From: an uncultured Bacteroidia bacterium
GTDB lineage: Bacteria; Bacteroidota; Bacteroidia; Bacteroidales; UBA932
DNA length: 64,000 nucleotides
Direction: 5' to 3'
Assembly: GCA_902781705.1 (NCBI GenBank)
Contig: CACZKE010000012.1
Span: 1 to 64,000 of the forward strand
The first letter of the stretch is position 1. Every line of letters begins with the position of its first letter. Both the position numbers and the translations under genes were made by a program. Shown in pieces: positions 1-64,000 of this stretch. The notes under the pieces were generated by a model. The model made no database searches. It had not been told where the DNA came from and was given only the letters and a program-made list of their open reading frames with translations.

Positions 1-1
1 C

Positions 2-313
2 ATCCGGCAGGCCGAGGACCGGACCGCCGCCGGGTGCGCGCCTGTATATATGTATCTGTTCAACTGGAAAACCCCTGTATTGGACGGATCCATGGGCAGT
101 CCCCATTGCATCGAAATCCCCTTTGTCTTTGACAATGTCCTCCTGCACCGTACGTTCACGGGCGGGGGAGAGGACGCTGTGGAACTGGGTCACCGCGTAA
201 GTCGCCTGTGGACCGGTTTTGCCAAGGCCGGCAGGCCGGAGTCTGACGGTTTCCCCGCTTGGGAACCTTATCCGAAGACGCTCTCGATCGATATCGAACC
301 AACTATCCAATAA
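2..313 (+). CDS. type-B carboxylesterase, C-terminal fragment cut by window edge
   Basis: Only the last ~103 residues are in the window; the frame is open back to base 2, so the gene starts upstream. The segment GSMGSPHCIEIPFVFDN matches the catalytic-histidine region of type-B carboxylesterases (para-nitrobenzyl esterase family), followed by the usual C-terminal WTGFAKAGRP and a W-x-PY motif. It lies 19 bp before susC in the same direction, so it probably belongs to the same operon and removes acyl groups from the glycan handled by the SusCD system. A second type-B esterase is at 14557-15915. The ester substrate cannot be told from this fragment. Confidence 0.85.
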   Translation: MRQAEDRTAAGCAPVYMYLFNWKTPVLDGSMGSPHCIEIPFVFDNVLLHRTFTGGGEDAVELGHRVSRLWTGFAKAGRPESDGFPAWEPYPKTLSIDIEPTIQ

Positions 314-332
314 CTTCTAACCAACAACAACA

Positions 333-3300
333 ATGAGACATTCAGCAATGAAATCTCTGGCTGTCCTTGCCTTGTCCCTCACTACCGCCGTGGCGGCGTT
401 CGCGCAGAACGCAGTCGTCACCGGTAGGGTCGTCGATGAGCAGAACGAGCCGATGATCGCCGCGGGCGTGGTGCAGCAAGGTACCACCAACGGCACCATC
501 ACCGATCTGGACGGTCAGTTCCGCCTCGTGGTTCCCAAGGGTGCCACCGTCGTTTTCTCCACCATCGGCTATCTGCCGCAGGAAAGGGTGATCGAAGGTG
601 ATATAACCTTGGAAATCAAAATGATGCCTGACTCCCAGATGATCGAGGAAACGGTCGTCGTCGGTTACGGCGTGCAGAAAAAATCGGATGTTACCGGCGC
701 TATTTCCCAAGTGAAGGAGGAAGACATCCAGAACCGTACCATCGCTTCCCCGGAACAGGCCCTCCAGGGCAAGACCGCCGGTGTACAGGCCTTTGCGAGT
801 TCTGCGCGTCCGGGTGCGACCCCTGCCATCCGCATCCGTGGCATCTCATCCAACAACGACGCCAACCCGTTGTATGTCGTGGACGGCCGGATCACCAATT
901 CCATCGCCGGTATCGATCCGAACGACATCGAGTCGATGGAAGTCCTGAAGGACGGCGCCTCCGCCGCCATCTACGGCGCCCAGGCCGGTAACGGCGTGGT
1001 GATGATCACCACGCGCCGAGGCAAGGGTGACGGCAAGATCAGCTATTCCTATCAGCTCTCTTCCCAGAGTCTCGGCAAGGTTCCCCAGGTGATGAATTCA
1101 GAGGAATTCATCCAGTTCTACACGGAGAAGGGGAACATTACCCTCAAGGATATCTACAGCAAATGGGACCAGAAAACCAATACTGACTGGCTGGCCGAGT
1201 CCTACGAGAATTCCCTGATGCATCACCACAACCTGACTTTCAGTGCCGGCAATGACCGTGGTAACCTGTACATCTCCGGTTCCTATCTCTCCAACAACGG
1301 TATGTTCAAGGGAGATGCCGATGTGTACAACCGCGTGACCGGTATGGTGAACGGCTCCTGGAAGTTCAAGCCCTGGCTGGAAGTCCAGACCAACAACCAA
1401 GTGGAATACTACAAGGCCCGCAGCGTCTCTGAAGGCTCCGATTACGGTTCCGCCGTCCTGGCCGCCCTGCAGCTGGATCCGATGACTCCGGCCTATTACA
1501 CCCCGGACAACCTGCCTGTCTTCATGCAGGATTACCTGGCCGACGGCAAGGTGCTCCTGACCGACGAGAACGGGAATTACTACGGCATTTCCCAGTTCAA
1601 CATCTCTGAAAACGTGCATCCGCTGGTGCAGCGTGACCGTTCCTACAACATCTCCAAGGGATTCAACGTCAACGGTTCTACGGCTGTCAACTTCCGTCCC
1701 TTCCGGGATATCACCATCACTTCCCGTCTGGGATACCGCCTTTCGGCCGGTGACAGCTACGGCTACAGCAATGACTATTACTATAATGAAGGCTATGCCA
1801 AGCAGTACTATATGAGCGTGAGTGCCAGTGCGAACGATTCCATCTACTATCAATGGGAAAACTTCGCGAACTGGATGCATCAGTTCGGCCGCCACAATCT
1901 CATGGCGATGGCCGGCGTCTCTTTCTCCGAGAGCCGCAGCTACAGCGCCAATTCCGGAATCAGCGGTTCCGACTCCGGCGGCGTCATCGACTTCGGTATC
2001 AAGCGGGATGATCCGCTGTTCTACTACATCAGCCAGGCAACGCCTACGGCCACCAAGACAGCCGGCGGCGGTGTCGAGAACTACAGCTACAAGTACTCCT
2101 ACTTCGGCCGTATAGGCTGGAGCTATATGAACAAGTATAACATCCAAGCTACCTTCCGTGCCGATGCGGCCGACCTCTCCATCCTCCCGAAGCCGATGCG
2201 TTGGGGTTACTTCCCGTCCGTCTCCGCCGGTTGGACCCTTTCCGAGGAGCCTTTCTTCGCCTCTCTCCGTTCCGTGATTCCTTTTGCCAAGCTGCGCTTG
2301 AGCTGGGGTCAGAACGGTTCCATCGCCGGTCTGGGCGGCTATTCCTACGCCAATGACATCACCAGCACCGGCCAGTATCCTACCGGCTTGCAGAATGCAG
2401 ACGGCTCCTTCCAGTACATTATCGGTTACGCTCCGAGCATGGCGGGTAACCAGGAACTGAAGTGGGAGACCTCCGAGCAGTTCAACGCGGGTCTGGACAT
2501 GCGCTTCCTGCGCGACCGCCTCACCGTGAACTTCGACTGGTTCGACAAGCGGACCAAGGACCTGATCGTCACCGGCATCACGACTTCCACGATCGTGGGT
2601 GTGGGCGCTTCCCCGATGAATGCCGGTAACGTGGACAATCAGGGTATCGAACTGGAAATCCGCTGGAAGGACCAGATCGGCGACTTCTTCTACGGAATCA
2701 GCGGCAACTTCTCCACCCTGAAGAACCGGGTGACTTATCTGCACCCGACCCTGAAGGACGGCCTGGGCGGCGTAGGTGTCCGTAATTACGGCACGGTCAC
2801 CCGCTTCGAGAAAGGCTATCCCGCCTGGCATCTGTATGGCTATGAGTTCGCCGGAATCCAGGAATCATCCGGTGAAGCCCTTTTCAACCACTACAACGAG
2901 GACGGAACCCTGGGTGAACCGACCACCGACCCGGCCGACTCCGACAAGCGTCACCTGGGATCCGGCATCCCGACCTATAACTATGGCCTTACCCTGAATG
3001 CCGGCTGGAAGGGCATCGACTTCACGATGTTTATGGCCGGTGCGGGCGGGAACCGGATCCTCAACGCCCTCAACAATATCGACTACACTTCCAACCGTCT
3101 GACCTACCTGACCAAGGATCGTTGGACTCCGGAGCACACGAACGGCACGATGCCGGCCGCCAATGCCGCCAACTATGCCAAGTTCCTGACTTCCAGCGGT
3201 GTAGTGATGGATGCGGGTTATCTCAAGATCAAGCAGATCCAGCTGGGCTACAACTTCCCGCAGCCGCTGCTGAGAAGGATCTTCATTGACCAGCTCCGCC

Positions 3301-3449
3301 TTTATGCTTCCCTGGATGACTGGTTCACCTTCACCAAGTACCCGGGCTTCGACCCCGAAATCGTGGGCGTGGGCTCCTCGATGGGTGTGGACAAGGGTAA
3401 CTATCCTACCTCCAAGAAGGTTGTCTTCGGTGTCAACATCACTTTCTAA
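333..3449 (+). CDS. SusC-like TonB-dependent outer membrane transporter
   Basis: A 1038-residue protein with a Sec signal peptide (residues 1-25, ending AFAQ), a carboxypeptidase-regulatory-like domain (~28-110, GTTNGTITDLDGQF then FSTIGY), a TonB plug (~115-225, with LYVVDG and the VLKDGASAAIYG signature of the SusC/RagA family) and a long C-terminal beta-barrel. These proteins import oligosaccharides across the outer membrane using TonB energy, with a SusD lipoprotein as lid. The susD gene follows after 12 bp. ATG at 348 (MKSLAV) is a possible alternative start. Length and motifs are normal for the family; the imported glycan is not evident, but the esterase-rich surroundings suggest an acylated one. 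Confidence 0.97.
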   Translation: MRHSAMKSLAVLALSLTTAVAAFAQNAVVTGRVVDEQNEPMIAAGVVQQGTTNGTITDLDGQFRLVVPKGATVVFSTIGYLPQERVIEGDITLEIKMMPDSQMIEETVVVGYGVQKKSDVTGAISQVKEEDIQNRTIASPEQALQGKTAGVQAFASSARPGATPAIRIRGISSNNDANPLYVVDGRITNSIAGIDPNDIESMEVLKDGASAAIYGAQAGNGVVMITTRRGKGDGKISYSYQLSSQSLGKVPQVMNSEEFIQFYTEKGNITLKDIYSKWDQKTNTDWLAESYENSLMHHHNLTFSAGNDRGNLYISGSYLSNNGMFKGDADVYNRVTGMVNGSWKFKPWLEVQTNNQVEYYKARSVSEGSDYGSAVLAALQLDPMTPAYYTPDNLPVFMQDYLADGKVLLTDENGNYYGISQFNISENVHPLVQRDRSYNISKGFNVNGSTAVNFRPFRDITITSRLGYRLSAGDSYGYSNDYYYNEGYAKQYYMSVSASANDSIYYQWENFANWMHQFGRHNLMAMAGVSFSESRSYSANSGISGSDSGGVIDFGIKRDDPLFYYISQATPTATKTAGGGVENYSYKYSYFGRIGWSYMNKYNIQATFRADAADLSILPKPMRWGYFPSVSAGWTLSEEPFFASLRSVIPFAKLRLSWGQNGSIAGLGGYSYANDITSTGQYPTGLQNADGSFQYIIGYAPSMAGNQELKWETSEQFNAGLDMRFLRDRLTVNFDWFDKRTKDLIVTGITTSTIVGVGASPMNAGNVDNQGIELEIRWKDQIGDFFYGISGNFSTLKNRVTYLHPTLKDGLGGVGVRNYGTVTRFEKGYPAWHLYGYEFAGIQESSGEALFNHYNEDGTLGEPTTDPADSDKRHLGSGIPTYNYGLTLNAGWKGIDFTMFMAGAGGNRILNALNNIDYTSNRLTYLTKDRWTPEHTNGTMPAANAANYAKFLTSSGVVMDAGYLKIKQIQLGYNFPQPLLRRIFIDQLRLYASLDDWFTFTKYPGFDPEIVGVGSSMGVDKGNYPTSKKVVFGVNITF

Positions 3450-3461
3450 TCCGACTGCCTT

Positions 3462-5027
3462 ATGAAAACAAGATATATCATCCTGACGGTCCTTGCGGCG
3501 ATGGCTTTCACCTCCTGCGACAAGATGCTGGACGTTCCCCGCAAAGGCGTTATCGACTACAACACTTATTACAAGACCGACGAAGAGATCGAGTCTGCCG
3601 GCATTACGATGTACAGCGACGTCCGTGGCTGGTACTATAACGTGATGCTGGTAAAGAACATCATCTCCGACGATTACTATGCCGGCGGTGCCGCCCACGG
3701 CGACAACGTGGACATGGACGCCCTGGGCGAATTCGGCTTCAATTCTGAAACCGGTCAGATCGAGAGCTCCTTCACGGGATACTACGGGCTCATCTATCAT
3801 GCCAACGTGATTATCGGCCATATCGACCCCGAACAGAGTGCGGCTGCCGCCCGGGCTGTGGCTGAAGCACATCTCTTCCGGGGTTGGGCCTATTTCGAAC
3901 TCACCACCCTGTGGGGCAATCCGCCCATCGTGGACCACGAACTGGCTCCGTCCGAGTACAAGCAGGGCAACGGCTCTACCGAGGACCTTTGGAAACTCAT
4001 CGAAGATGACCTGACCTACGCCGTGAATTCCGGTGCCCTGGCCCAGAAGTCTTCCCTGAATGACAATACGACCTGGCGTGTGACCAAGCAGTATGGCCAG
4101 GCCCTCCTGGGCAAGGCATACCTGTGGATGGCGACCGAGTTGAACGACAAGGCTTACTACCAGAAGGCGGCCGACCAGCTCAACGCCGTTGTGAACTCCA
4201 ACCTGTATGACCTGTTCACCGCTGACACCTATGGCAGCATCAACCACATCGCCAACAAGATGAACTGCGAGAACCTCTTCGAGAGCATCCGCGTGAACGA
4301 CCTGGACAACCAGTTCGACAACTTCGACTTCTATGGCGCGATGGTGAACCCGAGAAGCTCCGGCGGCGAGATGACCATCCCCGCCGATGTCTGCGCAACC
4401 GGTGGCTGGGGTTTCATGGTTCCGACCATGGACCTGTATCAGACTTTCGTCAAGTATGAGGGCGCCGACAGCTATCGCCGGAAGGAAACCCTCAAGACCT
4501 ATGATGAAATGCGCGCGATGGGCGTCTCCTTCAATCAGACGACCCTGAGCACCGGCCTGTTCAAGTGGAAGGGCCGTTTCATGACTGACGAGGTGACCTT
4601 CAACTGCATGGTCAATTTCAAGAACCCGCTGTGGATGCGTTTCGCCGAAGTTCTCCTCCTGGGTGCCGAAGCCAATTTCCAGGCCGGCAAGACCGATGTC
4701 GCGCTGCAGTATGTGAACCGGGTCCGCGCCCGGGCGCAGCTTTCCGCCCTGAACTCCGTGGACATGGAGACGATCAAGACCGAGAAGCGGCTGGAACTCT
4801 GCGGAGAGGGACAGCGTTTCCAGGACCTGCTCCGCTGGGGTGATGCCTATGACCGCCTGAAAGACATGGGCAAGGACTATCCCAAGATGGACCCCAACGG
4901 TACCGTCACCTATGTTTCCAGCGGGCGTTCCGTCTATGGTTTCAAGAAGGGAAAGCACGAACACCTGCCTTATCCGTTCACGGAAACGATGCTCAACGAG
5001 AACGTGATCCAGAATCCCGGTTATTGA
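3462..5027 (+). CDS. SusD/RagB-family glycan-binding outer membrane lipoprotein
   Basis: A 521-residue lipoprotein: the signal peptide ends in a lipobox (MAFTSC, Cys19) and the mature start DKMLDVPRKG is typical of RagB/SusD proteins. The middle shows helical TPR-like features (AAARAVAEAHLFRGWAYFEL) and the C-terminal part has WMRFAEVLLLGAEAN and RVRARAQL, characteristic of SusD. It forms the surface lid of the SusC transporter encoded directly upstream and binds the incoming oligosaccharide. Length is normal. It starts 12 bp after susC, so the two are co-transcribed. Confidence 0.96.
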   Translation: MKTRYIILTVLAAMAFTSCDKMLDVPRKGVIDYNTYYKTDEEIESAGITMYSDVRGWYYNVMLVKNIISDDYYAGGAAHGDNVDMDALGEFGFNSETGQIESSFTGYYGLIYHANVIIGHIDPEQSAAAARAVAEAHLFRGWAYFELTTLWGNPPIVDHELAPSEYKQGNGSTEDLWKLIEDDLTYAVNSGALAQKSSLNDNTTWRVTKQYGQALLGKAYLWMATELNDKAYYQKAADQLNAVVNSNLYDLFTADTYGSINHIANKMNCENLFESIRVNDLDNQFDNFDFYGAMVNPRSSGGEMTIPADVCATGGWGFMVPTMDLYQTFVKYEGADSYRRKETLKTYDEMRAMGVSFNQTTLSTGLFKWKGRFMTDEVTFNCMVNFKNPLWMRFAEVLLLGAEANFQAGKTDVALQYVNRVRARAQLSALNSVDMETIKTEKRLELCGEGQRFQDLLRWGDAYDRLKDMGKDYPKMDPNGTVTYVSSGRSVYGFKKGKHEHLPYPFTETMLNENVIQNPGY

Positions 5028-5048
5028 TTCTTATAAAGGAATAAAGCA

Positions 5049-6751
5049 ATGAAAAAAGCATTCATATACAGCTTGATGGCGGCCGCCCTGGCCCTCGTCT
5101 CCTGCACCAAGACCGAGCTTGCTCCGCTCAAGGGTATCTATCCGGCGGCGCAGGAGCCGGTGCTCACTACGCTGGCGGCCTCTTCCTTCGAGAAGACGGA
5201 TGCGAACCGCATCTTCCACGTCAAGTTCACGGGTGAAGGCAATTCGGCCGTGGATACCTATCTGGTCGGTGCCCGCGCCCAGTACTATCTGGAACCCGGC
5301 GTCTATGGCCCTGGTGACAAGAATCTCTGCTTCCTGGTGGACGGGAAGACCACGATCAACGGCAAGACCGTGAAAGACGGCCAGATTACCGTGAAGAAAG
5401 ACGGCGACATCTACCGTTTCGTCTTCGTCCTTTTCGATACGGAAGGCAATGCCTACCGCACGATGTGGCAGGGTGAGCTGGTCTATGAGCCGGATCCGGA
5501 ACCGGTGGCCCTCACGAAGGTGCTTACCGCCCAGAGCAATGTCGAAAGCGGGACCAATTCCGTTACCCTGAGCCTGGGCACTTCCGGTTTGGAGAGCGTC
5601 AATGGTTCGGTGACCGGCGACGGCAACTACCTGGCAGTCGACCTGTACAGCGCTGACGGTTACCTCCACGAGGGTACTTATACGGCCTCTGCAGCCGGCG
5701 GTGTCATCAACGAGGGTGAATTCGGCATCGGCTGGGATCCCGGCGACCTCTGGGGCATCGGCTGGGTGTTCGAAAACTGGGGCACCTGCTGGTGGACGGT
5801 TTCCGGCGGCCAGTCTTCCGCCCGGAAGATCACTTCCGGAACCATCACCGTGGAGAAGAAGGGCTCCAAGTATGTCATCACCTGGGGCAGCGAGAACACC
5901 TATCCCGACTGGGCCGTGTTCGAAGGAACCGTGGACGCCCTGGCTCCCGGATCGGGTCCTTCGTACGATTATACGTATACCGAAAACTTGTCCGACGCCG
6001 TCGACAGTTCATTCTCTCCCGTGGCCGGCGTGAAGACCCACAACCTGGTGTTCTTTAACGCTGCCGGCGAGGATGTCGCCTACTTCGACCTGGTCCTGGC
6101 CGAAGGCGAGACGGATCTGTCCGGTGAGTACACCTGCACCGAGTATGCCCACGAGCCTTATACCTTCGGAAACGGCTATGACCTGAGCATGTGGGGGATG
6201 GGTGTCGGCGGTTCCCGTTATGTGGGTGCCGACGGTGCCGTCGTCCTTCTTGGCGTAGGCGAGAAACTTACCGTGACGAAGTTGGGTGAGGGTATCTACG
6301 AGTTCGCCGGAAACGGGTTCGATTTCATCGTCGGTTCCGGTAATGGCGGTGGCAGTACCGTCACGGCTGATTACACCATCACGGAAAGCCTGTCCGACGC
6401 CGTCGACAGCTCATTCTCTCCCGTGGCCGGCGTGAAGACCCACAACCTGGTTTTCGCCAATGCCGCCGGTGAAGAAGTGGCTTATTTCGACCTGGTGCTT
6501 GCTGAAGGCGAGACGGATCTGTCCGGTGAATACACCTGCACCGAATATGCCCATGAGCCTTTTACCTTCGGTAATGGCTATGACCTGAGCATGTGGGGTA
6601 TGGGTGTCGGTGGTTCCCGTTATACGGGTGCTGACGGTGCCGTCGTCCTCATCAGTCCCGCTGAGACTTTGACTGTCACGAAGTTGGCAGAAGGAATCTA
6701 CAAGTTTGCGGGCTCTACTGGATACGAGTTCGTGGGTAAAATGGCGAAGTG

Positions 6752-6752
<1 letters not shown>
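5049..6752 (+). CDS. SusE-position surface lipoprotein with duplicated C-terminal domain
   Basis: A 567-residue lipoprotein (lipobox LALVSC, Cys19) directly after susD, the place where SusE/F or surface glycan-binding proteins usually sit. I do not recognise the family. It seems to have four beta-rich units: ~25-150, ~155-310, and two nearly identical ones starting near residues 308 and 442. The last two share long runs such as SLSDAVDSSF, VKTHNLVF, DLSGEYTCTEYAHEP and GYDLSMWGMGVGGSRY, a period of 134 residues (402 bp). High aromatic content (Trp, Tyr) fits carbohydrate binding, which is inference. The stop overlaps the next start (TGATG). Confidence 0.85.
5965..6749 (+). repeat. 402-bp tandem domain duplication inside the SusE-position gene
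   Basis: Copy 1 spans about 5965-6345 and copy 2 about 6367-6749. Long stretches are identical at DNA level (for example from tccgacgccgtcgaca at 5991 and 6393), so the duplication is recent or kept similar by gene conversion. Confidence 0.85.
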
Positions 6753-8789
<2,037 letters not shown>

Positions 8790-8799
8790 ACCCATCGAT

Positions 8800-11052
8800 A
8801 TGAAAAAGAATTGCCTCCTCGTCCCGGCCGTCCTGCTGGTGGCCGCGTGCGCAACGGCTCCGTCCCCGCAGGACCGGCTCACCGTCAATGACAAGAAGAT
8901 CGAGCAGGTCATCGCCCAGATGACCCTGGAAGAGAAGGTGAACATGCTCCACTCCAAGACCAACATGTCTTCGGCTGGCGTGGAGCGCCTGGGCATCGCC
9001 GACATGCACTATGCCGACGGCCCCTTCGGCATCCGTGAGGAGGGCGTCCCGAACGGCTTCCAGTCTGCGGGCTGGACGCTGGACTCCGCGACCTATTTCC
9101 CGACGGGATCGGCCCTCGCGGCCACCTGGTCCAAGGAGATGGCCTACCTTTACGGAACCGGCATGGGCATGGAAGCGCGCCTCCGCGGCAAGGATGTCAT
9201 CCTGGGCCCGGCCATCAATATCCAGCGCCTCCCGGTCGGTGGCCGCACCTATGAGTACCTGAGCGAGGATCCGATCCTCTCCGCCGCCCTGGCCCTGGAA
9301 TACACCAAGGGTGTCCAGGATAAGGGAACTGCGGTGTGTATCAAACATTTCGCTGTAAATAACCAGGAAACCAACCGCGGCTCCGTGGATGCCCAGGTGG
9401 ATGAGCGCACCCTGCGCGAGATCTACCTCAAGCCCTTCGAGAGCGCCGTCGTGGAAGGTGGTGCCATGAGCGTCATGCCGGCCTACAACAAGGTCAACGG
9501 CGACTACTGCTCCGAGAACGGGCACCTGCTGAACGAGATTCTTCGCGGCGAGTGGGGATTCAAGGGCTTCACCGTTTCCGACTGGGGCGGCACGCACAGC
9601 ACCATGGGCGCCATGCTCCATGGCCTGAACGTCCAGATGACGGGCTCGAACTACCTGGGCCAGCCGGTCATCGACTCCATCGCCACCGGCGCCCTTACCG
9701 AGGACCTGGTGAATGAGAAGGTGAAGCAGATTCTCCGTGTCCGCTACGCCATCGAGGCTATTCCGGACGATGTGGCCAATACGAAGATGACATCCCAGCC
9801 GGAGAGCCAGGACATCGCGAAGCGGGTGGCCGAGAAGTCCATCGTCCTCCTCAAGAACGAGGGCGTGCTCCCGATCGCGAAGAGCGTGAAGAAGATCGCC
9901 GTCATCGGCCAGAACGCCGTCCTGAAGACCCAGAGCGGTGGCATGGGTGCCGGCGTGAAGGCTCTCTATGAGGTGACTCCGCTCGAAGGTATCCGCAAGC
10001 GTGCCGGTGCCGATGTCCAGGTGACCTATGCCCCTGGCTACAAGAACTTCCCGGGCCGTCGCTGGGGACCCGCCCCGGCCGAGCCGAATCCGCTGGAAGC
10101 TACCGCCATCGACGAACCGGCCGATCCCGCCCTCCTCGCCGAGGCTGTCGCCCTGGCGAAGGATGCCGATCTGGTCATCTTCTTCGGCGGCACCAACAAG
10201 AGCATCGAGACCGAAGGTTCCGACCGCAAGGACATCAACCTCCCGACCGGTCAGAACGAGGTCGTCGCCGCCCTGCACGAGGCCAATCCGAACCTCGTGA
10301 CCGTCCTCATTTCCGGTGGTCCTACCGACCTGCGCCAGCTGGAGCCCGTCTCCTCGGCCATTGTCCAGGGCTGGTGGAACGGCACCGAAGGCGGTACGGC
10401 CCTTGCCGAAGTCCTCTTTGGCGACATCGCTCCTTCCGGCAAGCTTCCGTTCACTTTCCCGATGCAGCTGGAAGACTCGCCGGCCTACGCGATGGGCAAT
10501 TTCCCGGATCCGAACGCCGGTGGCGACCTGTTCACCCTGATGTACCGCCAGGATGTCCTGAAGATGACTCCGGCCGAGCGCCAGGCCTTCCTCGATTCCC
10601 TCCCGAAGCCCGTCTCCAAGTACACCGAAGGCTCCCTGGTGGGCTACCGCTGGTATGACACCAAGAACGTGAAGCCGATGTACGCCTTCGGCCACGGCCT
10701 CTCCTATGTGGACTTCGAGTACGGTGCCATGAAGGCTTCTGCCAAGAAAGATGTCGTGAAGGTTACTTTCAACCTCACCAACAAGGGTGGCATGAGCGCC
10801 GACGAGGTCGTCCAGCTCTATGTCTCCCGTCCGGAGGCCACCGTCGAGTGGCCGGTGAAGGAACTCAAGGCCTTCGACCGTGTCACCCTCGCCGCCGGCG
10901 AGACCAAGACCGTCACCCTCGAGATCCCCGTGAAGGACCTCCGCTACTGGAACGTGGACAAGAACGCCTGGGACCTCGAGCGCGGCAAGCTCGTCCTCCT
11001 TCTCGGCTCCGCCTCCGACGACATCCGCCGGCAGGCCGAAGTTACCATCTAA
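8800..11052 (+). CDS. GH3 beta-glycosidase, lipoprotein
   Basis: A 750-residue glycoside hydrolase family 3 enzyme. The start at ATG 8800 gives a lipoprotein signal (VLLVAAC, Cys17), whereas the longer frame upstream lies inside the esterase gene. Features: TIM-barrel with KHFAVNNQE and nucleophile Asp261 in TVSDWGG, the alpha/beta sandwich with probable acid/base Glu470 in IETEGSDR, and a C-terminal fibronectin-III-like domain (VVQLYVSRPEATVEWP). GH3 enzymes release glucose, xylose or arabinose from non-reducing ends; the sequence resembles beta-glucosidases, but exact specificity cannot be set. It starts 10 bp after the esterase. Confidence 0.95.
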   Translation: MKKNCLLVPAVLLVAACATAPSPQDRLTVNDKKIEQVIAQMTLEEKVNMLHSKTNMSSAGVERLGIADMHYADGPFGIREEGVPNGFQSAGWTLDSATYFPTGSALAATWSKEMAYLYGTGMGMEARLRGKDVILGPAINIQRLPVGGRTYEYLSEDPILSAALALEYTKGVQDKGTAVCIKHFAVNNQETNRGSVDAQVDERTLREIYLKPFESAVVEGGAMSVMPAYNKVNGDYCSENGHLLNEILRGEWGFKGFTVSDWGGTHSTMGAMLHGLNVQMTGSNYLGQPVIDSIATGALTEDLVNEKVKQILRVRYAIEAIPDDVANTKMTSQPESQDIAKRVAEKSIVLLKNEGVLPIAKSVKKIAVIGQNAVLKTQSGGMGAGVKALYEVTPLEGIRKRAGADVQVTYAPGYKNFPGRRWGPAPAEPNPLEATAIDEPADPALLAEAVALAKDADLVIFFGGTNKSIETEGSDRKDINLPTGQNEVVAALHEANPNLVTVLISGGPTDLRQLEPVSSAIVQGWWNGTEGGTALAEVLFGDIAPSGKLPFTFPMQLEDSPAYAMGNFPDPNAGGDLFTLMYRQDVLKMTPAERQAFLDSLPKPVSKYTEGSLVGYRWYDTKNVKPMYAFGHGLSYVDFEYGAMKASAKKDVVKVTFNLTNKGGMSADEVVQLYVSRPEATVEWPVKELKAFDRVTLAAGETKTVTLEIPVKDLRYWNVDKNAWDLERGKLVLLLGSASDDIRRQAEVTI

Positions 11053-11057
11053 GCTTT

Positions 11058-12332
11058 ATGTGCAGACCGATGATCCTTGGGGTTGCCCTGCTTGCCGCAG
11101 CGTGCGGCCCCAGGCCTTCTGCCCGGGTGGAGAAGGTCGAACTGTGCACCGTCGTAGGCGACTACGGCCTGGAGGCGGACGCCATTGAGATCACCGTTTC
11201 CAATCCCCGTTCCCTGAAGGGATTGAAGGCGGAGGATTTCGACCTCGTGAACAATGTTCCTGCTGCTTTCATCGACGCGGCTACCGGCCAGGCGCCGGTT
11301 GAATACGCCGACGACGGCATCGTCCTGTCCGTGAATAAGAACGTCCTTCGCATCGACGCCAAGCCTTTCCACAAGGCAGGCAAGCCGGAAGGCTGGTTCA
11401 AACGCATTCCCTGGGAGTTGCACTGCGCTGTGGACTCCGCCCTCAATGTCACCGCCGCGCAGGTCACCGGAGAGCATATCGCCGTCCTGGACGACTGCGA
11501 GACCGGGTCCTTCACCTTCGGCGGCCTGACGCGGGAGTACATGCTACATCTGCCCAAGGATGCCGACGGCAAGGTCATCCCGAACGCGCCTCTGCTCGTG
11601 TGGCAGATCGGCGGCGGCGAGTATGACAAGGACCTGATGACGGTGGCGACGGCCAACCGCTGCCTGGTTTCCCTGCCCACGGAGGGCGTTCCCTGTGCCA
11701 CGCTCGTATTCGCGCTCGCCAATCCGAACTACCATTACAGCGCCTCCCTGTATCCTGAAAAGATTGAATTGATCGACCGCAACAACGCCCTCCAGATGGC
11801 CTTCATCGACCAGCTGATTGCCGAGGGAAAGGTCGATGGCGGCAGACTCTTCTGCGCCGGCGCCTCCAGCGGCGGCGGCTGCACGATGCGCTTCATGATG
11901 CAGTTCGCGGACCGCTTCAAGGCGGCCATCCCTTGCTGCTCCATGGACCCGATCGTCCCCATCCACCAGGTTGAGGAGAAATATCCCGGCCAGTATGCCG
12001 ACGACGTGGAGAAAGTCTGGCGCGGCGACTGCGTCTATCGGTGGAACGGCACGGACATGGTGCTCTCTCCGATGGACATTGACGCTTTCGTGAAGCTCCC
12101 GATGTACTTCGTCCACGCCGAGACGGACCGCACCTGCAAGGTGGCCAGCACCTATGCCTACACCGAGGCCCGCAGGCGCCTGGGCGCTGCGGATGACAAG
12201 ATGCTCATCTACAGCGACGAAGACCTCGTCCGCTGGGGTGTCGCCCCGATGATGGCCCACTTCTCCTGGGTCCCTCTCCTGGACGACTATTCCGAGGGCA
12301 GTCCGATGGACTGGCTGGTGAAGAAGATGTAA
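11058..12332 (+). CDS. lipoprotein alpha/beta hydrolase (PHB-depolymerase/esterase-like)
   Basis: 424 residues from ATG 11058 (a second ATG at 11070 is equally plausible). A lipobox (LLAAAC, Cys16) is followed by an Ig-like N-terminal region (~20-150) and an alpha/beta-hydrolase domain with a GXSXG-type site in CAGASSGGG (Ser270) and a likely catalytic His near the end (MMAHFSW). The layout resembles bacterial polyhydroxybutyrate-depolymerase-like or feruloyl-esterase-like lipoproteins. It starts 5 bp after the GH3 stop and is the last gene of the plus-strand locus. Substrate unknown; an esterase role in the same locus is inferred. Confidence 0.78.
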   Translation: MCRPMILGVALLAAACGPRPSARVEKVELCTVVGDYGLEADAIEITVSNPRSLKGLKAEDFDLVNNVPAAFIDAATGQAPVEYADDGIVLSVNKNVLRIDAKPFHKAGKPEGWFKRIPWELHCAVDSALNVTAAQVTGEHIAVLDDCETGSFTFGGLTREYMLHLPKDADGKVIPNAPLLVWQIGGGEYDKDLMTVATANRCLVSLPTEGVPCATLVFALANPNYHYSASLYPEKIELIDRNNALQMAFIDQLIAEGKVDGGRLFCAGASSGGGCTMRFMMQFADRFKAAIPCCSMDPIVPIHQVEEKYPGQYADDVEKVWRGDCVYRWNGTDMVLSPMDIDAFVKLPMYFVHAETDRTCKVASTYAYTEARRRLGAADDKMLIYSDEDLVRWGVAPMMAHFSWVPLLDDYSEGSPMDWLVKKM

Positions 12333-12346
12333 CTGTATGCCTTGGG

Positions 12347-13141
12347 CTAGAGTTTTATGCTTTTCTTGAGGCGGATGTCCTCGGAGGAGGCTCCGACGAG
12401 AAGCTTGGCTTTCCGGCCCCGGAAGGCCCAGGCATGGGTCTGGCTGTCCCAGAGCTTCAGGTCTTCGGCAGGGACCACGATTTCCACGGGGACCGTCTCT
12501 CCGGCCTTTACGGGGATGCGTTCGAAGCCGCGGAGACGCTTGGACGCGTCGTCGCCCTTGAACTTGGCGTACAACTGGACTACTTCCTCGCCATCGCGGG
12601 ATCCGGTGTTCTTGAGGTCGAACCGGACCACATAGTTGTCACCGTCCTTCTTCACTTTCAGGCGGGAATACTTGAAGGTGGTGTAGCTGAGACCGAAGCC
12701 GAACGGAAAGAGGGGCTTTGCCCTGGCATACATGTAGGTGCGGCCGTGGCGGATGTCATAGTCCAGCATGTTCGGAAGGTCCAGGATGTCCCGGACCCAG
12801 GTCTCACCGATGCCGTAGGCCTGGGGGAAAGCGGTGCTGTTCCGGTACTTGGGCGCCGGACGATTGTTGTTGGAACCTCCCCGGAGTGCCGGCAGGTCGG
12901 TGGCGCCGCCGCGCACGATGCCGTGGATGGCCTCCGTGGACCCGGGTCCGGCGATTCCCAGGCGCGGAACGCCCTGTCCCACGAGCGTGGCGATTTTTTC
13001 ATCGACCGTCATGAGGGAGACGGCATTGTCCAGGCGTTCCTCTTCGGAGAGCTTCGTGTCCTGGAAAGGGTGCTCTTGGGCGCGGAGCGGGGCTCCGGCT
13101 GTCAGGATCAGAATCAGCGCGCAGGTCACAGGTCTTTTCAT
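12347..13141 (-). CDS. internally deleted GH3-family protein lacking the catalytic core
   Basis: 264 residues with a signal peptide (ending LRAQ). Residues 28-115 match the N-terminal start of GH3 xylosidase/glucosidase-type proteins (LSEEERLDNAVSLMTVDEKI ... FPQAYGIGETW). From about residue 116 the sequence jumps to the C-terminal part of a GH3 protein (DLPNMLDYDIRHGRTYMY, FPFGFGLSYTTF) and a complete fibronectin-III-like domain. The several hundred residues carrying the nucleophile Asp and acid/base Glu are missing, yet the frame is intact. ATG at 13141 is chosen because it opens the signal peptide. It has its own TAnnTTTG promoter. Either a decaying pseudogene, a binding-only relic, or an assembly deletion. 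Confidence 0.8.
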   Translation of the reverse strand: MKRPVTCALILILTAGAPLRAQEHPFQDTKLSEEERLDNAVSLMTVDEKIATLVGQGVPRLGIAGPGSTEAIHGIVRGGATDLPALRGGSNNNRPAPKYRNSTAFPQAYGIGETWVRDILDLPNMLDYDIRHGRTYMYARAKPLFPFGFGLSYTTFKYSRLKVKKDGDNYVVRFDLKNTGSRDGEEVVQLYAKFKGDDASKRLRGFERIPVKAGETVPVEIVVPAEDLKLWDSQTHAWAFRGRKAKLLVGASSEDIRLKKSIKL

Positions 13142-13165
13142 CGTGCCGTAATTATTTGTTTTACA

Positions 13166-13173
13166 CAAAGATA
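13166..13173 (-). promoter_or_regulatory. TAnnTTTG -7 box (TATCTTTG) for the GH3 relic
   Basis: Reverse complement of 13166-13173 reads TATCTTTG, 24 bp before the ATG at 13141. It suggests the deleted GH3 gene may still be transcribed. Confidence 0.55.
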
Positions 13174-13190
13174 TGAATACTTTGGGATAT

Positions 13191-13226
13191 AAAAAAGGGA
13201 ACCTGTGCCGTTCAGGTTCCCTTTTA
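13191..13226 (-). terminator. Rho-independent terminator of the esterase at 13249
   Basis: A GGGAACCTG / CAGGTTCCC stem with a 7-nt loop, flanked by A and T runs. On the minus strand it lies 23 bp after the esterase stop and is followed by six T. Confidence 0.85.
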
Positions 13227-13248
13227 TCGGATCCGTGATCCGCCAGCC

Positions 13249-14427
13249 CTACTTGAAGAGCTTCGGGGCGAAGGTGTTTAGGTACAGGCGCCAGTTGGCC
13301 CAGGTGTGACCGCCTTCGGAGACGAAGTACTCGTGCGGGAAGTTCAGGTCGTCGAGTTTCGCGTGCATCTGCTCGGCCCGCTGGAACAGGAAGTCCGTGT
13401 TGCCGCAGGCGAGGAAGTAGAGCTTCACGCCGGCCTTCTTGAGGGCGGCAAGCTGCTCGGGCGTGGCGTCACCGGCCGCGGAGAGAGGGCAGATGTAATC
13501 GAACAGCTCCGGATACAGGACGGAAGCGGAGATGGTGTGGCCGCCGCCCATGGACAGGCCGGCGATGGCGCGGGAAGCGGGCTTGGGAATGGCACGGAAG
13601 TTCTTCTCGATGAAGGGGACGATTTCGGTGCAGAGGCTCCGGACGTAGCCGTTCATAAGGAGGTCGCGCTCGGCTTCGCTCATCTTGGCCATGGCTTCAC
13701 GGTCCCAGCGCATCTGCATGGGCTTCTCGGGAATGCCCAGGGTGCGGGCGGCCGCCTGGTTGGCGTTGCCGTTGGGCATGACGACGATCATCGGCTCGGC
13801 AAGGCCCTTCTCGATGAGGTTGTCGAGGATCTGGGCGGTACGGCCCATGGAGGTCCAGGCCTCTTCGTCACCGCCGGCGCCGTGCAGCAGGTACAGGACC
13901 GGATACTTCTTCTTGGGATTGGCTTCGTAGCCGTACGGGGTATAGACGGTCAGGCGGCGGTCCATGCCCAGAAGTTCGCTGTGGTACCAGGGATGGCTTA
14001 CGGTGCCGTGCTTGGTCGCTTCACCATAGTTCTCGGTGCGCTCGCCGGGGACGATGAGCATCGGGAGGTAGCGGGTGCCGTCGCGCTGGACATACACGTT
14101 CTGCGGATCGTTGACCGCGACGCCGTCCACGACGAAATTGTAGGTGTAGATTTCCGGCTCCGGGAGGGGAATCTTCACTTCCCAGACATTGTTCTCGCCG
14201 CGCTGCATGTCGATGGTGCCGCCCCAGGGGTTGGGCATCCAGGAACCGCTGAGTTTGACGACGGTGGCGTAGTCGGCCTTCAGGCGGAAGGTCACGCTGT
14301 CGTTCTGGATTTCCGGAGAGATGACGGGCTTCTGACGGCCGCCGAAATTGAAGTTGGCCAGTTCCTGGGCGTTCATCGCACTGGCGAGGGAGAGGCACAG
14401 GAGGGCAGAGGTGAAAAAGTGTTTCAT
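13249..14427 (-). CDS. CE1-like esterase with N-terminal E-set domain
   Basis: A 392-residue secreted protein (signal peptide 1-20) with the same layout as the esterase at 7575: N-terminal beta-sandwich (~35-125, YTYNFVVDG) and a CE1-type alpha/beta-hydrolase with LLHGAGGDEEAW, Ser292 in GLSMGGGH, Asp in GNTDF and His in EGGHTW. Its own promoter (TATCTTTG at 14477-14484) and terminator make it a single-gene unit on the opposite strand from the SusCD operon. It carries an insertion relative to 7575 (KPMQMRWDREAMAKMSEAER) between the hydrolase strands that may shape the binding site. Confidence 0.9.
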   Translation of the reverse strand: MKHFFTSALLCLSLASAMNAQELANFNFGGRQKPVISPEIQNDSVTFRLKADYATVVKLSGSWMPNPWGGTIDMQRGENNVWEVKIPLPEPEIYTYNFVVDGVAVNDPQNVYVQRDGTRYLPMLIVPGERTENYGEATKHGTVSHPWYHSELLGMDRRLTVYTPYGYEANPKKKYPVLYLLHGAGGDEEAWTSMGRTAQILDNLIEKGLAEPMIVVMPNGNANQAAARTLGIPEKPMQMRWDREAMAKMSEAERDLLMNGYVRSLCTEIVPFIEKNFRAIPKPASRAIAGLSMGGGHTISASVLYPELFDYICPLSAAGDATPEQLAALKKAGVKLYFLACGNTDFLFQRAEQMHAKLDDLNFPHEYFVSEGGHTWANWRLYLNTFAPKLFK

Positions 14428-14476
14428 GATGAAAGGCTTTATGATGATTCCGTTTTCGTGTTCCGTGGATCTGTTG

Positions 14477-14484
14477 CAAAGATA
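14477..14484 (-). promoter_or_regulatory. TAnnTTTG -7 box (TATCTTTG) for the esterase at 13249
   Basis: Perfect match to the consensus on the minus strand, 49 bp upstream of the ATG at 14427. Confidence 0.55.
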
Positions 14485-14556
14485 ACGCGCTTCAATGAGT
14501 CGGACAGTATCCTCCTGTTCAATCTTTTCTCCCTTTGTTTAAAATGGGGAAAAACG

Positions 14557-15915
14557 CTACTGGATGTCGAATTCCTGCTTGAAGGGCTTGTCGTGTTTGT
14601 AGGCGTCCCAGCCGGGGTTGCCGTCGCGGCAGAAGGCCGTCCAGGCGTCCAGCATCCGCTCCGAAAGGGCATAGTCGGCCTCGGTGAAGGGGCGCCAGCT
14701 GCGGGAGAGGGTGCCGAACATGTACCAGAGCTCGGCGGAATGGAAGGCGCCGGCTGCGGACTTCGGATGCGCCTCATCGGTGGGGAGTTCGCGGAGGAAC
14801 TCGTATTCGTACACCGGGAAGCCCAGGGAGTCGCGGACGGCGCAGAAGCGGTCCACCGCCTCGCCGGCGAGCATGCCCATGTCGTCTTTGTTGTAGCCGA
14901 TCATCACCGGGACCGGCGCCATGGACCCGTCGTACAGGGCCTGGTCGAAATCCTCCGTGAGGACTTTGCCGTCGATGTGCGGGGACAGCATCACCCAGCC
15001 TTTCCCGTCGGCGGAATACTTGCCGGAGGCGGCAAACACGGTTTCGGCGGATGCGCTCCGCATCAGGGACAGGTCCGTGAGACCGGAGTGGTCCATGATG
15101 GCCTTCCCCTGCTCGTCATAGAAAGACTGCGGGATGCCGCCGGTCGGGGAGAGGGATCGGAGGCCGATGCCGCCGCCGCTCTGGATGATGGCTCCGGCGA
15201 GCAGGTCGCGGGAGAGGGGAGAAACCAGGAGGTTCTTCACGCTCATGGCGCCGGCGCTCTGCCCGAAGACGGTAATCCGGGACGGGTCGCCGCCGAATGC
15301 TGCAATATTGTCGTGAACCCATTGCACGGCCGCAATCTGGTCCATCATGCCGTAATTCCCGGACCGGCCCTGTTCGGCCGTCAGTTCGGGATGGGACAGG
15401 AATCCGAACGTGCCCAGACGGTAATTGATGGTGACGAGGATGACTCCCCGTTTCGCCCATTCGTCACCGTCCATGGTGACTTCGTAGCCGTAGCCGTTCA
15501 TGAAAGCGCCGCCGTGGACCCACAGGGCGACCGGGAGTCCGGCTTCCGGCTTCCCGACAGTCTTGGCAGGGGCCCATACGTTCAGGTACAGGCAGTCCTC
15601 GCTGGGCTCCGGTGTACCTTCCCAGTAAAATTCGTCGCCGTAGAAGGTGCCGGGTGCATTGCCGGGCTGCCAGGCGATGGGACCGAACGTGTCGCAGGTG
15701 CGGACCCCTTCCCAGGGCGTCACCGGCTGCGGCGCCTGCCAGCGGAGGCCGCCCACGGGCGGGGCGGCATAAGGGATGCCTTTGAAGACGGTGACCTCGG
15801 GGTTTTCGGATGCGATACCCTGGATCTTCCCGCCGGAAACGGTGATGACGGGGACTCCGGCCGTGCAGGCGGTCAGGAGCGTAACGAGGGACAGTGCGAT
15901 CAGTTTGTTTTTCAT
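14557..15915 (-). CDS. type-B carboxylesterase, lipoprotein
   Basis: 452 residues from ATG 15915, which gives a lipobox (TLLTAC); the longer upstream reading lacks a signal. The type-B carboxylesterase pattern is clear: VFKGIPYAAPPVG, SEDCLYLNVW, HGGAF oxyanion region, FGQSAGA with nucleophile Ser220, and a catalytic His in FHSAELWYMF. It is the complete counterpart of the fragment at the left edge. At 452 residues it is a little shorter than usual (~500). Located between the GH3 relic/esterase unit and the cytochrome operon; likely a periplasmic acyl-ester hydrolase of unknown substrate. Confidence 0.92.
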   Translation of the reverse strand: MKNKLIALSLVTLLTACTAGVPVITVSGGKIQGIASENPEVTVFKGIPYAAPPVGGLRWQAPQPVTPWEGVRTCDTFGPIAWQPGNAPGTFYGDEFYWEGTPEPSEDCLYLNVWAPAKTVGKPEAGLPVALWVHGGAFMNGYGYEVTMDGDEWAKRGVILVTINYRLGTFGFLSHPELTAEQGRSGNYGMMDQIAAVQWVHDNIAAFGGDPSRITVFGQSAGAMSVKNLLVSPLSRDLLAGAIIQSGGGIGLRSLSPTGGIPQSFYDEQGKAIMDHSGLTDLSLMRSASAETVFAASGKYSADGKGWVMLSPHIDGKVLTEDFDQALYDGSMAPVPVMIGYNKDDMGMLAGEAVDRFCAVRDSLGFPVYEYEFLRELPTDEAHPKSAAGAFHSAELWYMFGTLSRSWRPFTEADYALSERMLDAWTAFCRDGNPGWDAYKHDKPFKQEFDIQ

Positions 15916-16036
15916 GGGATGGCGGTTTTCTGTCGGAAAGGTACGGAATCCCGGCGGATTTCCCAAATGGACGGGACATCCGGATAAACTTTTGAAAACC
16001 TGGTAAAATAATACGGGGATTTTCCCTCTTTTTTCG

Positions 16037-16044
16037 TATCTTTG
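16037..16044 (+). promoter_or_regulatory. TAnnTTTG -7 box (TATCTTTG) of the cytochrome operon
   Basis: Perfect consensus match, 17 bp before the ATG at 16062. The start of the three-gene operon 16062-19877 is therefore well placed. Confidence 0.6.
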
Positions 16045-16061
16045 AAAATCTGTGACTCGCC

Positions 16062-17582
16062 ATGGGAAAGAAACGTATCATCTGGGGCGCCCTTCTCGGG
16101 GGATTGGCACTGGGCATCGTGTCGATGGTGGCCTTGGTGTCCGTGGACACTTACACGTCCACGAACGACTCCTGCATGCGCTGCCATTACCATGAGGAGG
16201 CCGATCTGCTCTGGAAACAGTCTTCCCACTATCTGAATGGGAGCGGCGTCGTCACCGACTGCGCTGCCTGCCACCTTCCTCCAAAAGAAGACGGCATCGC
16301 CCGTTACTACATGGTCAAGATCAAGATGGGCGCCAAGGACATGTGGGCGAAGATGACGAAGGACAAGGACGGGATTGACTGGGCCGCCAAGCGTTCCGTG
16401 GACCATGCCGAGCGGATCGTCTATAACGCCTCCTGCCTGAAATGCCACCAGGACCTGTTCCCGGAAGGAATCAGCGACGACGGCATCGCCGCCCACCTCT
16501 ACTACGAAGAGAACGCCGAAAAGCTCCATCTTTCCTGTGTCAGCTGCCATCTCAACGCCGGCCACTATATCGAAGGTTACACCCATCAGAAACTGAAGGG
16601 CAAGGTCGATACCGGCAGCGGCGAAATCTATGAGGCGCCGGCCGCCCCCGAACGCTTCGAATCCTTCACGGAAACCGTTCCCGGAACCAATGCCGCCATC
16701 CGGATGGTCGCCGTTCCGGGCGGCGAATTCCTGCTGGGAAGCCCGGAGAAAGAGCCGCGTCGCCGCAACGACGAAGGCCCGCAGAAGCGGGTCCGCATCT
16801 CCCGCTTCTTCATGGCGGAGACCGAGATTACCTGGCGTCAGTTCTGGAGTTTCTACAACGAAACCATGTCCGAGGGACGTACGCCGCCCGCCGTCGTCTA
16901 TGAAGCCAACAGCCGTCCCGGCCTGGATGCCGTCACCGGTCCCACGCCGCCTTTCGGCCTGCCCGACCAGGGCTGGGGCATGGGAGACCGTCCGGCCATC
17001 ACCATGACGCATTACGCCGCGGAGACCTTCTGCCTGTGGCTGTCGCTCAAGACCGGCAAGCATTACCGCCTTCCCACGGAAGCGGAGTGGGAATATGCCG
17101 CCCGCGGCGGTACCGATACGCCCTACTTCTTCGAGGGCGACCCCAAGCGCTACGACCCGCAGGGACTGCGTCGCCTCTTTGGAGCAGACACCACGATGAT
17201 CGCCCGCTATGTGGTGTACAACGGTAACTCCCCGGCCCATACGCAGGAACCTTCCTGGATCAAGGCCAATCCCTTCGGCCTCAAGAACATGCTCGGTAAC
17301 GTGATGGAATACTGTTCCGACCGGTATGCCCCGGATGCCTACTACAGGATTTCCGATGGCGCCCTGGATCCGAAGGGCCCTCAGGACGGCGAGGAATTCG
17401 TCGTCCGCGGCGGCTCCTATGCCGATGCCGCCGGCGACGTCCGCTGCGCGGCCCGCAGCCATACCCGTCACGACGACTGGCTGCGTACGGATCCGCAGAA
17501 CCCCAAGAGCATCTGGTGGTACTCCGATGTCAAGGCCATCGGCTTCCGCGTCGTCTGCGAAGTGCCTGAAAATATTGAATAA
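16062..17582 (+). CDS. NrfH/NapC-like tetraheme cytochrome c fused to a SUMF1-type domain
   Basis: 506 residues. Residues 6-28 form one membrane anchor. Four heme-binding CXXCH motifs follow at Cys38, Cys67, Cys125 and Cys159; spacing and the ending CHLNAGHYIEGYTH resemble NrfH, the quinol-oxidising subunit of cytochrome c nitrite reductase. Residues ~210-500 are a formylglycine-generating-enzyme-like (SUMF1) fold: VAVPGGEFLLGS, TEITWRQFW, RLPTEAEWEYAARGG, GNVMEYC, VRGGSY, RCAAR, GFRV. The two copper-binding cysteines of true FGE (between GGSY and RCAAR) are absent, so sulfatase activation is unlikely. No nrfA is nearby. It leads an operon with an exported Gfo/Idh/MocA oxidoreductase (18 bp gap), so it may link that enzyme to the quinone pool; this is inference. 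Confidence 0.9.
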   Translation: MGKKRIIWGALLGGLALGIVSMVALVSVDTYTSTNDSCMRCHYHEEADLLWKQSSHYLNGSGVVTDCAACHLPPKEDGIARYYMVKIKMGAKDMWAKMTKDKDGIDWAAKRSVDHAERIVYNASCLKCHQDLFPEGISDDGIAAHLYYEENAEKLHLSCVSCHLNAGHYIEGYTHQKLKGKVDTGSGEIYEAPAAPERFESFTETVPGTNAAIRMVAVPGGEFLLGSPEKEPRRRNDEGPQKRVRISRFFMAETEITWRQFWSFYNETMSEGRTPPAVVYEANSRPGLDAVTGPTPPFGLPDQGWGMGDRPAITMTHYAAETFCLWLSLKTGKHYRLPTEAEWEYAARGGTDTPYFFEGDPKRYDPQGLRRLFGADTTMIARYVVYNGNSPAHTQEPSWIKANPFGLKNMLGNVMEYCSDRYAPDAYYRISDGALDPKGPQDGEEFVVRGGSYADAAGDVRCAARSHTRHDDWLRTDPQNPKSIWWYSDVKAIGFRVVCEVPENIE

Positions 17583-17600
17583 CATATAATTGCAACCCTT

Positions 17601-18959
17601 ATGAGCTCAAAGATGAACAGAAGGTCCTTCCTCACGACCACCGCCGTCGTCGGCGCGGCCGGCCTGGTGGGCGGACAACTCCTCACCGCCTGCTCCGGCG
17701 GAAAAAAGGAATCCAAGGTCACCCCGCTCCGGGAACCCGGCTCCTATTACGTCCCCGAATTGCCGGACAAGGCCATCGACGGCCGTCCCCTCAAGGCCGG
17801 TCTCATCGGCTGCGGCGGCCGCGGCACCGGCGCCGTGGGCGATCTCCTCGCTGCGGCGAACGGCATCACCATCACCGCCCTCGGCGACGTGTTCCCTGAC
17901 AGGGTCCAGGCCGCCCGGGAGGCCATCGCCGAGAAGCATGGGCAGGAAGTCCCTGAGGATCATTGCTTCACGGGCTTCGACGCCTATCAGAAGGTCATCG
18001 ACTCTGGCGTGGACATGGTCATCGTGGCCACCCCGCCCGTCTTCCGTCCGACCCATTTCCAGTATGCCACCTCCAAGGGCGTCCACTCCTTCCTGGAGAA
18101 ACCCATCTGCGTGGATGCCAAGGGCTATCGGACCATCATGGCTACGGCCAAGCAGGCCGAGGCCAAGGGCCTGAGTGTCGTGACGGGCACCCAGCGCCAT
18201 CATGAGCGTCCCTATGTGGCGGCCTTCCAGAAGATCCAGGAAGGCCTGATCGGCGAGATCACCGGCGGAAATGTCTATTGGAACCAGGGCATGCTCTGGT
18301 ACCGGGAGCGCCAGAAGGGCTGGAGCGACATGGAATGGATGATCCGCGACTGGGTGAACTGGTCCTGGCTTTCCGGCGACCATATCGTCGAGCAGCATGT
18401 CCACAACATCGACGTGTTCAACTGGATGAACGGATACAAGCGTCCGGTCCGGGCGACCGCCTTCGGCAGCCGCCAGCGCCGTATCACCGGCGACCAGTAC
18501 GACAGTTTCAGCGTCGACTTCGAGTATGAGAACGGAGTCCATCTCCACAGCATGTGCCGGCAGATCGACGGCTGCTCGAACAACATCAGCGAGGAAGTCC
18601 GGGGAACGAAGGGCTACTGGCGATCCGCCGATGACGCTATCTTCGACCTCAGCGGGAACAAAATCTGGGAATTCGACTACGAAACCATGCGGGCGACCTA
18701 TTCCCAGGAGAACTCCTATGTCCTCGAACACGTGGACTGGGTGAACCACATCCGGAAGGGCGAAATGCACAACGAGGCGACCGAATGCGGCATCTCCTCC
18801 CTTTGCGGCATCATGGGCCGCGAAGCCGCCTACACCGGCAACACCGTCACCTGGGACGAGATCAGCGCCTCCGAGATGGACCTCCTGCCGGAGAAACTGG
18901 AACTGGGCAAGATGGACATGGGCAAATATACCGTTCCGGTTCCCGGTTCGGGCAAATAG
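17601..18959 (+). CDS. Tat-exported Gfo/Idh/MocA oxidoreductase, lipoprotein
   Basis: 452 residues. The N-terminus has a twin-arginine motif (NRRSFL, Arg7-Arg8) and a lipobox (LLTAC, Cys31), so it is exported folded, probably with bound NAD(P), and lipid-anchored. The Rossmann motif is AGLIGCGGRGTGA; the family EKP motif is at Glu166-Lys167-Pro168, and the catalytic-region histidines are in GDHIVEQHVHNIDV (His261-His268). Members oxidise sugars, for example to 3-keto-glycosides. Being extracytoplasmic, the cofactor must be recycled in place, and the tetraheme cytochrome encoded 18 bp upstream is a candidate partner. The isomerase gene follows after 9 bp. Confidence 0.92.
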   Translation: MSSKMNRRSFLTTTAVVGAAGLVGGQLLTACSGGKKESKVTPLREPGSYYVPELPDKAIDGRPLKAGLIGCGGRGTGAVGDLLAAANGITITALGDVFPDRVQAAREAIAEKHGQEVPEDHCFTGFDAYQKVIDSGVDMVIVATPPVFRPTHFQYATSKGVHSFLEKPICVDAKGYRTIMATAKQAEAKGLSVVTGTQRHHERPYVAAFQKIQEGLIGEITGGNVYWNQGMLWYRERQKGWSDMEWMIRDWVNWSWLSGDHIVEQHVHNIDVFNWMNGYKRPVRATAFGSRQRRITGDQYDSFSVDFEYENGVHLHSMCRQIDGCSNNISEEVRGTKGYWRSADDAIFDLSGNKIWEFDYETMRATYSQENSYVLEHVDWVNHIRKGEMHNEATECGISSLCGIMGREAAYTGNTVTWDEISASEMDLLPEKLELGKMDMGKYTVPVPGSGK

Positions 18960-18968
18960 TTCGCGCGT

Positions 18969-19877
18969 ATGGATAGGAAAACCTTTCTGAAGACCTCTCT
19001 CGCCGGTGCCGCCGCCCTCATGGCCGCGCCCGGCACTGTCATCTCCTGCGCTTCTTCGAAGGAGGAGAAAAAGTCTTCCGCCACGCCGCTTCGCCTCTCC
19101 TTCCAGGAGGGCGTCACCCCGGGAGAGACCCTCTCCGAGAAACTGGACTTCATGGAAAGTCTGGGCATTACCGGCTTCGAGCCCGGTGGCAAGGGGCTTT
19201 CCGGCCGGGTCAATGAGATCCAGGAAGCCCTGAAAGGCCGTGATATCCAGGTTTCAGCCATCTGCGCCGGTTTCGACGGCTTCATCCTGGCCGAAGATCC
19301 GGCTGTGAAGGCGCAGTTCGACACGACCATGCGGGACATCGTCCGCGCGGCCGGCGAACTCGGCTCCACGGGTGTCATCATGGTTCCGGTATTCAACTGG
19401 CAGACGCCCTCCCTCCCGCACACGCTGGAGACGCGCGACTTCCTCTGCGCCCAACTCCACGATCTCGGTGAATTCGCCCTCAGTTGCGGAACCACCGTCA
19501 TCCTGGAACCGCTCAACCGCAAGGAAGCCTTCTATATGCGCCTGGTGAGCGATGCCGCCGCCATCTGCCGCGATGCCGGCAGCGCCGGCGTCAAGTGCAT
19601 GGGCGACTTCTGGCACATGCAGGAGGAAACCTCCGACTACGCCGCCTTCATGTCCGCCGGCTCCTACCTGCAGCACGTCCACATCGCCAGCCGTGGCAAC
19701 CGCATCATGCCCGGCGAAGACGGCGACGTCGACAACTATGTCGATGGTTTCCGCGCCCTCAAGGAACTCGCCTATCCGCACTACGTCAGTTTCGAGTGCG
19801 GCTGCCGCTCCGAAGACCGCGCCGCCACCCTCACCGCCGCCGTCAACCTGCTCCGCACCCAGTGGGAACAGGCCTAA
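18969..19877 (+). CDS. exported TIM-barrel sugar isomerase/epimerase, lipoprotein
   Basis: 302 residues of the xylose-isomerase-like TIM-barrel family (AP_endonuc_2). The signal (DRKTFLK ... VISC, Cys27) looks like a Tat-type or Sec lipoprotein leader. Likely metal ligands are Glu in ILEPLNR, Asp in GDFWHM, His in HVHIASR and Glu in FECGC. In similar clusters these proteins act with Gfo/Idh/MocA oxidoreductases on keto-sugars, as epimerases, isomerases or dehydratase-like enzymes; the exact reaction here is not known. It is the last gene of the cytochrome operon, followed by a strong terminator. Confidence 0.87.
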   Translation: MDRKTFLKTSLAGAAALMAAPGTVISCASSKEEKKSSATPLRLSFQEGVTPGETLSEKLDFMESLGITGFEPGGKGLSGRVNEIQEALKGRDIQVSAICAGFDGFILAEDPAVKAQFDTTMRDIVRAAGELGSTGVIMVPVFNWQTPSLPHTLETRDFLCAQLHDLGEFALSCGTTVILEPLNRKEAFYMRLVSDAAAICRDAGSAGVKCMGDFWHMQEETSDYAAFMSAGSYLQHVHIASRGNRIMPGEDGDVDNYVDGFRALKELAYPHYVSFECGCRSEDRAATLTAAVNLLRTQWEQA

Positions 19878-19893
19878 AGCGCACTTTCGTATT

Positions 19894-19931
19894 AAAAAGG
19901 GGATGACTCCTGCTGAGTCGGTCCCTTTTTT
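19894..19931 (+). terminator. Rho-independent terminator of the cytochrome operon
   Basis: Hairpin with AAAAAGGG/CCCTTTTTT outer arms and an inner ACTC/GAGT pair, 17 bp after the isomerase stop, ending in six or more T. Confidence 0.85.
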
Positions 19932-20062
19932 GATTCCGCTTTCGGGATGTCTGGAACCTCTCCAACCGCATCGGAGACAATCGTTGAGGTCGTCTCTTTT
20001 AGGTGTGTATAAACACCTGGAAACAGGACTCGTTATCGGTCTGATGTCTGGTCCTTCGGGTC

Positions 20063-20191
20063 GTTTGTACAGGAAATCTTTCGCAGAGTGGCATTTTTGT
20101 GTACAAACCTCGCCGATTTGACCGATATCAATCCGATTCCGGCAGGTTTGAACAGAAAACTCCGTCCAGAAACACATCTATGTGTACAAAC
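20063..20191. repeat. two copies of an imperfect inverted repeat (GTTTGTACA ... TGTACAAAC)
   Basis: The 541-bp gap 19878-20418 has no convincing gene. It holds GTTTGTACA at 20063 paired with TGTACAAAC at 20100, and a second, more degenerate unit from about 20143 ending with TGTACAAAC at 20183, spaced by 81-83 bp. The role is unknown; they could be operator-like sites or decayed small repeats. The rest of the gap shows nothing recognisable except a small GGTGT/ACACC hairpin near 20001 and the promoter at 20362-20392. Confidence 0.5.
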
Positions 20192-20361
20192 GAGATTTGT
20201 CCATCCCAGCCAAAACTGCACGTACCGATTCACCTCGAGGCGACCGGCCTTGCCTTGATTCCCGGGTTTCGATGCATATGGGATTGTGGAGCAGAAGTGG
20301 GAAAAGGACGCAATCCCTTATCTTTTTCGACACCAAAAAGTGAAAAAAGTTCTTGGAATTC

Positions 20362-20392
20362 TTGGAAAATCCAATAGTGGGGGGTATCTTTA
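20362..20392 (+). promoter_or_regulatory. promoter of the unknown exported protein (TTGG-N19-TATCTTTA)
   Basis: -33 TTGG at 20362 and -7 TATCTTTA at 20385-20392 with 19 bp between; the last base deviates from TAnnTTTG. The ATG is 26 bp downstream. Confidence 0.5.
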
Positions 20393-20418
20393 CATTCAGA
20401 TACTCAACAATCTACAAT

Positions 20419-21024
20419 ATGAAAAAACTAATCCTTTCCATTTTTGTTGCCATTGCTGCAATGATGTCGGCCTCAGCCCAGTATGCTTCTGCGCCCGAAG
20501 TCTTTGCAAAGAATCCAGATCAGGTTGTTCCTGGGCTTAAGTATTCCCAATTAAAGAGTCTTTATAATCCGAAAGATGCTGCTTATTTAGCAGATCCTGA
20601 ATATGGTACAGGAAGAGCGTGGCTGAATCTGCTAATACCGGGTTTGGCTCAGTACACGATGGGGGAAGGCGGTTTAGGTACGAGGTATCTGCTGTTAGGA
20701 TTGTTAGGAGAGGGCTTGGTCTCACTTGCCGCCTACGATCTTTATATGGATGATATCGATCCTTATCATACGCCAATTTTCAGCTCCAATAGTGGGGATT
20801 ATTATTGGATTCCTGTCTTTGGCGGTGCGGCTATTTTGATTACCAACTATATCTGTTCCATTTCCAACGCCAAGAAAGTCGCCCGTGTCAAGAGCCTGTA
20901 TGACTATGACCTGAAGAAACTTGGTCGTCAGGTTTCCTTCGAGACGATGCCTTTCGTCGCTCCGGTTAGGATAGGAGACAAAGTACAACCGGCCGCTGGC
21001 GTCACCTTCGCCATGCAGTTCTAG
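20419..21024 (+). CDS. unknown exported protein
   Basis: 201 residues with a Sec signal peptide (1-21, ending SASAQ). I do not recognise the family. A hydrophobic stretch around LNLLIPGLAQYTMGEGG and LLLGLLGEGLVSLAAY, and a second around IPVFGGAAILITNYICS, suggest a small membrane-associated protein; the IPGLAQY motif recalls Bacteroidota DUF5683-like proteins, a weak resemblance only. The 5' half is clearly richer in A and T than its neighbours and uses other codons (many tta, att), which points to separate ancestry. ATG 20419 is chosen because it opens the signal peptide. It stands alone between a promoter and a terminator. Confidence 0.75.
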   Translation: MKKLILSIFVAIAAMMSASAQYASAPEVFAKNPDQVVPGLKYSQLKSLYNPKDAAYLADPEYGTGRAWLNLLIPGLAQYTMGEGGLGTRYLLLGLLGEGLVSLAAYDLYMDDIDPYHTPIFSSNSGDYYWIPVFGGAAILITNYICSISNAKKVARVKSLYDYDLKKLGRQVSFETMPFVAPVRIGDKVQPAAGVTFAMQF

Positions 21025-21045
21025 AGGTAATCATTAGCTTCCCCC

Positions 21046-21082
21046 AAAAATAGGCCCTTGGATTCCTCCAAAGGCCTATTTT
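21046..21082 (+). terminator. strong Rho-independent terminator
   Basis: AAAAATAGGCC at 21046-21056 pairs with GGCCTATTTT at 21073-21082; it ends the single-gene unit at 20419-21024. Confidence 0.85.
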
Positions 21083-21198
21083 ATGATGTATCGGCTAGAA
21101 CGGCATGTACAATAGTGGCGAAATACGTGGTATTGATGCCTCTACCTGTCTTTGATATGATATGGCTATGAAAATCGTGAAAAGTTAAAGACCCCTAA

Positions 21199-21309
21199 TC
21201 GGCCTTGTACGGCGTATATGGCCGATTGGTGCTCTTCAGCCGCCCTCCTGAAACTAGGTAAAGAGCACATATCGGCCTCCTGCTTCATATATGAGGTGTT
21301 GGCGCTCTT
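21199..21309. repeat. two 38-bp imperfect direct repeats with inverted arms
   Basis: Units at 21199-21236 and 21272-21309 share TCGGCCT, TATATG, TGG and GCTCTT at identical spacing. Inverted pairs AATCGGCC/GGCCGATT and GTGCTCTT/AAGAGCAC (21229 and 21261) would fold into adjacent hairpins. Part of the gene-free stretch 21025-21676. Confidence 0.6.
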
Positions 21310-21342
21310 TATGTTTTTACGGATTTCATGAGCAGGCTATCT

Positions 21343-21555
21343 GGCGGGACAGTCCGGGACGGGCGGATATCCGGCTTTCAGCGGCTGGGGAGCCGGAGGG
21401 AGGGCGCGGTCCCGGCAGGGATGACGGCGTGTGTTTGACGACCGTTAGGCCCGCCCGTGGGCGGGACTAAAAGGGAGGAGTTAGCCGTCAAGCGTCCTCC
21501 CGACACGGCGATACCGCTGAAAGCCGACATGGAGCCCGGCACGGACTGTCCCGCC
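21343..21555. repeat. 213-nt nested palindrome (structured RNA or fold-back element)
   Basis: Perfect outer arms of 14 bp (21343-21356 with 21542-21555) and 12 bp (21373-21384 with 21514-21525) are separated by equal 16-nt spacers that also pair partly (CGGGC/GCCCG). Inside are TGACGGC/GCCGTCA (21422, 21484) and CCCGCCC/GGGCGGG (21450, 21459). No protein is encoded. It could be a structured non-coding RNA or a MITE-like element; flanking target-site duplication is not obvious. Confidence 0.65.
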
Positions 21556-21570
21556 TATCGGTAAACAGGA

Positions 21571-21620
21571 GATTCCTTCGCTTCGCTCGGAATGACAAAG
21601 GGACTTCGCTCGGAATGGCA
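21571..21620. repeat. small dispersed repeat, two partial copies (cttcgctcggaatg core)
   Basis: Copies at 21571-21597 and 21604-21620. Related cores occur at 31735-31761, 40338-40427 and 47940-48004. Confidence 0.7.
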
Positions 21621-21626
21621 GAAATG

Positions 21627-21660
21627 AAAAAAGGCCGACTCGACGAGTCAGCCTTTTTCT
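21627..21660 (-). terminator. bidirectional-looking terminator of the minus-strand keto-sugar operon
   Basis: GGCcGACTC gac GAGTCaGCC stem with AAAAAA on one side and TTTTT on the other, 17 bp beyond the isomerase stop at 21677. It separates that operon from the repeat island. Confidence 0.85.
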
Positions 21661-21676
21661 TTTGATAGCAAGCGGG

Positions 21677-22564
21677 TTACTTCACGTAGGTGGCCTTCAC
21701 GAAGGGGGCGTTCAGGAGGTAGTCGGCGCTCTCGACGAAACTCTTGCGGATGTCTTCGTAGCTGTAGCGCTCGATCTCCACGACGAAGTTCTCGAGACCG
21801 GCGAGTTCGGCGTTCTTGAAGATGGCGTCGAAGCCCACCATGCCGCTCTGGCCCACTTCCCATTCGTCCTTGATGTGGAGCATCTTGAAACGGCCGGGAT
21901 AGCGCTTGAAGTAGTCCACCGGGGAGGCCTTGCCGATAACGGCCCAGTACACGTCCATCTGGAAGAATACCAGTTCCGGATCCGTGTGCTGGAGCATGTA
22001 GTCGTACATCACCTGGTCTTCCACCTTCTCGAACTCGTAGGCGTGGTTGTGGTAGCCGTACTTGATGCCGGCGGCCTTGCAGCGGCGGCCTACTTCGTTC
22101 AGGTAGTCACAGTAGACCTGGAGATCCTTGAGGGTTTCCTGGAGGCCTATCCAGGGAGTGACGATGTACTCCATGCCGGCCTTCTTGTGCACCTCGATGC
22201 ACTTGTCCCACCAGGCGAGGGCGGCCGTGAGGTCACCGCTGTCCAGTTCTTCGCGGGACAGGCCGCGGGAGACATGGGCGGAAAGGACCTTCATGCCGGC
22301 GGCTTCCACCTTCTGCTTGAAGACCTCGGGGGTGTCCCCGTAGATGAGACCGTTGTCGCCGTCATAACTGGCGGCCTCGACGGCGGTGTAACCCATCGCC
22401 GCGATCTCCTTCAGGATGTCGGCGTAGTTGTCATGATTGAGGATGCTGCGGGCGGAGTACATCTGCACGCACATATCCTTCTTCACGGGAGCGGCTTCCT
22501 TGGGAGCACAGGACGGAATCGCGACCATGGCGAGGAGGGCCAGGGAAAGAATGCCGATTTTCAT
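21677..22564 (-). CDS. exported TIM-barrel sugar isomerase/epimerase, lipoprotein
   Basis: 295 residues, xylose-isomerase-like TIM-barrel (AP_endonuc_2), with a lipobox (AIPSC, Cys19). Probable metal and active-site residues lie in YHNHAYEFE, QMDVYWA, MLHIKDEW and FVVEIER. It follows the DUF1080 gene by 4 bp. The set Gfo/Idh/MocA + DUF1080 + isomerase matches clusters known from Bacteroides thetaiotaomicron (BT2156-BT2160 region) that act on glycosides through 3-keto intermediates. It is only distantly similar to the isomerase at 18969, so the two probably catalyse different steps. Confidence 0.9.
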   Translation of the reverse strand: MKIGILSLALLAMVAIPSCAPKEAAPVKKDMCVQMYSARSILNHDNYADILKEIAAMGYTAVEAASYDGDNGLIYGDTPEVFKQKVEAAGMKVLSAHVSRGLSREELDSGDLTAALAWWDKCIEVHKKAGMEYIVTPWIGLQETLKDLQVYCDYLNEVGRRCKAAGIKYGYHNHAYEFEKVEDQVMYDYMLQHTDPELVFFQMDVYWAVIGKASPVDYFKRYPGRFKMLHIKDEWEVGQSGMVGFDAIFKNAELAGLENFVVEIERYSYEDIRKSFVESADYLLNAPFVKATYVK

Positions 22565-22568
22565 GGGA

Positions 22569-23420
22569 CTAGTCCATCAACTTGATCCGGATGTTGCGGT
22601 ACCAGACGTCGTCGCCGTGGTCCTGCATGCCGATGTAACCCTCGTGGTTCTCGCCACCGCAGTTGTTCAGGAGTTCGAAGGCGAGGGGCCAGTCCTTCTC
22701 GGAGAACTTGCTGGCCTGGAGCATGTCGGTCCACTGCTGGGTCCACAGGTGGTACTCGAGGACCTTCACGTCGTTCTGGAAGTGCACGACGGTGCCCTTG
22801 TACACGAGGATCTTGGTCTTGTTCCACTCGCCGAAGGGATTCTGGTTCTGCGGAACGGCCGGGATCATGTCATACAGGGAGGCGGACTGGCGGTTTCCGT
22901 CCACGCCGAGGAGGGCGTCCGGATGGTTCGCATTGTCCAGCACCTGGTACTCGGGAGCGGAGATGTAGATGGGCTCATAGCGGTCGGCACCGTTCTCGTC
23001 CTTGGTGGTCACTTCCTTGGCGAGGTAGAAGATGCCGGAGTTGCCGCCCTTGGAGATCTTCCATTCGAGCTCCAGGGTGAAGTTCTTGAAGTTGTGGGCG
23101 AAGATGATGTCGCCGCCCTCGCCGGTCTGGCCTTCGCCGGTACCGGTGCCGCTGAACTTCAGGCAGCCGTCCTCGATTCCCCAGCGGGCCGGGAGGGTCT
23201 CCTTGCCGTAACCGCGCCATCCGTTGGTGGAGGTGCCGTCGAACAGGACGATGTAGCCTTCGTCATCGACCGGGAAGGTGGAGAGGTCCACCTGCGGGGC
23301 ATCGACCACGGTGTAGGCCGGCGCAGCGGGTTCGGCCGTCTTCTTCTTTCCCTGGTTGCCGCAGGAAACGGTGCTCACCAGAAGGGCTGCCACAGCAGCA
23401 AATGCAAGAATCTTTTTCAT
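22569..23420 (-). CDS. DUF1080 / 3-keto-disaccharide hydrolase-family lipoprotein
   Basis: 283 residues with a lipobox (VSTVSC, Cys20). The domain PF06439 (concanavalin-like fold, named 3-keto-disaccharide hydrolase) is supported by IVLFDGTSTNGWRG near the start, DFTLELEWK-like FTLELEWKISKGGNSGIFY in the middle, PEYQVLDN, and the C-terminal GYIGMQDHGDDVWYRNIRI. The family cleaves 3-keto-glycosides by elimination or hydrolysis. It lies between the oxidoreductase (20 bp upstream) and the isomerase. All three are exported, so the chemistry is periplasmic or on the surface. Confidence 0.94.
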   Translation of the reverse strand: MKKILAFAAVAALLVSTVSCGNQGKKKTAEPAAPAYTVVDAPQVDLSTFPVDDEGYIVLFDGTSTNGWRGYGKETLPARWGIEDGCLKFSGTGTGEGQTGEGGDIIFAHNFKNFTLELEWKISKGGNSGIFYLAKEVTTKDENGADRYEPIYISAPEYQVLDNANHPDALLGVDGNRQSASLYDMIPAVPQNQNPFGEWNKTKILVYKGTVVHFQNDVKVLEYHLWTQQWTDMLQASKFSEKDWPLAFELLNNCGGENHEGYIGMQDHGDDVWYRNIRIKLMD

Positions 23421-23440
23421 ATCGCTTTGGTTTTAGTTGA

Positions 23441-24916
23441 TTACGGAAGTTCGGGAAGCGTCCAGCCCTCGCGGAAGACCGGCTTGATGAGTTCCTCGGC
23501 GAACTTGTTGGCGTCCACCGGATCGGTATAGACATTCTCGAAGGTGGGATGGCCGTCGGTGATGGAGAAGCCGTCGTGGATCATGGTCTTGATGGTCGCA
23601 CCGGCCGGGATGTTCGTGAACTTCATGTTCTGGCCGTCCCACTCCAGTTCCTGGTTCAGGCCCTGCAGGCGCACGGCGACGACACCCATGGCCACCATCT
23701 CGTTGAACGGGCCGGCCTCGGAGAAGTCGGAGGCGCTGGGGGTGCGGTAGTCCGGATGCTCCTTGCAGGCGCGGATCCAGTCCTGCTGGTGGCTGAGCTT
23801 GATCTCGCGGTGGATGTGCGGGACTTCCGGATTGCGGCCGGAAAGGAGGTACGGATTCACGCCGTAGCAGCCGCAGATGAGGGTGTCCTTCGTGCCGTAG
23901 AAGATCACGCAGCCGCCGTTGTCGTTGAGGTTCTTGCCGGCAGGAAGGCCTTCCGGACGGTCCGGGAGGATGCCGCCGTCGGTCCAGGTCACCGTGACCT
24001 CGGGCATGGCCACCTTGGGCAGGTTGTCACGGGCGGGGAACACGAAGCGGACCTTCTCCGCCTGCGGGCAGGATTCGGTGAGGAGGGCGGTGGAGCTGCC
24101 CTGGACCTTGGTCGGATAGCCGAGCTTCAGGGCCTTGAACACCGGGTGGAGGATATGGCAGGCCATGTCGCCGAGAGCGCCGGTGCCGAAGTCCCACCAG
24201 CCGCGGAAGTTCCACGGGGTATAGATGGAATGGTACGGACGGTACGGGGCCGGTCCCAGGAAGAGATCCCAGTCGAGGGTCTTGGGGACTTTCTCCGCCT
24301 TGGCGGGACGCTCCAGGCCCTGGGGCCAGATGGGACGGTCGGTGAAGGCCTCCACGCGGGTGACTTCGCCGATTTCGCCGTTCCAGATCCAGTCGCAGAT
24401 CTTGCGGACGCCTTCGCCGGAAGCACCCTGGTTGCCCATCTGGGTGGCCACGCGGTACTTCGCCGCCAGCTTCGTCAGGAGGCGGGACTCATAGACCGTC
24501 CGGGTGAGCGGCTTCTCGCAATAGACGTGCTTGCCGGCCTGGATGGCCGCGGCGGCGATGATGGCGTGCGTGTGGTCGGCGGTGGCGACCATCACGGCAT
24601 CGGCCTCATCCAGCAGTTCGTCGAACATGACCCGCCAGTCCTTGTAGCGCTTGGCCTGGGGATAGCGTTCGAACACGTGGGCGGCGTATTTCCAGTCCAC
24701 GTCGCAGAGGCCGATGATGTCCTCGGTCTCGAGTTCCCTCAGGACGGATGCGCCACGGCCGCCGATGCCGACGCCGAGGATCTTGAGTTTGCGGTCAAGC
24801 GGTGCCGGGGCTTCGTTCTCGTCCTTGGCGAACACTTTGCCGGGCATCATGGACAGCCCGAGGGCCGCTGCCGTTCCTGTCTTCAGGAAGGATCTTCTTG
24901 AAATCTCTTTTGCCAT
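23441..24916 (-). CDS. Tat-exported Gfo/Idh/MocA oxidoreductase
   Basis: 491 residues from ATG 24916, which starts a clear Tat leader (SRRSFLKTG, ending VFAK); the longer upstream reading is AT-rich and lacks signals. The Rossmann motif is ILGVGIGGRGAS, the EKP motif is in HVYCEKPLTRT, and the central part has GTGALGDMACHILHP with the probable active-site His. Unlike its counterpart at 17601 it has no lipobox Cys. It heads the minus-strand operon oxidoreductase-DUF1080-isomerase and likely oxidises or re-reduces the C3 position of a glycoside. Its cofactor would have to be recycled outside the cytoplasm. Confidence 0.93.
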   Translation of the reverse strand: MAKEISRRSFLKTGTAAALGLSMMPGKVFAKDENEAPAPLDRKLKILGVGIGGRGASVLRELETEDIIGLCDVDWKYAAHVFERYPQAKRYKDWRVMFDELLDEADAVMVATADHTHAIIAAAAIQAGKHVYCEKPLTRTVYESRLLTKLAAKYRVATQMGNQGASGEGVRKICDWIWNGEIGEVTRVEAFTDRPIWPQGLERPAKAEKVPKTLDWDLFLGPAPYRPYHSIYTPWNFRGWWDFGTGALGDMACHILHPVFKALKLGYPTKVQGSSTALLTESCPQAEKVRFVFPARDNLPKVAMPEVTVTWTDGGILPDRPEGLPAGKNLNDNGGCVIFYGTKDTLICGCYGVNPYLLSGRNPEVPHIHREIKLSHQQDWIRACKEHPDYRTPSASDFSEAGPFNEMVAMGVVAVRLQGLNQELEWDGQNMKFTNIPAGATIKTMIHDGFSITDGHPTFENVYTDPVDANKFAEELIKPVFREGWTLPELP

Positions 24917-24951
24917 ATCAGTTTTTGTGTTAAGTGTGTGCGATATTTCCT

Positions 24952-24959
24952 CAAATATA
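24952..24959 (-). promoter_or_regulatory. TAnnTTTG -7 box (TATATTTG) of the minus keto-sugar operon
   Basis: Consensus match on the minus strand, 35 bp before the ATG at 24916, in an AT-rich stretch. Confidence 0.5.
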
Positions 24960-25051
24960 ATGAAAATATGCGGATTTGTCCTCTTTTTTTGCAATAACCG
25001 TGGAATTCTCAGTATCTTGAGCACATAAAACGACTTCCTTTATAAAAATGA

Positions 25052-25231
25052 AAACCATGCTGGCGGCGCATCATCCTCGGGAAGTGCTATCCGTCCTGGT
25101 ATGACGGCGGCTGGCCCCGCCAGGAGTCCTTCTTCAACCAGCGCTACTTCTGGGTGAACAGCGAATTCACCCCGCGCGAAACCATGCGGGGGAAGATGGC
25201 CCTGCTGGGCTATCTGTACGGCATCCGCTAG
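25052..25231 (+). pseudogene. C-terminal remnant of an unrecognised protein
   Basis: An open stretch on the plus strand ending at TAG 25231 reads, after a few residues, GKCYPSWYDGGWPRQESFF, NQRYFWVNSEFTPRETMRG and [12 protein letters not shown]. The aromatic-rich, protein-like composition suggests a true gene end. A short MKTMLAA start sits just upstream at 25048 in another frame, so the body of the gene seems deleted. It overlaps the patatin-gene stop by 3 bp on the other strand. Family unknown. Confidence 0.4.
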
Positions 25232-27645
25232 AAGTCGTATCCGAAGGAGAAATAGCCGTTGAAATGGCTGTTCCTGTCCCAGACCACGCCTACCTTGAGC
25301 GGTCCGGCGATGGTCTTGCGGCCATATTCCAGTCCGAAGGCATAGGCGGGCGGAGTTAATTCGTCCCGGAATATCTGCGAGAATTTCAGGTTGTCGCCAA
25401 GCAAGGCTCCCCGGGCTGTCAGGAAGTTTTTCCGATTGAGACGGAACCGGATGTCCGCTTGCGGGGAGAGAATGAAACCGGTGTAGGTACGGCATCCCCG
25501 GACCGTTCCGAAATAAGGAATCTGGTTGTCGTAATACCGGCCGCCCACCAGGCCGCCCGCCGCCAGCCTGTGCATCGGATGGATCGCGTTCGGAGTAGCG
25601 TCGGTGAACCCGAAATAGAGGCACGGGACGAAGGTGAAGCGGCCGGAAGTCATGGCGCCGGAGAGGGATGACAGACCCACGAAATAGGGCTTGATCGGGG
25701 TGTCCTCCGCGGTCGACGCCTCCTCGTTCCATCCTTCCTGCTTTCCGTAGAACATGTACCGGGCATTGACGGACAGCCGGAATCCCTTCGTCGGGAAATA
25801 GCTTTCGTCGAAGGTGTCCAGGCACAGGGTCGCAAAAGCGGACAGCCGGCCGTGTTTCGAGTCCCAGTGAAGGGTGCGCCCATCATAGGAATTATAACCC
25901 ATGATGGAGTTCGTCTCGGCGGAGATGCCGGCCCGCATTTTTCCATACACCAGGCGCGCGTCCTCGATGAAAAGGTCCAGACGGGGATAGGTCTCGCTCC
26001 GGGTGACTTCGGCTCCGTTTTCCTGGATCATCCGGGCGTTGAGGCCCAGGCCGATGACCGGAAGGCGGCCGAGCGGCTTGTAGGCGCCCTCGACATTCAG
26101 GACGGGGTTGTTCCCGACCTTCAGGGCGGTGGCGAGCTGCCAGCCGCTGAGTTTCCGCGTGTTCAGCCCCAGGAAGAGGCTGGCATACACGATTTCGTCA
26201 TTGTCCACATGGACGCCCGCGCTCAGGTCATGGGTCTGTCCCTTCCGGCAGTCGAAGATGAGGGCGTAGGGCTCTTCTTCTCCCTGGATCCGGTAAGTCA
26301 CGGACTCGAAGGCGCGCGTCCCGTACAGGTAGGAGATGAGGGCTTCGATCTCGCGCCGTCCGTACGCTCCGCTCTTCGGAATGAACCGGGATCTCAGGAG
26401 CATGTCCTCTTCCTCGTCCGAGATACCCTCGACATCGATGCTCCGGATGTCGATCTTTTTCTGTCCGAGGTCATGAGCGCGCGGGTGCATAACCTTCCGG
26501 GGCCGGGGAGCCCCGACTTTCCGGGCGATCCCGTCGAACTTCTCTCTGTTCGCTGCAGCCAGGTCATAGCCCTGCCGGATGATGTCCCGGACGCTCTCCG
26601 CATCGAAGGAAAGCATGTTGTAGCCGGGAAGCTCGTGCTGGAGCAGGATGTCCGTACGCTGGCGGTTCACCCGGGCGGCGTCGGAGGACATCATGGAGAT
26701 GTTCTGCATCACCAGGCTCACCAGGGAACTGAGTTCCATCAGGGAGCGGGGGACGGGCATTTCCGAGCCGATGACGATGTCGGCCCCCATCGCCCGGGCG
26801 ACGTCCACCGGGAAGTTGTTCCGGGTGCCGCCGTCGGAGAGGACCATCCCCTGCGTACGGACGGGACGGAAGTAGAACGGGATGGACATCGTGGAACGGA
26901 GGGCGTCCACCAGGGACCCGGACGTCCAGTTCTTCTCGCTCATGGAATACATGTCCGTCGCGACGCAGTAGAAGGGAATGGGCAGGTCCCGGAAGGAGAT
27001 GGAGTCCTGGTATCCCACGGAGACGGAGCTCAGCGTGTTCCGGATGTTGTACCCGAACAGGAAGCCGTCGGGAAGGCCCATGCCCAGTTTGGTGATCACC
27101 TCGGAACCCATGTCCGAGGAACGGGTCTTGGTCCCTTCCAGCACCTTGTCCAGGTCCATCTCCTTGTTCAGCCGCGCCAGCGCGTCCTCCGTCTCATAGT
27201 GGAAAGGGAGGTTCAGGGCAAACCGTTCGTTGTGTTTCCGCCGCTTGTAGCTCTGGTAGGAATCCGGCACCTTGTCGGACATCATGACGGTCCAGTCGAT
27301 GGCATTCACCAGGGAATCCAGGTAAGGTGCGTCATAACCCAAGGCGTACAGGCCGCTCACCAGGCCGCCCATGCTGGTCCCGCCCACGAGGTCCACGGGG
27401 ATTCCCCGTTCCTCCAGGTACTTGAGCACGCCGATGTGCGCCATGCCGCGGGCACCGCCGCCGCCCAGGACGACGGCCACCGTGGGCCGGTGCTGGCGGA
27501 TGGAGTCCATCCGTGCCCGGACGACCGAGATGGCGATGGAGTCGGCTTCGGGGTCCACGCTGGGCATCACGAGCCCGTTGGCGTTCTGGGCAAAGGCGGC
27601 CGCAGAGACGAACAGGGCCGCCAGGGAAAGAAACCAGGATTTCAT
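25228..27645 (-). CDS. patatin-like phospholipase with POTRA and outer-membrane barrel (type Vd-like)
   Basis: 805 residues with a Sec signal (ending AFAQ). The patatin domain (~55-330) has the oxyanion motif GGGGARG (61-67), nucleophile Ser91 in GTSMGG and the Asp of SDGG. A POTRA-like region (~395-465, [16 protein letters not shown]) leads to a C-terminal BamA/Omp85-type barrel ending in FSFGYDF, with terminal Phe. This is the domain order of PlpD-type autotransporters, which place a lipase at the surface or periplasm. It has its own promoter and may tailor envelope lipids. Length is normal for the group. Confidence 0.92.
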
Positions 27646-27663
27646 TCAACAGGTATGTTTTCA

Positions 27664-27671
27664 CAAAATTA
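27664..27671 (-). promoter_or_regulatory. TAnnTTTG -7 box (TAATTTTG) of the patatin gene
   Basis: Minus-strand consensus match 18 bp upstream of the ATG at 27645. Confidence 0.5.
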
Positions 27672-27688
27672 GTGAAAAATACCGAAAC

Positions 27689-28717
27689 TTATGCCTCTTC
27701 CAGCAGTCTCGCGCCCGCCTGTTCGCCGATGGCCTGGGTGCGGTTCATGACCGTGGTGAGCATGAGCATGTTGCCGGCGATTTCCTGGACGGTCCGGTCG
27801 GTGCTGGCCTTGAGGGAGTACCAGGTCTTGTCCCGGTGCTCTTCGATGGAATCGACAAACTCCACCCGGTCGCCGAAGCGGCTCCGGATACTCTCCTGGA
27901 GGGCGGCAGTGTACTGGCTGCACAGGGCGCCCACTTCTTCCTCCATCCCGGTCTTCACTTCCTTGGCCTGGGCCTGGCGGTACTGGGCCTTGAATCCTTC
28001 GTACTCCTTGCCGGAGCGGATTTCGGTCTTGTCGCCGGTGACTTTGAGGATGTCGCAGCGGTCGATGTCCCCGTGTTCCGGAAGCATCTCGCTGGAGATG
28101 TCGTGGAGTTTCTCGAACCGGGCGCCCCAGAACAGGACGCGTCCGCCGTCAATGGCGTACATCATCTTGCTGAAGTCCATGCCCAGGGAGACCTTGTAGT
28201 AGAACTTGTGGATATACAGGATCTTGCGGATGGCGGCATCCCGGATCATGCTGTCCTCCAGGAGGACGTCCAGGAACTTCCGGCCGGGGATGTCGAACTT
28301 TTCGGGATCCAGGTTGTCCAGCGCCTCCTCTTTCACGACATAGCCCTGCTTGGCGTACTGCATCTGCTCCACCTTGAAGGTGTAGTCGATGTGGGAGGGG
28401 AGAGTGACGGTCTGGCTGCGGGTGTCCAACCTGGAGGAAAGTTCGCGGTTCTCGGTTTCCAGGGCCTGGACTTTCTGCTCCAGCTCCCGGTCCTTCTCCA
28501 GTTTTGCGATGAGCTGTTCCTGCCGCTCCACGAGATCCGCCTGCAACCAGTCGTTGATGGGCTTGAAGGCGAGGAAGGTAAGCAGCACCGTAATCACGTT
28601 GGACAGGACGATGGCGATGCCCGACGCCAGGTGCGGGAAAAGCAGGAAGAAGGCGACGTTCACTCCGACGAGCAGGAAGCATCCCGAAATCCAGAGGGTA
28701 TTCTTGATCTTTTTCAT
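27689..28717 (-). CDS. unknown membrane-anchored coiled-coil protein
   Basis: 342 residues, family not recognised. Two hydrophobic segments at the N-terminus (~8-29 and ~33-53) are followed by a coiled coil (~60-105, DLVERQEQLIAKLEKDRELE ... ETENRELSSRLD) and a soluble C-terminal domain of ~230 residues, presumably cytoplasmic. The domain is rich in charged residues without a visible catalytic motif; it loosely recalls DUF4230-type proteins. It starts 8 bp after the glycosyltransferase gene, so a role with glycolipid synthesis at the membrane is possible but not shown. Confidence 0.75.
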   Translation of the reverse strand: MKKIKNTLWISGCFLLVGVNVAFFLLFPHLASGIAIVLSNVITVLLTFLAFKPINDWLQADLVERQEQLIAKLEKDRELEQKVQALETENRELSSRLDTRSQTVTLPSHIDYTFKVEQMQYAKQGYVVKEEALDNLDPEKFDIPGRKFLDVLLEDSMIRDAAIRKILYIHKFYYKVSLGMDFSKMMYAIDGGRVLFWGARFEKLHDISSEMLPEHGDIDRCDILKVTGDKTEIRSGKEYEGFKAQYRQAQAKEVKTGMEEEVGALCSQYTAALQESIRSRFGDRVEFVDSIEEHRDKTWYSLKASTDRTVQEIAGNMLMLTTVMNRTQAIGEQAGARLLEEA

Positions 28718-28725
28718 TTCCGCGC

Positions 28726-29895
28726 TTATTTGATGGGAATCAGGAACTTGCGTCCGATGATATGGTTGTACCGGTCCAGCACCTCGCCCACGACGTCTTC
28801 CCAGCTGCGCACCAGAGTGCGGGATGCCTGGAGGCCCACCCGGCGCACACGCTCCGGATCTCCCGCCAGCGCCCGGATCCGGGCCGTAAAGGCCTCGAGA
28901 CTGTCCGGAACCACGAACCCGTTGTCGTCATTGCGCAGGATGGATGCCGCCGTCGCCGTTTCCAGCATGACGGAAGGGGTATGCAGGGCGGCGGCCTCCT
29001 TGACCACGATGCCGTCCGTGTCGTACAGGGAAGGGAACAGGAAGAGGTCCGCCGCGGCGTAATACTGCTTCAGGGCCTCCCGGTCCTTGATGACGCCGGC
29101 GAAGGTCACCCGGTCCTCCAGCCCTTTTTCGCTGACCAGTTTCTTCATGTCGGAGGCCGCATAGCCGGTTCCGACGAAGAACATCCGGAAACGGATGTCC
29201 TTCAACTGCTCCAGCGCGTCGATGATCATGCGGACGTTCTTTTCCCAGATATGCTGTCCCACAAAGAGGAGGGCGAATTCGTCCGGGGCGATTCCCAACT
29301 GGTTGCGGGCATCGGCAAAATAGGCGTCGGGATAGTCGGCGACCAGGTCGCTGCCGTTCATCACCACTTCCACCGGCCCCTTGTAGCCGTATCCCCGGAG
29401 GACGTCGATGACGGACTCCTGGGGGACCCAGACTTCGTCGGCACGCTCATAGAATTCCACGACGAGTTTGATGGCCTGGTTGACCAGCATGTCGGAGGGG
29501 ATGACCCGGGAGAAGTCCTCCCGGTACTTGCTGTGGAACGTCGCGACGAGCGGGATATTCCTGAGTGAGGCGACATGCGAGGCGATCCGGCCGGCGATGA
29601 AGGGGGAATGGGCATGGACAATCTTGAAAGGACGCTTGACGATCTTCGCGAGGAAGGTCGGGTCCACTTCGCCGATCCCGGTTACGTACGGTTTCCGGAA
29701 AGGAACCGGGATGGAAAAATAGTCCAGTACCTCGAAATCATACTTGGAATAATCCGCGCCGGAGACGCTGGGCGTGATGACCGACACACCGCCTGCCATC
29801 TTCTGCATCCACTTGGCGTAATTTTCCACACAGATGGCGACGCCGTCCATGATAGGCGGGAAAGATTCGTTGAAAAGGCCGATATTCGTTTCCAT
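28726..29895 (-). CDS. GT4-family glycosyltransferase, probably glycolipid-forming
   Basis: 389 residues with a GT-B fold. N-terminal FNESFPPIMDGVAICVENYAKW and VHAHSPF, and C-terminal LLFVGQHIWEKN, FPSLYDTDGIVVKEAAAL (the EX7E-type donor site) are typical of GT4. The start resembles diacylglycerol glucosyltransferases and PimB-like enzymes. No signal peptide, so it acts on the inner face of the cytoplasmic membrane using a nucleotide sugar. First gene of a two-gene operon with the coiled-coil membrane protein. Confidence 0.9.
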   Translation of the reverse strand: METNIGLFNESFPPIMDGVAICVENYAKWMQKMAGGVSVITPSVSGADYSKYDFEVLDYFSIPVPFRKPYVTGIGEVDPTFLAKIVKRPFKIVHAHSPFIAGRIASHVASLRNIPLVATFHSKYREDFSRVIPSDMLVNQAIKLVVEFYERADEVWVPQESVIDVLRGYGYKGPVEVVMNGSDLVADYPDAYFADARNQLGIAPDEFALLFVGQHIWEKNVRMIIDALEQLKDIRFRMFFVGTGYAASDMKKLVSEKGLEDRVTFAGVIKDREALKQYYAAADLFLFPSLYDTDGIVVKEAAALHTPSVMLETATAASILRNDDNGFVVPDSLEAFTARIRALAGDPERVRRVGLQASRTLVRSWEDVVGEVLDRYNHIIGRKFLIPIK

Positions 29896-29912
29896 AGTTC
29901 TGTCTTATCGTA

Positions 29913-29944
29913 CAAAGGTACGTTTTTTGCTGCACATTGGCCAA
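29913..29944 (-). promoter_or_regulatory. promoter of the GT4 operon (TTGG-N20-TACCTTTG)
   Basis: -7 TACCTTTG (29913-29920) and -33 TTGG (29941-29944) on the minus strand with 20 bp between. The region overlaps the start of the divergent lolA-like gene. Confidence 0.65.
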
Positions 29945-29949
29945 TTTGA

Positions 29950-30477
29950 ATGAAAGAAATGAAGAAGATTTTTGTCCTTTTTTGCCTGGGACTCCTCGCC
30001 CTCAGCGCCGGCGCCCAGGACCTGAGTTGCACGTTTACCCAGAAAAAGACCCTCAAGGCGGTCCATAAAGTGATTCCCGGCTCCGGAAAGGTTACCTTCA
30101 CGGCTCCGGACCATCTGTCCATGATCTATGACGAGCCGGAAGGGGAATACCTCATCATCGAAGGCAACCAACTGAAGAACGCCGTCAAGGGAAAGGCCAT
30201 CACGGTGGACACATCCAAGAACGCCTATATGCGGAATCTCCGCAATACGCTCCTCAACTGCATCACCGGCAACTACGAAGCGGCCGCGAAAGACAATGAC
30301 GCGAGCCTCATCGTGAGCGAGAAGGACGGCATCAAGACCGTCACGCTCCTCGCCCGGAAGCAGGCCGTGAAGGGGTACTCCCGGATCGTGATGGACTATA
30401 ACAGGAAAGGACTTCCCGTCCGGATGGTCCTGGACGAGTTCACCGGTATCGAGACCGAATACACGTTCCAGTATTAA
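29950..30477 (+). CDS. LolA-like periplasmic lipoprotein carrier
   Basis: 175 residues (ATG 29959, MKKIFVLF, is an equally good start). Signal peptide ends in SAGAQ. The body has the LolA-type half-barrel pattern: LSCTFTQKKTLKAVHK, GSGKVTFTAPDHLSMIYDEP, then a C-terminal LDEFTGIETEYTFQY. LolA-like carriers move lipid-modified molecules through the periplasm. It converges on the acyl carrier protein gene with a 4-bp overlap and faces the MMPL exporter operon; LolA-like proteins and MMPL exporters often occur together in Bacteroidota lipid loci. Confidence 0.85.
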   Translation: MKEMKKIFVLFCLGLLALSAGAQDLSCTFTQKKTLKAVHKVIPGSGKVTFTAPDHLSMIYDEPEGEYLIIEGNQLKNAVKGKAITVDTSKNAYMRNLRNTLLNCITGNYEAAAKDNDASLIVSEKDGIKTVTLLARKQAVKGYSRIVMDYNRKGLPVRMVLDEFTGIETEYTFQY

Positions 30478-30713
30478 AGGACTGTGCCTTCCTCCTCCAG
30501 GTAGGTGACGACGTCCCGGACGGTCGTGAACGTAGCGAGCGCCTTGTCCGGGATGACGATGCCGTACTGGTCTTCGATGCGCATCAGAAGTTGGAGGATG
30601 TCCAGCGAATCGGCGCCGAGGTCCTTCTTGATCTGGGCGTCCAGCGTGACTTTCGCGGGGTCCAGCCGCAGTTGTTTGGCGAGGATCGCCTGGACTTTCT
30701 CAAACATTTCCAT
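30474..30713 (-). CDS. acyl carrier protein
   Basis: 79 residues. The phosphopantetheine site is Ser36 in GADSLDIL, with the usual helical flanks (FEKVQAILAKQLRLDPAKV and MRIEDQYGIVIPD). It is not the standard house-keeping context (fabF/fabD); instead it overlaps plsX by one base and ends a lipid operon, so it may serve a dedicated acyl transfer. ATG at 30707 is an alternative start. Confidence 0.92.
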   Translation of the reverse strand: MEMFEKVQAILAKQLRLDPAKVTLDAQIKKDLGADSLDILQLLMRIEDQYGIVIPDKALATFTTVRDVVTYLEEEGTVL

Positions 30714-31732
30714 TATTCTTCGTAGTGTTCATAGCGGCCTACGGCCTCTTCGATCTTCCCGGAGAGCCGGCTCACTTCCATCCGGTAGGCCTGTCCGATG
30801 CATTTCTCCACGGCGACGGCCTTGCTGCTGCCGTGTCCCTTGACCACGACCTTGGAGGTCCCGAGGAGGACGGAGCCGCCGTAATTCTGGTAATTCATGA
30901 ATTCCTTCTCCTCGAGGAACATCCGTTTCATCAGGAGGGCGCCCAACTTGTACAGGGTGCGGGAATAGATATCTTTCCTGAGTTTCTTGAGCAGTTCCAG
31001 CGCCGTCCCTTCCGTCGTCTTGACGAGGACGTTCCCGGAAAAACCGTCGGCCACGACCACGTCATAGGAGCCCGACAGCAGGTCGCGGCTTTCCATGTTG
31101 CCGACGAAGTTCACGCAGTCCGTCTCCTGCAGGAGCCGGTACGTCTCCTTCCGCAGGTCATCGCCCTTTTCGGCTTCCTTGCCCACGTTCAGGAGCGCCG
31201 TGCGGGGATTCTTCACCCCGTACACTTCCTGCATGTACAGACTGGCCATGATGGCGAACTGACGCAGGTGGGCCGGCGTGACCTCCACGTTCGCCCCGCT
31301 GTCGCAGATGCCCACCAGACCGCCGTCCATCGTGGGAAGGATGGGGCAGAAGGCTGGCCGGATGACGCCTTTGATGCGGCCCAGGCGCACGAGGGCCCCG
31401 GTCACGAGTGCCCCGGTGGAGCCCGTGGACACCATGCCGGCGATGTCGTCCTCGTCCCGCAGCAGGATGATGGCCTTCATCATGGAACTGTTGCGCTTGA
31501 GTCGGACGACGTCGGTGGGTTTTTCGTCACAGCCGATGACCTCCGGCGCGTGGATGATTTCCAGACGGGAGGCGTCGTAGGCCTTCCCCTCCAGTTCTTT
31601 CCGGAGGATCGTTTCGTCCCCGGTGAGCAGCAGATGCAGGTCCGGGTTCTTCGCCAGGGCGGCGAGGGCTCCCGCTACGGGCGCCTCGGGCGAATGGTCG
31701 CCGCCGAAACAGTCGACAAGGAGTTTGATCAT
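30713..31732 (-). CDS. plsX: PlsX, acyl-ACP:phosphate acyltransferase
   Basis: 339 residues, full length for the family. LLVDCFGGDHSPEAPVAGALAA at the start, GAxVTGALVRLGRIKGVxRPA in the middle and DVVVADGFSGNVLVKTTEG near the end are PlsX signatures. PlsX makes acyl-phosphate from acyl-ACP for phospholipid synthesis. The neighbours are an ACP gene (1-bp overlap) and a fatty-acid-kinase pair, so acyl-phosphate could be supplied from both ACP and free fatty acid. Confidence 0.96.
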   Translation of the reverse strand: MIKLLVDCFGGDHSPEAPVAGALAALAKNPDLHLLLTGDETILRKELEGKAYDASRLEIIHAPEVIGCDEKPTDVVRLKRNSSMMKAIILLRDEDDIAGMVSTGSTGALVTGALVRLGRIKGVIRPAFCPILPTMDGGLVGICDSGANVEVTPAHLRQFAIMASLYMQEVYGVKNPRTALLNVGKEAEKGDDLRKETYRLLQETDCVNFVGNMESRDLLSGSYDVVVADGFSGNVLVKTTEGTALELLKKLRKDIYSRTLYKLGALLMKRMFLEEKEFMNYQNYGGSVLLGTSKVVVKGHGSSKAVAVEKCIGQAYRMEVSRLSGKIEEAVGRYEHYEE

Positions 31733-31734
31733 AG

Positions 31735-31761
31735 ATTCTTTCGCTTCGCTCAGAATGACAG
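31735..31761. repeat. small dispersed repeat (cttcgctcagaatgaca)
   Basis: Fills the 17-bp gap between plsX and the acyltransferase gene and runs into the latter's 3' end. Same family as the copies at 21571 and 47940. Confidence 0.65.
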
Positions 31762-32883
31762 ATGTTTAACGTAGGAGCGGTAGCGCTTCACCTGTTCGTG
31801 GCGGAAGCGGCGCCACTGGTTCAGGATGGCGTAGTTGTCTTCGAGGTTCAGGTTCGTGTCGGCAAAGCGGAGGGCGGGGTTGTCCCGCAGCATCTCCATG
31901 ATGGCCACGGAGAAGGCGGCCGACACGCCACGGTTCAGGTATTCGGGTTCCACGCCCACCAGGCACAGGTCCAGGGCGTCGGGGTGCCGGATCGCTTTCA
32001 GAAGCCGCAGCAGGGTCCGGGGTGTCAGTTTTCCGCTGCCGCCGGCCAGTGCGCCGGCTAGGGCCGGGAAGGCGATGCCGAAGCAGACGACGCGGTCGTC
32101 CTCGTCCAGGATGACGGCGGAATACTTCGGATTCACCACGAGGGAGAAGTTCTCCAGCATCAGTTTCCGCATCCCTTCTGTGAAAGGGACGGTCCCGTAC
32201 AGCCCCTCATAGGATTTGTCGATGAGGGCGAAGATCCCGTCGGCATAGCGGCGCAGGAAGTCCTTTGCGCCGTCGGACGGACCGAGGCGCAGTTTGTAGC
32301 GCCGGAAAATGAAATCCCGGGTCTTCTGCATGTCTTCCAGCGTCCCGTCGCTCTCGGCCCCGTAGAGCCGGAAGCCCAGCCAATCCACTTCCTTCACGTA
32401 CCCCAGGTGCTCGAGATGGTCGGCGTAGTAGGGGGCGTTGTAGTTCTCTTCGAACGTGGCCTGCTGGTCAAATCCTTCTACGAGAAGCCCTTCCCGTTCC
32501 AGGTCGGAGAAACTCAGCGGGCCGCACACCGTGTCCATGCCGCGTTCGGCCGCCCATTTCTCGGCCGCCCCGAACAGGGCCCGGGAGACTTCGAAATCGT
32601 CGATGACGTCGAACCGCGTGAAGCGGGCGCGCCGCTCCCCGTTCTTTTCGTTGGCTGCCTTCTGGATGATGGCCTGGATCCGGCCGGCGACGGCCCCGTC
32701 CTTCCAGGCGAGGAAGCACACGGAGTCGCAGCAGTCGTTGTACACGTAATCGGCCCGGAAGATCTTCTTCTCGTCCATGTACAGCGGCGGCACGAAACAG
32801 GGATTCCCCGCATACAGCCGGAGCGGGAACTCCAGGAACGCCTTCTGCTCCTTCCTGGTGACAACGGGTTTGACGGTGATCAT
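31750..32883 (-). CDS. GNAT-superfamily N-acyltransferase-like protein
   Basis: 377 residues. N-terminal region FLEFPLRLYAGNPCFVPPL and a later GPLSFSDLEREGLLVEGFD ... NYNAPYYADHLEHLGY are typical of a large GNAT-like family found in many bacteria; the C-terminal half holds a second GNAT-like fold (LVGVEPEYLNRGVSAAF). The substrate is unknown; position between fakB-like and plsX genes suggests an acyl-group or lipid-related role. The 3' end is overlapped by a small dispersed repeat and may have been changed by it (final residues KHLSF). Confidence 0.82.
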   Translation of the reverse strand: MITVKPVVTRKEQKAFLEFPLRLYAGNPCFVPPLYMDEKKIFRADYVYNDCCDSVCFLAWKDGAVAGRIQAIIQKAANEKNGERRARFTRFDVIDDFEVSRALFGAAEKWAAERGMDTVCGPLSFSDLEREGLLVEGFDQQATFEENYNAPYYADHLEHLGYVKEVDWLGFRLYGAESDGTLEDMQKTRDFIFRRYKLRLGPSDGAKDFLRRYADGIFALIDKSYEGLYGTVPFTEGMRKLMLENFSLVVNPKYSAVILDEDDRVVCFGIAFPALAGALAGGSGKLTPRTLLRLLKAIRHPDALDLCLVGVEPEYLNRGVSAAFSVAIMEMLRDNPALRFADTNLNLEDNYAILNQWRRFRHEQVKRYRSYVKHLSF

Positions 32884-32886
32884 GGT

Positions 32887-33756
32887 TTACCGGTGTTTTG
32901 CATGGAAACACACGCTGACTCCGTTCGGTCCGGCGTGGGAGCCGGCCGTGGGGTTGCATACGACATATTCGATGGGGAAGTCGTCGCCGAAGCGTTCCCG
33001 GATCATCCGGCCCACTTCCTGCGCCAGTTCCGGCGCGTCGGTGTGGCCGATGACGAAGTGGTGGGACTTGAAGCCGTCGCCGAGGTCCGCCACTTCCTGG
33101 ACCAGGCGTTCCATGGCCTTCAGGCGGCCCTTCTCCTTTCCGCAGGAGACCATCTTGCCTTCCTGGGACATGTAGATGATGGGCCGGATGCCGATGAGGG
33201 TGCCCATCGTGGCGGCGAGCCCGCTCACGCGGCCGCTGCGGCGGAAGAACTTCAGGTCGTCGGCAAAGAAATACATCGCGAACCGGTCCACTTCCGTCTC
33301 CGCCCATTCGAGGACTTCCTCCACGGTCTTTCCGGCCTTCAGGAGGTCGCCGATCTCGCGGACAAGGGTGTAACTGATGGTCGTGATGCCCTTGGTGTCG
33401 ATCTCATGGAAGTTGCGCGCGGGATACTGGGCCTTGAGTTCCGCCACGGCCTCGTCCATCGCGTTGAAGGTGATGGTCATGGCGCGGGAGAAATGGACAT
33501 ACAGGATGTCGTTTCCGGCGGCGAATTCGGGCTCGAAGTACTCGATGTAGCGCTCCTTGGAGATGGCGCTCGTCGTGGGGAGGACGCCGCTGCGGAGCAT
33601 GTCGTAGAACTCCCGGGCGTCGAAGGTGTCGAAGTCCACGTAGGGATAGACGGTCTTCGCGTCCACGCTGTAGGGCATGCTGATGAGCCGGCAGCCGTAT
33701 TCGGCCGCGACGGCGGGGGTGATGTCGGTGTCGGTATCGGTGAAAAACGTAAGCAT
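32887..33756 (-). CDS. DegV/FakB-family fatty-acid-binding protein
   Basis: 289 residues of the DegV family. DTDTDITPAVAAEYGCRLISMPY is the N-terminal motif, TTSAIS the lipid-carboxylate binding loop, and the C-terminal half has FFADDLKFFRRSGRVSGLAA and the late His region (HHFVIGHTDAP). FakB proteins carry a fatty acid for phosphorylation by FakA. The fakA-like gene is 11 bp upstream in the same operon, which strongly supports the pairing. Confidence 0.92.
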   Translation of the reverse strand: MLTFFTDTDTDITPAVAAEYGCRLISMPYSVDAKTVYPYVDFDTFDAREFYDMLRSGVLPTTSAISKERYIEYFEPEFAAGNDILYVHFSRAMTITFNAMDEAVAELKAQYPARNFHEIDTKGITTISYTLVREIGDLLKAGKTVEEVLEWAETEVDRFAMYFFADDLKFFRRSGRVSGLAATMGTLIGIRPIIYMSQEGKMVSCGKEKGRLKAMERLVQEVADLGDGFKSHHFVIGHTDAPELAQEVGRMIRERFGDDFPIEYVVCNPTAGSHAGPNGVSVCFHAKHR

Positions 33757-33767
33757 GGGTCTGAGGG

Positions 33768-35369
33768 TTAAAACAGGACGAGGATATAGTCATAGACCGG
33801 CTGGCCGCCGGAGGAGAGGATCACTTCGGCGCGGGGATACTTCCGCGCCAGGTCTTCCTGCAGTCTCTTGGAGTGCGTCCCGCCGGCGCCGGCGAAGACC
33901 AGGAGGACGTCGCTGGAGGCGGCTCCCATGGACTCGGCCAGGGCGAGGAGGGCTTCCTCCGGTGTGGGACCGGCGGCGAGGATGTCCTTCCCCGAGATTC
34001 CGATGTATTCACCCTCGTGCACCGTCCCGCTGTCGCGGATGGCACGGGAGACGAGGCCGGTCTTCACTTCCGAAACGGCCTCCGTGAGGGCGGCTTCGAT
34101 GGCGTCGGCGTCGCCGGATTCCGTGTCCAGGTTCGCCAGGGCGTAATAGCCTTCGCCGAGGGTCTTGCAGGGGATGACCCGGATGTCGGATTTGTCATAC
34201 AGGTCCGCGGCCTGCCGGGCCGTCAGGAGGATGTTCGAATTGTCCGGGAGGACGAAGACGGTGTCCGCATCGACCGCGTCGAATGCCCGGAGGAAGCGCT
34301 CCACGGGCGGATTCATCGTCTGGCCGCCCTCGATGACCACATCGGCTCCCAGTTCCTTGAAGGTGTCGGTCAGGCCGGTCCCGGAAGCGACGGCGACCAC
34401 GCCGAAGGCCTTCCGGCCCTGCCGGAAACGCTCCTCCATGTGGTTCTCATGGTGCTGCAGGGTCATGTTCTCCACCTTGACGGTCAGGAACTCGCCGTAC
34501 AGCTGGCAGTGGTTCAGGATTTCGCCGGGGGTGCGGGTGTGGACATGGACCTTGATGACGGAGCCGTCGCGGAAGAAGACGAGGGATTCCCCGTTTTGGG
34601 AGAGCCAGTCGGAGAGGACCGTTTCATCGAAGGTCTCCAGGTCCACCTTGGCGCGCTGCAGCCGCAGGAGGAACTCCGTGCAGTAGCCGAATTCCAGGAC
34701 GCTGTCCTCCGTGAAGGCGTCGAGGTCCACTTTCTGGACCGCCGGAGCGTCGTCAGCCGGCATTTCGGCCGCCTCCCCGTGCAGGGCGGCGCGCATTCCT
34801 TCCGCGATATACAGGAGTCCGGCTCCGCCGCTGTCCACGACCCCCGCCTTTTTCAGGACGTCCAGGAGTTCCGGCGTGTGCTGGAGCGACAGGTCCATCG
34901 CACCGGTCAGCAGGTCGAAGTATTCGTCCAGGTCCCGGCTTCCCGCCGCCGCTTCCACGGCCTCCCGGAAAACGGTGAGGATGGTCCCTTCCACGGGTTC
35001 GGGAACGGCATGATAGGATTCCTCCACGCCGGCCTGCATGGCGCGGGCGAAGGCGTCGGCATCGGCCTCGCGCTGCCCGGCAAGGCCCTTGGCGATGCCG
35101 GCGAAGATGCGGGACAGGATGACCCCGGAATTGCCCCGGGCCCCCGTGAGCATGCCGTCCGAGACGGCCTTGGCCATCTCGCCGATCCCGGATCCTGAGC
35201 TTGTCGAAGGACGGGTCCCGGCCTGGATGGTCATGTACATGTTGTCCCCCGTATCCCCGTCCGGGATGGGAAAGACGTTGAGGTCGTTCACGGTTTGGCG
35301 GTGTGCGGCCAGGGCGGCGGCACCTCCGCGGATCAGGTTTAAGTACAGGTTTGCGTCGATGCGGTCCAT
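33768..35369 (-). CDS. FakA-like fatty acid kinase (DAK2/DhaL domain)
   Basis: 533 residues. The nucleotide-binding DhaL domain (~1-200) has the metal site NVFPIPDGDTGDNM and GARGNSGVILSRIF; a middle domain and a C-terminal DegV-like domain (from ~320, FGVVAVASGTGLTDTFKELG, VFVLPDNSNILLTA) complete the FakA layout. The enzyme phosphorylates FakB-bound fatty acid, giving acyl-phosphate. A small palindromic repeat is inserted in frame near residue 55 (RPSTSSGSG) between the two kinase motifs. The gene directly abuts the MMPL exporter gene. Confidence 0.9.
   Translation of the reverse strand: MDRIDANLYLNLIRGGAAALAAHRQTVNDLNVFPIPDGDTGDNMYMTIQAGTRPSTSSGSGIGEMAKAVSDGMLTGARGNSGVILSRIFAGIAKGLAGQREADADAFARAMQAGVEESYHAVPEPVEGTILTVFREAVEAAAGSRDLDEYFDLLTGAMDLSLQHTPELLDVLKKAGVVDSGGAGLLYIAEGMRAALHGEAAEMPADDAPAVQKVDLDAFTEDSVLEFGYCTEFLLRLQRAKVDLETFDETVLSDWLSQNGESLVFFRDGSVIKVHVHTRTPGEILNHCQLYGEFLTVKVENMTLQHHENHMEERFRQGRKAFGVVAVASGTGLTDTFKELGADVVIEGGQTMNPPVERFLRAFDAVDADTVFVLPDNSNILLTARQAADLYDKSDIRVIPCKTLGEGYYALANLDTESGDADAIEAALTEAVSEVKTGLVSRAIRDSGTVHEGEYIGISGKDILAAGPTPEEALLALAESMGAASSDVLLVFAGAGGTHSKRLQEDLARKYPRAEVILSSGGQPVYDYILVLF
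35191..35212. repeat. palindromic repeat inside fakA (cctgagcttgtcgaagg core)
   Basis: The 17-base core is identical to that at 39226-39253 inside metH. It is read in frame as RPSTSSGS. Confidence 0.75.
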
Positions 35370-37847
35370 TTATGCGCGGATGCTCTTCCGGTACCGGTCC
35401 CATTTGAGTAACTGCCGGAAGATGAAAGGTTCGAGGGAATAGGTGAGGAGGATCGTGATGGCCATGCCGATCAGGGTGATGATGCCGATGGACCGGATGG
35501 CCGGATGGCGGGCGAAGATCAGCGACAGGACTACGATGGCGAGTACCAGGGCGGAGAAGACGATGGCCACCTTGTGGTATTCCAACTTGTCCCGCTGCCC
35601 GGTCCGGGCCTCCGTGAGCAGTCCCTCCATCACGAAAATGCTGTAGTCCACCCCGATACCGAAGATGAATGTGGAGATGACGATGTTGATCAGGTTGAAC
35701 TCCAGGCCCAGGAGGGCCATGATTCCCTGCAGGACATACCAACTCAGGAACATGGGCAGGAAGGCGATGAGGGCCGTGATGAGGTTCCGGAAGGCGAAGA
35801 GCAGTACCAGGAACACGAACAGGGAGGAGATCCACTGCGTGGTATTGAAGTCTTCATGGACGATCTCCACCATGTCCCGGCAGTAGTAGAAGGGCTCCAG
35901 GACGAGGGCGCCGGGACCGGCGACGAGGGCGTCCGAGACGGCGTCCGTGTCCTCCGGCCGGAAGGCGACGTTGGTGAAGACCATGTACCGGCCGCTTTCC
36001 TGCAGTTCGATGTAGTTGTTTACCAGTTCCGTCGGGAATACCTCGGCCGCATACAGGTCCCCGGGCTCATAATCGGCCTCCAGGAGGGCCTGGAAGGGGA
36101 GGAACAGCGACGGACGGAGACCGCACCGGCGGGCGGCGTCGGCGAGCCGGTCGGCGGCGAGGGCCTTGCGCTCCTTCGTCCAGAAGGCATTCCAGGCGGC
36201 GATGCGCGCCTCCTGGTCCTCCTGCGGCTGGAACAGCAGCGGGACGAGGGACGTGTAACTTTGCACAAGGCCGGCGTCGGACAGCGAATCCAACTTGTGC
36301 ATCAACACCTTGTTGTTCCGCAGCGCCTGGTCCAGGTCTTCGTCGTATGCGGCGAAATAGAGGTTCATGAACCCGTTGGCATTCTTCTCGTTGTACAGGT
36401 TCTGGCTCTCGGTGAGCAGCGGCTCGTCGTAGTCGAGGTTCCTCAGGTCGCTGTCGAACTTCACCCGGTGGCTCAGGGCGATGCCCACGACGACCAGGAC
36501 CGCCAGCCCTGCGAGGACCCAGCGGTTCCGGTCCCAGGGAAGGTCGTTGATCCGGTCGATGATGTGGAATCCCTTGTATTTCTTGAACTTCACCTGTTCC
36601 GGCTTCATGAAGTGCGGCAGGAACACGAGGGCGAAGAAAGTATTGCCCAGGAGGGCGAAAGTGGCGAAGAGGCCGAAGTCCCGGAGCAGGTCGCTCTCCG
36701 TGAAGAGCAGGCCCAGGAAGGCACCCACCGTGGTGATGCACCCCAGGGTGACGGGCGTGGATTCCTCCAGGAGCATCTGTTCCACGTCACCCACGTAGTA
36801 GTGGTGGATGAGCACGTGCAGGCAGTAACTGATGGCGACGCCCAGGACGATGGCGCCGAGGCCCAGGGCCATCAGGGACATGTACCCCTTGATCCAGTAC
36901 ATGCAGGCCAGGGAGAAGACGGTCCCGTAGATGATGGGCACGACCTGCTGCCAGATGAAGGTCCAACTGTGGAAACTCAGGAGCAGGATGACGAGGATGA
37001 TGAGGAGGGAAATGCCCACGGTCATCATCAGGTCTCCGCGGATGGTGCTGGCGTTGGAAACGCTCCCGAGGGGCGTTCCGTGCACGAGGACGCGGACTTC
37101 CGGATGGGCGGCCTCGAAGGTCTTCCGCTCCTTGGACAGAAGGTTGTAGAACCGCTGTGCGGCCCAGGAATCCAGCGTGGGGAAACTCGGGGACAGGAAG
37201 GCCAGCGCCACGGTCTTGTCGGGGCAGAAGAAATGCCCGTCTTCGATGGTGTAGCCCCCGGCGGAACCGCCTTCCTCACCGAGGAGGTCGCCGAGCATGA
37301 AGTTCCTCAGTCCCAGCGGGTCCATCGACACCAACTGCGTATTCTCGCCGGTCATGTCCTCTTCCAATAGCCGCAGGTTCTCTTCCATCTGCGCGAGGAC
37401 GGCGTCCGGTTCCAGCGCCGCCTCGAAAGCGGCGTACAGGGACGTGTCGATGAAGGACGGCAGGTGTTCGAACCCATAGTCCATCGCCCCGAGCATCGTG
37501 CCCATGTCGATGGAATGCAGAATTCCGGCGATGAACCGCCCGGCCGTGTCCCGCTGCAGGAGGGAGTCGGAGAATTCCGAGATGCATTCTCCGAGGACCG
37601 ACGGGTCCACGGGATTCCCGGAATCGGCCGACGTGACCTGGATGAAGATCTTGTCCTTGAGTCCTATATCACTGAATGCCAGTTCATTGTCGGTGCTTGA
37701 ACGCGGCAGGAGCTTGACGATGTCTTCCTCGTAACGGAGTTGGATGCCGAAGGCGGCGAACAGGAGGAAACTGACGGCCATGAGCGCATACAGGAGCGCC
37801 TTGTGCCGCTGGAAAAAGTGATAGATCGGAACGAATATCCGGTGCAT
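35370..37847 (-). CDS. MMPL/RND-family lipid exporter
   Basis: 825 residues from ATG 37847; a TTG 15 bp upstream is a weaker alternative. Two halves each show one helix, a large periplasmic loop and a block of five to six helices (for example LGLGAIVLGVAISYCLHVLIHHY and FIFGIGVDYSIFVMEGLL), the 12-helix plan of MMPL exporters. The DYSIFVMEG motif is typical. It heads the operon with fakA, fakB-like, acyltransferase, plsX and ACP, so export or flipping of an acylated product is likely. Own promoter at 37873. Confidence 0.92.
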   Translation of the reverse strand: MHRIFVPIYHFFQRHKALLYALMAVSFLLFAAFGIQLRYEEDIVKLLPRSSTDNELAFSDIGLKDKIFIQVTSADSGNPVDPSVLGECISEFSDSLLQRDTAGRFIAGILHSIDMGTMLGAMDYGFEHLPSFIDTSLYAAFEAALEPDAVLAQMEENLRLLEEDMTGENTQLVSMDPLGLRNFMLGDLLGEEGGSAGGYTIEDGHFFCPDKTVALAFLSPSFPTLDSWAAQRFYNLLSKERKTFEAAHPEVRVLVHGTPLGSVSNASTIRGDLMMTVGISLLIILVILLLSFHSWTFIWQQVVPIIYGTVFSLACMYWIKGYMSLMALGLGAIVLGVAISYCLHVLIHHYYVGDVEQMLLEESTPVTLGCITTVGAFLGLLFTESDLLRDFGLFATFALLGNTFFALVFLPHFMKPEQVKFKKYKGFHIIDRINDLPWDRNRWVLAGLAVLVVVGIALSHRVKFDSDLRNLDYDEPLLTESQNLYNEKNANGFMNLYFAAYDEDLDQALRNNKVLMHKLDSLSDAGLVQSYTSLVPLLFQPQEDQEARIAAWNAFWTKERKALAADRLADAARRCGLRPSLFLPFQALLEADYEPGDLYAAEVFPTELVNNYIELQESGRYMVFTNVAFRPEDTDAVSDALVAGPGALVLEPFYYCRDMVEIVHEDFNTTQWISSLFVFLVLLFAFRNLITALIAFLPMFLSWYVLQGIMALLGLEFNLINIVISTFIFGIGVDYSIFVMEGLLTEARTGQRDKLEYHKVAIVFSALVLAIVVLSLIFARHPAIRSIGIITLIGMAITILLTYSLEPFIFRQLLKWDRYRKSIRA

Positions 37848-37872
37848 GCTTGGGAATTTCAATTAAATCCCA

Positions 37873-37880
37873 CAAATGTA
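37873..37880 (-). promoter_or_regulatory. TAnnTTTG -7 box (TACATTTG) of the MMPL-fak-plsX operon
   Basis: Minus-strand consensus match 25 bp upstream of the ATG at 37847, in the short AT-rich gap after metF. Confidence 0.55.
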
Positions 37881-37907
37881 CGGTTAATTCGTGAGAATTG
37901 AAAATTC

Positions 37908-38825
37908 TCAGAAGCAGTTCCGGAGCACTTCCACGACGCTCGTGGACTTGCCCATGGTATAGAAATGGACGGCGGGGACGCCTTCGTACAGGAGTCCGCG
38001 GCACTGGGCGGTACACCATTCGACGCCGATGCGGCGGACGGCCTCCCGGTCGTCCCCGGCTTTCCGGACGGCCTCGGTGAGGTCCACCGGCAGGTCGATG
38101 GAGAAGGACTCCGGCAGCAGTTGCACCTGCCTGGCCGTGGTCAGCGGCTTCAGTCCGGGAATGATGGGAACCGAGATGCCGGCGTTCCGGCAGCGGTCCA
38201 CGAAGCGGAAGAAGACCTCGTTGTCGAAGAACATCTGGGTGATGATGCAGTCCGCCCCCGCATCGACTTTCTGCTTCAGATAAGCGATGTCCGTCTCCAG
38301 GTTCGCCGCCTCGAAATGCTTCTCCGGATAGGCGCCGACGCCGATGCAGAAACGGTCCCCGCCTTCCATCCCGCGGATGGCGCGGACCAGTTCGTCGGCA
38401 TGGGAGTACCCGCCCGGGGTGGGGGTGAAACGCTTTTCTCCCGTCAGGGAATCCCCCCGCAGGGCCATGACATTGTCGATGCCCAGGTACTGGAAGTCCT
38501 GGATGAGCCATTCGATTTCCGATGCCGTATTCCCCGCGCAGATGACATGCGGGACCACCTCCACCTGGAACCGGGCCTGGATGCTGCCGCACACGGCGAC
38601 GGGGGAGACGCGGCTGCGCGTAACCTCCCGGCGGAAGGTTCCGTCGGCGAGGGGAACGAAACGAACCTCGTCCCGGTGGGTCGTGACGTTGATGTAGCGG
38701 GGCTTGAACTCCATCAGGGGAGCGATGTTCCCCAGGAGTTCGTCCTTGGTGATGCCGCCGAGGGGCGGGACGATCTCCAGCGAGGGAAAAGGATGGCTGG
38801 GATCCAGCAGGTCGGTGATTCTCAT
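37908..38825 (-). CDS. metF: methylenetetrahydrofolate reductase
   Basis: 305 residues. Typical MetF motifs: FPSLEIVPPLGG at the N-terminus, the folate/FAD region YLGIDNVMALRGDS, GVGAYPEKH, and ITQMFFDNEVFFRFVDRC. It reduces 5,10-methylene-THF to 5-methyl-THF, the methyl donor for MetH. The start overlaps the metH stop (ATGA, 38822-38825), so the two are translated together, matching their consecutive steps in methionine synthesis. Confidence 0.96.
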   Translation of the reverse strand: MRITDLLDPSHPFPSLEIVPPLGGITKDELLGNIAPLMEFKPRYINVTTHRDEVRFVPLADGTFRREVTRSRVSPVAVCGSIQARFQVEVVPHVICAGNTASEIEWLIQDFQYLGIDNVMALRGDSLTGEKRFTPTPGGYSHADELVRAIRGMEGGDRFCIGVGAYPEKHFEAANLETDIAYLKQKVDAGADCIITQMFFDNEVFFRFVDRCRNAGISVPIIPGLKPLTTARQVQLLPESFSIDLPVDLTEAVRKAGDDREAVRRIGVEWCTAQCRGLLYEGVPAVHFYTMGKSTSVVEVLRNCF

Positions 38826-41800
38826 AGCAGATGGGAAAGGAAGGTCCGAGCCTCGTCGGGGGAGAGACCGCGGGCCGCAGCGTACTGTTCGTATTGGGCG
38901 GGGCCGATGTGCCGGATTTCCGGATATCCGGCCTCGGGATGAAGGACGACGAAGCCGCAGATGGCGGCATCGGGCTTCATCGCACAGCTTTCTGTGAGGG
39001 TGATGCCGATTCCCTCCGGAAGCAGCCGGAGGATGTCCCGCTTGAGGCTGTGGTCGGGACAGGAGGCGTAGCCGGCGGCCGGCTTGGCGATGCGGACGCC
39101 CTCGGGCACCCAGGCTTCCAGCCGGCGGTCCAGCCAGGAGGAAGCCGCCTCGGCGAGGGTGACGCGGACGGCGCGTTCCATCATGGAGTCGTAGTCGGAG
39201 TGGCAGGCGTCGCAGTCGCAGCCGACCGGTCCCTGAGCTTGTCGAAGGGCCGGCTGGTGGACACTGACGGCGAAAAGACCGAAGGGACCGGTGCCGTCCG
39301 AAGGGACGAAATCGGCCAGGGAGCGGCCGGGGGCCTCTTCCTGCCGGAGCATGGGCAGTTTCACGGGACCGAGGTCGATGAGGTCGCCTTTCCGCCGGGC
39401 GGCGAAGAAGCGGGCGGCGATCCGGACGGTGACGCCGCCGCTGCGGACCATCCGGTCCAGGACGGCCTGTCCTTCGGCGGTGAGTTCCGCCGATTCGCGG
39501 ACGCCCCAGACGAGCCGGAACATCGGCCAGTCGAAAAGGGGAACGAGTCCTTCCAACGGGATTTCCGTGAGGGGGATATCCTCCGGGACGGTGCGCAGGT
39601 ACGATCCCGGGTCGAAACCGGCTCCGGGGGCGGCCGGTACGCTCTTCCGCCCCTCGTGCAGGGCCCGGATCCGGGCTTGCTCCGCGTGCTGCTCCGCCTC
39701 GAAGGCCTCCCGGTCACGCAGGCATTTCTTAGCCAAGACAGCCCCGGCCGAGGCGTCCGGCGCGTAGAAGACATGGTCGTAGAGCGGAGCCAGTTTCACG
39801 GCCGTATGCAGGGCCGATGTCGTGGCGCCGCCGATGAAAAGGGGCGTATCCAGCCCGCGCGCGTGCATTTCCCGGCACAGTTCCTCCATCTGGAACAGCG
39901 ACGGGGTGATGAGTCCGCTTACGCCGATGAGGGCGGCGTGATGCTTTTCCGCGGCCTCCAGGATGGTCTCCTTGTCCACCATCACGCCCAGGTCCACCAC
40001 CTCGAATCCGTTGCAGCGGAGGACGATGCCGGCGATGTTCTTGCCGATGTCATGGACATCCCCCTTGACCGTGGCGTGGATGACGACGGGCCGCTGCGCG
40101 GCATGCTCGCCTTCCAGCATGTACGGTTCCAGGATGGCGACGGCGTCTTTCATCACCTTGGCCGACTTGACGACCTGCGGAAGGAACATCTTTCCCTCGC
40201 CGAAGCGCTTCCCGACTTCCTCCATCCCGGCCATCAGCGGCCCCTCGATGACCGCTACGGCGCTCCCCAGCCGCTCCAGGGCGGCCATGAGCGCCTCCTG
40301 CAAATGCTCGGTCCGGCCGGTGACCAGCATCTGGGCGAGAGATTTCTCGACTCCGCCTCCGGCTTCGCTCGAAATGACAGGATTGTCACTTCGACCAAGC
40401 CCCGCAGGGGCGCGTGGAGAAGTCTCGTTTTCGTTCGCCAGCATCGCCGTCAACCGTTCCGTTGCATGCGGATCGCGGCAGAGGATGAGGTCCTCTACGG
40501 CCGTCCGCAGTTCCGGTTCGATGTCGTCGTACTGCAGGACCATTCCCGGATTGACGATGGCCATGTCCAGCCCGGCGCGGATGGCGTGGTACAGGAAAAC
40601 GGCGTGCATCGCGCTCCGGACGGGGTTGTTGCCCCGGAAGGCGAAGGACAGGTTGGAGATGCCGCCGGAGGTATGGACCCCGGGCAGGTTCTGTTTGATC
40701 CAGCGGACCGCTTCGATGAAATCGATCCCGTAGCGGTCGTGTTCCGGAATGCCTGTCCCAATGGACAATACATTGACATCCAGGATGATATCCTCAGCCG
40801 GAATGCCGATGCCGGTGAGGAGCCGGTACGCCCGCTCCGCGACGGCGACCTTCTTCTCATAGGTGGTCGCCTGTCCCTCCTCGTCGAAGGCCATGACGAC
40901 CATGGCGGCGCCCAGGCGGTGGATTTCCGCGGCCTTTTCCAGGAAGGCCGCCTCCCCATCCTTGAGACTGATGGAGTTGACGATACACTTGCCCTGGGCG
41001 TTCTTGAGTCCCGCGAGGATGCAGTCCCAATGGGACGAGTCGATCATGAGGGCGGCCTTGGCGACGGCCGGATCGTTTTCCAGGGTACGGACGAAGGTCT
41101 CCATGCACCGGGGCCCGTCCAGCATGCCGTCGTCCATGTTGATGTCGATGATGCTGGCTCCGCCCTCGATCTGCCCGGCCGCCACTTCCAGGGCCGCGTC
41201 GTAGTTCCCCTCGGCGATGAGCCGGGCGAACTTCCGGGAGCCGGCGACGTTGGTCCGTTCGCCGATGAGGGTGAAGTTCCGCTTCTCCGTGTCGATGAGA
41301 TAGGCCTCCAAGCCGCTGACTGTCAATGAGCCGGACGGCTCTTTCAGCGGGGCGGGGGAGAGCGTCGGGAAGGCGGCGATATGCTCCGGCGTGGTGCCGC
41401 AGCATCCGCCGGCGATATTCACGAGACCGTCCAGCCGGGCCATCTGGGTCGCCATCTGCTGCGGTGTCTGGTCGTAGCCGCCCAACTCGTTGGGAAGGCC
41501 CGCATTCGGATAGCAGATGACCGGTACGTCGCTGAAGGCGGCGATGTCCTTCACGAGCGGAAGGAGCCCGTCGGCCCCGAGCGAGCAGTTCACGCCGAAG
41601 GCAGTCAGGGGATAGTGCCGGACTGCGGTATAGAACGCCTCCAGCGTCTGCCCGGTCAGCGTCCGCCCGCTCCGGTCCCCCACGCTCACCGACACGATCA
41701 CCGGGAATCCATCCTTTACCTGCTGCACGGCATACAGCGCCGCCTTGACATTCAGGGCGTCGAAAGCCGTCTCGATCAGCAGCACGTCCACGCCCCCCTC

Positions 41801-42328
41801 GATAAGGGCTTCCGCCTGCTCGCGGTAACTCTCCGCCATGTCGTCGAAACTGTACGGCCTTTCAGCCGGGCGGGCGATGTCCGGGGCGAGCGTCAGCGAC
41901 TTGGACGTCGGCCCCATGCTGCCGGCCACCCAGACCTTCCGGGGGGCGCCGGTCCCGTCATGCCCGGCCTGACCGGGCATCTGCATCGCACGGTCCGCAC
42001 ACGTCCGGGCGATCCGGGCCCCCGCGAGGGCCATTTCCCGCGCCCGGGCCGCCAGCCCGTACTCCTTCTGGGAGATCCGGTTAGCGCTGAAGGTGTTCGT
42101 TTCGATGATATCGGCTCCGGCATCGATATAGGCCTCATGGACGGCCGCGATGACGTCCGGCCGCGTCAGGTTCAGGCACTCGTTGTTCCCTTTCAGTGGC
42201 GTGGGGACATCTTCGAAGGCGCCCCGGCGGAAGTCTTCTTCCGTCAGGGAATACTGTTGGATCTGGGTCCCGGTCGCCCCGTCCAGGCGGAGCACCCGTT
42301 CCCGAAGGGCTTGCTGTAAGTTCGTCAT
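38822..42328 (-). CDS. metH: cobalamin-dependent methionine synthase
   Basis: 1168 residues from ATG 42328 (the frame is open much further upstream, through the GH43 gene, but the family start RLDGATGTQIQ is here). Domains in order: homocysteine/zinc (GVNCSLG, GGCCGTTPEH), folate (ERTNVAGSRKF), cap and B12 (GDVHDIGKNI, residue ~757), activation domain with AdoMet site. Three short palindromic repeats are inserted in frame: near residue 120 (MPGQAGHDG), near 645 (NPVISSEAGGGVEKS, in the linker before the cap) and near 1029 (LRQAQGPVG). All lie in loops, so the enzyme is probably active. Needs B12; no B12 riboswitch is seen. Confidence 0.97.
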   Translation of the reverse strand: MTNLQQALRERVLRLDGATGTQIQQYSLTEEDFRRGAFEDVPTPLKGNNECLNLTRPDVIAAVHEAYIDAGADIIETNTFSANRISQKEYGLAARAREMALAGARIARTCADRAMQMPGQAGHDGTGAPRKVWVAGSMGPTSKSLTLAPDIARPAERPYSFDDMAESYREQAEALIEGGVDVLLIETAFDALNVKAALYAVQQVKDGFPVIVSVSVGDRSGRTLTGQTLEAFYTAVRHYPLTAFGVNCSLGADGLLPLVKDIAAFSDVPVICYPNAGLPNELGGYDQTPQQMATQMARLDGLVNIAGGCCGTTPEHIAAFPTLSPAPLKEPSGSLTVSGLEAYLIDTEKRNFTLIGERTNVAGSRKFARLIAEGNYDAALEVAAGQIEGGASIIDINMDDGMLDGPRCMETFVRTLENDPAVAKAALMIDSSHWDCILAGLKNAQGKCIVNSISLKDGEAAFLEKAAEIHRLGAAMVVMAFDEEGQATTYEKKVAVAERAYRLLTGIGIPAEDIILDVNVLSIGTGIPEHDRYGIDFIEAVRWIKQNLPGVHTSGGISNLSFAFRGNNPVRSAMHAVFLYHAIRAGLDMAIVNPGMVLQYDDIEPELRTAVEDLILCRDPHATERLTAMLANENETSPRAPAGLGRSDNPVISSEAGGGVEKSLAQMLVTGRTEHLQEALMAALERLGSAVAVIEGPLMAGMEEVGKRFGEGKMFLPQVVKSAKVMKDAVAILEPYMLEGEHAAQRPVVIHATVKGDVHDIGKNIAGIVLRCNGFEVVDLGVMVDKETILEAAEKHHAALIGVSGLITPSLFQMEELCREMHARGLDTPLFIGGATTSALHTAVKLAPLYDHVFYAPDASAGAVLAKKCLRDREAFEAEQHAEQARIRALHEGRKSVPAAPGAGFDPGSYLRTVPEDIPLTEIPLEGLVPLFDWPMFRLVWGVRESAELTAEGQAVLDRMVRSGGVTVRIAARFFAARRKGDLIDLGPVKLPMLRQEEAPGRSLADFVPSDGTGPFGLFAVSVHQPALRQAQGPVGCDCDACHSDYDSMMERAVRVTLAEAASSWLDRRLEAWVPEGVRIAKPAAGYASCPDHSLKRDILRLLPEGIGITLTESCAMKPDAAICGFVVLHPEAGYPEIRHIGPAQYEQYAAARGLSPDEARTFLSHLL
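39226..39253. repeat. palindromic repeat in metH (third insertion)
   Basis: CCGG/CCGG and CCCT/AGGG arms around a gagcttgtcga loop. Read as LRQAQGPV in the activation domain. Confidence 0.75.
40338..40427. repeat. double palindromic repeat in metH (second insertion)
   Basis: Two related elements back to back: the outer arms (gagatttctcgac and gtggagaagtctc) and inner arms (tcgaaatgaca and tgtcacttcga) pair. The translated insert joins the folate and cap domains. Confidence 0.75.
41960..41980. repeat. palindromic repeat in metH (first insertion)
   Basis: ATGCCCGG / CCGGGCAT arms with a 5-base loop. Read in frame as QMPGQAGHD. The same type as the copy in uvrA at 58177. Confidence 0.75.
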
Positions 42329-42333
42329 TGGGG

Positions 42334-42341
42334 CAAAGGTA
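42334..42341 (-). promoter_or_regulatory. TAnnTTTG -7 box (TACCTTTG) of metH-metF
   Basis: Only 5 bp separate the box from the metH ATG, so the transcript would be leaderless or nearly so. Confidence 0.55.
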
Positions 42342-42349
42342 CGGAAAAT

Positions 42350-42364
42350 CGCTGAAAAACAGCG
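42350..42364 (-). terminator. weak hairpin after the GH43 gene
   Basis: CGCTG/CAGCG arms with a five-base A/T loop, 12 bp beyond the GH43 stop on the minus strand, followed by ATTTT. Small, so uncertain. Confidence 0.3.
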
Positions 42365-42375
42365 GGAGGAAACCG

Positions 42376-43980
42376 TCAGGAGCCGAAGCGGAAGTACCGG
42401 ACGGACAGCGGAGCGCGGGATGCCACCAGATAGAGGTCCTCCCGATCCAGGACGGCGTCCTGGACGGGGATGGTGATTTCCTTCCACTTCCAACCCGTGT
42501 CCGGGAGGGTGGCGGAGGCGATGAGCGGCCCGTCCGGAGAGCCCTTCCTTACTTCCAACACGCCTCCGGGACTGCCCGTAAAGATGCTGAGCGTCAGACT
42601 CTTCGGCGCTTCGGGGAAACTGAAATAGCGGTAGCAGGCCCATTGTCCGTCCTCCTGGAAGGAGACGTAGGAATAGGCCCCCTTCTTCAACTGGTAGATG
42701 CCTGGTTTCCGCCCGGTGGAATACTCCACGGCGCCGCCCGCCTGGACCGTATCGCCGGTCCCGAAAGCGCCGCGCACGCCGGAGGTGCTCATCTTCACTT
42801 CCGGGATGGTCCCGTCTTCGTTGAAAACCATCGGCTCCAGGTTGGGCACCCGCGTCAGCCGAAGCCCCGGAACGCTCTTGTGATACTGCAGCCAGTATTT
42901 TCCCTGGAACGGCTCGAAACTGCCGTGGACATTGCCCGCGTTCGGGTAATTGTGATTGGTCACGATGAGCCCCTGGTATGTATAGGGACCGAGCGGCTGC
43001 TTCGCGGTCAGGTAGGCCATCCGGGTGGGTACGGCGCCGTTTTCGGCAACCTTTCCCGTGTTCTGGATGTAGATGTAGTAGTAGGTGTCGCCCCGTTTCC
43101 GGAGGGAAGGGCCTTCGAAGGGCTCGTTGTCCGTGGGCATGAAAGGAGTCATGTCCCGCACGGTCTCCGGCAGGATGCGGGCATAGTCGTCCGGATCCAA
43201 CTGAGCCACGATGAAACTGGGGAGGGCCAGATAGACCTTCCCGTCGTCGTCCACCAGGATGCCCGGGTCGATGTGCCCGAGTTCCTGGCCGTTCAGCGTG
43301 ATGGTCCGGGCGTTCGAATAGGGCCCTTCCGGCCGGTCGGCATCCAGCAGGAAGACCTTCCCGTTGTTGGTACAGGTGGCCATGTGATACTTGCCCGTCC
43401 GGGGATCGCGGAACACGTCTGGAGCCCACAGCCGGATGCCGTCACCCTTAACCTCTTCCGGGACATCCTTCAGGTTCAGGGCCTCCCCGGCATCGGTCCA
43501 GTGGAGCAGGTCGTCGGACCAGATGACATGGTAATTGTCCGAACACCACTCCACGCGGCCGTCGCTTCCCAGTCCGTCATAATTGTCCCGGGAACCGAAG
43601 ATGTACATCCTTCCGTCGAAGACATGGGGCTCGCCGTCAGCGATATACAGGTCCCAGGTGGGCGGAAGGATGGGATTCTGGGCCTCGTAGCCCACGGTGA
43701 CGAGGCAACTGTCCTTCGCCCCGGTGTGCGGGTTGCTTGCCATGATCCAGGCGTCGCCGTTTGCCATGGCCAGGACTTCGCCCCGGTCGTCTACCTGCGC
43801 CACTTTCCCGTCGGTCGATGTCCAGACAAGGCCGCGGGGAACCGTTCCGCTTACGTTGATCCGGACCCGGTCTCCGGCGTCCAGCATCGTGGCATCCCGG
43901 TCCAGGGACCAGGGCTCGTTCCCCGTCCCGCAGGAAACCAGGACGGACAGGGCGGTCAGAAGGGAAATGGCTCTTTTCAT
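42376..43980 (-). CDS. GH43-family glycosidase with N-terminal Ig-like domain, lipoprotein
   Basis: 534 residues; lipobox LSVLVSC (Cys17). A Big_2-like Ig domain (~25-95, VWTSTDGKVAQVDDRGEVLA) is followed by a five-bladed propeller: catalytic base Asp115 in YIADGEPHV, pKa modulator Asp238 in HIDPG and acid Glu289 in PFEGPSL. The last ~130 residues form a carbohydrate-binding beta-sandwich (CBM6-like). GH43 enzymes cleave arabinose or xylose side chains; the product here is not fixed by sequence. It overlaps the thioesterase gene by 4 bp, an odd partner. Confidence 0.92.
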   Translation of the reverse strand: MKRAISLLTALSVLVSCGTGNEPWSLDRDATMLDAGDRVRINVSGTVPRGLVWTSTDGKVAQVDDRGEVLAMANGDAWIMASNPHTGAKDSCLVTVGYEAQNPILPPTWDLYIADGEPHVFDGRMYIFGSRDNYDGLGSDGRVEWCSDNYHVIWSDDLLHWTDAGEALNLKDVPEEVKGDGIRLWAPDVFRDPRTGKYHMATCTNNGKVFLLDADRPEGPYSNARTITLNGQELGHIDPGILVDDDGKVYLALPSFIVAQLDPDDYARILPETVRDMTPFMPTDNEPFEGPSLRKRGDTYYYIYIQNTGKVAENGAVPTRMAYLTAKQPLGPYTYQGLIVTNHNYPNAGNVHGSFEPFQGKYWLQYHKSVPGLRLTRVPNLEPMVFNEDGTIPEVKMSTSGVRGAFGTGDTVQAGGAVEYSTGRKPGIYQLKKGAYSYVSFQEDGQWACYRYFSFPEAPKSLTLSIFTGSPGGVLEVRKGSPDGPLIASATLPDTGWKWKEITIPVQDAVLDREDLYLVASRAPLSVRYFRFGS

Positions 43981-44375
43981 TGGGATAGTTGTGCGTATGT
44001 TTTCTGGATGAAACGTTCCTTGTCGATGATGAACCGCTCATGGGTCCCTTCGCCGATCAGGCCCTGCTCATCGTAGGCCGCCACCCGGAAGACGAGCCTC
44101 CGGCGGTCTATTTCGACGAGTTCGCTCTCGCACCGGACCTTCATGCCCACGGGCGTGGCCTTGCAGTGTGAGACATCGACCCGGGTCCCCACGGTGTCCT
44201 GCCCGGGCTCCAGGTACGGCAGCACGCTCTCCAGGCAGGTCTTCTCCATGAGCCCGACCATCATGACAGTCGCATAGACGGGCACGTTGCCGGTACCGAT
44301 CGCTTCCGCCGAGCGCTCTTCCGTGGAGAAAGACTCCAACTTATTCTTGATCCCTGTCGTCAGCATAATGGGCAT
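43977..44375 (-). CDS. hotdog-fold thioesterase (FlK-like)
   Basis: 132 residues. The hotdog pattern VPVYATVMMVGLMEKTCLESV (central helix) and GTRVDVSHCKATPVGMKV fits the fluoroacetyl-CoA-thioesterase-like group of small thioesterases, which hydrolyse short acyl-CoA. ATG at 44366 is an alternative start. The gene is 1 bp after the macro-like gene and overlaps GH43 by 4 bp, so the three are one operon. Confidence 0.85.
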   Translation of the reverse strand: MPIMLTTGIKNKLESFSTEERSAEAIGTGNVPVYATVMMVGLMEKTCLESVLPYLEPGQDTVGTRVDVSHCKATPVGMKVRCESELVEIDRRRLVFRVAAYDEQGLIGEGTHERFIIDKERFIQKTYAQLSQ

Positions 44376-44376
44376 A

Positions 44377-44775
44377 TCAATGGGTGAAAGATTCCGGCAG
44401 GCAGATGTTCTCCACGGCCGTTGCGGCGGCGAACAGCGGCGCGATCTCGCTGTCCCGGAACCCGGCGATCCCGCAGCCGATCCGAGTCACGTAGAAGAAC
44501 AGTTCGGGATGGGCCTTGGCAAAGTCGATGAAGGCATCCACGTAAGGTTTGATGGTCTCGACCCCGCCCTGCATCGTCGGGATGGCGTACGACTGGCCGC
44601 GCAGCCCCACTCCGCAGCCCATGACGGCTCCGAAGTTGCGGAACGCCTGGTACGCGGCCCCGCCCCCGTGCATCCCTGCCAGGTTGCTTCCGAAGACGAA
44701 GATCTCATCGGCCCGGAGTTCCGTAATCCTTTCCGGCGTAAACTCCGGCCTGGGTATGTCGTGATAGATTCTCAT
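44377..44775 (-). CDS. macro-domain-like small protein (A1S_2505-type)
   Basis: 132 residues from ATG 44775 (a TTG 24 bp upstream lies at the promoter). IFVFGSNLAGMHGGGAAYQA, GQSYAIPTM and FYVTRIGCGIAGF match a small family often labelled A1S_2505-like phage non-structural protein and related to macro domains that bind ADP-ribose-type ligands. No sign of prophage here. First gene of the operon with thioesterase and GH43. Confidence 0.8.
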   Translation of the reverse strand: MRIYHDIPRPEFTPERITELRADEIFVFGSNLAGMHGGGAAYQAFRNFGAVMGCGVGLRGQSYAIPTMQGGVETIKPYVDAFIDFAKAHPELFFYVTRIGCGIAGFRDSEIAPLFAAATAVENICLPESFTH

Positions 44776-44796
44776 ATCGATGGTGCTAATGTTTTT

Positions 44797-44828
44797 CAAA
44801 AATACAAAATCCTGCTTTTTCCTGCAAA
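44797..44828 (-). promoter_or_regulatory. promoter of the macro-thioesterase-GH43 operon (TTTG-N20-TATTTTTG)
   Basis: -7 TATTTTTG at 44797-44804 and -33 TTTG at 44825-44828, minus strand, 20 bp apart; ATG 21 bp downstream. Confidence 0.65.
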
Positions 44829-44880
44829 CGCGGGATTTCCTGCCCTGTCAAATTCGGTGCCTCTGCCCACACCCCTGCAT

Positions 44881-45026
44881 CCCAAAATTCGCAGCGCATC
44901 TTCCAGCGCTCCCTGCGTTCTGCAGCGAGCCCTCCGATGCTTTGCCCGCCAAAATTGCCGCACAGAGCATCTCGTTAAGGCGCCGAAGCGCTAGGGAGTT
45001 GTTTCCGCTGCTTTGCGAATTTTGGG
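44881..45026. repeat. left palindromic element flanking the RAYT transposase gene
   Basis: Terminal arms CCCAAAATTCGCA (44881-44893) and TGCGAATTTTGGG (45014-45026) are perfectly complementary. Inside are CTCCCT/AGGGAG arms and a 36-nt core hairpin (44936-44971; GATGC/GCATC) also present in the right element. It ends 6 bp before the transposase stop. Confidence 0.8.
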
Positions 45027-45032
45027 TTGGAA

Positions 45033-45998
45033 CTACATCCGGTCTTTCACCTCATCGTACACCAGACCCGCCAGGCGTGCGATCTGCTTGATGGAACTGT
45101 TGTAGCGGCTCCGCAGGGTGCGGGCCAGCCGGAGTCGTTGCGGCATGCTGAGCTGCCTGACACTCGGGGTGCCGAACAGTTCCCGGCAGACTTCGTTTTT
45201 ATGCTGGCGCATCTCCTGCATGGGAATCGACAGGAGCGAGATCGAGCCGCCGCGGGCGTCCACGTCCTCCTCCTTCGTGATGCTGAGGAAGAAATTGAAA
45301 CTCTTACAGGTCTTGAAGATACGTTCCACGACCTCGTAGGCGACATACTCGCCCGGGAACACCAGCGGACCGATCATCCGGGGAGCGCGCCGGGCCAGTT
45401 CATCTTTCCGGGTACGCAGGGCTTTCCGGTGATCGACAACGCCCATGGACCCGGCCTCTTTCGTTTCGTCCATCCACCGTGGTGAACTCCAATACCCGGG
45501 CCTTTTGAAATAGAGCGGACCGCTGGACCAGGGATAGTCGAGTGCGTTGAACATGATACCGCCTGCGGGAGCGTTTTTCACGGTGTAGCAGATGACGGTC
45601 TTCAGGTAGGAATCAGTGTCCACCGCCTGGTGGTTGATGGGAACTCCATCCAGCTTGTTGCTTTCATGATGCGTCACGGATATGTACCAGGAGGTTCTGC
45701 GGACATATTCATGCATGAACCGGTTACATGCTTCGAAAGTGCCGTACAGGATGAAATGCACATGGGTGTCCATCAGGGAAAAAGCCAGAATGACCACGTT
45801 GTAGTCCTGGATCACCATGTAAATCCGGTTCATCCCGGCGATGAAGTCATCGTCGTCTTCGAACATGGCATCGACGGCGTTTCCGTCCGTGCTGAAATGC
45901 CAGCAGTTCTTGATTTTGATTTGACGTCCCTTGACGAACGGGACATGGAGCCCGAGATCGGCTTCGATCTGCGCGAGCAGTTTCTGATCTATCTTCAC
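45033..45998 (-). CDS. REP-associated tyrosine transposase (RAYT-like, Y1/HUH)
   Basis: 321 residues with a GTG start. The HUH motif is His79-Val-His81 in SLMDTHVHFILYG; YLKTVICYTVKNAPAGG gives the candidate nucleophile Tyr138, and NALDYPWSS is a typical family motif. The C-terminal end (IKQIARLAGLVYDEV) looks like a DNA-binding helix-turn-helix. RAYTs are single-copy IS200-like enzymes that process REP palindromes instead of moving themselves. Two homologous palindromic elements flank this gene, and the right one reaches into its promoter. Confidence 0.88.
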   Translation of the reverse strand: MKIDQKLLAQIEADLGLHVPFVKGRQIKIKNCWHFSTDGNAVDAMFEDDDDFIAGMNRIYMVIQDYNVVILAFSLMDTHVHFILYGTFEACNRFMHEYVRRTSWYISVTHHESNKLDGVPINHQAVDTDSYLKTVICYTVKNAPAGGIMFNALDYPWSSGPLYFKRPGYWSSPRWMDETKEAGSMGVVDHRKALRTRKDELARRAPRMIGPLVFPGEYVAYEVVERIFKTCKSFNFFLSITKEEDVDARGGSISLLSIPMQEMRQHKNEVCRELFGTPSVRQLSMPQRLRLARTLRSRYNSSIKQIARLAGLVYDEVKDRM

Positions 45999-46033
45999 GT
46001 TCTTTTCCGGCGCCTCTTGTGGCTGCTCTTTTA

Positions 46034-46064
46034 CAAAGATAGGTCAATCCTCCCGTTTTTGCAA
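46034..46064 (-). promoter_or_regulatory. promoter of the RAYT gene (TTG-N20-TATCTTTG)
   Basis: -7 TATCTTTG at 46034-46041 and -33 TTG at 46062-46064 on the minus strand; the -33 is the terminal CAACCCG of the right palindromic element. Confidence 0.55.
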
Positions 46065-46213
46065 CCCGATTTTTGCAGAGCATCCCAACCTGCGAATCCT
46101 GCGCTGTATGAGGCCTCCCGATGCTCTGCCAGGCAAAAATGCCGTGCAAAGCATCGTATAGTGGTGCCTATGCTATACAAAGCGGTTGACAATGCTTTAC
46201 GAATTTCGGGTTG
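46062..46213. repeat. right palindromic element flanking the RAYT transposase gene
   Basis: CAACCCG at 46062 pairs with CGGGTTG ending at 46213. The 36-nt core 46120-46155 (GATGC/GCATC with inner TGCC and GGCA) aligns in the same orientation and length with 44936-44971 of the left element. A further GTATAG/CTATAC pair lies downstream of the core. Confidence 0.78.
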
Positions 46214-46324
46214 GGGTGGTAGGGGAACAAGGAGCCGGGGCGGAGGGCTGAAGGAAATGGGGATGTGAGGAACGAAAGCCGTTATGAAATGGCTGCTTCC
46301 TGCGGATTTTCGCGGGAGAATCGT

Positions 46325-46332
46325 TATATTTG
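46325..46332 (+). promoter_or_regulatory. TAnnTTTG -7 box (TATATTTG) of the ior-paaK operon
   Basis: Consensus match 20 bp before the ATG at 46353; it argues against the upstream ATG at 46284 as the true start of iorA. Confidence 0.55.
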
Positions 46333-46352
46333 TCCGATTGGATAAAACGAAC

Positions 46353-47954
46353 ATGACAATGAAACGATTGCTGCTCGGGGACGAGGCGATTGCCTTGGGA
46401 GCGCTGTATGCCGGACTGTCCGGCGTGTATGCCTATCCGGGGACGCCGTCCACCGAGATTACGGAATTCATCCAGAACGATCCGCTCGCCCGGGAAAGGG
46501 GCGTGCGCAGCCGCTGGTGTACGAACGAGAAAACGGCCATGGAGGCGGCTCTGGGCATGTCCTATGCCGGGAAGCGCGCCCTGGTGTGCATGAAGCATGT
46601 GGGCATGAATGTCTGTGCCGATGCCTTCGTCAATGCCGCCATCACCGGCGTGAAGGGCGGCCTGGTGGTCGTCGCGGCCGACGATCCGTCGATGCACTCT
46701 TCCCAGAATGAGCAGGATTCCCGCTTCTACGGGAAGTTCGCCCTGATTCCCATCCTGGAACCTTCCGACCAGCAGGAGTGCTTCGACATGATGGCCGATG
46801 CCTTCCGCCTCTCGGAGGCGGTGAGGCTGCCGGTCCTTGTACGCATCGTCACTCGCCTGGCGCATTCCCGCGCCGGGGTGGCAGTGGGGGAACCGGCTGT
46901 CGAGAATGCCCTGGTGCCCGACAATGAGCGCACCCGCTGGGTCCTCCTGCCCGGTAATGCCAAACGGCAATACGCCGCCCTTGTGGACAAGCAGCCGGAA
47001 CTGCTCCTTCGGGCGCAGGATTCCCGCTGGAACGCTTTGGAGGATGCGGGCTCGCCCCTCGGTGTCATCGCCTGCGGGATTGCCTGCAATTATGTACGGG
47101 AGGCCCTTCCCGACGAAGTGTCCGTCCTGAAAGTCTCCCAGTATCCGCTTCCGGAGAGTCTTGTCCGGGAACTCGCCGCTTCCTGTGAGGAGATCCTCGT
47201 GGTGGAAGACGGCCAGCCCTTCGCCGAGGAGCAAGTACGGGGGCTGCTGGACCCGGAGTATCCGGTCCATGGCCGCCTGGACGGCCACCTTCCCCGCACC
47301 GGCGAACTCACGCCGGACAGCGTGGCGGAGGCCCTGGGCCAGCCCGCCGGACAAGTGCATCTGCCGGCCCGGAACCTGGCCCCGCGTCCGCCGCAACTCT
47401 GCCAGGGATGCGGCCACCGGGATGTCTATGCGGCCCTGAACGCCGTCCTGAAAGGTTTCCCTGAGGCCCGGGTGTTCGGCGACATCGGCTGCTACACCCT
47501 GGGTGCCCTTCCGCCGTACCGGGCCATCGACACCTGCGTGGACATGGGCGCTTCCATCACCATGGCGAAGGGCGCTGCCGACGCGGGCGTCCATCCCGCC
47601 GTCGCGGTCATCGGCGACTCCACCTTCACCCACAGCGGCATGACCAGTCTCCTGGATGCGGTCAATGACAAAGCCGCCATCACCGTCATCCTCTCCGACA
47701 ACCTGACGACGGCCATGACCGGCGGCCAGGATTCCGCGGGCACGCACAAGTTCGAGGCCATCTGCCTGGCCCTCGGCGTGGAACGGGAGCACCTCCATGT
47801 GGTCGTCCCGCTTCCGAAGAATATGGAGGAGATTACCCGCATCATCCGCGAAGAACTTGAGTATAAGGGCGTTTCTGTCATTATTCCCCAGCGGGAATGC
47901 ATGCAGACGCTGGCGCGGAAGAACCGGCAGATTTCTCGACTTCGCTCGAAATGA
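46353..47954 (+). CDS. iorA: indolepyruvate:ferredoxin oxidoreductase, alpha subunit
   Basis: 533 residues from ATG 46353 (ATG 46359 is also possible). The pyrimidine-domain start LLGDEAIALGALYAGLSGVYAYPGTPSTEI, the CQGCGHRDVY site and the TPP-binding GDSTFTHSGMTSLLDAVND are diagnostic. The enzyme converts aryl-pyruvates from Trp, Phe or Tyr into aryl-acetyl-CoA, reducing ferredoxin. The C-terminal double [4Fe-4S] domain of archaeal IorA is absent. The last residues (ISRLRSK) and the stop codon come from a small dispersed repeat, so the original end has been replaced. Confidence 0.94.
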   Translation: MTMKRLLLGDEAIALGALYAGLSGVYAYPGTPSTEITEFIQNDPLARERGVRSRWCTNEKTAMEAALGMSYAGKRALVCMKHVGMNVCADAFVNAAITGVKGGLVVVAADDPSMHSSQNEQDSRFYGKFALIPILEPSDQQECFDMMADAFRLSEAVRLPVLVRIVTRLAHSRAGVAVGEPAVENALVPDNERTRWVLLPGNAKRQYAALVDKQPELLLRAQDSRWNALEDAGSPLGVIACGIACNYVREALPDEVSVLKVSQYPLPESLVRELAASCEEILVVEDGQPFAEEQVRGLLDPEYPVHGRLDGHLPRTGELTPDSVAEALGQPAGQVHLPARNLAPRPPQLCQGCGHRDVYAALNAVLKGFPEARVFGDIGCYTLGALPPYRAIDTCVDMGASITMAKGAADAGVHPAVAVIGDSTFTHSGMTSLLDAVNDKAAITVILSDNLTTAMTGGQDSAGTHKFEAICLALGVEREHLHVVVPLPKNMEEITRIIREELEYKGVSVIIPQRECMQTLARKNRQISRLRSK

Positions 47955-48004
47955 CAGAGGGCACTTCGCTTGAAATGACAGAGGGCACTTCGCTCGAAAT
48001 GACA
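47940..48004. repeat. three tandem 24-bp units between iorA and iorB
   Basis: Units begin at 47940, 47964 and 47988 (third partial); core cttcgctcgaaatgaca. Each holds ATGA, so the iorA stop (47952-47954) overlaps an ATG (47951) in frame with iorB. Confidence 0.85.
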
Positions 48005-48010
48005 AGGAAC

Positions 48011-48586
48011 ATGAAAACAGATATCAAATTAGCCGGTGTGGGAGGGCAGGGGATCCTGTCCATCGCAACGGTGCTCGGCGAGGCCGCGACGGCCGCCGGC
48101 CTGTATCTCAAGCAGGCCGAAGTACACGGCATGAGCCAGCGGGGCGGGGACGTGCAAAGCGACCTGCGCCTCTCGACGGAACCCATTTTCAGCGACCTCA
48201 TCCCCCAGGGCGGGGCCGACCTGATCCTGTCCATGGAGCCCATGGAGGCGCTCCGTTACCTGCCCTACCTGGCTGAGGGTGGTGCGGTCGTCACATCCTC
48301 CAAACCTTTTGTCAATATCCCCGACTATCCCGCCGAGACGGAACTCCTCTCGGAACTGGACGCCCTTCCGAAGGTGGTCAGGATGGACATCGAGGCCGTT
48401 GCCAAGGGGTTGCTGGCCCCCCGCAGCGCGAACATGGTGCTCCTGGGCATGGCGGCGCCGCATATCGGCATCCTCTCTCCGGAGGATCTCCGGCAGGCCA
48501 TCCGCACCGTTTTCGCCCGCAAGGGAGAGAAGGTCGTGGAAGACAATCTGAAAGCATTCGACGCAGGACATGAAGGTATTCAGTGA
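48011..48586 (+). CDS. iorB: indolepyruvate:ferredoxin oxidoreductase, beta subunit
   Basis: 191 residues. LAGVGGQGILSIATVLGEAA and EVHGMSQRGGDVQSDLRLS are the typical gamma-type domain motifs of the subunit that pairs with IorA. ATG 48011 gives the usual family start (MKTDIKLAGVG). An upstream in-frame ATG at 47951, created by the 24-bp repeat and overlapping the iorA stop as ATGA, would add MTEGTSLEMTEG-type residues and may serve for coupled translation. The 3' end overlaps the aminotransferase gene by 17 bp. Confidence 0.93.
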   Translation: MKTDIKLAGVGGQGILSIATVLGEAATAAGLYLKQAEVHGMSQRGGDVQSDLRLSTEPIFSDLIPQGGADLILSMEPMEALRYLPYLAEGGAVVTSSKPFVNIPDYPAETELLSELDALPKVVRMDIEAVAKGLLAPRSANMVLLGMAAPHIGILSPEDLRQAIRTVFARKGEKVVEDNLKAFDAGHEGIQ

Positions 48587-49877
48587 GGCATTGGTGGAGG
48601 AGGCGCGCGTCGCTTCCCGCGTCGCCGACCTGTCACAGGCGACCATCGGCGAGGTCCTGCTTGTCGCCCAGTACCTGGAGCGCAAGACGGGGATTCCCTT
48701 CATCCGCATGGACCAGGGCTCCCCGGGCCTTCCGCCCAACCGGTACGGCGTGGAGGCCGAGAAGGAAGCGCTGGACCGCGGCGTCGGTTCCCAGTATCCG
48801 CCGGCCGACGGCGTGCCCGAACTCAAGAAGGCGGCCAGCCGTTTCGTGAAGGCCTTCGTCGACATAGACATCGACCCGGCCGGCTGTGTGCCCACCACCG
48901 GCTCCGTGGCCGGTTCCTTCGGCGCTTTCATTGCCTGCACGCAGCGGATTCCGGGGAAGGACAAGGTCCTGTTCATCGACCCGGGTTTCCCCATCCAGAA
49001 ATCCCAGTTGCGGGTGCTCGGCATCGGCTGGAAGGAGTTCGACATCTACCGTTTCCGGGGCGAGGGGCTCCGCGCGAAACTGGAGGAGGAACTCGCGGCC
49101 GGCGATGTCGCGGCCATCGTGTATTCGAATCCCAACAACCCGGCATGGATCTGTCTGGAAGAAAGTGAGTTACAGGTAATCGGCGAACTGGCGACGAAAT
49201 ACGACGCCATCGTCATGGAGGACCTGGCGTACTTCTGCATGGACTACCGGCGCGACCTCGGCCGTCCTTTCGAGCCGCCTTTCGTCCCCACGGTGGCACG
49301 CTACACGGACAATTATATCCTGATGCTGTCCTCGTCCAAGATTTTCAGCTACGCCGGCCAGCGGATGGCCCTCGTGTGCATCGGCGACAACCTGTTCGGG
49401 AAGCATTATCCAGCCCTGGCGCAGCGGTATCACGACGCCGGCATCTTCGGACAGACGCTCACGGCTTCCATCCTGTATATGATTACAAGCGGTTGCACCG
49501 CATCCACGCAGTACGGTTATGCGCGGATGCTGGACTTCTCCTGCGACGGCGTGATCGACTTCGTGGAAGACACCCGGGAGTACGAGCGCCGGGCGGCCCG
49601 GATGAAGGAAATCTTCTGCCGGAACGGATTCCGCGTGGTATATGACCGTGACGTCACGCAGCCCGTGGGCGACGGCTTCTTCTTCACCCTGGGTTACGGG
49701 AACCTGACGGGCGGCGAACTGCTCCGGGAACTCCTGTATTACGGGGTGAGCTGCATTTCCCTGTCCACGACCGGAAGCCTCCAGAACGGTGTCCGGGGCT
49801 GCACGAGCCGGATGCGGGAGGAATTGTACCCGGTCCTGGAGGAACGGATGAAGGCCTTCCGGGAAGACCATCCCTGA
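48570..49877 (+). CDS. class I/II PLP-dependent aminotransferase
   Basis: 435 residues. Fold-type I signatures: YPPADGVPELKKAASRF, YSNPNNPAWICLEE, VMEDLAYFCMDYR, and the PLP lysine in SSSKIFSYAGQRMAL. Placed between iorB and paaK, it most likely deaminates an aromatic amino acid to the aryl-pyruvate used by IorAB; substrate preference is inferred from context. It starts 17 bp inside the end of iorB, so it is translated with it. Confidence 0.9.
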   Translation: MKVFSEALVEEARVASRVADLSQATIGEVLLVAQYLERKTGIPFIRMDQGSPGLPPNRYGVEAEKEALDRGVGSQYPPADGVPELKKAASRFVKAFVDIDIDPAGCVPTTGSVAGSFGAFIACTQRIPGKDKVLFIDPGFPIQKSQLRVLGIGWKEFDIYRFRGEGLRAKLEEELAAGDVAAIVYSNPNNPAWICLEESELQVIGELATKYDAIVMEDLAYFCMDYRRDLGRPFEPPFVPTVARYTDNYILMLSSSKIFSYAGQRMALVCIGDNLFGKHYPALAQRYHDAGIFGQTLTASILYMITSGCTASTQYGYARMLDFSCDGVIDFVEDTREYERRAARMKEIFCRNGFRVVYDRDVTQPVGDGFFFTLGYGNLTGGELLRELLYYGVSCISLSTTGSLQNGVRGCTSRMREELYPVLEERMKAFREDHP

Positions 49878-49904
49878 CAAGAGAACGAAACGAACCTGAC
49901 AAAT

Positions 49905-51215
49905 ATGATCTGGAATCCCAACAAAGAATGCATGAGCCGCGACGAAATGAGCGCGCTCCAGGGCAAACGGCTCCACAAGATCGTGGAGTACGTGTATCAC
50001 AACGTCCCTTTCTACCGCCACAAACTGCAGGAGATGGACCTCACCCCGGATGACATCCGTACCATCGACGACATCGTGAAACTCCCCTTCACGACCAAGA
50101 AGGACCTCCGGGACAACTATCCCTTCGGCCTGCAGGCGGCCCCGCAGAGCGAAATCATCCGCATCCACGCCTCGTCCGGCACGACCGGCAATCCCACCAT
50201 CGTGGGCTATACCCGGAAGGACATCGGCGTCTGGAGCGAGTGCATGGCCCGGTGCCTGACGGCCTATGGCGTGGGCCGGGACGACATTTTCTCTGTTTCC
50301 TACGGCTATGGCCTTTTTACCGGCGGCCTGGGAGCGCACAACGGCGTGGAGATGGTGGGCGCCTCGGTGGTCCCGGCATCGACCGGCAATACCGAGAAGC
50401 ACGCGAAACTGATCCGGGACCTCGGCATCACCGGCATCGCCTGTACGCCTTCGTACGCCCTGTATCTTGCCGAGACGATGGAACAGATCGGCATCACCAA
50501 GGACCAGATCAAACTCCGCGTTGGTGCGTTCGGGGCCGAGCCCTGGACCGAGAAGATGCGGGAGGAGATCGAGGAAAGACTGGGGCTCAAGGGCTTCAAC
50601 CTCTACGGCCTGTCCGAGATCATGGGCCCGAGTGTGAGTTATGAATGCCAGGAGCAGAATGGTTCCCATATCAACGAAGACCACTTCTATCCCGAAATCA
50701 TCAATCCTGTCACGCTGGAACCGCTGCCCAAGGGACAGCCCGGCGAACTGGTGTTCACCACCCTCACCAAGGAGGGAATGCCGGTCCTGAGGTACCGGAC
50801 GCGCGACTTGTGTTCGCTCATGCCGGGCGAATGCGGCTGCGGCCGTACCAGTGTGCGCATGACCCCGATCACCGGCCGTAGCGACGACATGCTCATCATC
50901 CGCGGAATCAATGTGTTCCCGTCCCAGGTGGAGAGCGTCGTCCTGAGCATGCCGGAGTTCGCTCCGCGCTATCTCCTCGTCGTGGACCGGATCAACAACC
51001 TGGACACCCTGGAGGTGCAGGTGGAACTGCGGCAGGAGTACTTCACCGCCACGTTCGACACCCCGGCCGCCATCGACCAACTGAAAAAGCGGCTATCCGA
51101 CAAACTCCGCAGCGTCCTGTCCATCAGCGCGAAAGTCCAGCTCAAGGCCCCGAACGCCATCGAGCGCAGCCAGGGCAAGAGCGTCCGTGTCATCGATCTC
51201 AGAAACCAGAAATAA
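49905..51215 (+). CDS. paaK: phenylacetate-CoA ligase family protein
   Basis: 436 residues of the ANL superfamily. The P-loop is ASSGTTGNPTIVGYT, followed by YGYGLFTGGLGAHNG, LYGLSEIMGPSVSYEC and TGRSDDMLIIRGINVFPSQVES. In fermentative gut bacteria this ligase usually runs toward free aryl-acetate, making ATP from the aryl-acetyl-CoA formed by IorAB. Full length and typical context. Confidence 0.94.
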   Translation: MIWNPNKECMSRDEMSALQGKRLHKIVEYVYHNVPFYRHKLQEMDLTPDDIRTIDDIVKLPFTTKKDLRDNYPFGLQAAPQSEIIRIHASSGTTGNPTIVGYTRKDIGVWSECMARCLTAYGVGRDDIFSVSYGYGLFTGGLGAHNGVEMVGASVVPASTGNTEKHAKLIRDLGITGIACTPSYALYLAETMEQIGITKDQIKLRVGAFGAEPWTEKMREEIEERLGLKGFNLYGLSEIMGPSVSYECQEQNGSHINEDHFYPEIINPVTLEPLPKGQPGELVFTTLTKEGMPVLRYRTRDLCSLMPGECGCGRTSVRMTPITGRSDDMLIIRGINVFPSQVESVVLSMPEFAPRYLLVVDRINNLDTLEVQVELRQEYFTATFDTPAAIDQLKKRLSDKLRSVLSISAKVQLKAPNAIERSQGKSVRVIDLRNQK

Positions 51216-51224
51216 CACGATACC

Positions 51225-51653
51225 ATGACCATCAATCAGCTTTCCATCTTTCTCGAGAACCGCGCCGGAACCCTGACGAAGGTCCTCGACCTGTTCAAGG
51301 AGGCCGGTATCCGGATCGTTGCCTCTTCCATCGCCGACACGGCCCAGTACGGGCTGCTCCGGATCATCTGCGTGGATCCCCAGCGGGCCTATCACGAACT
51401 GGAACGGGCCGGCGTGGCCGTCGCCCTGTCCGACGTGTTCGCCATCGAACTGGACGAGCGCCCGGGCCAGATCGCCGAGGTCGTCCGCGGCCTCAGCGAG
51501 GCCGAAATCGGCATCGTGTACATGTACTCCTTCTTCATCCAGGGGAAGGGGCTCCTCATCATCCGGGCCGATAAAACGGAAGAAGCGCGGGATGTGATCC
51601 TGCGCTCCTCGCTGCGTTGCGTCCCTGAAAAGGAACTCGTCGACTGGAAATAA
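51225..51653 (+). CDS. tandem ACT-domain protein
   Basis: 142 residues with two ACT repeats (LSIFLENRAGTLTKVLDLFK from residue 4 and ELDERPGQIAEVVRGLSE from ~72). Small ACT proteins of this kind regularly follow paaK in Bacteroidota and Clostridia and probably bind an amino acid to regulate the pathway. Last gene of the ior-paaK operon; it meets the next gene tail to tail with no gap. Confidence 0.9.
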   Translation: MTINQLSIFLENRAGTLTKVLDLFKEAGIRIVASSIADTAQYGLLRIICVDPQRAYHELERAGVAVALSDVFAIELDERPGQIAEVVRGLSEAEIGIVYMYSFFIQGKGLLIIRADKTEEARDVILRSSLRCVPEKELVDWK

Positions 51654-52136
51654 CTATTTCTGCTTGTGGTAGGTGAAGATTGTCTTCACCCCCAGGACTT
51701 CCTGCTGGATGACGAACTTGGAGTCCGTCAGTTCCAGTACGTCGTATGTTCCTGACAGGCGCATGTGGTAAAGCAGTCCTTCCGAGAGCCAGAGCGTCTT
51801 GAGGAAACTGATCTGCTTCTTGTCGGCGTTGTAGGTGAAACGGACGGCATCGACATCCACGTCATCCAGGTCGAAATCGGTGAAACTCCCTTTCTTGGCG
51901 ATGGCGTGCGGGAACGGGAACTCGCCCAGGGCCAGGTAGAAATGGAAACTGCCGTAATCCGTCTCGTTCTTGATTTCCTCTCCGCTGGAGTTCTTGGAAA
52001 TCTCGGTCTTGGAATCCATGACCCAGACTCCGTACAGGGTTCCGGTCTGGTCGCCGGTGTGGTTGACTCCCGCTTTTTCGCAGGAAGTGAAAAGGGCGAG
52101 GCAGGCGATGGCCGCCGCAAAAAGTAACTTTTTCAT
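51654..52136 (-). CDS. unknown lipoprotein
   Basis: 160 residues from ATG 52136, with a lipobox (LALFTSC). No family recognised. The rest is beta-rich and looks like a lipocalin-type small domain (GTLYGVWVMDSKTEI ... FKTLWLSEGLLYHMRLSGTYDVLEL), similar in style to many Bacteroidota META or lipocalin-like lipoproteins. It stands alone and faces the ior operon end to end. Function unknown. Confidence 0.75.
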   Translation of the reverse strand: MKKLLFAAAIACLALFTSCEKAGVNHTGDQTGTLYGVWVMDSKTEISKNSSGEEIKNETDYGSFHFYLALGEFPFPHAIAKKGSFTDFDLDDVDVDAVRFTYNADKKQISFLKTLWLSEGLLYHMRLSGTYDVLELTDSKFVIQQEVLGVKTIFTYHKQK

Positions 52137-52259
52137 AATATTCAAAGTATGTTGCCGGCTTTCTCGCTTCAATTATCGTTCCAAACCGGAGGCTCGGGGC
52201 ACTGCCTGATGGCCAGGGCGGGAGGAATGCTGTTTTTTGTGAAAAAAGTTTTCAAAATG

Positions 52260-52290
52260 TTTGCAGAATCAAAATAAGTTCGTACCTTTG
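52260..52290 (+). promoter_or_regulatory. tRNA-Asp promoter (TTTG-N19-TACCTTTG)
   Basis: Full Bacteroidota consensus: -33 TTTG 52260-52263, 19-bp spacer, -7 TACCTTTG 52283-52290, 31 bp before the tRNA. A good reference for the promoter type of this genome. Confidence 0.8.
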
Positions 52291-52321
52291 CAATCCCGAA
52301 AGGGAAGATCACTGACAAATT

Positions 52322-52396
52322 GGTGCGGTAGTTCAGTCGGTTTAGAATACCGGCCTGTCACGCCGGGGGTCGCGAGTTCGAGCCTCGTCCGCACCG
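52322..52396 (+). tRNA. tRNA-Asp (GTC)
   Basis: 75 nt without CCA. Acceptor GGTGCGG/CCGCACC, D-arm GTTC/GAAT, anticodon stem CCGGC/GCCGG with loop CTGTCAC (anticodon GTC), T-arm GCGAG TTCGAGC CTCGT. Followed by a strong terminator. Confidence 0.95.
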
Positions 52397-52399
52397 CTT

Positions 52400-52433
52400 A
52401 AAGCGCCTTGCAGATTCTGCGAGGCGCTTTTTG
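52400..52433 (+). terminator. terminator of tRNA-Asp
   Basis: AAGCGCCT/AGGCGCTT stem extended by GCAG/CTGC, followed by TTTTT. Confidence 0.88.
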
Positions 52434-52486
52434 TTTATCCAGTCCTTTCCGGCGGCAGTAGGCACGGGAATGTAGGAAGAAATTCG

Positions 52487-52494
52487 TATATTTG
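52487..52494 (+). promoter_or_regulatory. TAnnTTTG -7 box (TATATTTG) of the amidotransferase-like gene
   Basis: 18 bp before the ATG at 52513; consensus match. Confidence 0.55.
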
Positions 52495-52512
52495 ACGGAA
52501 ACAGAGGAACCT

Positions 52513-53814
52513 ATGAAGCGTTTTATTCTTTTCGCCGGCCTGGTGGCGGCGATGCTGCCGGCCCGGGCGCAGGACAATACCAAGGGGTACTACAAGGATG
52601 TGTTCATGGACAGCGGGATCATGCTTACGTCCTACCGGGAACTTCCGGTGACGGAGATGCTGGGGCTGTCCCTGGAGATGTTCGTCTCCACGAAGCACAG
52701 TTATACGGAGAAATATAAGTTCACGCCCACCGATACGCTGCGGCAGCGGGAACTCATCGCCGGGTCGCCCATCGACGAGAACGGCATCCTCCTGTATCCG
52801 GACGGCGCTCCGCGTTTCCGGATGATCTACATGAACGGGGGCCGGGCGGGAAGTCACGGCAAGTCCCTGGAGGAAGGCGGAAGGCAGGCCATCCGGGATT
52901 ATATCCGGGCGGGCGGCAGTTACCTGGGCTCCTGTGCGGGCGCATTCGTCGCCAGTGCCGGTTCCCGCAATGCGGAGGGCAAGATCAGCAATACGAAGAC
53001 CTACCTGGGCATCTGGCCCGGAAACACCATGGGCACCAAACTGGAGAAGTCCTACACGGCCGTGGACATCGTCAAGGACGGTCCGCTGACGCGGTATTTC
53101 GACTTCGACGACCGGATGCACATCGACAGCGTCCGCCACAACGGCGGCTGCTTCGCCTTTATGGAGACGGCGCCGGAAGGGACGGAAATCCTTGCCACTT
53201 ACAGCACCAAGGGACGGGAACTGGAACGGGATATCGACGGGCTTCCCGTGGTATGGGCCCATAAAGCCTCGCCGGAAGCCGGCCGCGTGGTCATGTGCGG
53301 TTCCCATCCGGAAATGGCCCGGATCCATCCCGACAACCTGGGCCTGATGGCCGCGATGGTCCGTTACGCCCTCGCCGGCAACGGCACGCCGCAACTCAAG
53401 GCCGTCCTGACCCCGGGCGAGCCCCGGGAAATGAAAGCCCGGACCTCCCAGCACGATCCGGCCCATACCCGCATTGGCGACCGGCAGTACCATCACTTCG
53501 CCATCGACGTCCCGGCTGGAGTCAAGACTTTGACCATCAGTCTGGAAGGGGTCCTTGACGCCGATGATTTCGACCTTCATCTTTACGCCTCCCGGAAGGG
53601 CTTTGCCTATGCGGGCGAGGCCACCTGGTGCAACATCGGCACGAACGTGGACAAGCAGTTGGAAATCACCGCCCCCAAACCCGGCCGGTACTACATTTCC
53701 GTATACTGTGCGACCACCGTCACTGCCACGGAAGGTAAGTTCGGCGTGGAGTACGGTGGTCGTACGGATGTCTTGAACGGTGTCCCTTACACCATTCGGG
53801 CGGATTTCGAGTAG
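52513..53814 (+). CDS. exported BPL_N/glutamine-amidotransferase-like protein with pre-peptidase C-terminal domain
   Basis: 433 residues from ATG 52513, with a signal peptide (ending PARAQ). Residues ~25-300 are a class I glutamine-amidotransferase-like fold of the BPL_N type: nucleophile in YLGSCAGAF and the His-Glu pair in MCGSHPEMAR. Residues ~320-433 are a bacterial pre-peptidase C-terminal (PPC) beta domain (HFAIDVPAGVKTLTISLEG ... DFDLHLYASRK), usual in secreted hydrolases. A secreted Cys hydrolase acting on a peptide or amide is plausible; no substrate is known. Single gene with its own promoter. Confidence 0.83.
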   Translation: MKRFILFAGLVAAMLPARAQDNTKGYYKDVFMDSGIMLTSYRELPVTEMLGLSLEMFVSTKHSYTEKYKFTPTDTLRQRELIAGSPIDENGILLYPDGAPRFRMIYMNGGRAGSHGKSLEEGGRQAIRDYIRAGGSYLGSCAGAFVASAGSRNAEGKISNTKTYLGIWPGNTMGTKLEKSYTAVDIVKDGPLTRYFDFDDRMHIDSVRHNGGCFAFMETAPEGTEILATYSTKGRELERDIDGLPVVWAHKASPEAGRVVMCGSHPEMARIHPDNLGLMAAMVRYALAGNGTPQLKAVLTPGEPREMKARTSQHDPAHTRIGDRQYHHFAIDVPAGVKTLTISLEGVLDADDFDLHLYASRKGFAYAGEATWCNIGTNVDKQLEITAPKPGRYYISVYCATTVTATEGKFGVEYGGRTDVLNGVPYTIRADFE

Positions 53815-53818
53815 GTCC

Positions 53819-54241
53819 TTACTTGACCTCGATCTGCTTCTTGGCTTTCTCTACCTCGACCTTGCGGATCTTGGGGATGTTCACCGTGAGGACGCCGTTC
53901 TCGACCTTGGCCTCGATGGCCTCGCGGTCGGCGTCTTCCGGAAGCAGCATCGTCTGCTGGAACTTGGTGTAGGAGAATTCGCGGCGCAGGTAGTGGCCCT
54001 TGTGGCCTTCCTTGTTCTCGGCCTTCTTCTCCATGTTGATCACCAGGTCTCCTTCTTCGTCCAGATGGACGTTGAAGTCTTCCTTGGTCATGCCCGGGGC
54101 GGCGAGTTCCAGTTCATAGGCCTCCGGCGTCTCGATCACGTTGATGGCCGGTGCAGTCGCTTTCGGACGGTCCATCCAGTTGTTGTCGAAGAAATCGTTG
54201 AAGATGTCGGGCATCCAGCCATTGTGTCTTGCGGGTAACAT
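53819..54241 (-). CDS. small heat-shock protein Hsp20
   Basis: 140 residues. The alpha-crystallin domain (~30-140) has INVIETPEAYELELAAPGM, LVINMEKK and the C-terminal GVLTVNIPK, with a short N-terminal MPDIFNDFFDNNW segment. An ATP-independent holdase for unfolded proteins. Unusually for this genome it has a good Shine-Dalgarno site (AGGAGGT at 54246-54252, 4 bp spacer), pointing to efficient translation. Confidence 0.95.
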   Translation of the reverse strand: MLPARHNGWMPDIFNDFFDNNWMDRPKATAPAINVIETPEAYELELAAPGMTKEDFNVHLDEEGDLVINMEKKAENKEGHKGHYLRREFSYTKFQQTMLLPEDADREAIEAKVENGVLTVNIPKIRKVEVEKAKKQIEVK

Positions 54242-54245
54242 AGTA

Positions 54246-54252
54246 ACCTCCT
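54246..54252 (-). promoter_or_regulatory. strong Shine-Dalgarno site of hsp20
   Basis: AGGAGGT on the minus strand 4 bp before the ATG; nearly all other genes in the window lack such a site. Confidence 0.75.
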
Positions 54253-54360
54253 ATTTTTATTCGTTTAACTTTCCATTTCACGTTCCCTCGGTGGGAACCG
54301 TGTTCGCCGCAAGAAAGGCAAATCCGGGACCAAGCCCCGAAAATGGACAAAATGGCAGAT

Positions 54361-54387
54361 ATAACTGACTAAATGTCAATTAGTTAT
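54361..54387. repeat. small palindrome upstream of the UpxY-like gene
   Basis: ATAACT/AGTTAT outer and GAC/GTC inner arms, 17 bp before the -33 box at 54404. Could be an operator or a weak terminator. Confidence 0.4.
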
Positions 54388-54403
54388 GACAAATTGGCTG
54401 GTT

Positions 54404-54435
54404 TTTGGCCATTTCGTCCGAAAAGCGTACCTTTG
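54404..54435 (+). promoter_or_regulatory. promoter of the UpxY-like gene (TTTG-N20-TACCTTTG)
   Basis: -33 TTTG 54404-54407 and -7 TACCTTTG 54428-54435 with 20 bp between; the ATG is 8 bp after the box, so the leader is very short. Confidence 0.7.
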
Positions 54436-54443
54436 CAAAAGCG

Positions 54444-55052
54444 ATGGAACAACAGCCCGAACTGCACTGGTACGCCCTCAAGGTTTTCTACAACAAGGTC
54501 TTCGAGATGGAGGCCCTGACGGATTCCATGGGCCTGGAGAGTTTCATCCCGGTCCGGAGGGAGCAGGTCAAGGGGGATGAGCACCTGAGAGTTGCGAAAA
54601 GACTGGCCACGCCGGACGACCGCCGGCTGGATAACCAGTTCCAGAAAGTAGGTCCTGTGATCTACAAGCGGATCCCTGTGGTGAATTCCCTGTTCTTCGT
54701 CCATGCGCCCGAGGAGCGCATCCCCGAACTCGAGCATGCCATCCAGGGCCAGGGCTTCGTCTATCGCATGACGGACCACCAGCGCCCGTCCGTCATCCCG
54801 GACAAGGAAATGGGGATTTTCAAACTGGTCTGCACCTCGGGCGCGGAAGGGTTGGAATTCTTTGCCGACGAGGACATGACCCGCTATAAGCAAGGGGACA
54901 GGGTCCGCGTGCTGGAAGGTCCGTTGAAGGGGGCGGAAGGCTATATCCGGCGGATCCGGAAGGACCGCCGCCTGCTCGTCGCCATCGAAGGATTCATCGC
55001 CGTGGCGACATCCTTCATTCCACCTCAATTTCTTGCCAAGGCAGAAGATTGA
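54444..55052 (+). CDS. UpxY/NusG-family transcription antiterminator
   Basis: 202 residues from ATG 54444. An NGN domain (~8-110, HWYALKVFYNKVFEMEALTDS ... NSLFFVHAPEE) and a C-terminal KOW motif (~150-180, YKQGDRVRVLEGPLKGAEGYI) make it a NusG paralogue of the UpxY type, which in Bacteroides lets RNA polymerase read through long surface-polysaccharide operons. Here it is not followed by such an operon; the next plus-strand genes are uvrA and, 5 kb on, glycosyltransferases. Its 3' end overlaps the convergent plsC-like gene by 38 bp. Confidence 0.88.
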   Translation: MEQQPELHWYALKVFYNKVFEMEALTDSMGLESFIPVRREQVKGDEHLRVAKRLATPDDRRLDNQFQKVGPVIYKRIPVVNSLFFVHAPEERIPELEHAIQGQGFVYRMTDHQRPSVIPDKEMGIFKLVCTSGAEGLEFFADEDMTRYKQGDRVRVLEGPLKGAEGYIRRIRKDRRLLVAIEGFIAVATSFIPPQFLAKAED

Positions 55053-56016
55053 GCCAGTCGTAGAAGAATCCGAAGGAGAACGGGACTGCGAGGCAGAGGA
55101 GTTTCCACCAGCCCGGCAGCACGATCAGCCACAGCAGGACCATGACCGGCAGACCGAACATCCGGATCATGGACCGGACGGTATTGCGCCAGGCCGGATC
55201 CTTCAACTTCTTTTGACACAGATATTCCGCAGCGGCCCAGAGGGGAAGGGTCAGGATGGCGCTGACGAGGGAAAGGGGCGACAGGATCACCGCCAGGGGG
55301 ATGTTCGTCTTGTGCGGGGGCTTGACTTCCGCCAGGCGCGCCTCGTAGTTCTCATCGTCGGGAATGTACAGGATCAGTTCCTTCATCCGGTTGAAAAGCA
55401 GTTCCCGGAAGTCCTTGTAAGTCTCCGCCTCCGTACAGTCCTTATGCTTTGCCAGGAAGGCGTTCACGTCGATGGGTTCGCCGTACCGGATGTCGCAAGT
55501 CGTCCTGAAATGGAAGTAATCTCCGTACTCGATGCCGGTAGGGACCACCCAGGTCTGACGTTTCCCGGCGCTCGCGAAAGCGATGCGGGCGATGCCCTTC
55601 TGGATGGGCAGGAGGGAGTGCTTGGGCCGATGCCGCCCTTCGGCGAACATGCAGAAGGGAGTGCCCTCGGCCAGGATGCCGTCCACTTCCCGGAAGGTCT
55701 CCAGGTTCTGAAGCACGGCGGCGGCGCCGTTGCGGATACGGGCCAGCGGCAGGATGTGCAGGAAGCGGAGGAACTTCTCCACGGCGGGTTTCTTGAACAC
55801 GTCGGAACGGGCCCCGAAGGAGGTGGCGGTCTTCCGGCTGCGGAGGATCACGAGCGGATCCATCAGCGTATTCGTATGGTTCGGGGCGATGAGGACGGCG
55901 CCGTCCTGCGGGATGGCCCCTTTTATGGTCGTCCGGGAGTAACTACGACCCGTATTGCAGTCGCACCAAAACTTCAGGATGCGATAGAGGAACTCTCTTT
56001 TGCGGTTTTTCTCCAT
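55015..56016 (-). CDS. PlsC-like acyltransferase
   Basis: 333 residues. The acyltransferase boxes NHTNTLMDP (NHX4D type) and FAEGRHRP are present, along with an RILKFWCDC start usual for Bacteroidota 1-acyl-glycerol-3-phosphate acyltransferase-like proteins. Residues ~235-325 hold three membrane segments (LAVILSPLSLVSAILTLPLW and later VMVLLWLIVLPGWW). It transfers an acyl chain to a lysolipid at the inner membrane. It overlaps the BASS transporter gene by 43 bp on the same strand. Confidence 0.9.
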   Translation of the reverse strand: MEKNRKREFLYRILKFWCDCNTGRSYSRTTIKGAIPQDGAVLIAPNHTNTLMDPLVILRSRKTATSFGARSDVFKKPAVEKFLRFLHILPLARIRNGAAAVLQNLETFREVDGILAEGTPFCMFAEGRHRPKHSLLPIQKGIARIAFASAGKRQTWVVPTGIEYGDYFHFRTTCDIRYGEPIDVNAFLAKHKDCTEAETYKDFRELLFNRMKELILYIPDDENYEARLAEVKPPHKTNIPLAVILSPLSLVSAILTLPLWAAAEYLCQKKLKDPAWRNTVRSMIRMFGLPVMVLLWLIVLPGWWKLLCLAVPFSFGFFYDWLNLLPWQEIEVE

Positions 56017-56951
56017 GATTTACGGTTGAAGTAGAAGGCTGCGGCCAGCCCGGAAACGATGTGCCAGATACCCCACCAGGCCGTGATGACGAGCATGCCG
56101 CCGTGAGGCGGGAAATTCGCGAAGAGGGGCGTGCCCAGCAGGAGCACGAGGCCCAGTCCGGAATTCTGGATGCCGGTCTCGATGGTCAGGGTGCGCTTGT
56201 CGGCTTCGGGGAGCCGGAAGATGGCGGCGACGTTATAGCCGATGGTCAGGGCCAGGAGGTTGTGGACCAGCACGATCAGGAAGATGTATTTGATGCACTT
56301 CAGGAAGGCGTCCATGTTGCCGGCGAAGGACAGGATGACCATCGCGATGAAAAAGGCGATGGAGATATATTGGAGGGGCTTCTTGAGGAAGTCCGCCACC
56401 TTCGGGAGGTACCGGGCGGTCAGGATGCCTGCCGCGAGCGGAATGCCCAGCAGGATAAAGATGGTCCGGAACACGTCCATCAGCGGGATGGCCAGGGTGG
56501 GGATGTCGGCATGGACGGCAGCGAAATGCAGGTAGGCATTGCCCCAGAGCCAGAAGTTGAACGGGGTCATCACGACGGCAAGGGCCGTGGAGATGGCGGT
56601 GAGGCTCACGGAAAGTTCGACATTGGCCTTGGCCAGGGAGGACATGAAGTTGGAGATGTTCCCGCCGGGACAGGAGGCCACCAGGATCATGCCCAGGCCC
56701 ATCATCGGGGAGATCCACCGGCTGATGAGGATGGCGAGCAGGCAGGTGAAGGCAGGCAGCAGGACGAGCTGGCACGTGGCGCCCAGGATGACGGACTTGG
56801 GCTTTTTGAACACGTCCACGAAGATGCCCGGCTTGATGCCCAGCGAGACGCCGTACATGACGAAGGCGAGCACGATGTTGATGGTGTTCATCCCACCGGC
56901 GTTCAGGGTTACCTGGATCTGGTCGATGGCGGCAGCGGTTTCAGGTGACAT
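55974..56951 (-). CDS. bile acid:sodium symporter (BASS) family transporter
   Basis: 325 residues with about nine to ten hydrophobic helices. SCPGGNISNFMSSLAKANVELS and ETGIQNSGLGLVLL are the two family cross-over motifs. BASS proteins move organic anions (bile acids, pantoate, pyruvate and others) with sodium; the substrate here is open. First of the pair with the plsC-like gene. Confidence 0.93.
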   Translation of the reverse strand: MSPETAAAIDQIQVTLNAGGMNTINIVLAFVMYGVSLGIKPGIFVDVFKKPKSVILGATCQLVLLPAFTCLLAILISRWISPMMGLGMILVASCPGGNISNFMSSLAKANVELSVSLTAISTALAVVMTPFNFWLWGNAYLHFAAVHADIPTLAIPLMDVFRTIFILLGIPLAAGILTARYLPKVADFLKKPLQYISIAFFIAMVILSFAGNMDAFLKCIKYIFLIVLVHNLLALTIGYNVAAIFRLPEADKRTLTIETGIQNSGLGLVLLLGTPLFANFPPHGGMLVITAWWGIWHIVSGLAAAFYFNRKSWRKTAKESSSIAS

Positions 56952-56969
56952 ATCGGTCTGGGGTTCTGG

Positions 56970-57470
56970 TTAACTGTCTTGGGCGATCTTGAAAATGGCG
57001 GGGGAGAGGTGGCAGTACCCGGTGGGGTTTTTCTCCAGGTACTCCTGGTGGTACTCCTCGGCCTTGTAGAAGTTCCTGAGGGGAAGGAGTTCCACGGCAA
57101 GGGGCTGTCCCAGGGCGGCGGCACAGCGGTCCAGGGCGGCCTTGATGGGCGGAACCTGCTCTTCGGAAACGAAGTAAACGCCTGTGCGGTAGCGCGTTCC
57201 TTCATCCTCGCCCTGCTTGTTCAGACTCAGCGGGTCGATGGCTTTCAGGAACAGGTCGGTGAGCTTTTCCTCGCCGATGACCGCGGTGTCGTATCGCAGG
57301 TGGACGGTCTCGGCATAGCCGGTCTGGTCCGTATAGACTTCCTTGTACGTGGGGTTTTCGGTAAAGCCGTTGGCGAAGCCCACCTCGGTGAAGGTGACTC
57401 CCTTCACCAGGGAGAAGAATCTCTGGGCGCCCCAGAAGCAGCCGGCGGCGAAATAGAGGTCTTTGGTCAT
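56970..57470 (-). CDS. msrA: peptide methionine sulfoxide reductase A
   Basis: 166 residues from ATG 57470. FAAGCFWGAQRFF contains the catalytic Cys; EVGFANGFTENPTYKEV, LDPLSLNKQGEDEGTRYR and HQEYLEKNPTGYC are family motifs. It repairs oxidised methionine with thioredoxin. Slightly short but complete. Promoter divergent from uvrA. Confidence 0.95.
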   Translation of the reverse strand: MTKDLYFAAGCFWGAQRFFSLVKGVTFTEVGFANGFTENPTYKEVYTDQTGYAETVHLRYDTAVIGEEKLTDLFLKAIDPLSLNKQGEDEGTRYRTGVYFVSEEQVPPIKAALDRCAAALGQPLAVELLPLRNFYKAEEYHQEYLEKNPTGYCHLSPAIFKIAQDS

Positions 57471-57491
57471 GCCTTGTTTATAAACATCCTT

Positions 57492-57499
57492 CAAAAATA
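57492..57499 (-). promoter_or_regulatory. TAnnTTTG -7 box (TATTTTTG) of msrA
   Basis: 21 bp upstream of the msrA ATG at 57470 and back to back with the uvrA promoter. Confidence 0.5.
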
Positions 57500-57513
57500 C
57501 GCAAAAAAATCCG

Positions 57514-57521
57514 TAACTTTG
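57514..57521 (+). promoter_or_regulatory. TAnnTTTG -7 box (TAACTTTG) of uvrA
   Basis: 19 bp upstream of the uvrA ATG; divergent with the msrA promoter. Confidence 0.55.
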
Positions 57522-57540
57522 CAATCTTATCGATTCGGAT

Positions 57541-60390
57541 ATGCCGGCAGAAGGAAATATCATCATCAGAAGGGCGAAAGTCAACAACCTCAAGGACATT
57601 ACGGTAGAGATTCCGCGGAACCGCCTCGTCGTGGTCACGGGCATCTCCGGCAGCGGAAAATCCTCCCTGGCGTTCGACACCCTCTTCGCCGAGGGGCAGC
57701 GCCGTTTCGCCGAGAGTCTCTCCTCCTACGCCCGGCAGTTCCTGGGCCGGATGTCCAAGCCCGACGTGGAGATGATCGAGGGCATTCCGCCCGCCATCGC
57801 CATCGAGCAGAAGGTCAATATCCGGAATCCCCGTTCCACCGTCGCCACCACGACGGAAATCTACGATTACCTGCGCCTGCTGTTTGCGCGCATCGGCCGC
57901 ACCTATTCGCCCGTGAGCGGGGAAGAGGTGAAGGCCCATACCGTTCAGGACGTCCTCGGGGACATCTTCGACGGTGCCCCGCACATGGTCTATATCCTTT
58001 CGGACCTGCAATGGAAGGACCGGGAAGACCGGGTAGAACTGATGCTCTCCCTCAAGGAGGAAGGCTACGGCCGCCTGTTCCAGGTGGACGCGCAGCAGGT
58101 TTACGATATCGAAGAGGTCATGCAGATGGGCGCCGATGCCCCGGATGACCTGTTCCTGCTGGTGGACCGTGTGAAGATTCCCGGTCAAGCCGGGAATGAC
58201 GAGGCCGTCATGACGGACCTGGCGGACCGGCTCGAAGACCTCCGGACCCGGCTCCACGCCTCCGTCCAGGCCGCCTTCGACAAGGGGAACGGCGACATGG
58301 CCATCATCAAGGACGGTATTCGGAAGGAATTCTGTTCGCGGTTCGAAAAGGACGGGCTGACCTTCCGGCAGCCGGACGAGTACCTGTTCAGCTTCAACAG
58401 CCCGCTGGGCGCCTGCCCGGTGTGCGGCGGCCTGGGGAAGATCATCGGCATCAGCGAGGACCTCGTGGTCCCGGACAAGACCAAGAGCATCTACGACGGC
58501 GCCATCGCCTGCTGGCGGGGCGAGAAGATGAGTTGGTTCAAGGACCTTGTGGTGAAGAACGCCGAGAAGTACGGCATCCCCGTATTCGAACCCTACTGCA
58601 AACTCACGGAGAAGCAGAAACGCACCCTCTGGGAGTCCCGGGCCACGATGGACGACGAAACGACGATCGTGGGCATCGACGAATTCTTCGAGTGGGTCAA
58701 CGCGAACCGTTACAAGATCCAGTACAAATACATGCTCAGCCGTTACTCCGGCCGGACCACCTGCCACGAATGCGGCGGGAGCCGGCTTCGGAAGGAGGCG
58801 CTGTACGTGAAAGTGGGCGGCAGGACCATCCACGAATATATGTCCATGACCATCGACGACCTGGTCCGCTGCATCGACACGCTCGAACTGACGGAGTACG
58901 AACGCGGCGTTGCCGGCAAGGCGCTGGAGGAGATCTCCTACCGCCTCCGCTGCATCCAGGACGTGGGTCTGGGCTATCTGACCCTGAACCGGACCATGAA
59001 CACGCTGTCCGGCGGCGAAAGCCAGCGGGTGAACCTCGTGACCGCCCTGGGAAGTTCCCTTGTGGGCTCCATGTACATCCTGGACGAGCCGTCGATCGGC
59101 CTGCATCCGCGGGACACCGACCGGCTGATCGAGGTCCTCAAGCGGCTTCGGGACATCGGCAATACCGTCGTCGTGGTGGAGCACGACCCGGAGATCATCC
59201 GGGCGGCGGACCTGCTGATCGACATGGGCCCCAAGGCGGGTGTCCATGGCGGCGAAGTCGTCTTCCAGGGCCTTTCCGACCACATTACGGAGGAGGAACT
59301 CAAGCGTTCCCTGACGCTGCAGTACCTGACCGGGGAGCGGAAACCCTATATCCGGGAGAAGCGGCACTGGCAGTATTCCATCACGGTCAACGGGGCCATG
59401 CAGAACAACCTCAAGGACATCGACGTCCAGTTCCCGCTGGGCGTGCTGACCGTCGTCACCGGCGTGTCCGGCAGCGGCAAGTCCTCCCTCGTGGGGGACA
59501 TCCTGTACCCGGCCCTCAAGCGTCGGATCAACGAGACCGGCGACCTGCCGGGCACCTTCAAGGGCCTCTCTGGCAACCTGGACCGCGTCACCCGGGTGGA
59601 ATACGTGGACCAGAACCCCATCGGCAAGAGTTCCCGGTCCAATGCCGTCACCTACCTGAAGATCTACGACGACATCCGCAAACTCCTGAGCGACCAGCAG
59701 TTCGCGAAGATCAACGGTTTCACCCCGTCCTATTTCTCCTTCAACCAGGACGGCGGCCGCTGCCCCGAGTGCCAGGGCGACGGCTTCGTGAAGATCGGCA
59801 TGCAGTTCATGGCCGACGTGACGATGGTGTGCGAGTCCTGCGGCGGCAAGCGCTTCAAGCCCGAGATCCTGGAAGTCCGCTACAAAGACAAGAATGTCGA
59901 TGACATCCTGAACATGAGCGTAGAGGAGGCCATCGCCTTCTTCGGCGCCCAGAAGGAGGACCTGGCGAAGGCCATCGCCGCCGACCTGCAGCCCCTCGTG
60001 GACGTGGGCCTGGGGTACATCAAGCTGGGACAGCCGTCCAGCACGCTCTCGGGCGGTGAAAGCCAGCGCATCAAACTCGCTTACTTCCTGAGCCTGAGCA
60101 AGGGAGAGGACCGTCCGCGGAAGGACCGGATCCTCTTCATCTTCGACGAGCCCACGACGGGCCTGCATTTCTACGACGTGGAGAAACTCCTGAAGGCCTT
60201 CGACGCCCTCCTTTCCCGCGGCCATTCGGTCGTGGTGGTGGAGCACAACCTGGACGTGATCCGGAGCGCCGACTGGGTGATCGACCTGGGTCCGGACGCC
60301 GGCGACCAGGGCGGGGAAGTGGTCTTCGCCGGCACGCCGGAGGACCTGGCAGCCAAGGGAGACACCTTCACGGCCCGATACTTGCGGTAA
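57541..60390 (+). CDS. uvrA: excinuclease ABC subunit A
   Basis: 949 residues, normal UvrA length. Two ABC modules: Walker A in GISGSGKSSLAFDTLF and GVSGSGKSSLVGDIL, signatures LSGGESQRVNL and LSGGESQRIKL, zinc-finger cysteines in CPVCGG/CHECGG and CPECQG/CESCGG. UvrA finds bulky DNA damage and loads UvrB. A palindromic repeat (58177-58200) adds IPGQAGNDE near residue 215, in the UvrB-binding/insertion region between the first Walker A and signature motifs; the reading frame is kept. Confidence 0.97.
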   Translation: MPAEGNIIIRRAKVNNLKDITVEIPRNRLVVVTGISGSGKSSLAFDTLFAEGQRRFAESLSSYARQFLGRMSKPDVEMIEGIPPAIAIEQKVNIRNPRSTVATTTEIYDYLRLLFARIGRTYSPVSGEEVKAHTVQDVLGDIFDGAPHMVYILSDLQWKDREDRVELMLSLKEEGYGRLFQVDAQQVYDIEEVMQMGADAPDDLFLLVDRVKIPGQAGNDEAVMTDLADRLEDLRTRLHASVQAAFDKGNGDMAIIKDGIRKEFCSRFEKDGLTFRQPDEYLFSFNSPLGACPVCGGLGKIIGISEDLVVPDKTKSIYDGAIACWRGEKMSWFKDLVVKNAEKYGIPVFEPYCKLTEKQKRTLWESRATMDDETTIVGIDEFFEWVNANRYKIQYKYMLSRYSGRTTCHECGGSRLRKEALYVKVGGRTIHEYMSMTIDDLVRCIDTLELTEYERGVAGKALEEISYRLRCIQDVGLGYLTLNRTMNTLSGGESQRVNLVTALGSSLVGSMYILDEPSIGLHPRDTDRLIEVLKRLRDIGNTVVVVEHDPEIIRAADLLIDMGPKAGVHGGEVVFQGLSDHITEEELKRSLTLQYLTGERKPYIREKRHWQYSITVNGAMQNNLKDIDVQFPLGVLTVVTGVSGSGKSSLVGDILYPALKRRINETGDLPGTFKGLSGNLDRVTRVEYVDQNPIGKSSRSNAVTYLKIYDDIRKLLSDQQFAKINGFTPSYFSFNQDGGRCPECQGDGFVKIGMQFMADVTMVCESCGGKRFKPEILEVRYKDKNVDDILNMSVEEAIAFFGAQKEDLAKAIAADLQPLVDVGLGYIKLGQPSSTLSGGESQRIKLAYFLSLSKGEDRPRKDRILFIFDEPTTGLHFYDVEKLLKAFDALLSRGHSVVVVEHNLDVIRSADWVIDLGPDAGDQGGEVVFAGTPEDLAAKGDTFTARYLR
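58177..58200. repeat. palindromic repeat inside uvrA
   Basis: ATTCCCGG / CCGGGAAT arms with a 5-base loop; read as IPGQAGND. Same type as the metH copy at 41960. Confidence 0.75.
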
Positions 60391-60405
60391 TTCGGCCGAA
60401 TTCGC

Positions 60406-60413
60406 TATCTTTG
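60406..60413 (+). promoter_or_regulatory. TAnnTTTG -7 box (TATCTTTG) of the glycosyltransferase pair
   Basis: Only 5 bp before the ATG at 60419; TTG lies 21 bp upstream of the box (60382-60384). The transcript would be leaderless. Confidence 0.6.
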
Positions 60414-60418
60414 CCCTT

Positions 60419-61258
60419 ATGAAGAGAATCGCCGCCCTCACGATGGCCCGCAACGACGACTTCTACCTGCGCAAGTGGGTGGAATACTACGGTGATCAAC
60501 TCGGCCGGGAGAATCTGTACATCTTCCTGGACGGCCTGGACCAGGTGGTCGGGGATTTCTGTGCCGGCACGCATGCGCAGGCCGTGGAAAAGATCGGCTC
60601 CCAGGTCATCGAGGCGGAGAAAGGCCGGCTGCGCTTCCTCTCCGGCAAGGCCGCGGAACTGCTCGCCGGGGGATACGACCTCGTCATCGGGGTCGATGCC
60701 GACGAATTCATCGTCGTGGACCCGAAGCTGGGGATGTCCCTTCCCGAATATCTCAGTTCCTTGAAGGTCAAGGATTCCGTGTCCGCCCTCGGCCTGGATT
60801 TCGGACAGAAGATCGGGGAAGAGGAGGAGATCCGGGAAGACGAACCCTTCCTGCACCAGCGGCATTATGCGCAGCTGGGAACGCGCTACACCAAACCTTC
60901 CATCATCGCGAAACCCCTTGTCTGGGGCAGTGGATTCCATCGGATCAAGGGGCATAACTTCCACATTGCCAAAGATTTATATTTGTTCCACTTCGGCTAT
61001 TTCGACCTCGCCCGCATCCAGGCCCGTTATACGGACAAGGACCGGATGGACCAGGGCTGGGGGGAACATATGCACAAGCGTTCCCGCACCATCCGCCTGG
61101 TGACGGAGAAGAAGGCCCTGGACTTCGACCGCTGGACCCGGTTTGCCCGCCGCTGCCAGACCATCTGCCGCCCGCCCTATGCCTGGAACAAGCCGGGGAT
61201 GTTGGAACTGAAGATCGTGGTCCGCATTCCAGACCGCTTCTCCCAGATCAGCATATAA
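60419..61258 (+). CDS. GT2-like (PF13704-type) glycosyltransferase
   Basis: 279 residues. AALTMARNDDFYLRKWVEYY at the start and GVDADEFIVVD (DXD-type metal site) match the GT-A family used for surface glycans; a His-rich stretch (HHxFGYFDLARIQARY-like region) follows. Likely transfers a sugar to a capsule or LPS chain. Leaderless-type promoter; its stop overlaps the next start (TAATG). Confidence 0.85.
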   Translation: MKRIAALTMARNDDFYLRKWVEYYGDQLGRENLYIFLDGLDQVVGDFCAGTHAQAVEKIGSQVIEAEKGRLRFLSGKAAELLAGGYDLVIGVDADEFIVVDPKLGMSLPEYLSSLKVKDSVSALGLDFGQKIGEEEEIREDEPFLHQRHYAQLGTRYTKPSIIAKPLVWGSGFHRIKGHNFHIAKDLYLFHFGYFDLARIQARYTDKDRMDQGWGEHMHKRSRTIRLVTEKKALDFDRWTRFARRCQTICRPPYAWNKPGMLELKIVVRIPDRFSQISI

Positions 61259-62199
61259 TGGATTCCTCTCTCTTTCCCCTCGTTTCGGTCATCGTACCGA
61301 TGTACGGTGTCGAGGATTATATCGCCCGTTGTGCGGAGAGCCTTTTCGCCCAGACCTATCCGAACATCGAATTCCTCTTTGTCGATGACGGGGGAAAGGA
61401 TGCGACGGTGTCCGTCCTGCAGGAGGTCATCCGGCGAAGAAGACCGGAGCGGGTGCAGGTCATCCGCCAGGAAAACGCTGGTTTGCCGGCCGCCCGGAAG
61501 ACGGGTTTGGACGCTGCCGGCGGAGCGTATGTTCTCCATGTGGATTCGGACGACTGGCTGGAAACGGATGCCGTGGAAAAACTCGTGAGGAAGGCCTTGG
61601 AAACGGATGCGGACATGGTCGTATTCGATTTCTGGAAAGAATATGCGCACCGGCGCAAGCTGGACAGCGAAAAAGAGAGTTCGGTCGCGGACCCGGACCT
61701 TTTTCGCAAGCGTCTCTATACCTATGCTTCCTACGGTTATGTCTGGAACAAGTTCTGCCGCAGAAGCCTTTTTGAGGATGTCTTCGTACCGCGTTATGCG
61801 ATGCACGAGGATATCGTATTCAGCACGCAGACCCTTTTCAAGACCCGGAAGGCAGTCCACCTCAAAGAGGGACTCTATCACTATGACCGGACCAATGCTT
61901 CCTCGGCCACGCGCTCGTCGAATGTCCTCCGGCGCGGCAATTCCTGCCGGAACATGTTGGATATGCTCCTTCATTTCCGGGACCGGCACCCTTCACCGGT
62001 CGATGGAGTGGAAGACGAAATCCTCCTTCGGGCGGCCTGGGTCGGCTTCACGCTGGACCGGCGGCTTTTCGGGGAGTATCCTTTCCTGCTTGCCGAAGCG
62101 TCGGCCGTCCCGGTGAAAAGGGGCCGGTTCGTCCGGATCCCGCAGCAGCTGGTCCTGAAGCTTTTCCTGAACAGGAAACTGGCGGAACAGAACCGCTAA
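61258..62199 (+). CDS. GT2-family glycosyltransferase
   Basis: 313 residues. VSVIVPMYGVEDYIARCAESL, FLFVDDGGKD, NAGLPAARKTGL and VDSDDWLE are classic GT2 motifs; YVWNKFCRRSLF and MHEDIVFS follow as in capsule glycosyltransferases. Coupled to the preceding gene by TAATG. It meets the minus-strand gene at 62196 tail to tail with a 4-bp overlap. Confidence 0.93.
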   Translation: MDSSLFPLVSVIVPMYGVEDYIARCAESLFAQTYPNIEFLFVDDGGKDATVSVLQEVIRRRRPERVQVIRQENAGLPAARKTGLDAAGGAYVLHVDSDDWLETDAVEKLVRKALETDADMVVFDFWKEYAHRRKLDSEKESSVADPDLFRKRLYTYASYGYVWNKFCRRSLFEDVFVPRYAMHEDIVFSTQTLFKTRKAVHLKEGLYHYDRTNASSATRSSNVLRRGNSCRNMLDMLLHFRDRHPSPVDGVEDEILLRAAWVGFTLDRRLFGEYPFLLAEASAVPVKRGRFVRIPQQLVLKLFLNRKLAEQNR

Positions 62200-63110
62200 T
62201 GGTCGTGGACCAGGTGGTCCGCGAAGGAGCCGGGTACGATGTCCTCCAGGTCCCGGTAGCTGGTCTTCTGATAGAAAAAGCCTTCCTCCGCCGCTTTCAG
62301 AAGCACCTTCTCGTCATACGGAAGATTCTTGTATTCATAGAGATACAGATGTGTCGGGTACTGGTCCAACTGGGCCATCTCCCCAAACAGTTTCGAGGCG
62401 GTGGCGTTGTAGGTGACGAGGGTCCGGAACATGACCTGGTGCTGGAAATAGTCCACCCGCCGGTCCTCGTGCAGCCAGTAATCCAGGATCATCGCCCGCC
62501 AGGCCTCTAACAGGTAACTGCCCTTCCGGGCGCGGATGAAACAGTTCTGGATGAAACTGTAGTTGCCATGGACCTTCTCTCCGGCCATGAATACGAAAAA
62601 ATCATGTTCCGTGATCCAGGCCGGAATGGGGGCACTGACGTAGCAGGTGGAGTCCAGCCAGTAGCCGCCGTAGGTGTGGAGGAGTTCCACGCGGCAGATG
62701 TCCGCGAAATGGGCGGGCTTGATCTTTCCGGCCCGGTACTTTTCCACGATGGCTTCCGGAAGCGTGATCCAGTCGAAGACGGTTTCTCCGTCCAGGATCA
62801 CCAGCGGCTGCGTGCAGTGCTTCCGGATGCTGGCGAAGCAGGACTTGACGATGTCCGGGGCCTGTTCCTCCCCTTGGAGCCAGAGGGTGAAGATTCGCTC
62901 CTCGCCGTCATTCCGGATCACCGGTGTCACGGGAACATCGGCGGCGGCCTGGAGCCAGTTCTTCCGCATATAGTCCGTGAGGATGCGGCCGAAGGCCTTG
63001 CAGCGGCGTGCGCGGCGCACCTCCTCCCCGTCCCAGACGGGATTGAGGAGATGCCCTTCCACGAGAAGACGGAAGCGGGTCCGGCCCACGGATGAGGTAT
63101 TTTTGCCCAT
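62196..63110 (-). CDS. capsular-polysaccharide-type glycosyltransferase (Caps_synth, GT32-like)
   Basis: 304 residues from ATG 63110. TLWLQGEEQAPDIVKSCFAS, KPAHFADICRVELL, TYGGYWLDSTCY (DXD-like) and the later YSFIQNCFIRARKGSYLLEAW mark PF05704. It shares most of these segments with the gene starting at 63158 on the other strand, so the two arose by inverted duplication. Promoter TATTTTTG lies 7 bp upstream. Confidence 0.88.
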   Translation of the reverse strand: MGKNTSSVGRTRFRLLVEGHLLNPVWDGEEVRRARRCKAFGRILTDYMRKNWLQAAADVPVTPVIRNDGEERIFTLWLQGEEQAPDIVKSCFASIRKHCTQPLVILDGETVFDWITLPEAIVEKYRAGKIKPAHFADICRVELLHTYGGYWLDSTCYVSAPIPAWITEHDFFVFMAGEKVHGNYSFIQNCFIRARKGSYLLEAWRAMILDYWLHEDRRVDYFQHQVMFRTLVTYNATASKLFGEMAQLDQYPTHLYLYEYKNLPYDEKVLLKAAEEGFFYQKTSYRDLEDIVPGSFADHLVHDH

Positions 63111-63117
63111 ATCTGCA

Positions 63118-63125
63118 CAAAAATA
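63118..63125 (-). promoter_or_regulatory. TAnnTTTG -7 box (TATTTTTG) of the minus glycosyltransferase
   Basis: 7 bp before the ATG at 63110; divergent from the box at 63128, only 2 bp apart. Confidence 0.5.
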
Positions 63126-63127
63126 GA

Positions 63128-63135
63128 TAAATTTG
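63128..63135 (+). promoter_or_regulatory. TAnnTTTG -7 box (TAAATTTG) of the right-edge glycosyltransferase
   Basis: 22 bp before the ATG at 63158. Confidence 0.5.
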
Positions 63136-63157
63136 CGGAGAAAACCCGCTTTCAGAC

Positions 63158-64000
63158 ATGAGAAAGACCGATTTAATCCTGGCCAAGGCCTGGCTCCTCG
63201 CCGGAGCCCATCTGACGAACCCCCTCTGGTGGCCGCGGGAGCGGCGCCGGGAGCGGCGGCGCGATGTCCTTGCAGCATCCTTGCCTTGGTACTTCCGTCG
63301 CAATTTGCTGGACGGAGTCGTCGCTTTGCCGGAGGTCCCCGTTGTGAAGAATGACGCATCCGACAAAGTCTTCACACTTTGGCTGCAGGGGGAAGATGCG
63401 GCTCCGGAGCTCGTGAAAGCGTGTTTCCGCAGCATGCGTCGGCATTTTTCGCAGGTGGTCCTCGTGTTGGATGAAAAGACGCTGTATGACTATGTGGACC
63501 TCCCGCCGGTCATTGTGGACAAGTTCCGGTGCGGGAAGATCAAGCCCGCCCATTTCGCCGATATCTGCCGCGTGGACCTGCTGTACCGGCACGGCGGGTA
63601 CTGGATCGATTCCACCTGCTACGCCACCGCTCCCATTCCGGACTGGATTGCGGCGGAGGATTTCTTCATGTACCTGACAGAGAAGGAATATGGCAGCGTC
63701 TATAGTTTCTGCCAGAACTGCTTCATCCGGGCACGGAAAGGGGACTATCTCCTTGCGGCCTGGCGGGAGATGATCCTGGATTTCTGGACGCACCAGACTG
63801 TCCGGATGGATTATTTCCAACATCAACTCATGTTCAAGGCCCTGGTACAGAACGATCCGCGGGCGAAAGAGCATTTCGCGAGGATGCCGCATGTCGGGCA
63901 GGATGCGACGCATGTTCTCGGCGCCCAGCCGCTGGATACGCCGTATGACCCGGAGCGGTTCGCCCGGGATACGGAAGGAGCGTTTTTCCAGAAACTGACC
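63158..64000 (+). CDS. capsular-polysaccharide-type glycosyltransferase, cut by window edge
   Basis: 281 codons are open to the last base, so the 3' end lies outside. After an Arg-rich N-terminus the protein has FTLWLQGEDAAPELVKACF, KPAHFADICRVDLLYRHGGYW, IDSTCYATAPIPDW and FCQNCFIRARKGDYLLAAW, the same Caps_synth pattern as the divergent gene at 62196-63110. Probably one of a capsule or LPS glycosyltransferase series continuing to the right. Confidence 0.88.
   Translation, partial: MRKTDLILAKAWLLAGAHLTNPLWWPRERRRERRRDVLAASLPWYFRRNLLDGVVALPEVPVVKNDASDKVFTLWLQGEDAAPELVKACFRSMRRHFSQVVLVLDEKTLYDYVDLPPVIVDKFRCGKIKPAHFADICRVDLLYRHGGYWIDSTCYATAPIPDWIAAEDFFMYLTEKEYGSVYSFCQNCFIRARKGDYLLAAWREMILDFWTHQTVRMDYFQHQLMFKALVQNDPRAKEHFARMPHVGQDATHVLGAQPLDTPYDPERFARDTEGAFFQKLT

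Follow-up and report, generated by a model that had tools for sequence, protein, structure and literature searches.

The stretch of DNA analysed here (the window, 64,000 nucleotides) carries three closely spaced genes encoding a tetraheme cytochrome fused to a SUMF1-type domain, the Gfo/Idh/MocA oxidoreductase GFO1 and the isomerase-like protein ISO1, with intergenic gaps of 18 bp (fusion to GFO1) and 9 bp (GFO1 to ISO1) (Table 1). The host is a gut-type bacterium, and its genome is 98.97% complete. As an earlier note on this DNA had claimed, the cytochrome and the SUMF1-type domain belong to a single polypeptide, since both Pfam domains (Cytochrom_NNT and FGE-sulfatase) lie in one frame without stops. 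Its description of the downstream genes, i.e. a Gfo/Idh/MocA protein with a Tat signal followed by an exported isomerase, is borne out by domain matches, the export of ISO1 and the lipobox of GFO1 being read by eye. Upstream of the fusion gene, TATCTTTG resembles TAnnTTTG, which we take to be the consensus of the Bacteroidota -7 box; no match to the two-box promoter pattern was found there.

Table 1. Features of the fusion operon and of the neighbouring operon (positions in the window)
Feature	Position	Strand	Basis
TATCTTTG, resembling Bacteroidota -7 box TAnnTTTG	16037..16044	+	resemblance to presumed consensus
Fusion protein: membrane-anchored tetraheme NapC/NirT-type cytochrome and SUMF1-type domain, 506 aa	16062..17582	+	profile matches, homologues, structure model
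Predicted N-terminal helix, aa 2-32, likely membrane anchor	16065..16157	+	structure model, pLDDT about 90
Heme motif 1, CMRCH then Y-H, i.e. CXXCHxH	16173..16187	+	CXXCHxH in 54/54 fusions
Heme motif 2, CAACH	16260..16274	+	
KIKMGAKD, aa 86-93; aligned with D. vulgaris NrfH, K86 falls on K82 and D93 on D89	16317..16340	+	alignment
Heme motif 3, CLKCH	16434..16448	+	
Heme motif 4, CVSCH	16536..16550	+	
SUMF1/FGE-fold domain, aa 214-468	16701..17465	+	FGE-sulfatase profile, E 2e-37
Loop motif DAVTGPT, aa 289-295; candidate FMN site T295	16926..16946	+	one residue from ApbE motif
GFO1: Tat-exported Gfo/Idh/MocA oxidoreductase	17601..18959	+	GFO_IDH_MocA and TAT_signal; lipobox-like LTAC by eye
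ISO1: xylose isomerase-like TIM barrel with export signal	18969..19877	+	AP_endonuc_2; export signal by eye
ISO2: TIM-barrel isomerase/dehydratase-like protein, neighbouring operon	21677..22564	-	profile matches
3-keto-disaccharide hydrolase domain protein (DUF1080), neighbouring operon	22569..23420	-	PF06439, E 2e-46
GFO2: BT_2158-family glycoside 3-dehydrogenase, neighbouring operon	23441..25024	-	838.5 bits, cut-off 750

The N-terminal part is of NapC/NirT type, as it exceeds the curated Pfam cut-off (PF03264: aa 5-169, E 2e-22, 80.2 bits versus 24.1) and contains four CXXCH motifs (aa 38, 67, 125 and 159), a number found in all 54 fusions counted. With the NrfH/NapC/NirT quinol dehydrogenases (PF03264; NrfH, 2J7A) it shares the N-terminal anchor helix, the four heme motifs and an aligned quinol-site Lys and Asp, K86 and D93, which are kept in 15/15 sequences; D93 occupies the position of the NrfH Asp, D89. 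In the available text of PMC10654088, D89 of D. vulgaris NrfH is the distal ligand of heme 1, and the available parts of PMC10654088 and PMC8840924 give Met49 as a heme-1 ligand within a CXXCHxM motif. This Met is absent from the fusions: all 54 counted have His instead (CXXCHxH). Further differences from NrfH are the attachment to SUMF1 and a score of 54.6 bits, below the cut-off of the NCBIfam NrfH equivalog (134.2), and NrfH was absent among the best 50 of 118 Foldseek matches of the structure model. A profile search of the window's own genome found no NrfA (PF02335), the partner of NrfH, which extends to the whole genome the earlier remark that no nitrite reductase lies near the fusion. 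Apart from the fusion itself, no PF03264 match, and hence no other NapC/NirT protein, was found in that genome.

Of 31 fusion genomes, 28 have CcsA-type genes for heme c maturation; among 20 relatives that lack the fusion, picked by hand, 9 have them. CcsB/CcsA genes continue the operon after ISO1 in 10/54 fusion loci. No PF01578 (CcsA-type) match was found in the window's own genome, and heme attachment there is therefore without support.

The C-terminal domain has the SUMF1 fold and the RLPTEAEWEYAAR core in common with FGE, PvdO and PorK/GldK, PvdO being its best structural and profile match (TM by target 0.78). It differs from FGE and EgtB in its lack of their metal sites: neither of the positions that we take to be those of the FGE copper cysteines is Cys (alignment, by eye against locus L113), and, as no His or Cys between aa 200 and 506 reaches 90% conservation among 60 family sequences, the three-His iron site of EgtB/OvoA is absent too. 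FGE-type and EgtB-type catalysis can therefore be rejected. Two other cysteines, C324 and C418, which lie apart from the FGE copper positions, are kept in 15/15 fusions.

A further difference from FGE, PvdO and PorK/GldK is a family loop, D-x-x-[ST]-x-[AP]-[ST], fitted in full by 52 of the 60 sequences of our alignment (A2), with Asp, Pro or Ala, and Thr or Ser each present at their positions in 60/60; in 54/54 fusions it takes the form D[AG][IV][ST]G[PA]T. The target motif of the FMN transferase ApbE is D-x-x-[ST]-G-A-[ST] in the available text of PMC12052999, and the loop of the window has Pro where this motif has Ala. Exact motifs were seen in 7/60 sequences of A2 and in 3/54 fusions; most SUMF1 loops thus depart from the canonical motif of known ApbE-flavinylated proteins. 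The structure model is confident in the SUMF1 core and of low confidence in the loop (pLDDT <50 at residues 271-291), so that neither the exposure of the motif nor its distance from the hemes can be read from it.

Full-length homologues of the fusion (52-75% identity) are present in 39 other genomes among the matches listed, 199 genomes of the bacterium's own family having been searched, so the fusion is not a chance product. Its gene order recurs in a number of Bacteroidales families, with identities as low as about 48%. The expectation that the fusion always sits beside Gfo/Idh/MocA genes held only in part: the protein is conserved and a GFO1 homologue adjoins 44 of the 60 fusions read, but 16 have no Gfo neighbour, all of them from one genus (10 genomes) and four limited by contig ends. 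ApbE was beside none of 14 fusion loci, and its single copy in the window's genome lies on another contig.

Bacteroidota and Planctomycetota commonly encode Gfo/Idh/MocA proteins with Tat export. GFO1 belongs to this class by its NAD-binding Rossmann domain (PF01408) and its EKP lysine; G70, G72 and G75 as well as E166-K167-P168 are conserved at 90% over 49 sequences. ApbE acting on GFO1 itself was considered and rejected, as no D..[ST].[AP][ST] occurs among the 49 GFO1 sequences listed. The earlier note had also suggested a keto-glycoside system, which is not supported for GFO1: it scores 22.1 bits against the BT_2158 glycoside 3-dehydrogenase equivalog of NCBIfam (cut-off 750) and the member of that family is GFO2, in a separate operon (21677-25024) 1.8 kb from the fusion operon. 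The evidence supports attributing keto-glycoside chemistry to this neighbouring operon and not to the fusion operon. The periplasmic 3-keto-glycoside pathway of the BT2156-2160 type (BT2158; BT2157, DUF1080) resembles the fusion operon in its exported Gfo/Idh/MocA proteins and isomerases, but GFO1 falls outside the BT2158 family and no DUF1080 gene is part of the fusion operon. Another system, the lactose 3-dehydrogenase LacABC, is of the FAD/GMC type with a cytochrome c, whereas the dehydrogenase here is of the NAD(P)-binding Gfo/Idh/MocA type. The likeness lies in membrane-bound periplasmic sugar 3-oxidation (available text of PMC9007349).

The SUMF1 domain is part of a wider, mostly free-standing family. 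Alignment A2 and the 45 free-standing loci were drawn from 59 of the 80 loci of a homologue search; the 21 left out (L088, L091, L092, L094, L095, L097, L098, L100, L102-L105 and L107-L115) were truncated, had a stop within the matched range or were distant. Among these 21, a GFO-type match was found in 7 and none in 14, and L092 holds a fragment of a fusion gene with GFO1 and ISO1 after it. The dehydrogenase is the commonest neighbour of the free-standing relatives: 32/45 have a GFO-type gene no more than 500 bp away, and the 13 without one include four of the five PSCyt1 fusions. CXXCH is absent from the chain in 40/45, and most free-standing loci have no other CXXCH ORF. In five of the 45, the SUMF1 domain is joined to another kind of cytochrome, PSCyt1; these fusions stand apart from the NrfH-fused group (quick tree, SH-aLRT 100). 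ApbE is encoded within 2.5 kb of 17/45 members, among them L077, which at the same time belongs to the PSCyt1 fusions. A second sample had ApbE within 2 kb in 10/39 genomes, as against 0.11 expected. The family is thus repeatedly linked to one-electron carriers.

Related gene sets of this kind in other phyla suggest an adaptor role for the SUMF1 domain, which may carry a flavin and would connect exported dehydrogenases to respiration. Exported redox modules with a cytochrome or an ApbE-linked flavin are also the subject of work on extracytosolic flavinylation and cytochrome exchange (PMC8238504, eLife 2021; PMC11334425, mSystems 2024); sulfatase, formylglycine, Gfo and MocA do not occur in the available text of the former, nor SUMF or sulfatase in that of the latter. 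A bolder proposal is that the SUMF1-type domain constitutes a new class of ApbE-flavinylated carrier, in which FMN on the loop Thr/Ser would take a hydride from Gfo-held NAD(P)H and release single electrons, in Bacteroidales to the fused hemes and menaquinone, which would amount, in at least three phyla, to an extracytoplasmic relay from NAD(P)H to quinone. We hold this to be doubtful. The free-standing members with an exact motif (L062, L063, L075 and L079) have no ApbE within 2.5 kb (L063 lacks its right flank), and of the 17 with ApbE nearby, 11 have TRPT or TRPS in the loop, which weakens the flavinylation idea. Nor does every ApbE appear to have SUMF1 as its substrate: in genome G490 the sole ApbE has as its neighbour a further exported Gfo/Idh/MocA protein that carries an exact DGVSGAT, and in each of G324, G467 and G484 the single ApbE does not adjoin SUMF1.

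Based on these observations, we favour, with a probability of roughly 0.55, the reading that the SUMF1 domain is an electron-transfer adaptor connecting an extracytoplasmic Gfo/Idh/MocA dehydrogenase to menaquinone via hemes, and perhaps via a flavin elsewhere. In such a dehydrogenase system outside the cytoplasm, the fusion would be the subunit that sits in the membrane and transfers electrons. GFO1 might be exported with its NAD(P) already bound and oxidise a sugar or polyol on the outer side of the cytoplasmic membrane; ISO1 would isomerise its keto product. The SUMF1-type domain would dock GFO1 and take its electrons, which the tetraheme NapC/NirT module would hand singly to menaquinone. 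Lineages that lack the heme module probably rely on an ApbE-attached flavin for the same SUMF1-GFO1 pair or, in some Verrucomicrobia, on the fused PSCyt1 cytochromes. The electron-transfer role that the earlier note gave to the cytochrome is strengthened by the cytochrome fusions of other lineages, the ApbE neighbours and the maturation genes in 10/54 operons, and weakened by the 16 Gfo-less fusions and by the failure to find a CcsA-type gene in the window's own genome. We also counted against this reading the His for Met at heme 1, the 13/45 free-standing members and 14/21 left-out loci without a GFO match, the low-confidence motif loop and the self-recycling of NAD(P) by Gfo/Idh/MocA enzymes.

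The last point leads to another explanation. Given a second substrate, Gfo/Idh/MocA enzymes such as GFOR can regenerate NAD(P) by themselves, and PorK/GldK are SUMF1 folds that act as scaffolds. GFO1 might both oxidise and re-reduce sugars with its bound NAD(P), without net transfer, while the SUMF1 domain serves as a scaffold or in substrate binding and the cytochrome works for another respiratory enzyme. The profile and structural matches to PorK/GldK, the scarcity of other CXXCH ORFs at free-standing loci and the fusions without GFO1 are consistent with this, but we consider it improbable, because two kinds of cytochrome are fused to one domain family, ApbE adjacency is far above chance and the fusion is the sole NapC/NirT protein found in the window's genome.

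Quite unlikely, in our opinion, is an electron-using SUMF1 enzyme, in which electrons would run from menaquinol through the hemes to a PvdO-like domain acting on a small molecule, with GFO1 and ISO1 up- or downstream on the same compound. Outward electron donation is normal for NrfH-type proteins, PvdO is the best match of the domain, and conserved acidic and aromatic residues, the highly conserved loop and C324/C418 also speak for it; however, the family has neither a 90%-conserved His or Cys nor an FGE/EgtB metal site, and its free-standing members, mostly devoid of CXXCH, have the dehydrogenase as their commonest neighbour. It is very improbable that the fusion is an ordinary NapC-like quinol dehydrogenase of anaerobic respiration, placed beside sugar genes only by inheritance of the locus. 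Its Cytochrom_NNT score agrees with such a role, as does the hemerythrin-like and/or LuxR-type regulator adjoining 5/14 fusion loci (Pfam hemerythrin confirmed at L036 only, none for L038), yet the gene order is kept across families, nrfA was not found in the window's genome and the SUMF1-GFO1 link occurs without a cytochrome.

If the SUMF1 domain indeed acts as an electron-transfer adaptor, this conserved partner, with its link to hemes or flavin, would offer a testable answer to the question of how exported Gfo/Idh/MocA proteins regenerate NAD(P) outside the cytoplasm. Periplasmic sugar oxidation would then be tied to respiration in anaerobes, and a branch of the SUMF1 fold that is apparently still uncharacterised would gain a role.

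Pfam searches and ORF coordinates confirmed that a protein joining a tetraheme NapC/NirT-type cytochrome (Cytochrom_NNT, residues 5-169, E 2e-22) to a SUMF1-type domain (FGE-sulfatase, residues 214-468, E 2e-37) is encoded directly ahead of a Tat-dependent Gfo/Idh/MocA protein (GFO1) and an isomerase-like protein (ISO1), as the earlier note had described. The host genome (3.07 Mb, 43 contigs, 98.97% complete) has the fusion as its sole NapC/NirT family match and a single copy of ApbE, the FAD:protein FMN transferase. That no nitrite reductase lies nearby also held, as the Pfam search found no NrfA (PF02335) anywhere in this genome. The fusion operon is preceded by a region resembling a polysaccharide utilisation locus, and a minus-strand ORF within that region looks like a glycosidase gene with an internal deletion.

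Coordinates of the features discussed (window positions unless a locus is named)
Feature	Position	Strand	Description
Fusion ORF	16062-17582	+	506 aa, four CXXCH
GFO1	17601-18959	+	Gfo/Idh/MocA with Tat signal; 18 bp gap after fusion ORF
ISO1	18969-19877	+	xylose isomerase-like barrel; 9 bp gap after GFO1
Upstream cluster	333-15966		SusC/SusD-type pair, then esterases, GH3-like enzyme, carboxylesterase
Esterase gene in upstream cluster	7575-8789		feruloyl-esterase-like
Minus-strand ORF	12347-13168	-	273 aa; GH3-like start (by eye), Fn3-like end (Pfam), catalytic middle apparently absent
Hemerythrin/LuxR-HTH family	L036:6895-7836
Hemerythrin/LuxR-HTH family	L037:11106-11969
Hemerythrin/LuxR-HTH family	L038:11832-13148
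Hemerythrin/LuxR-HTH family	L039:6950-7756
Hemerythrin/LuxR-HTH family	L046:11790-12563
Cluster of genome G200	L237:1-8359	one strand	SUMF1, GFO, ApbE, ISO, transporter-like (by eye), GMC-like oxidoreductase, second Gfo

Some match to the fusion was obtained in 129 of the 199 same-family genomes searched. Full-length fusions (52-100% identity) numbered 45 in 40 of these genomes, the window's counted, plus one cut by a contig end; the remaining matching genomes held shorter stretches only, mainly of the SUMF1 half. Another 14 (L036-L049), likewise full-length, came from a genome-collection scan and belong to Parabacteroides, Tannerella, Dysgonomonadaceae, Sunxiuqinia, Maribellus and other Bacteroidales or Bacteroidetes. 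The fusion is a conserved protein.

Whether homologous fusions always sit beside Gfo/Idh/MocA genes, a check proposed by the earlier note, was assessed for 60 fusions: the window's, the 14 from the scan and 45 from family genomes (one cut), with L180 left out because it is another stretch of the window's own contig. Adjacency was found in 44, a GFO1 homologue starting at most 400 bp downstream in 43 and lying directly upstream in one (L041). The 16 without it all belong to a single genus of the family, g20 (10 genomes), contig ends limiting four of them (L175, L194, L245, L247). Among the first 54 loci read, an ISO1 homologue came next in 33. Six g20 genomes (G115, G163, G093, G038, G081, G155) carry a second fusion copy (L242-L247, one contig-cut); GFO1 adjoins neither copy there, and a FabG-like reductase gene, recognised by eye, adjoins the second. 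In 5 of 14 loci a further protein family lies beside the fusion operon; its member in L036 combines hemerythrin with a LuxR-type HTH, a Pfam assignment confirmed for this member only (that of L038 has no Pfam match), and the family is possibly an NO/O2-responsive regulator.

The closest solved relative of the cytochrome part is NrfH of D. vulgaris (2J7A; E 0.0025 when the domain was searched by itself, 1e-4 with the profile of 60 SUMF1 sequences). Like NrfH, whose Met49 and Asp89 were reported in PMC10654088 to be necessary for menaquinol oxidation, the fusion has the aligned Lys and Asp (K86 and D93 against NrfH K82 and D89, numbering counted on the alignment), kept in 15/15 diverse fusions. 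Unlike NrfH, it has no Met ligand (the heme-1 motif is CXXCHxH, not CXXCHxM, in 54/54 fusions), no NrfA accompanies it in the window's genome, and it falls short of the equivalog score. For these reasons, the cytochrome part looks like a quinone cytochrome of the NapC/NrfH type and not NrfH proper.

CcsB/CcsA-type maturation genes continue the operon in 10 of 54 fusion loci: L036 encodes a single 729-aa protein that has both PF05140 and PF01578, and L160-L168 were assigned by sequence cluster and PF01578 matches at those positions. A PF01578 (CcsA/CcmC-type) protein was found in 28/31 fusion genomes vs 9/20 relatives without the fusion, both sets being hand-picked. The window's genome is among the three that lack a match, though the fusion needs four covalent hemes; either the gene lies outside the assembly, or heme attachment here relies on another factor, or the fusion in this genome is functionally impaired.

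The best structural match of the SUMF1 part is PvdO (Foldseek E 4e-17), followed by FGE and, lower, PorK. A metal enzyme resembling FGE or EgtB is nevertheless unlikely, since the FGE copper cysteines are missing from the aligned positions of the domain and no His or Cys is kept at 90% in residues 200-506 (60 sequences). C324 and C418 (window protein numbering) occur in 15/15 fusions and C499 in 14/15; C324, present in 51/60 family sequences, is the only one of the three widespread among free-standing relatives.

These relatives, SUMF1-family proteins without the NrfH-type cytochrome, appear from their N-termini to be exported. They occur in Flavobacteriaceae, Sphingobacteriaceae, Chitinophagaceae, other Bacteroidota, Planctomycetota and Verrucomicrobiota, with single members in Acidobacteriota, Rhodothermota and Balneolota. 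Of their 45 loci, 32 have a GFO-type gene no more than 500 bp away and 17 have ApbE no more than 2.5 kb away. Five verrucomicrobial members (L055, L056, L058, L064, L077) have one or two PSCyt1 cytochrome c domains ahead of SUMF1; GFO is found within 500 bp in L056 only, and ApbE adjoins L077. In a quick SUMF1 tree (ApbE labels from an earlier list of 15), the NrfH-fused rows formed one group (SH-aLRT 100) with the PSCyt1-fused rows elsewhere, which, together with the different cytochrome type, speaks for separate origins of the two fusions.

ApbE was Pfam-confirmed in six loci (SUMF1 loci L053, L061, L074, L083 and L237, plus L232) and otherwise assigned by BLAST to these. A second sample comprised 42 genomes with a match, 39 of them SUMF1-only. 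ApbE lay within 2 kb of the best SUMF1 match in 10 of the 39 (G200, G278, G283, G320, G332, G348, G413, G498, G557, G590) against the 0.11 that copy number and genome size would predict, related genomes being non-independent and the first and second samples possibly overlapping in species. In G409 the SUMF1 match with ApbE inside 2 kb is a second one; in G425 the distance is 2.7 kb, and in the remaining genomes ApbE is farther off or on a different contig. ApbE itself was present in 46/46 genomes searched, a set that includes seven fusion genomes, the sole control being 7/14 well-known genomes.

Of the known substrates covered (FMN_bind, DUF2271 and DUF3570), FMN_bind had no match in nine of the ten genomes and three in G332. 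The single ApbE of G200 and of G320 stands beside SUMF1-GFO1, with none of FMN_bind, DUF2271 and DUF3570 in either genome. In G557 and G348, which have two ApbE each, DUF2271 accompanies one copy and SUMF1 the other; the three copies of G278 and of G498 are paired with DUF2271, DUF3570 and SUMF1, one apiece; G413, G590 and G283 have two, one without an assigned partner among these families and FMN_bind. The cluster of G200 joins NAD-type and FAD-type dehydrogenases. Against this pairing stand G324, G467, G484 and G490, whose sole ApbE does not neighbour SUMF1. That of G490 adjoins a different exported Gfo/Idh/MocA protein, which has the exact flavinylation motif DGVSGAT near residue 322 (L232:5704-7937) and is possibly a directly flavinylated enzyme; a DUF1080-like protein comes next after this pair.

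The ApbE target motif is D-x-x-[ST]-G-A-[ST], in which Ala to Val leaves about half of the flavinylation (PMC12052999). In the aligned SUMF1 loop of 60 sequences, D is present in all 60 and [ST] in 52; the position after [ST] is R (24) or G (22), followed by P (50) or A (10) and finally T (44) or S (16). The complete pattern D-x-x-[ST]-x-[AP]-[ST] is matched by 52 sequences, the exact ApbE motif by 7. The loop reads D[AG][IV][ST]G[PA]T in 54/54 fusions, exactly canonical in three. Given the correctly spaced, invariant Asp and hydroxyl, the adjacent ApbE and the absence of an ApbE-type motif from GFO1, the SUMF1 protein is the best candidate substrate in ApbE-containing operons. Against its flavinylation, Pro replaces Ala in most sequences, Arg replaces Gly in many ApbE-adjacent members, and ApbE does not adjoin the members with the exact motif.

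Full-text search of the open-licence literature returned no paper joining NrfH or ApbE with SUMF1, which is weak evidence of novelty. Among the matches listed for pairings of SUMF1, Gfo/Idh/MocA and cytochrome c, all look unrelated by title, and among those listed in a separate search none combines an FGE term with NapC, NrfH or flavinylation. Exchange of cytochromes and flavins between related exported redox systems has been described (PMC8238504), in a text that mentions none of sulfatase, formylglycine, Gfo and MocA; that of PMC11334425 mentions neither SUMF nor sulfatase. Within the reach of that literature, the module is undescribed.

The keto-glycoside chemistry proposed by the earlier note is well supported for the neighbouring minus-strand operon, with GFO2 of the BT_2158 family, a DUF1080 protein and ISO2, and not for the fusion operon. 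PMC11300592 describes BT2158 as a periplasmic glycoside 3-dehydrogenase, and according to PMC9007349 BT2157 is a 3-ketotrehalose hydrolase. The closest solved relative of GFO1 is glucuronide 3-dehydrogenase (8TDI, E 4e-8), with inositol dehydrogenases close behind, a likeness that would suit a sugar dehydrogenase.

The module around exported Gfo/Idh/MocA enzymes is real and conserved, and gene linkage and sequence suggest a wiring role for the fusion. In the most likely mechanism, GFO1 would oxidise a compound resembling a sugar on the outer side of the membrane, the SUMF1 domain, which the cytochrome anchors there, would accept the electrons, and the hemes would hand them on to menaquinone. 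Textbook potentials make electron transfer from NADH to menaquinone downhill, which would favour oxidation of the sugar coupled to reduction of the quinone.
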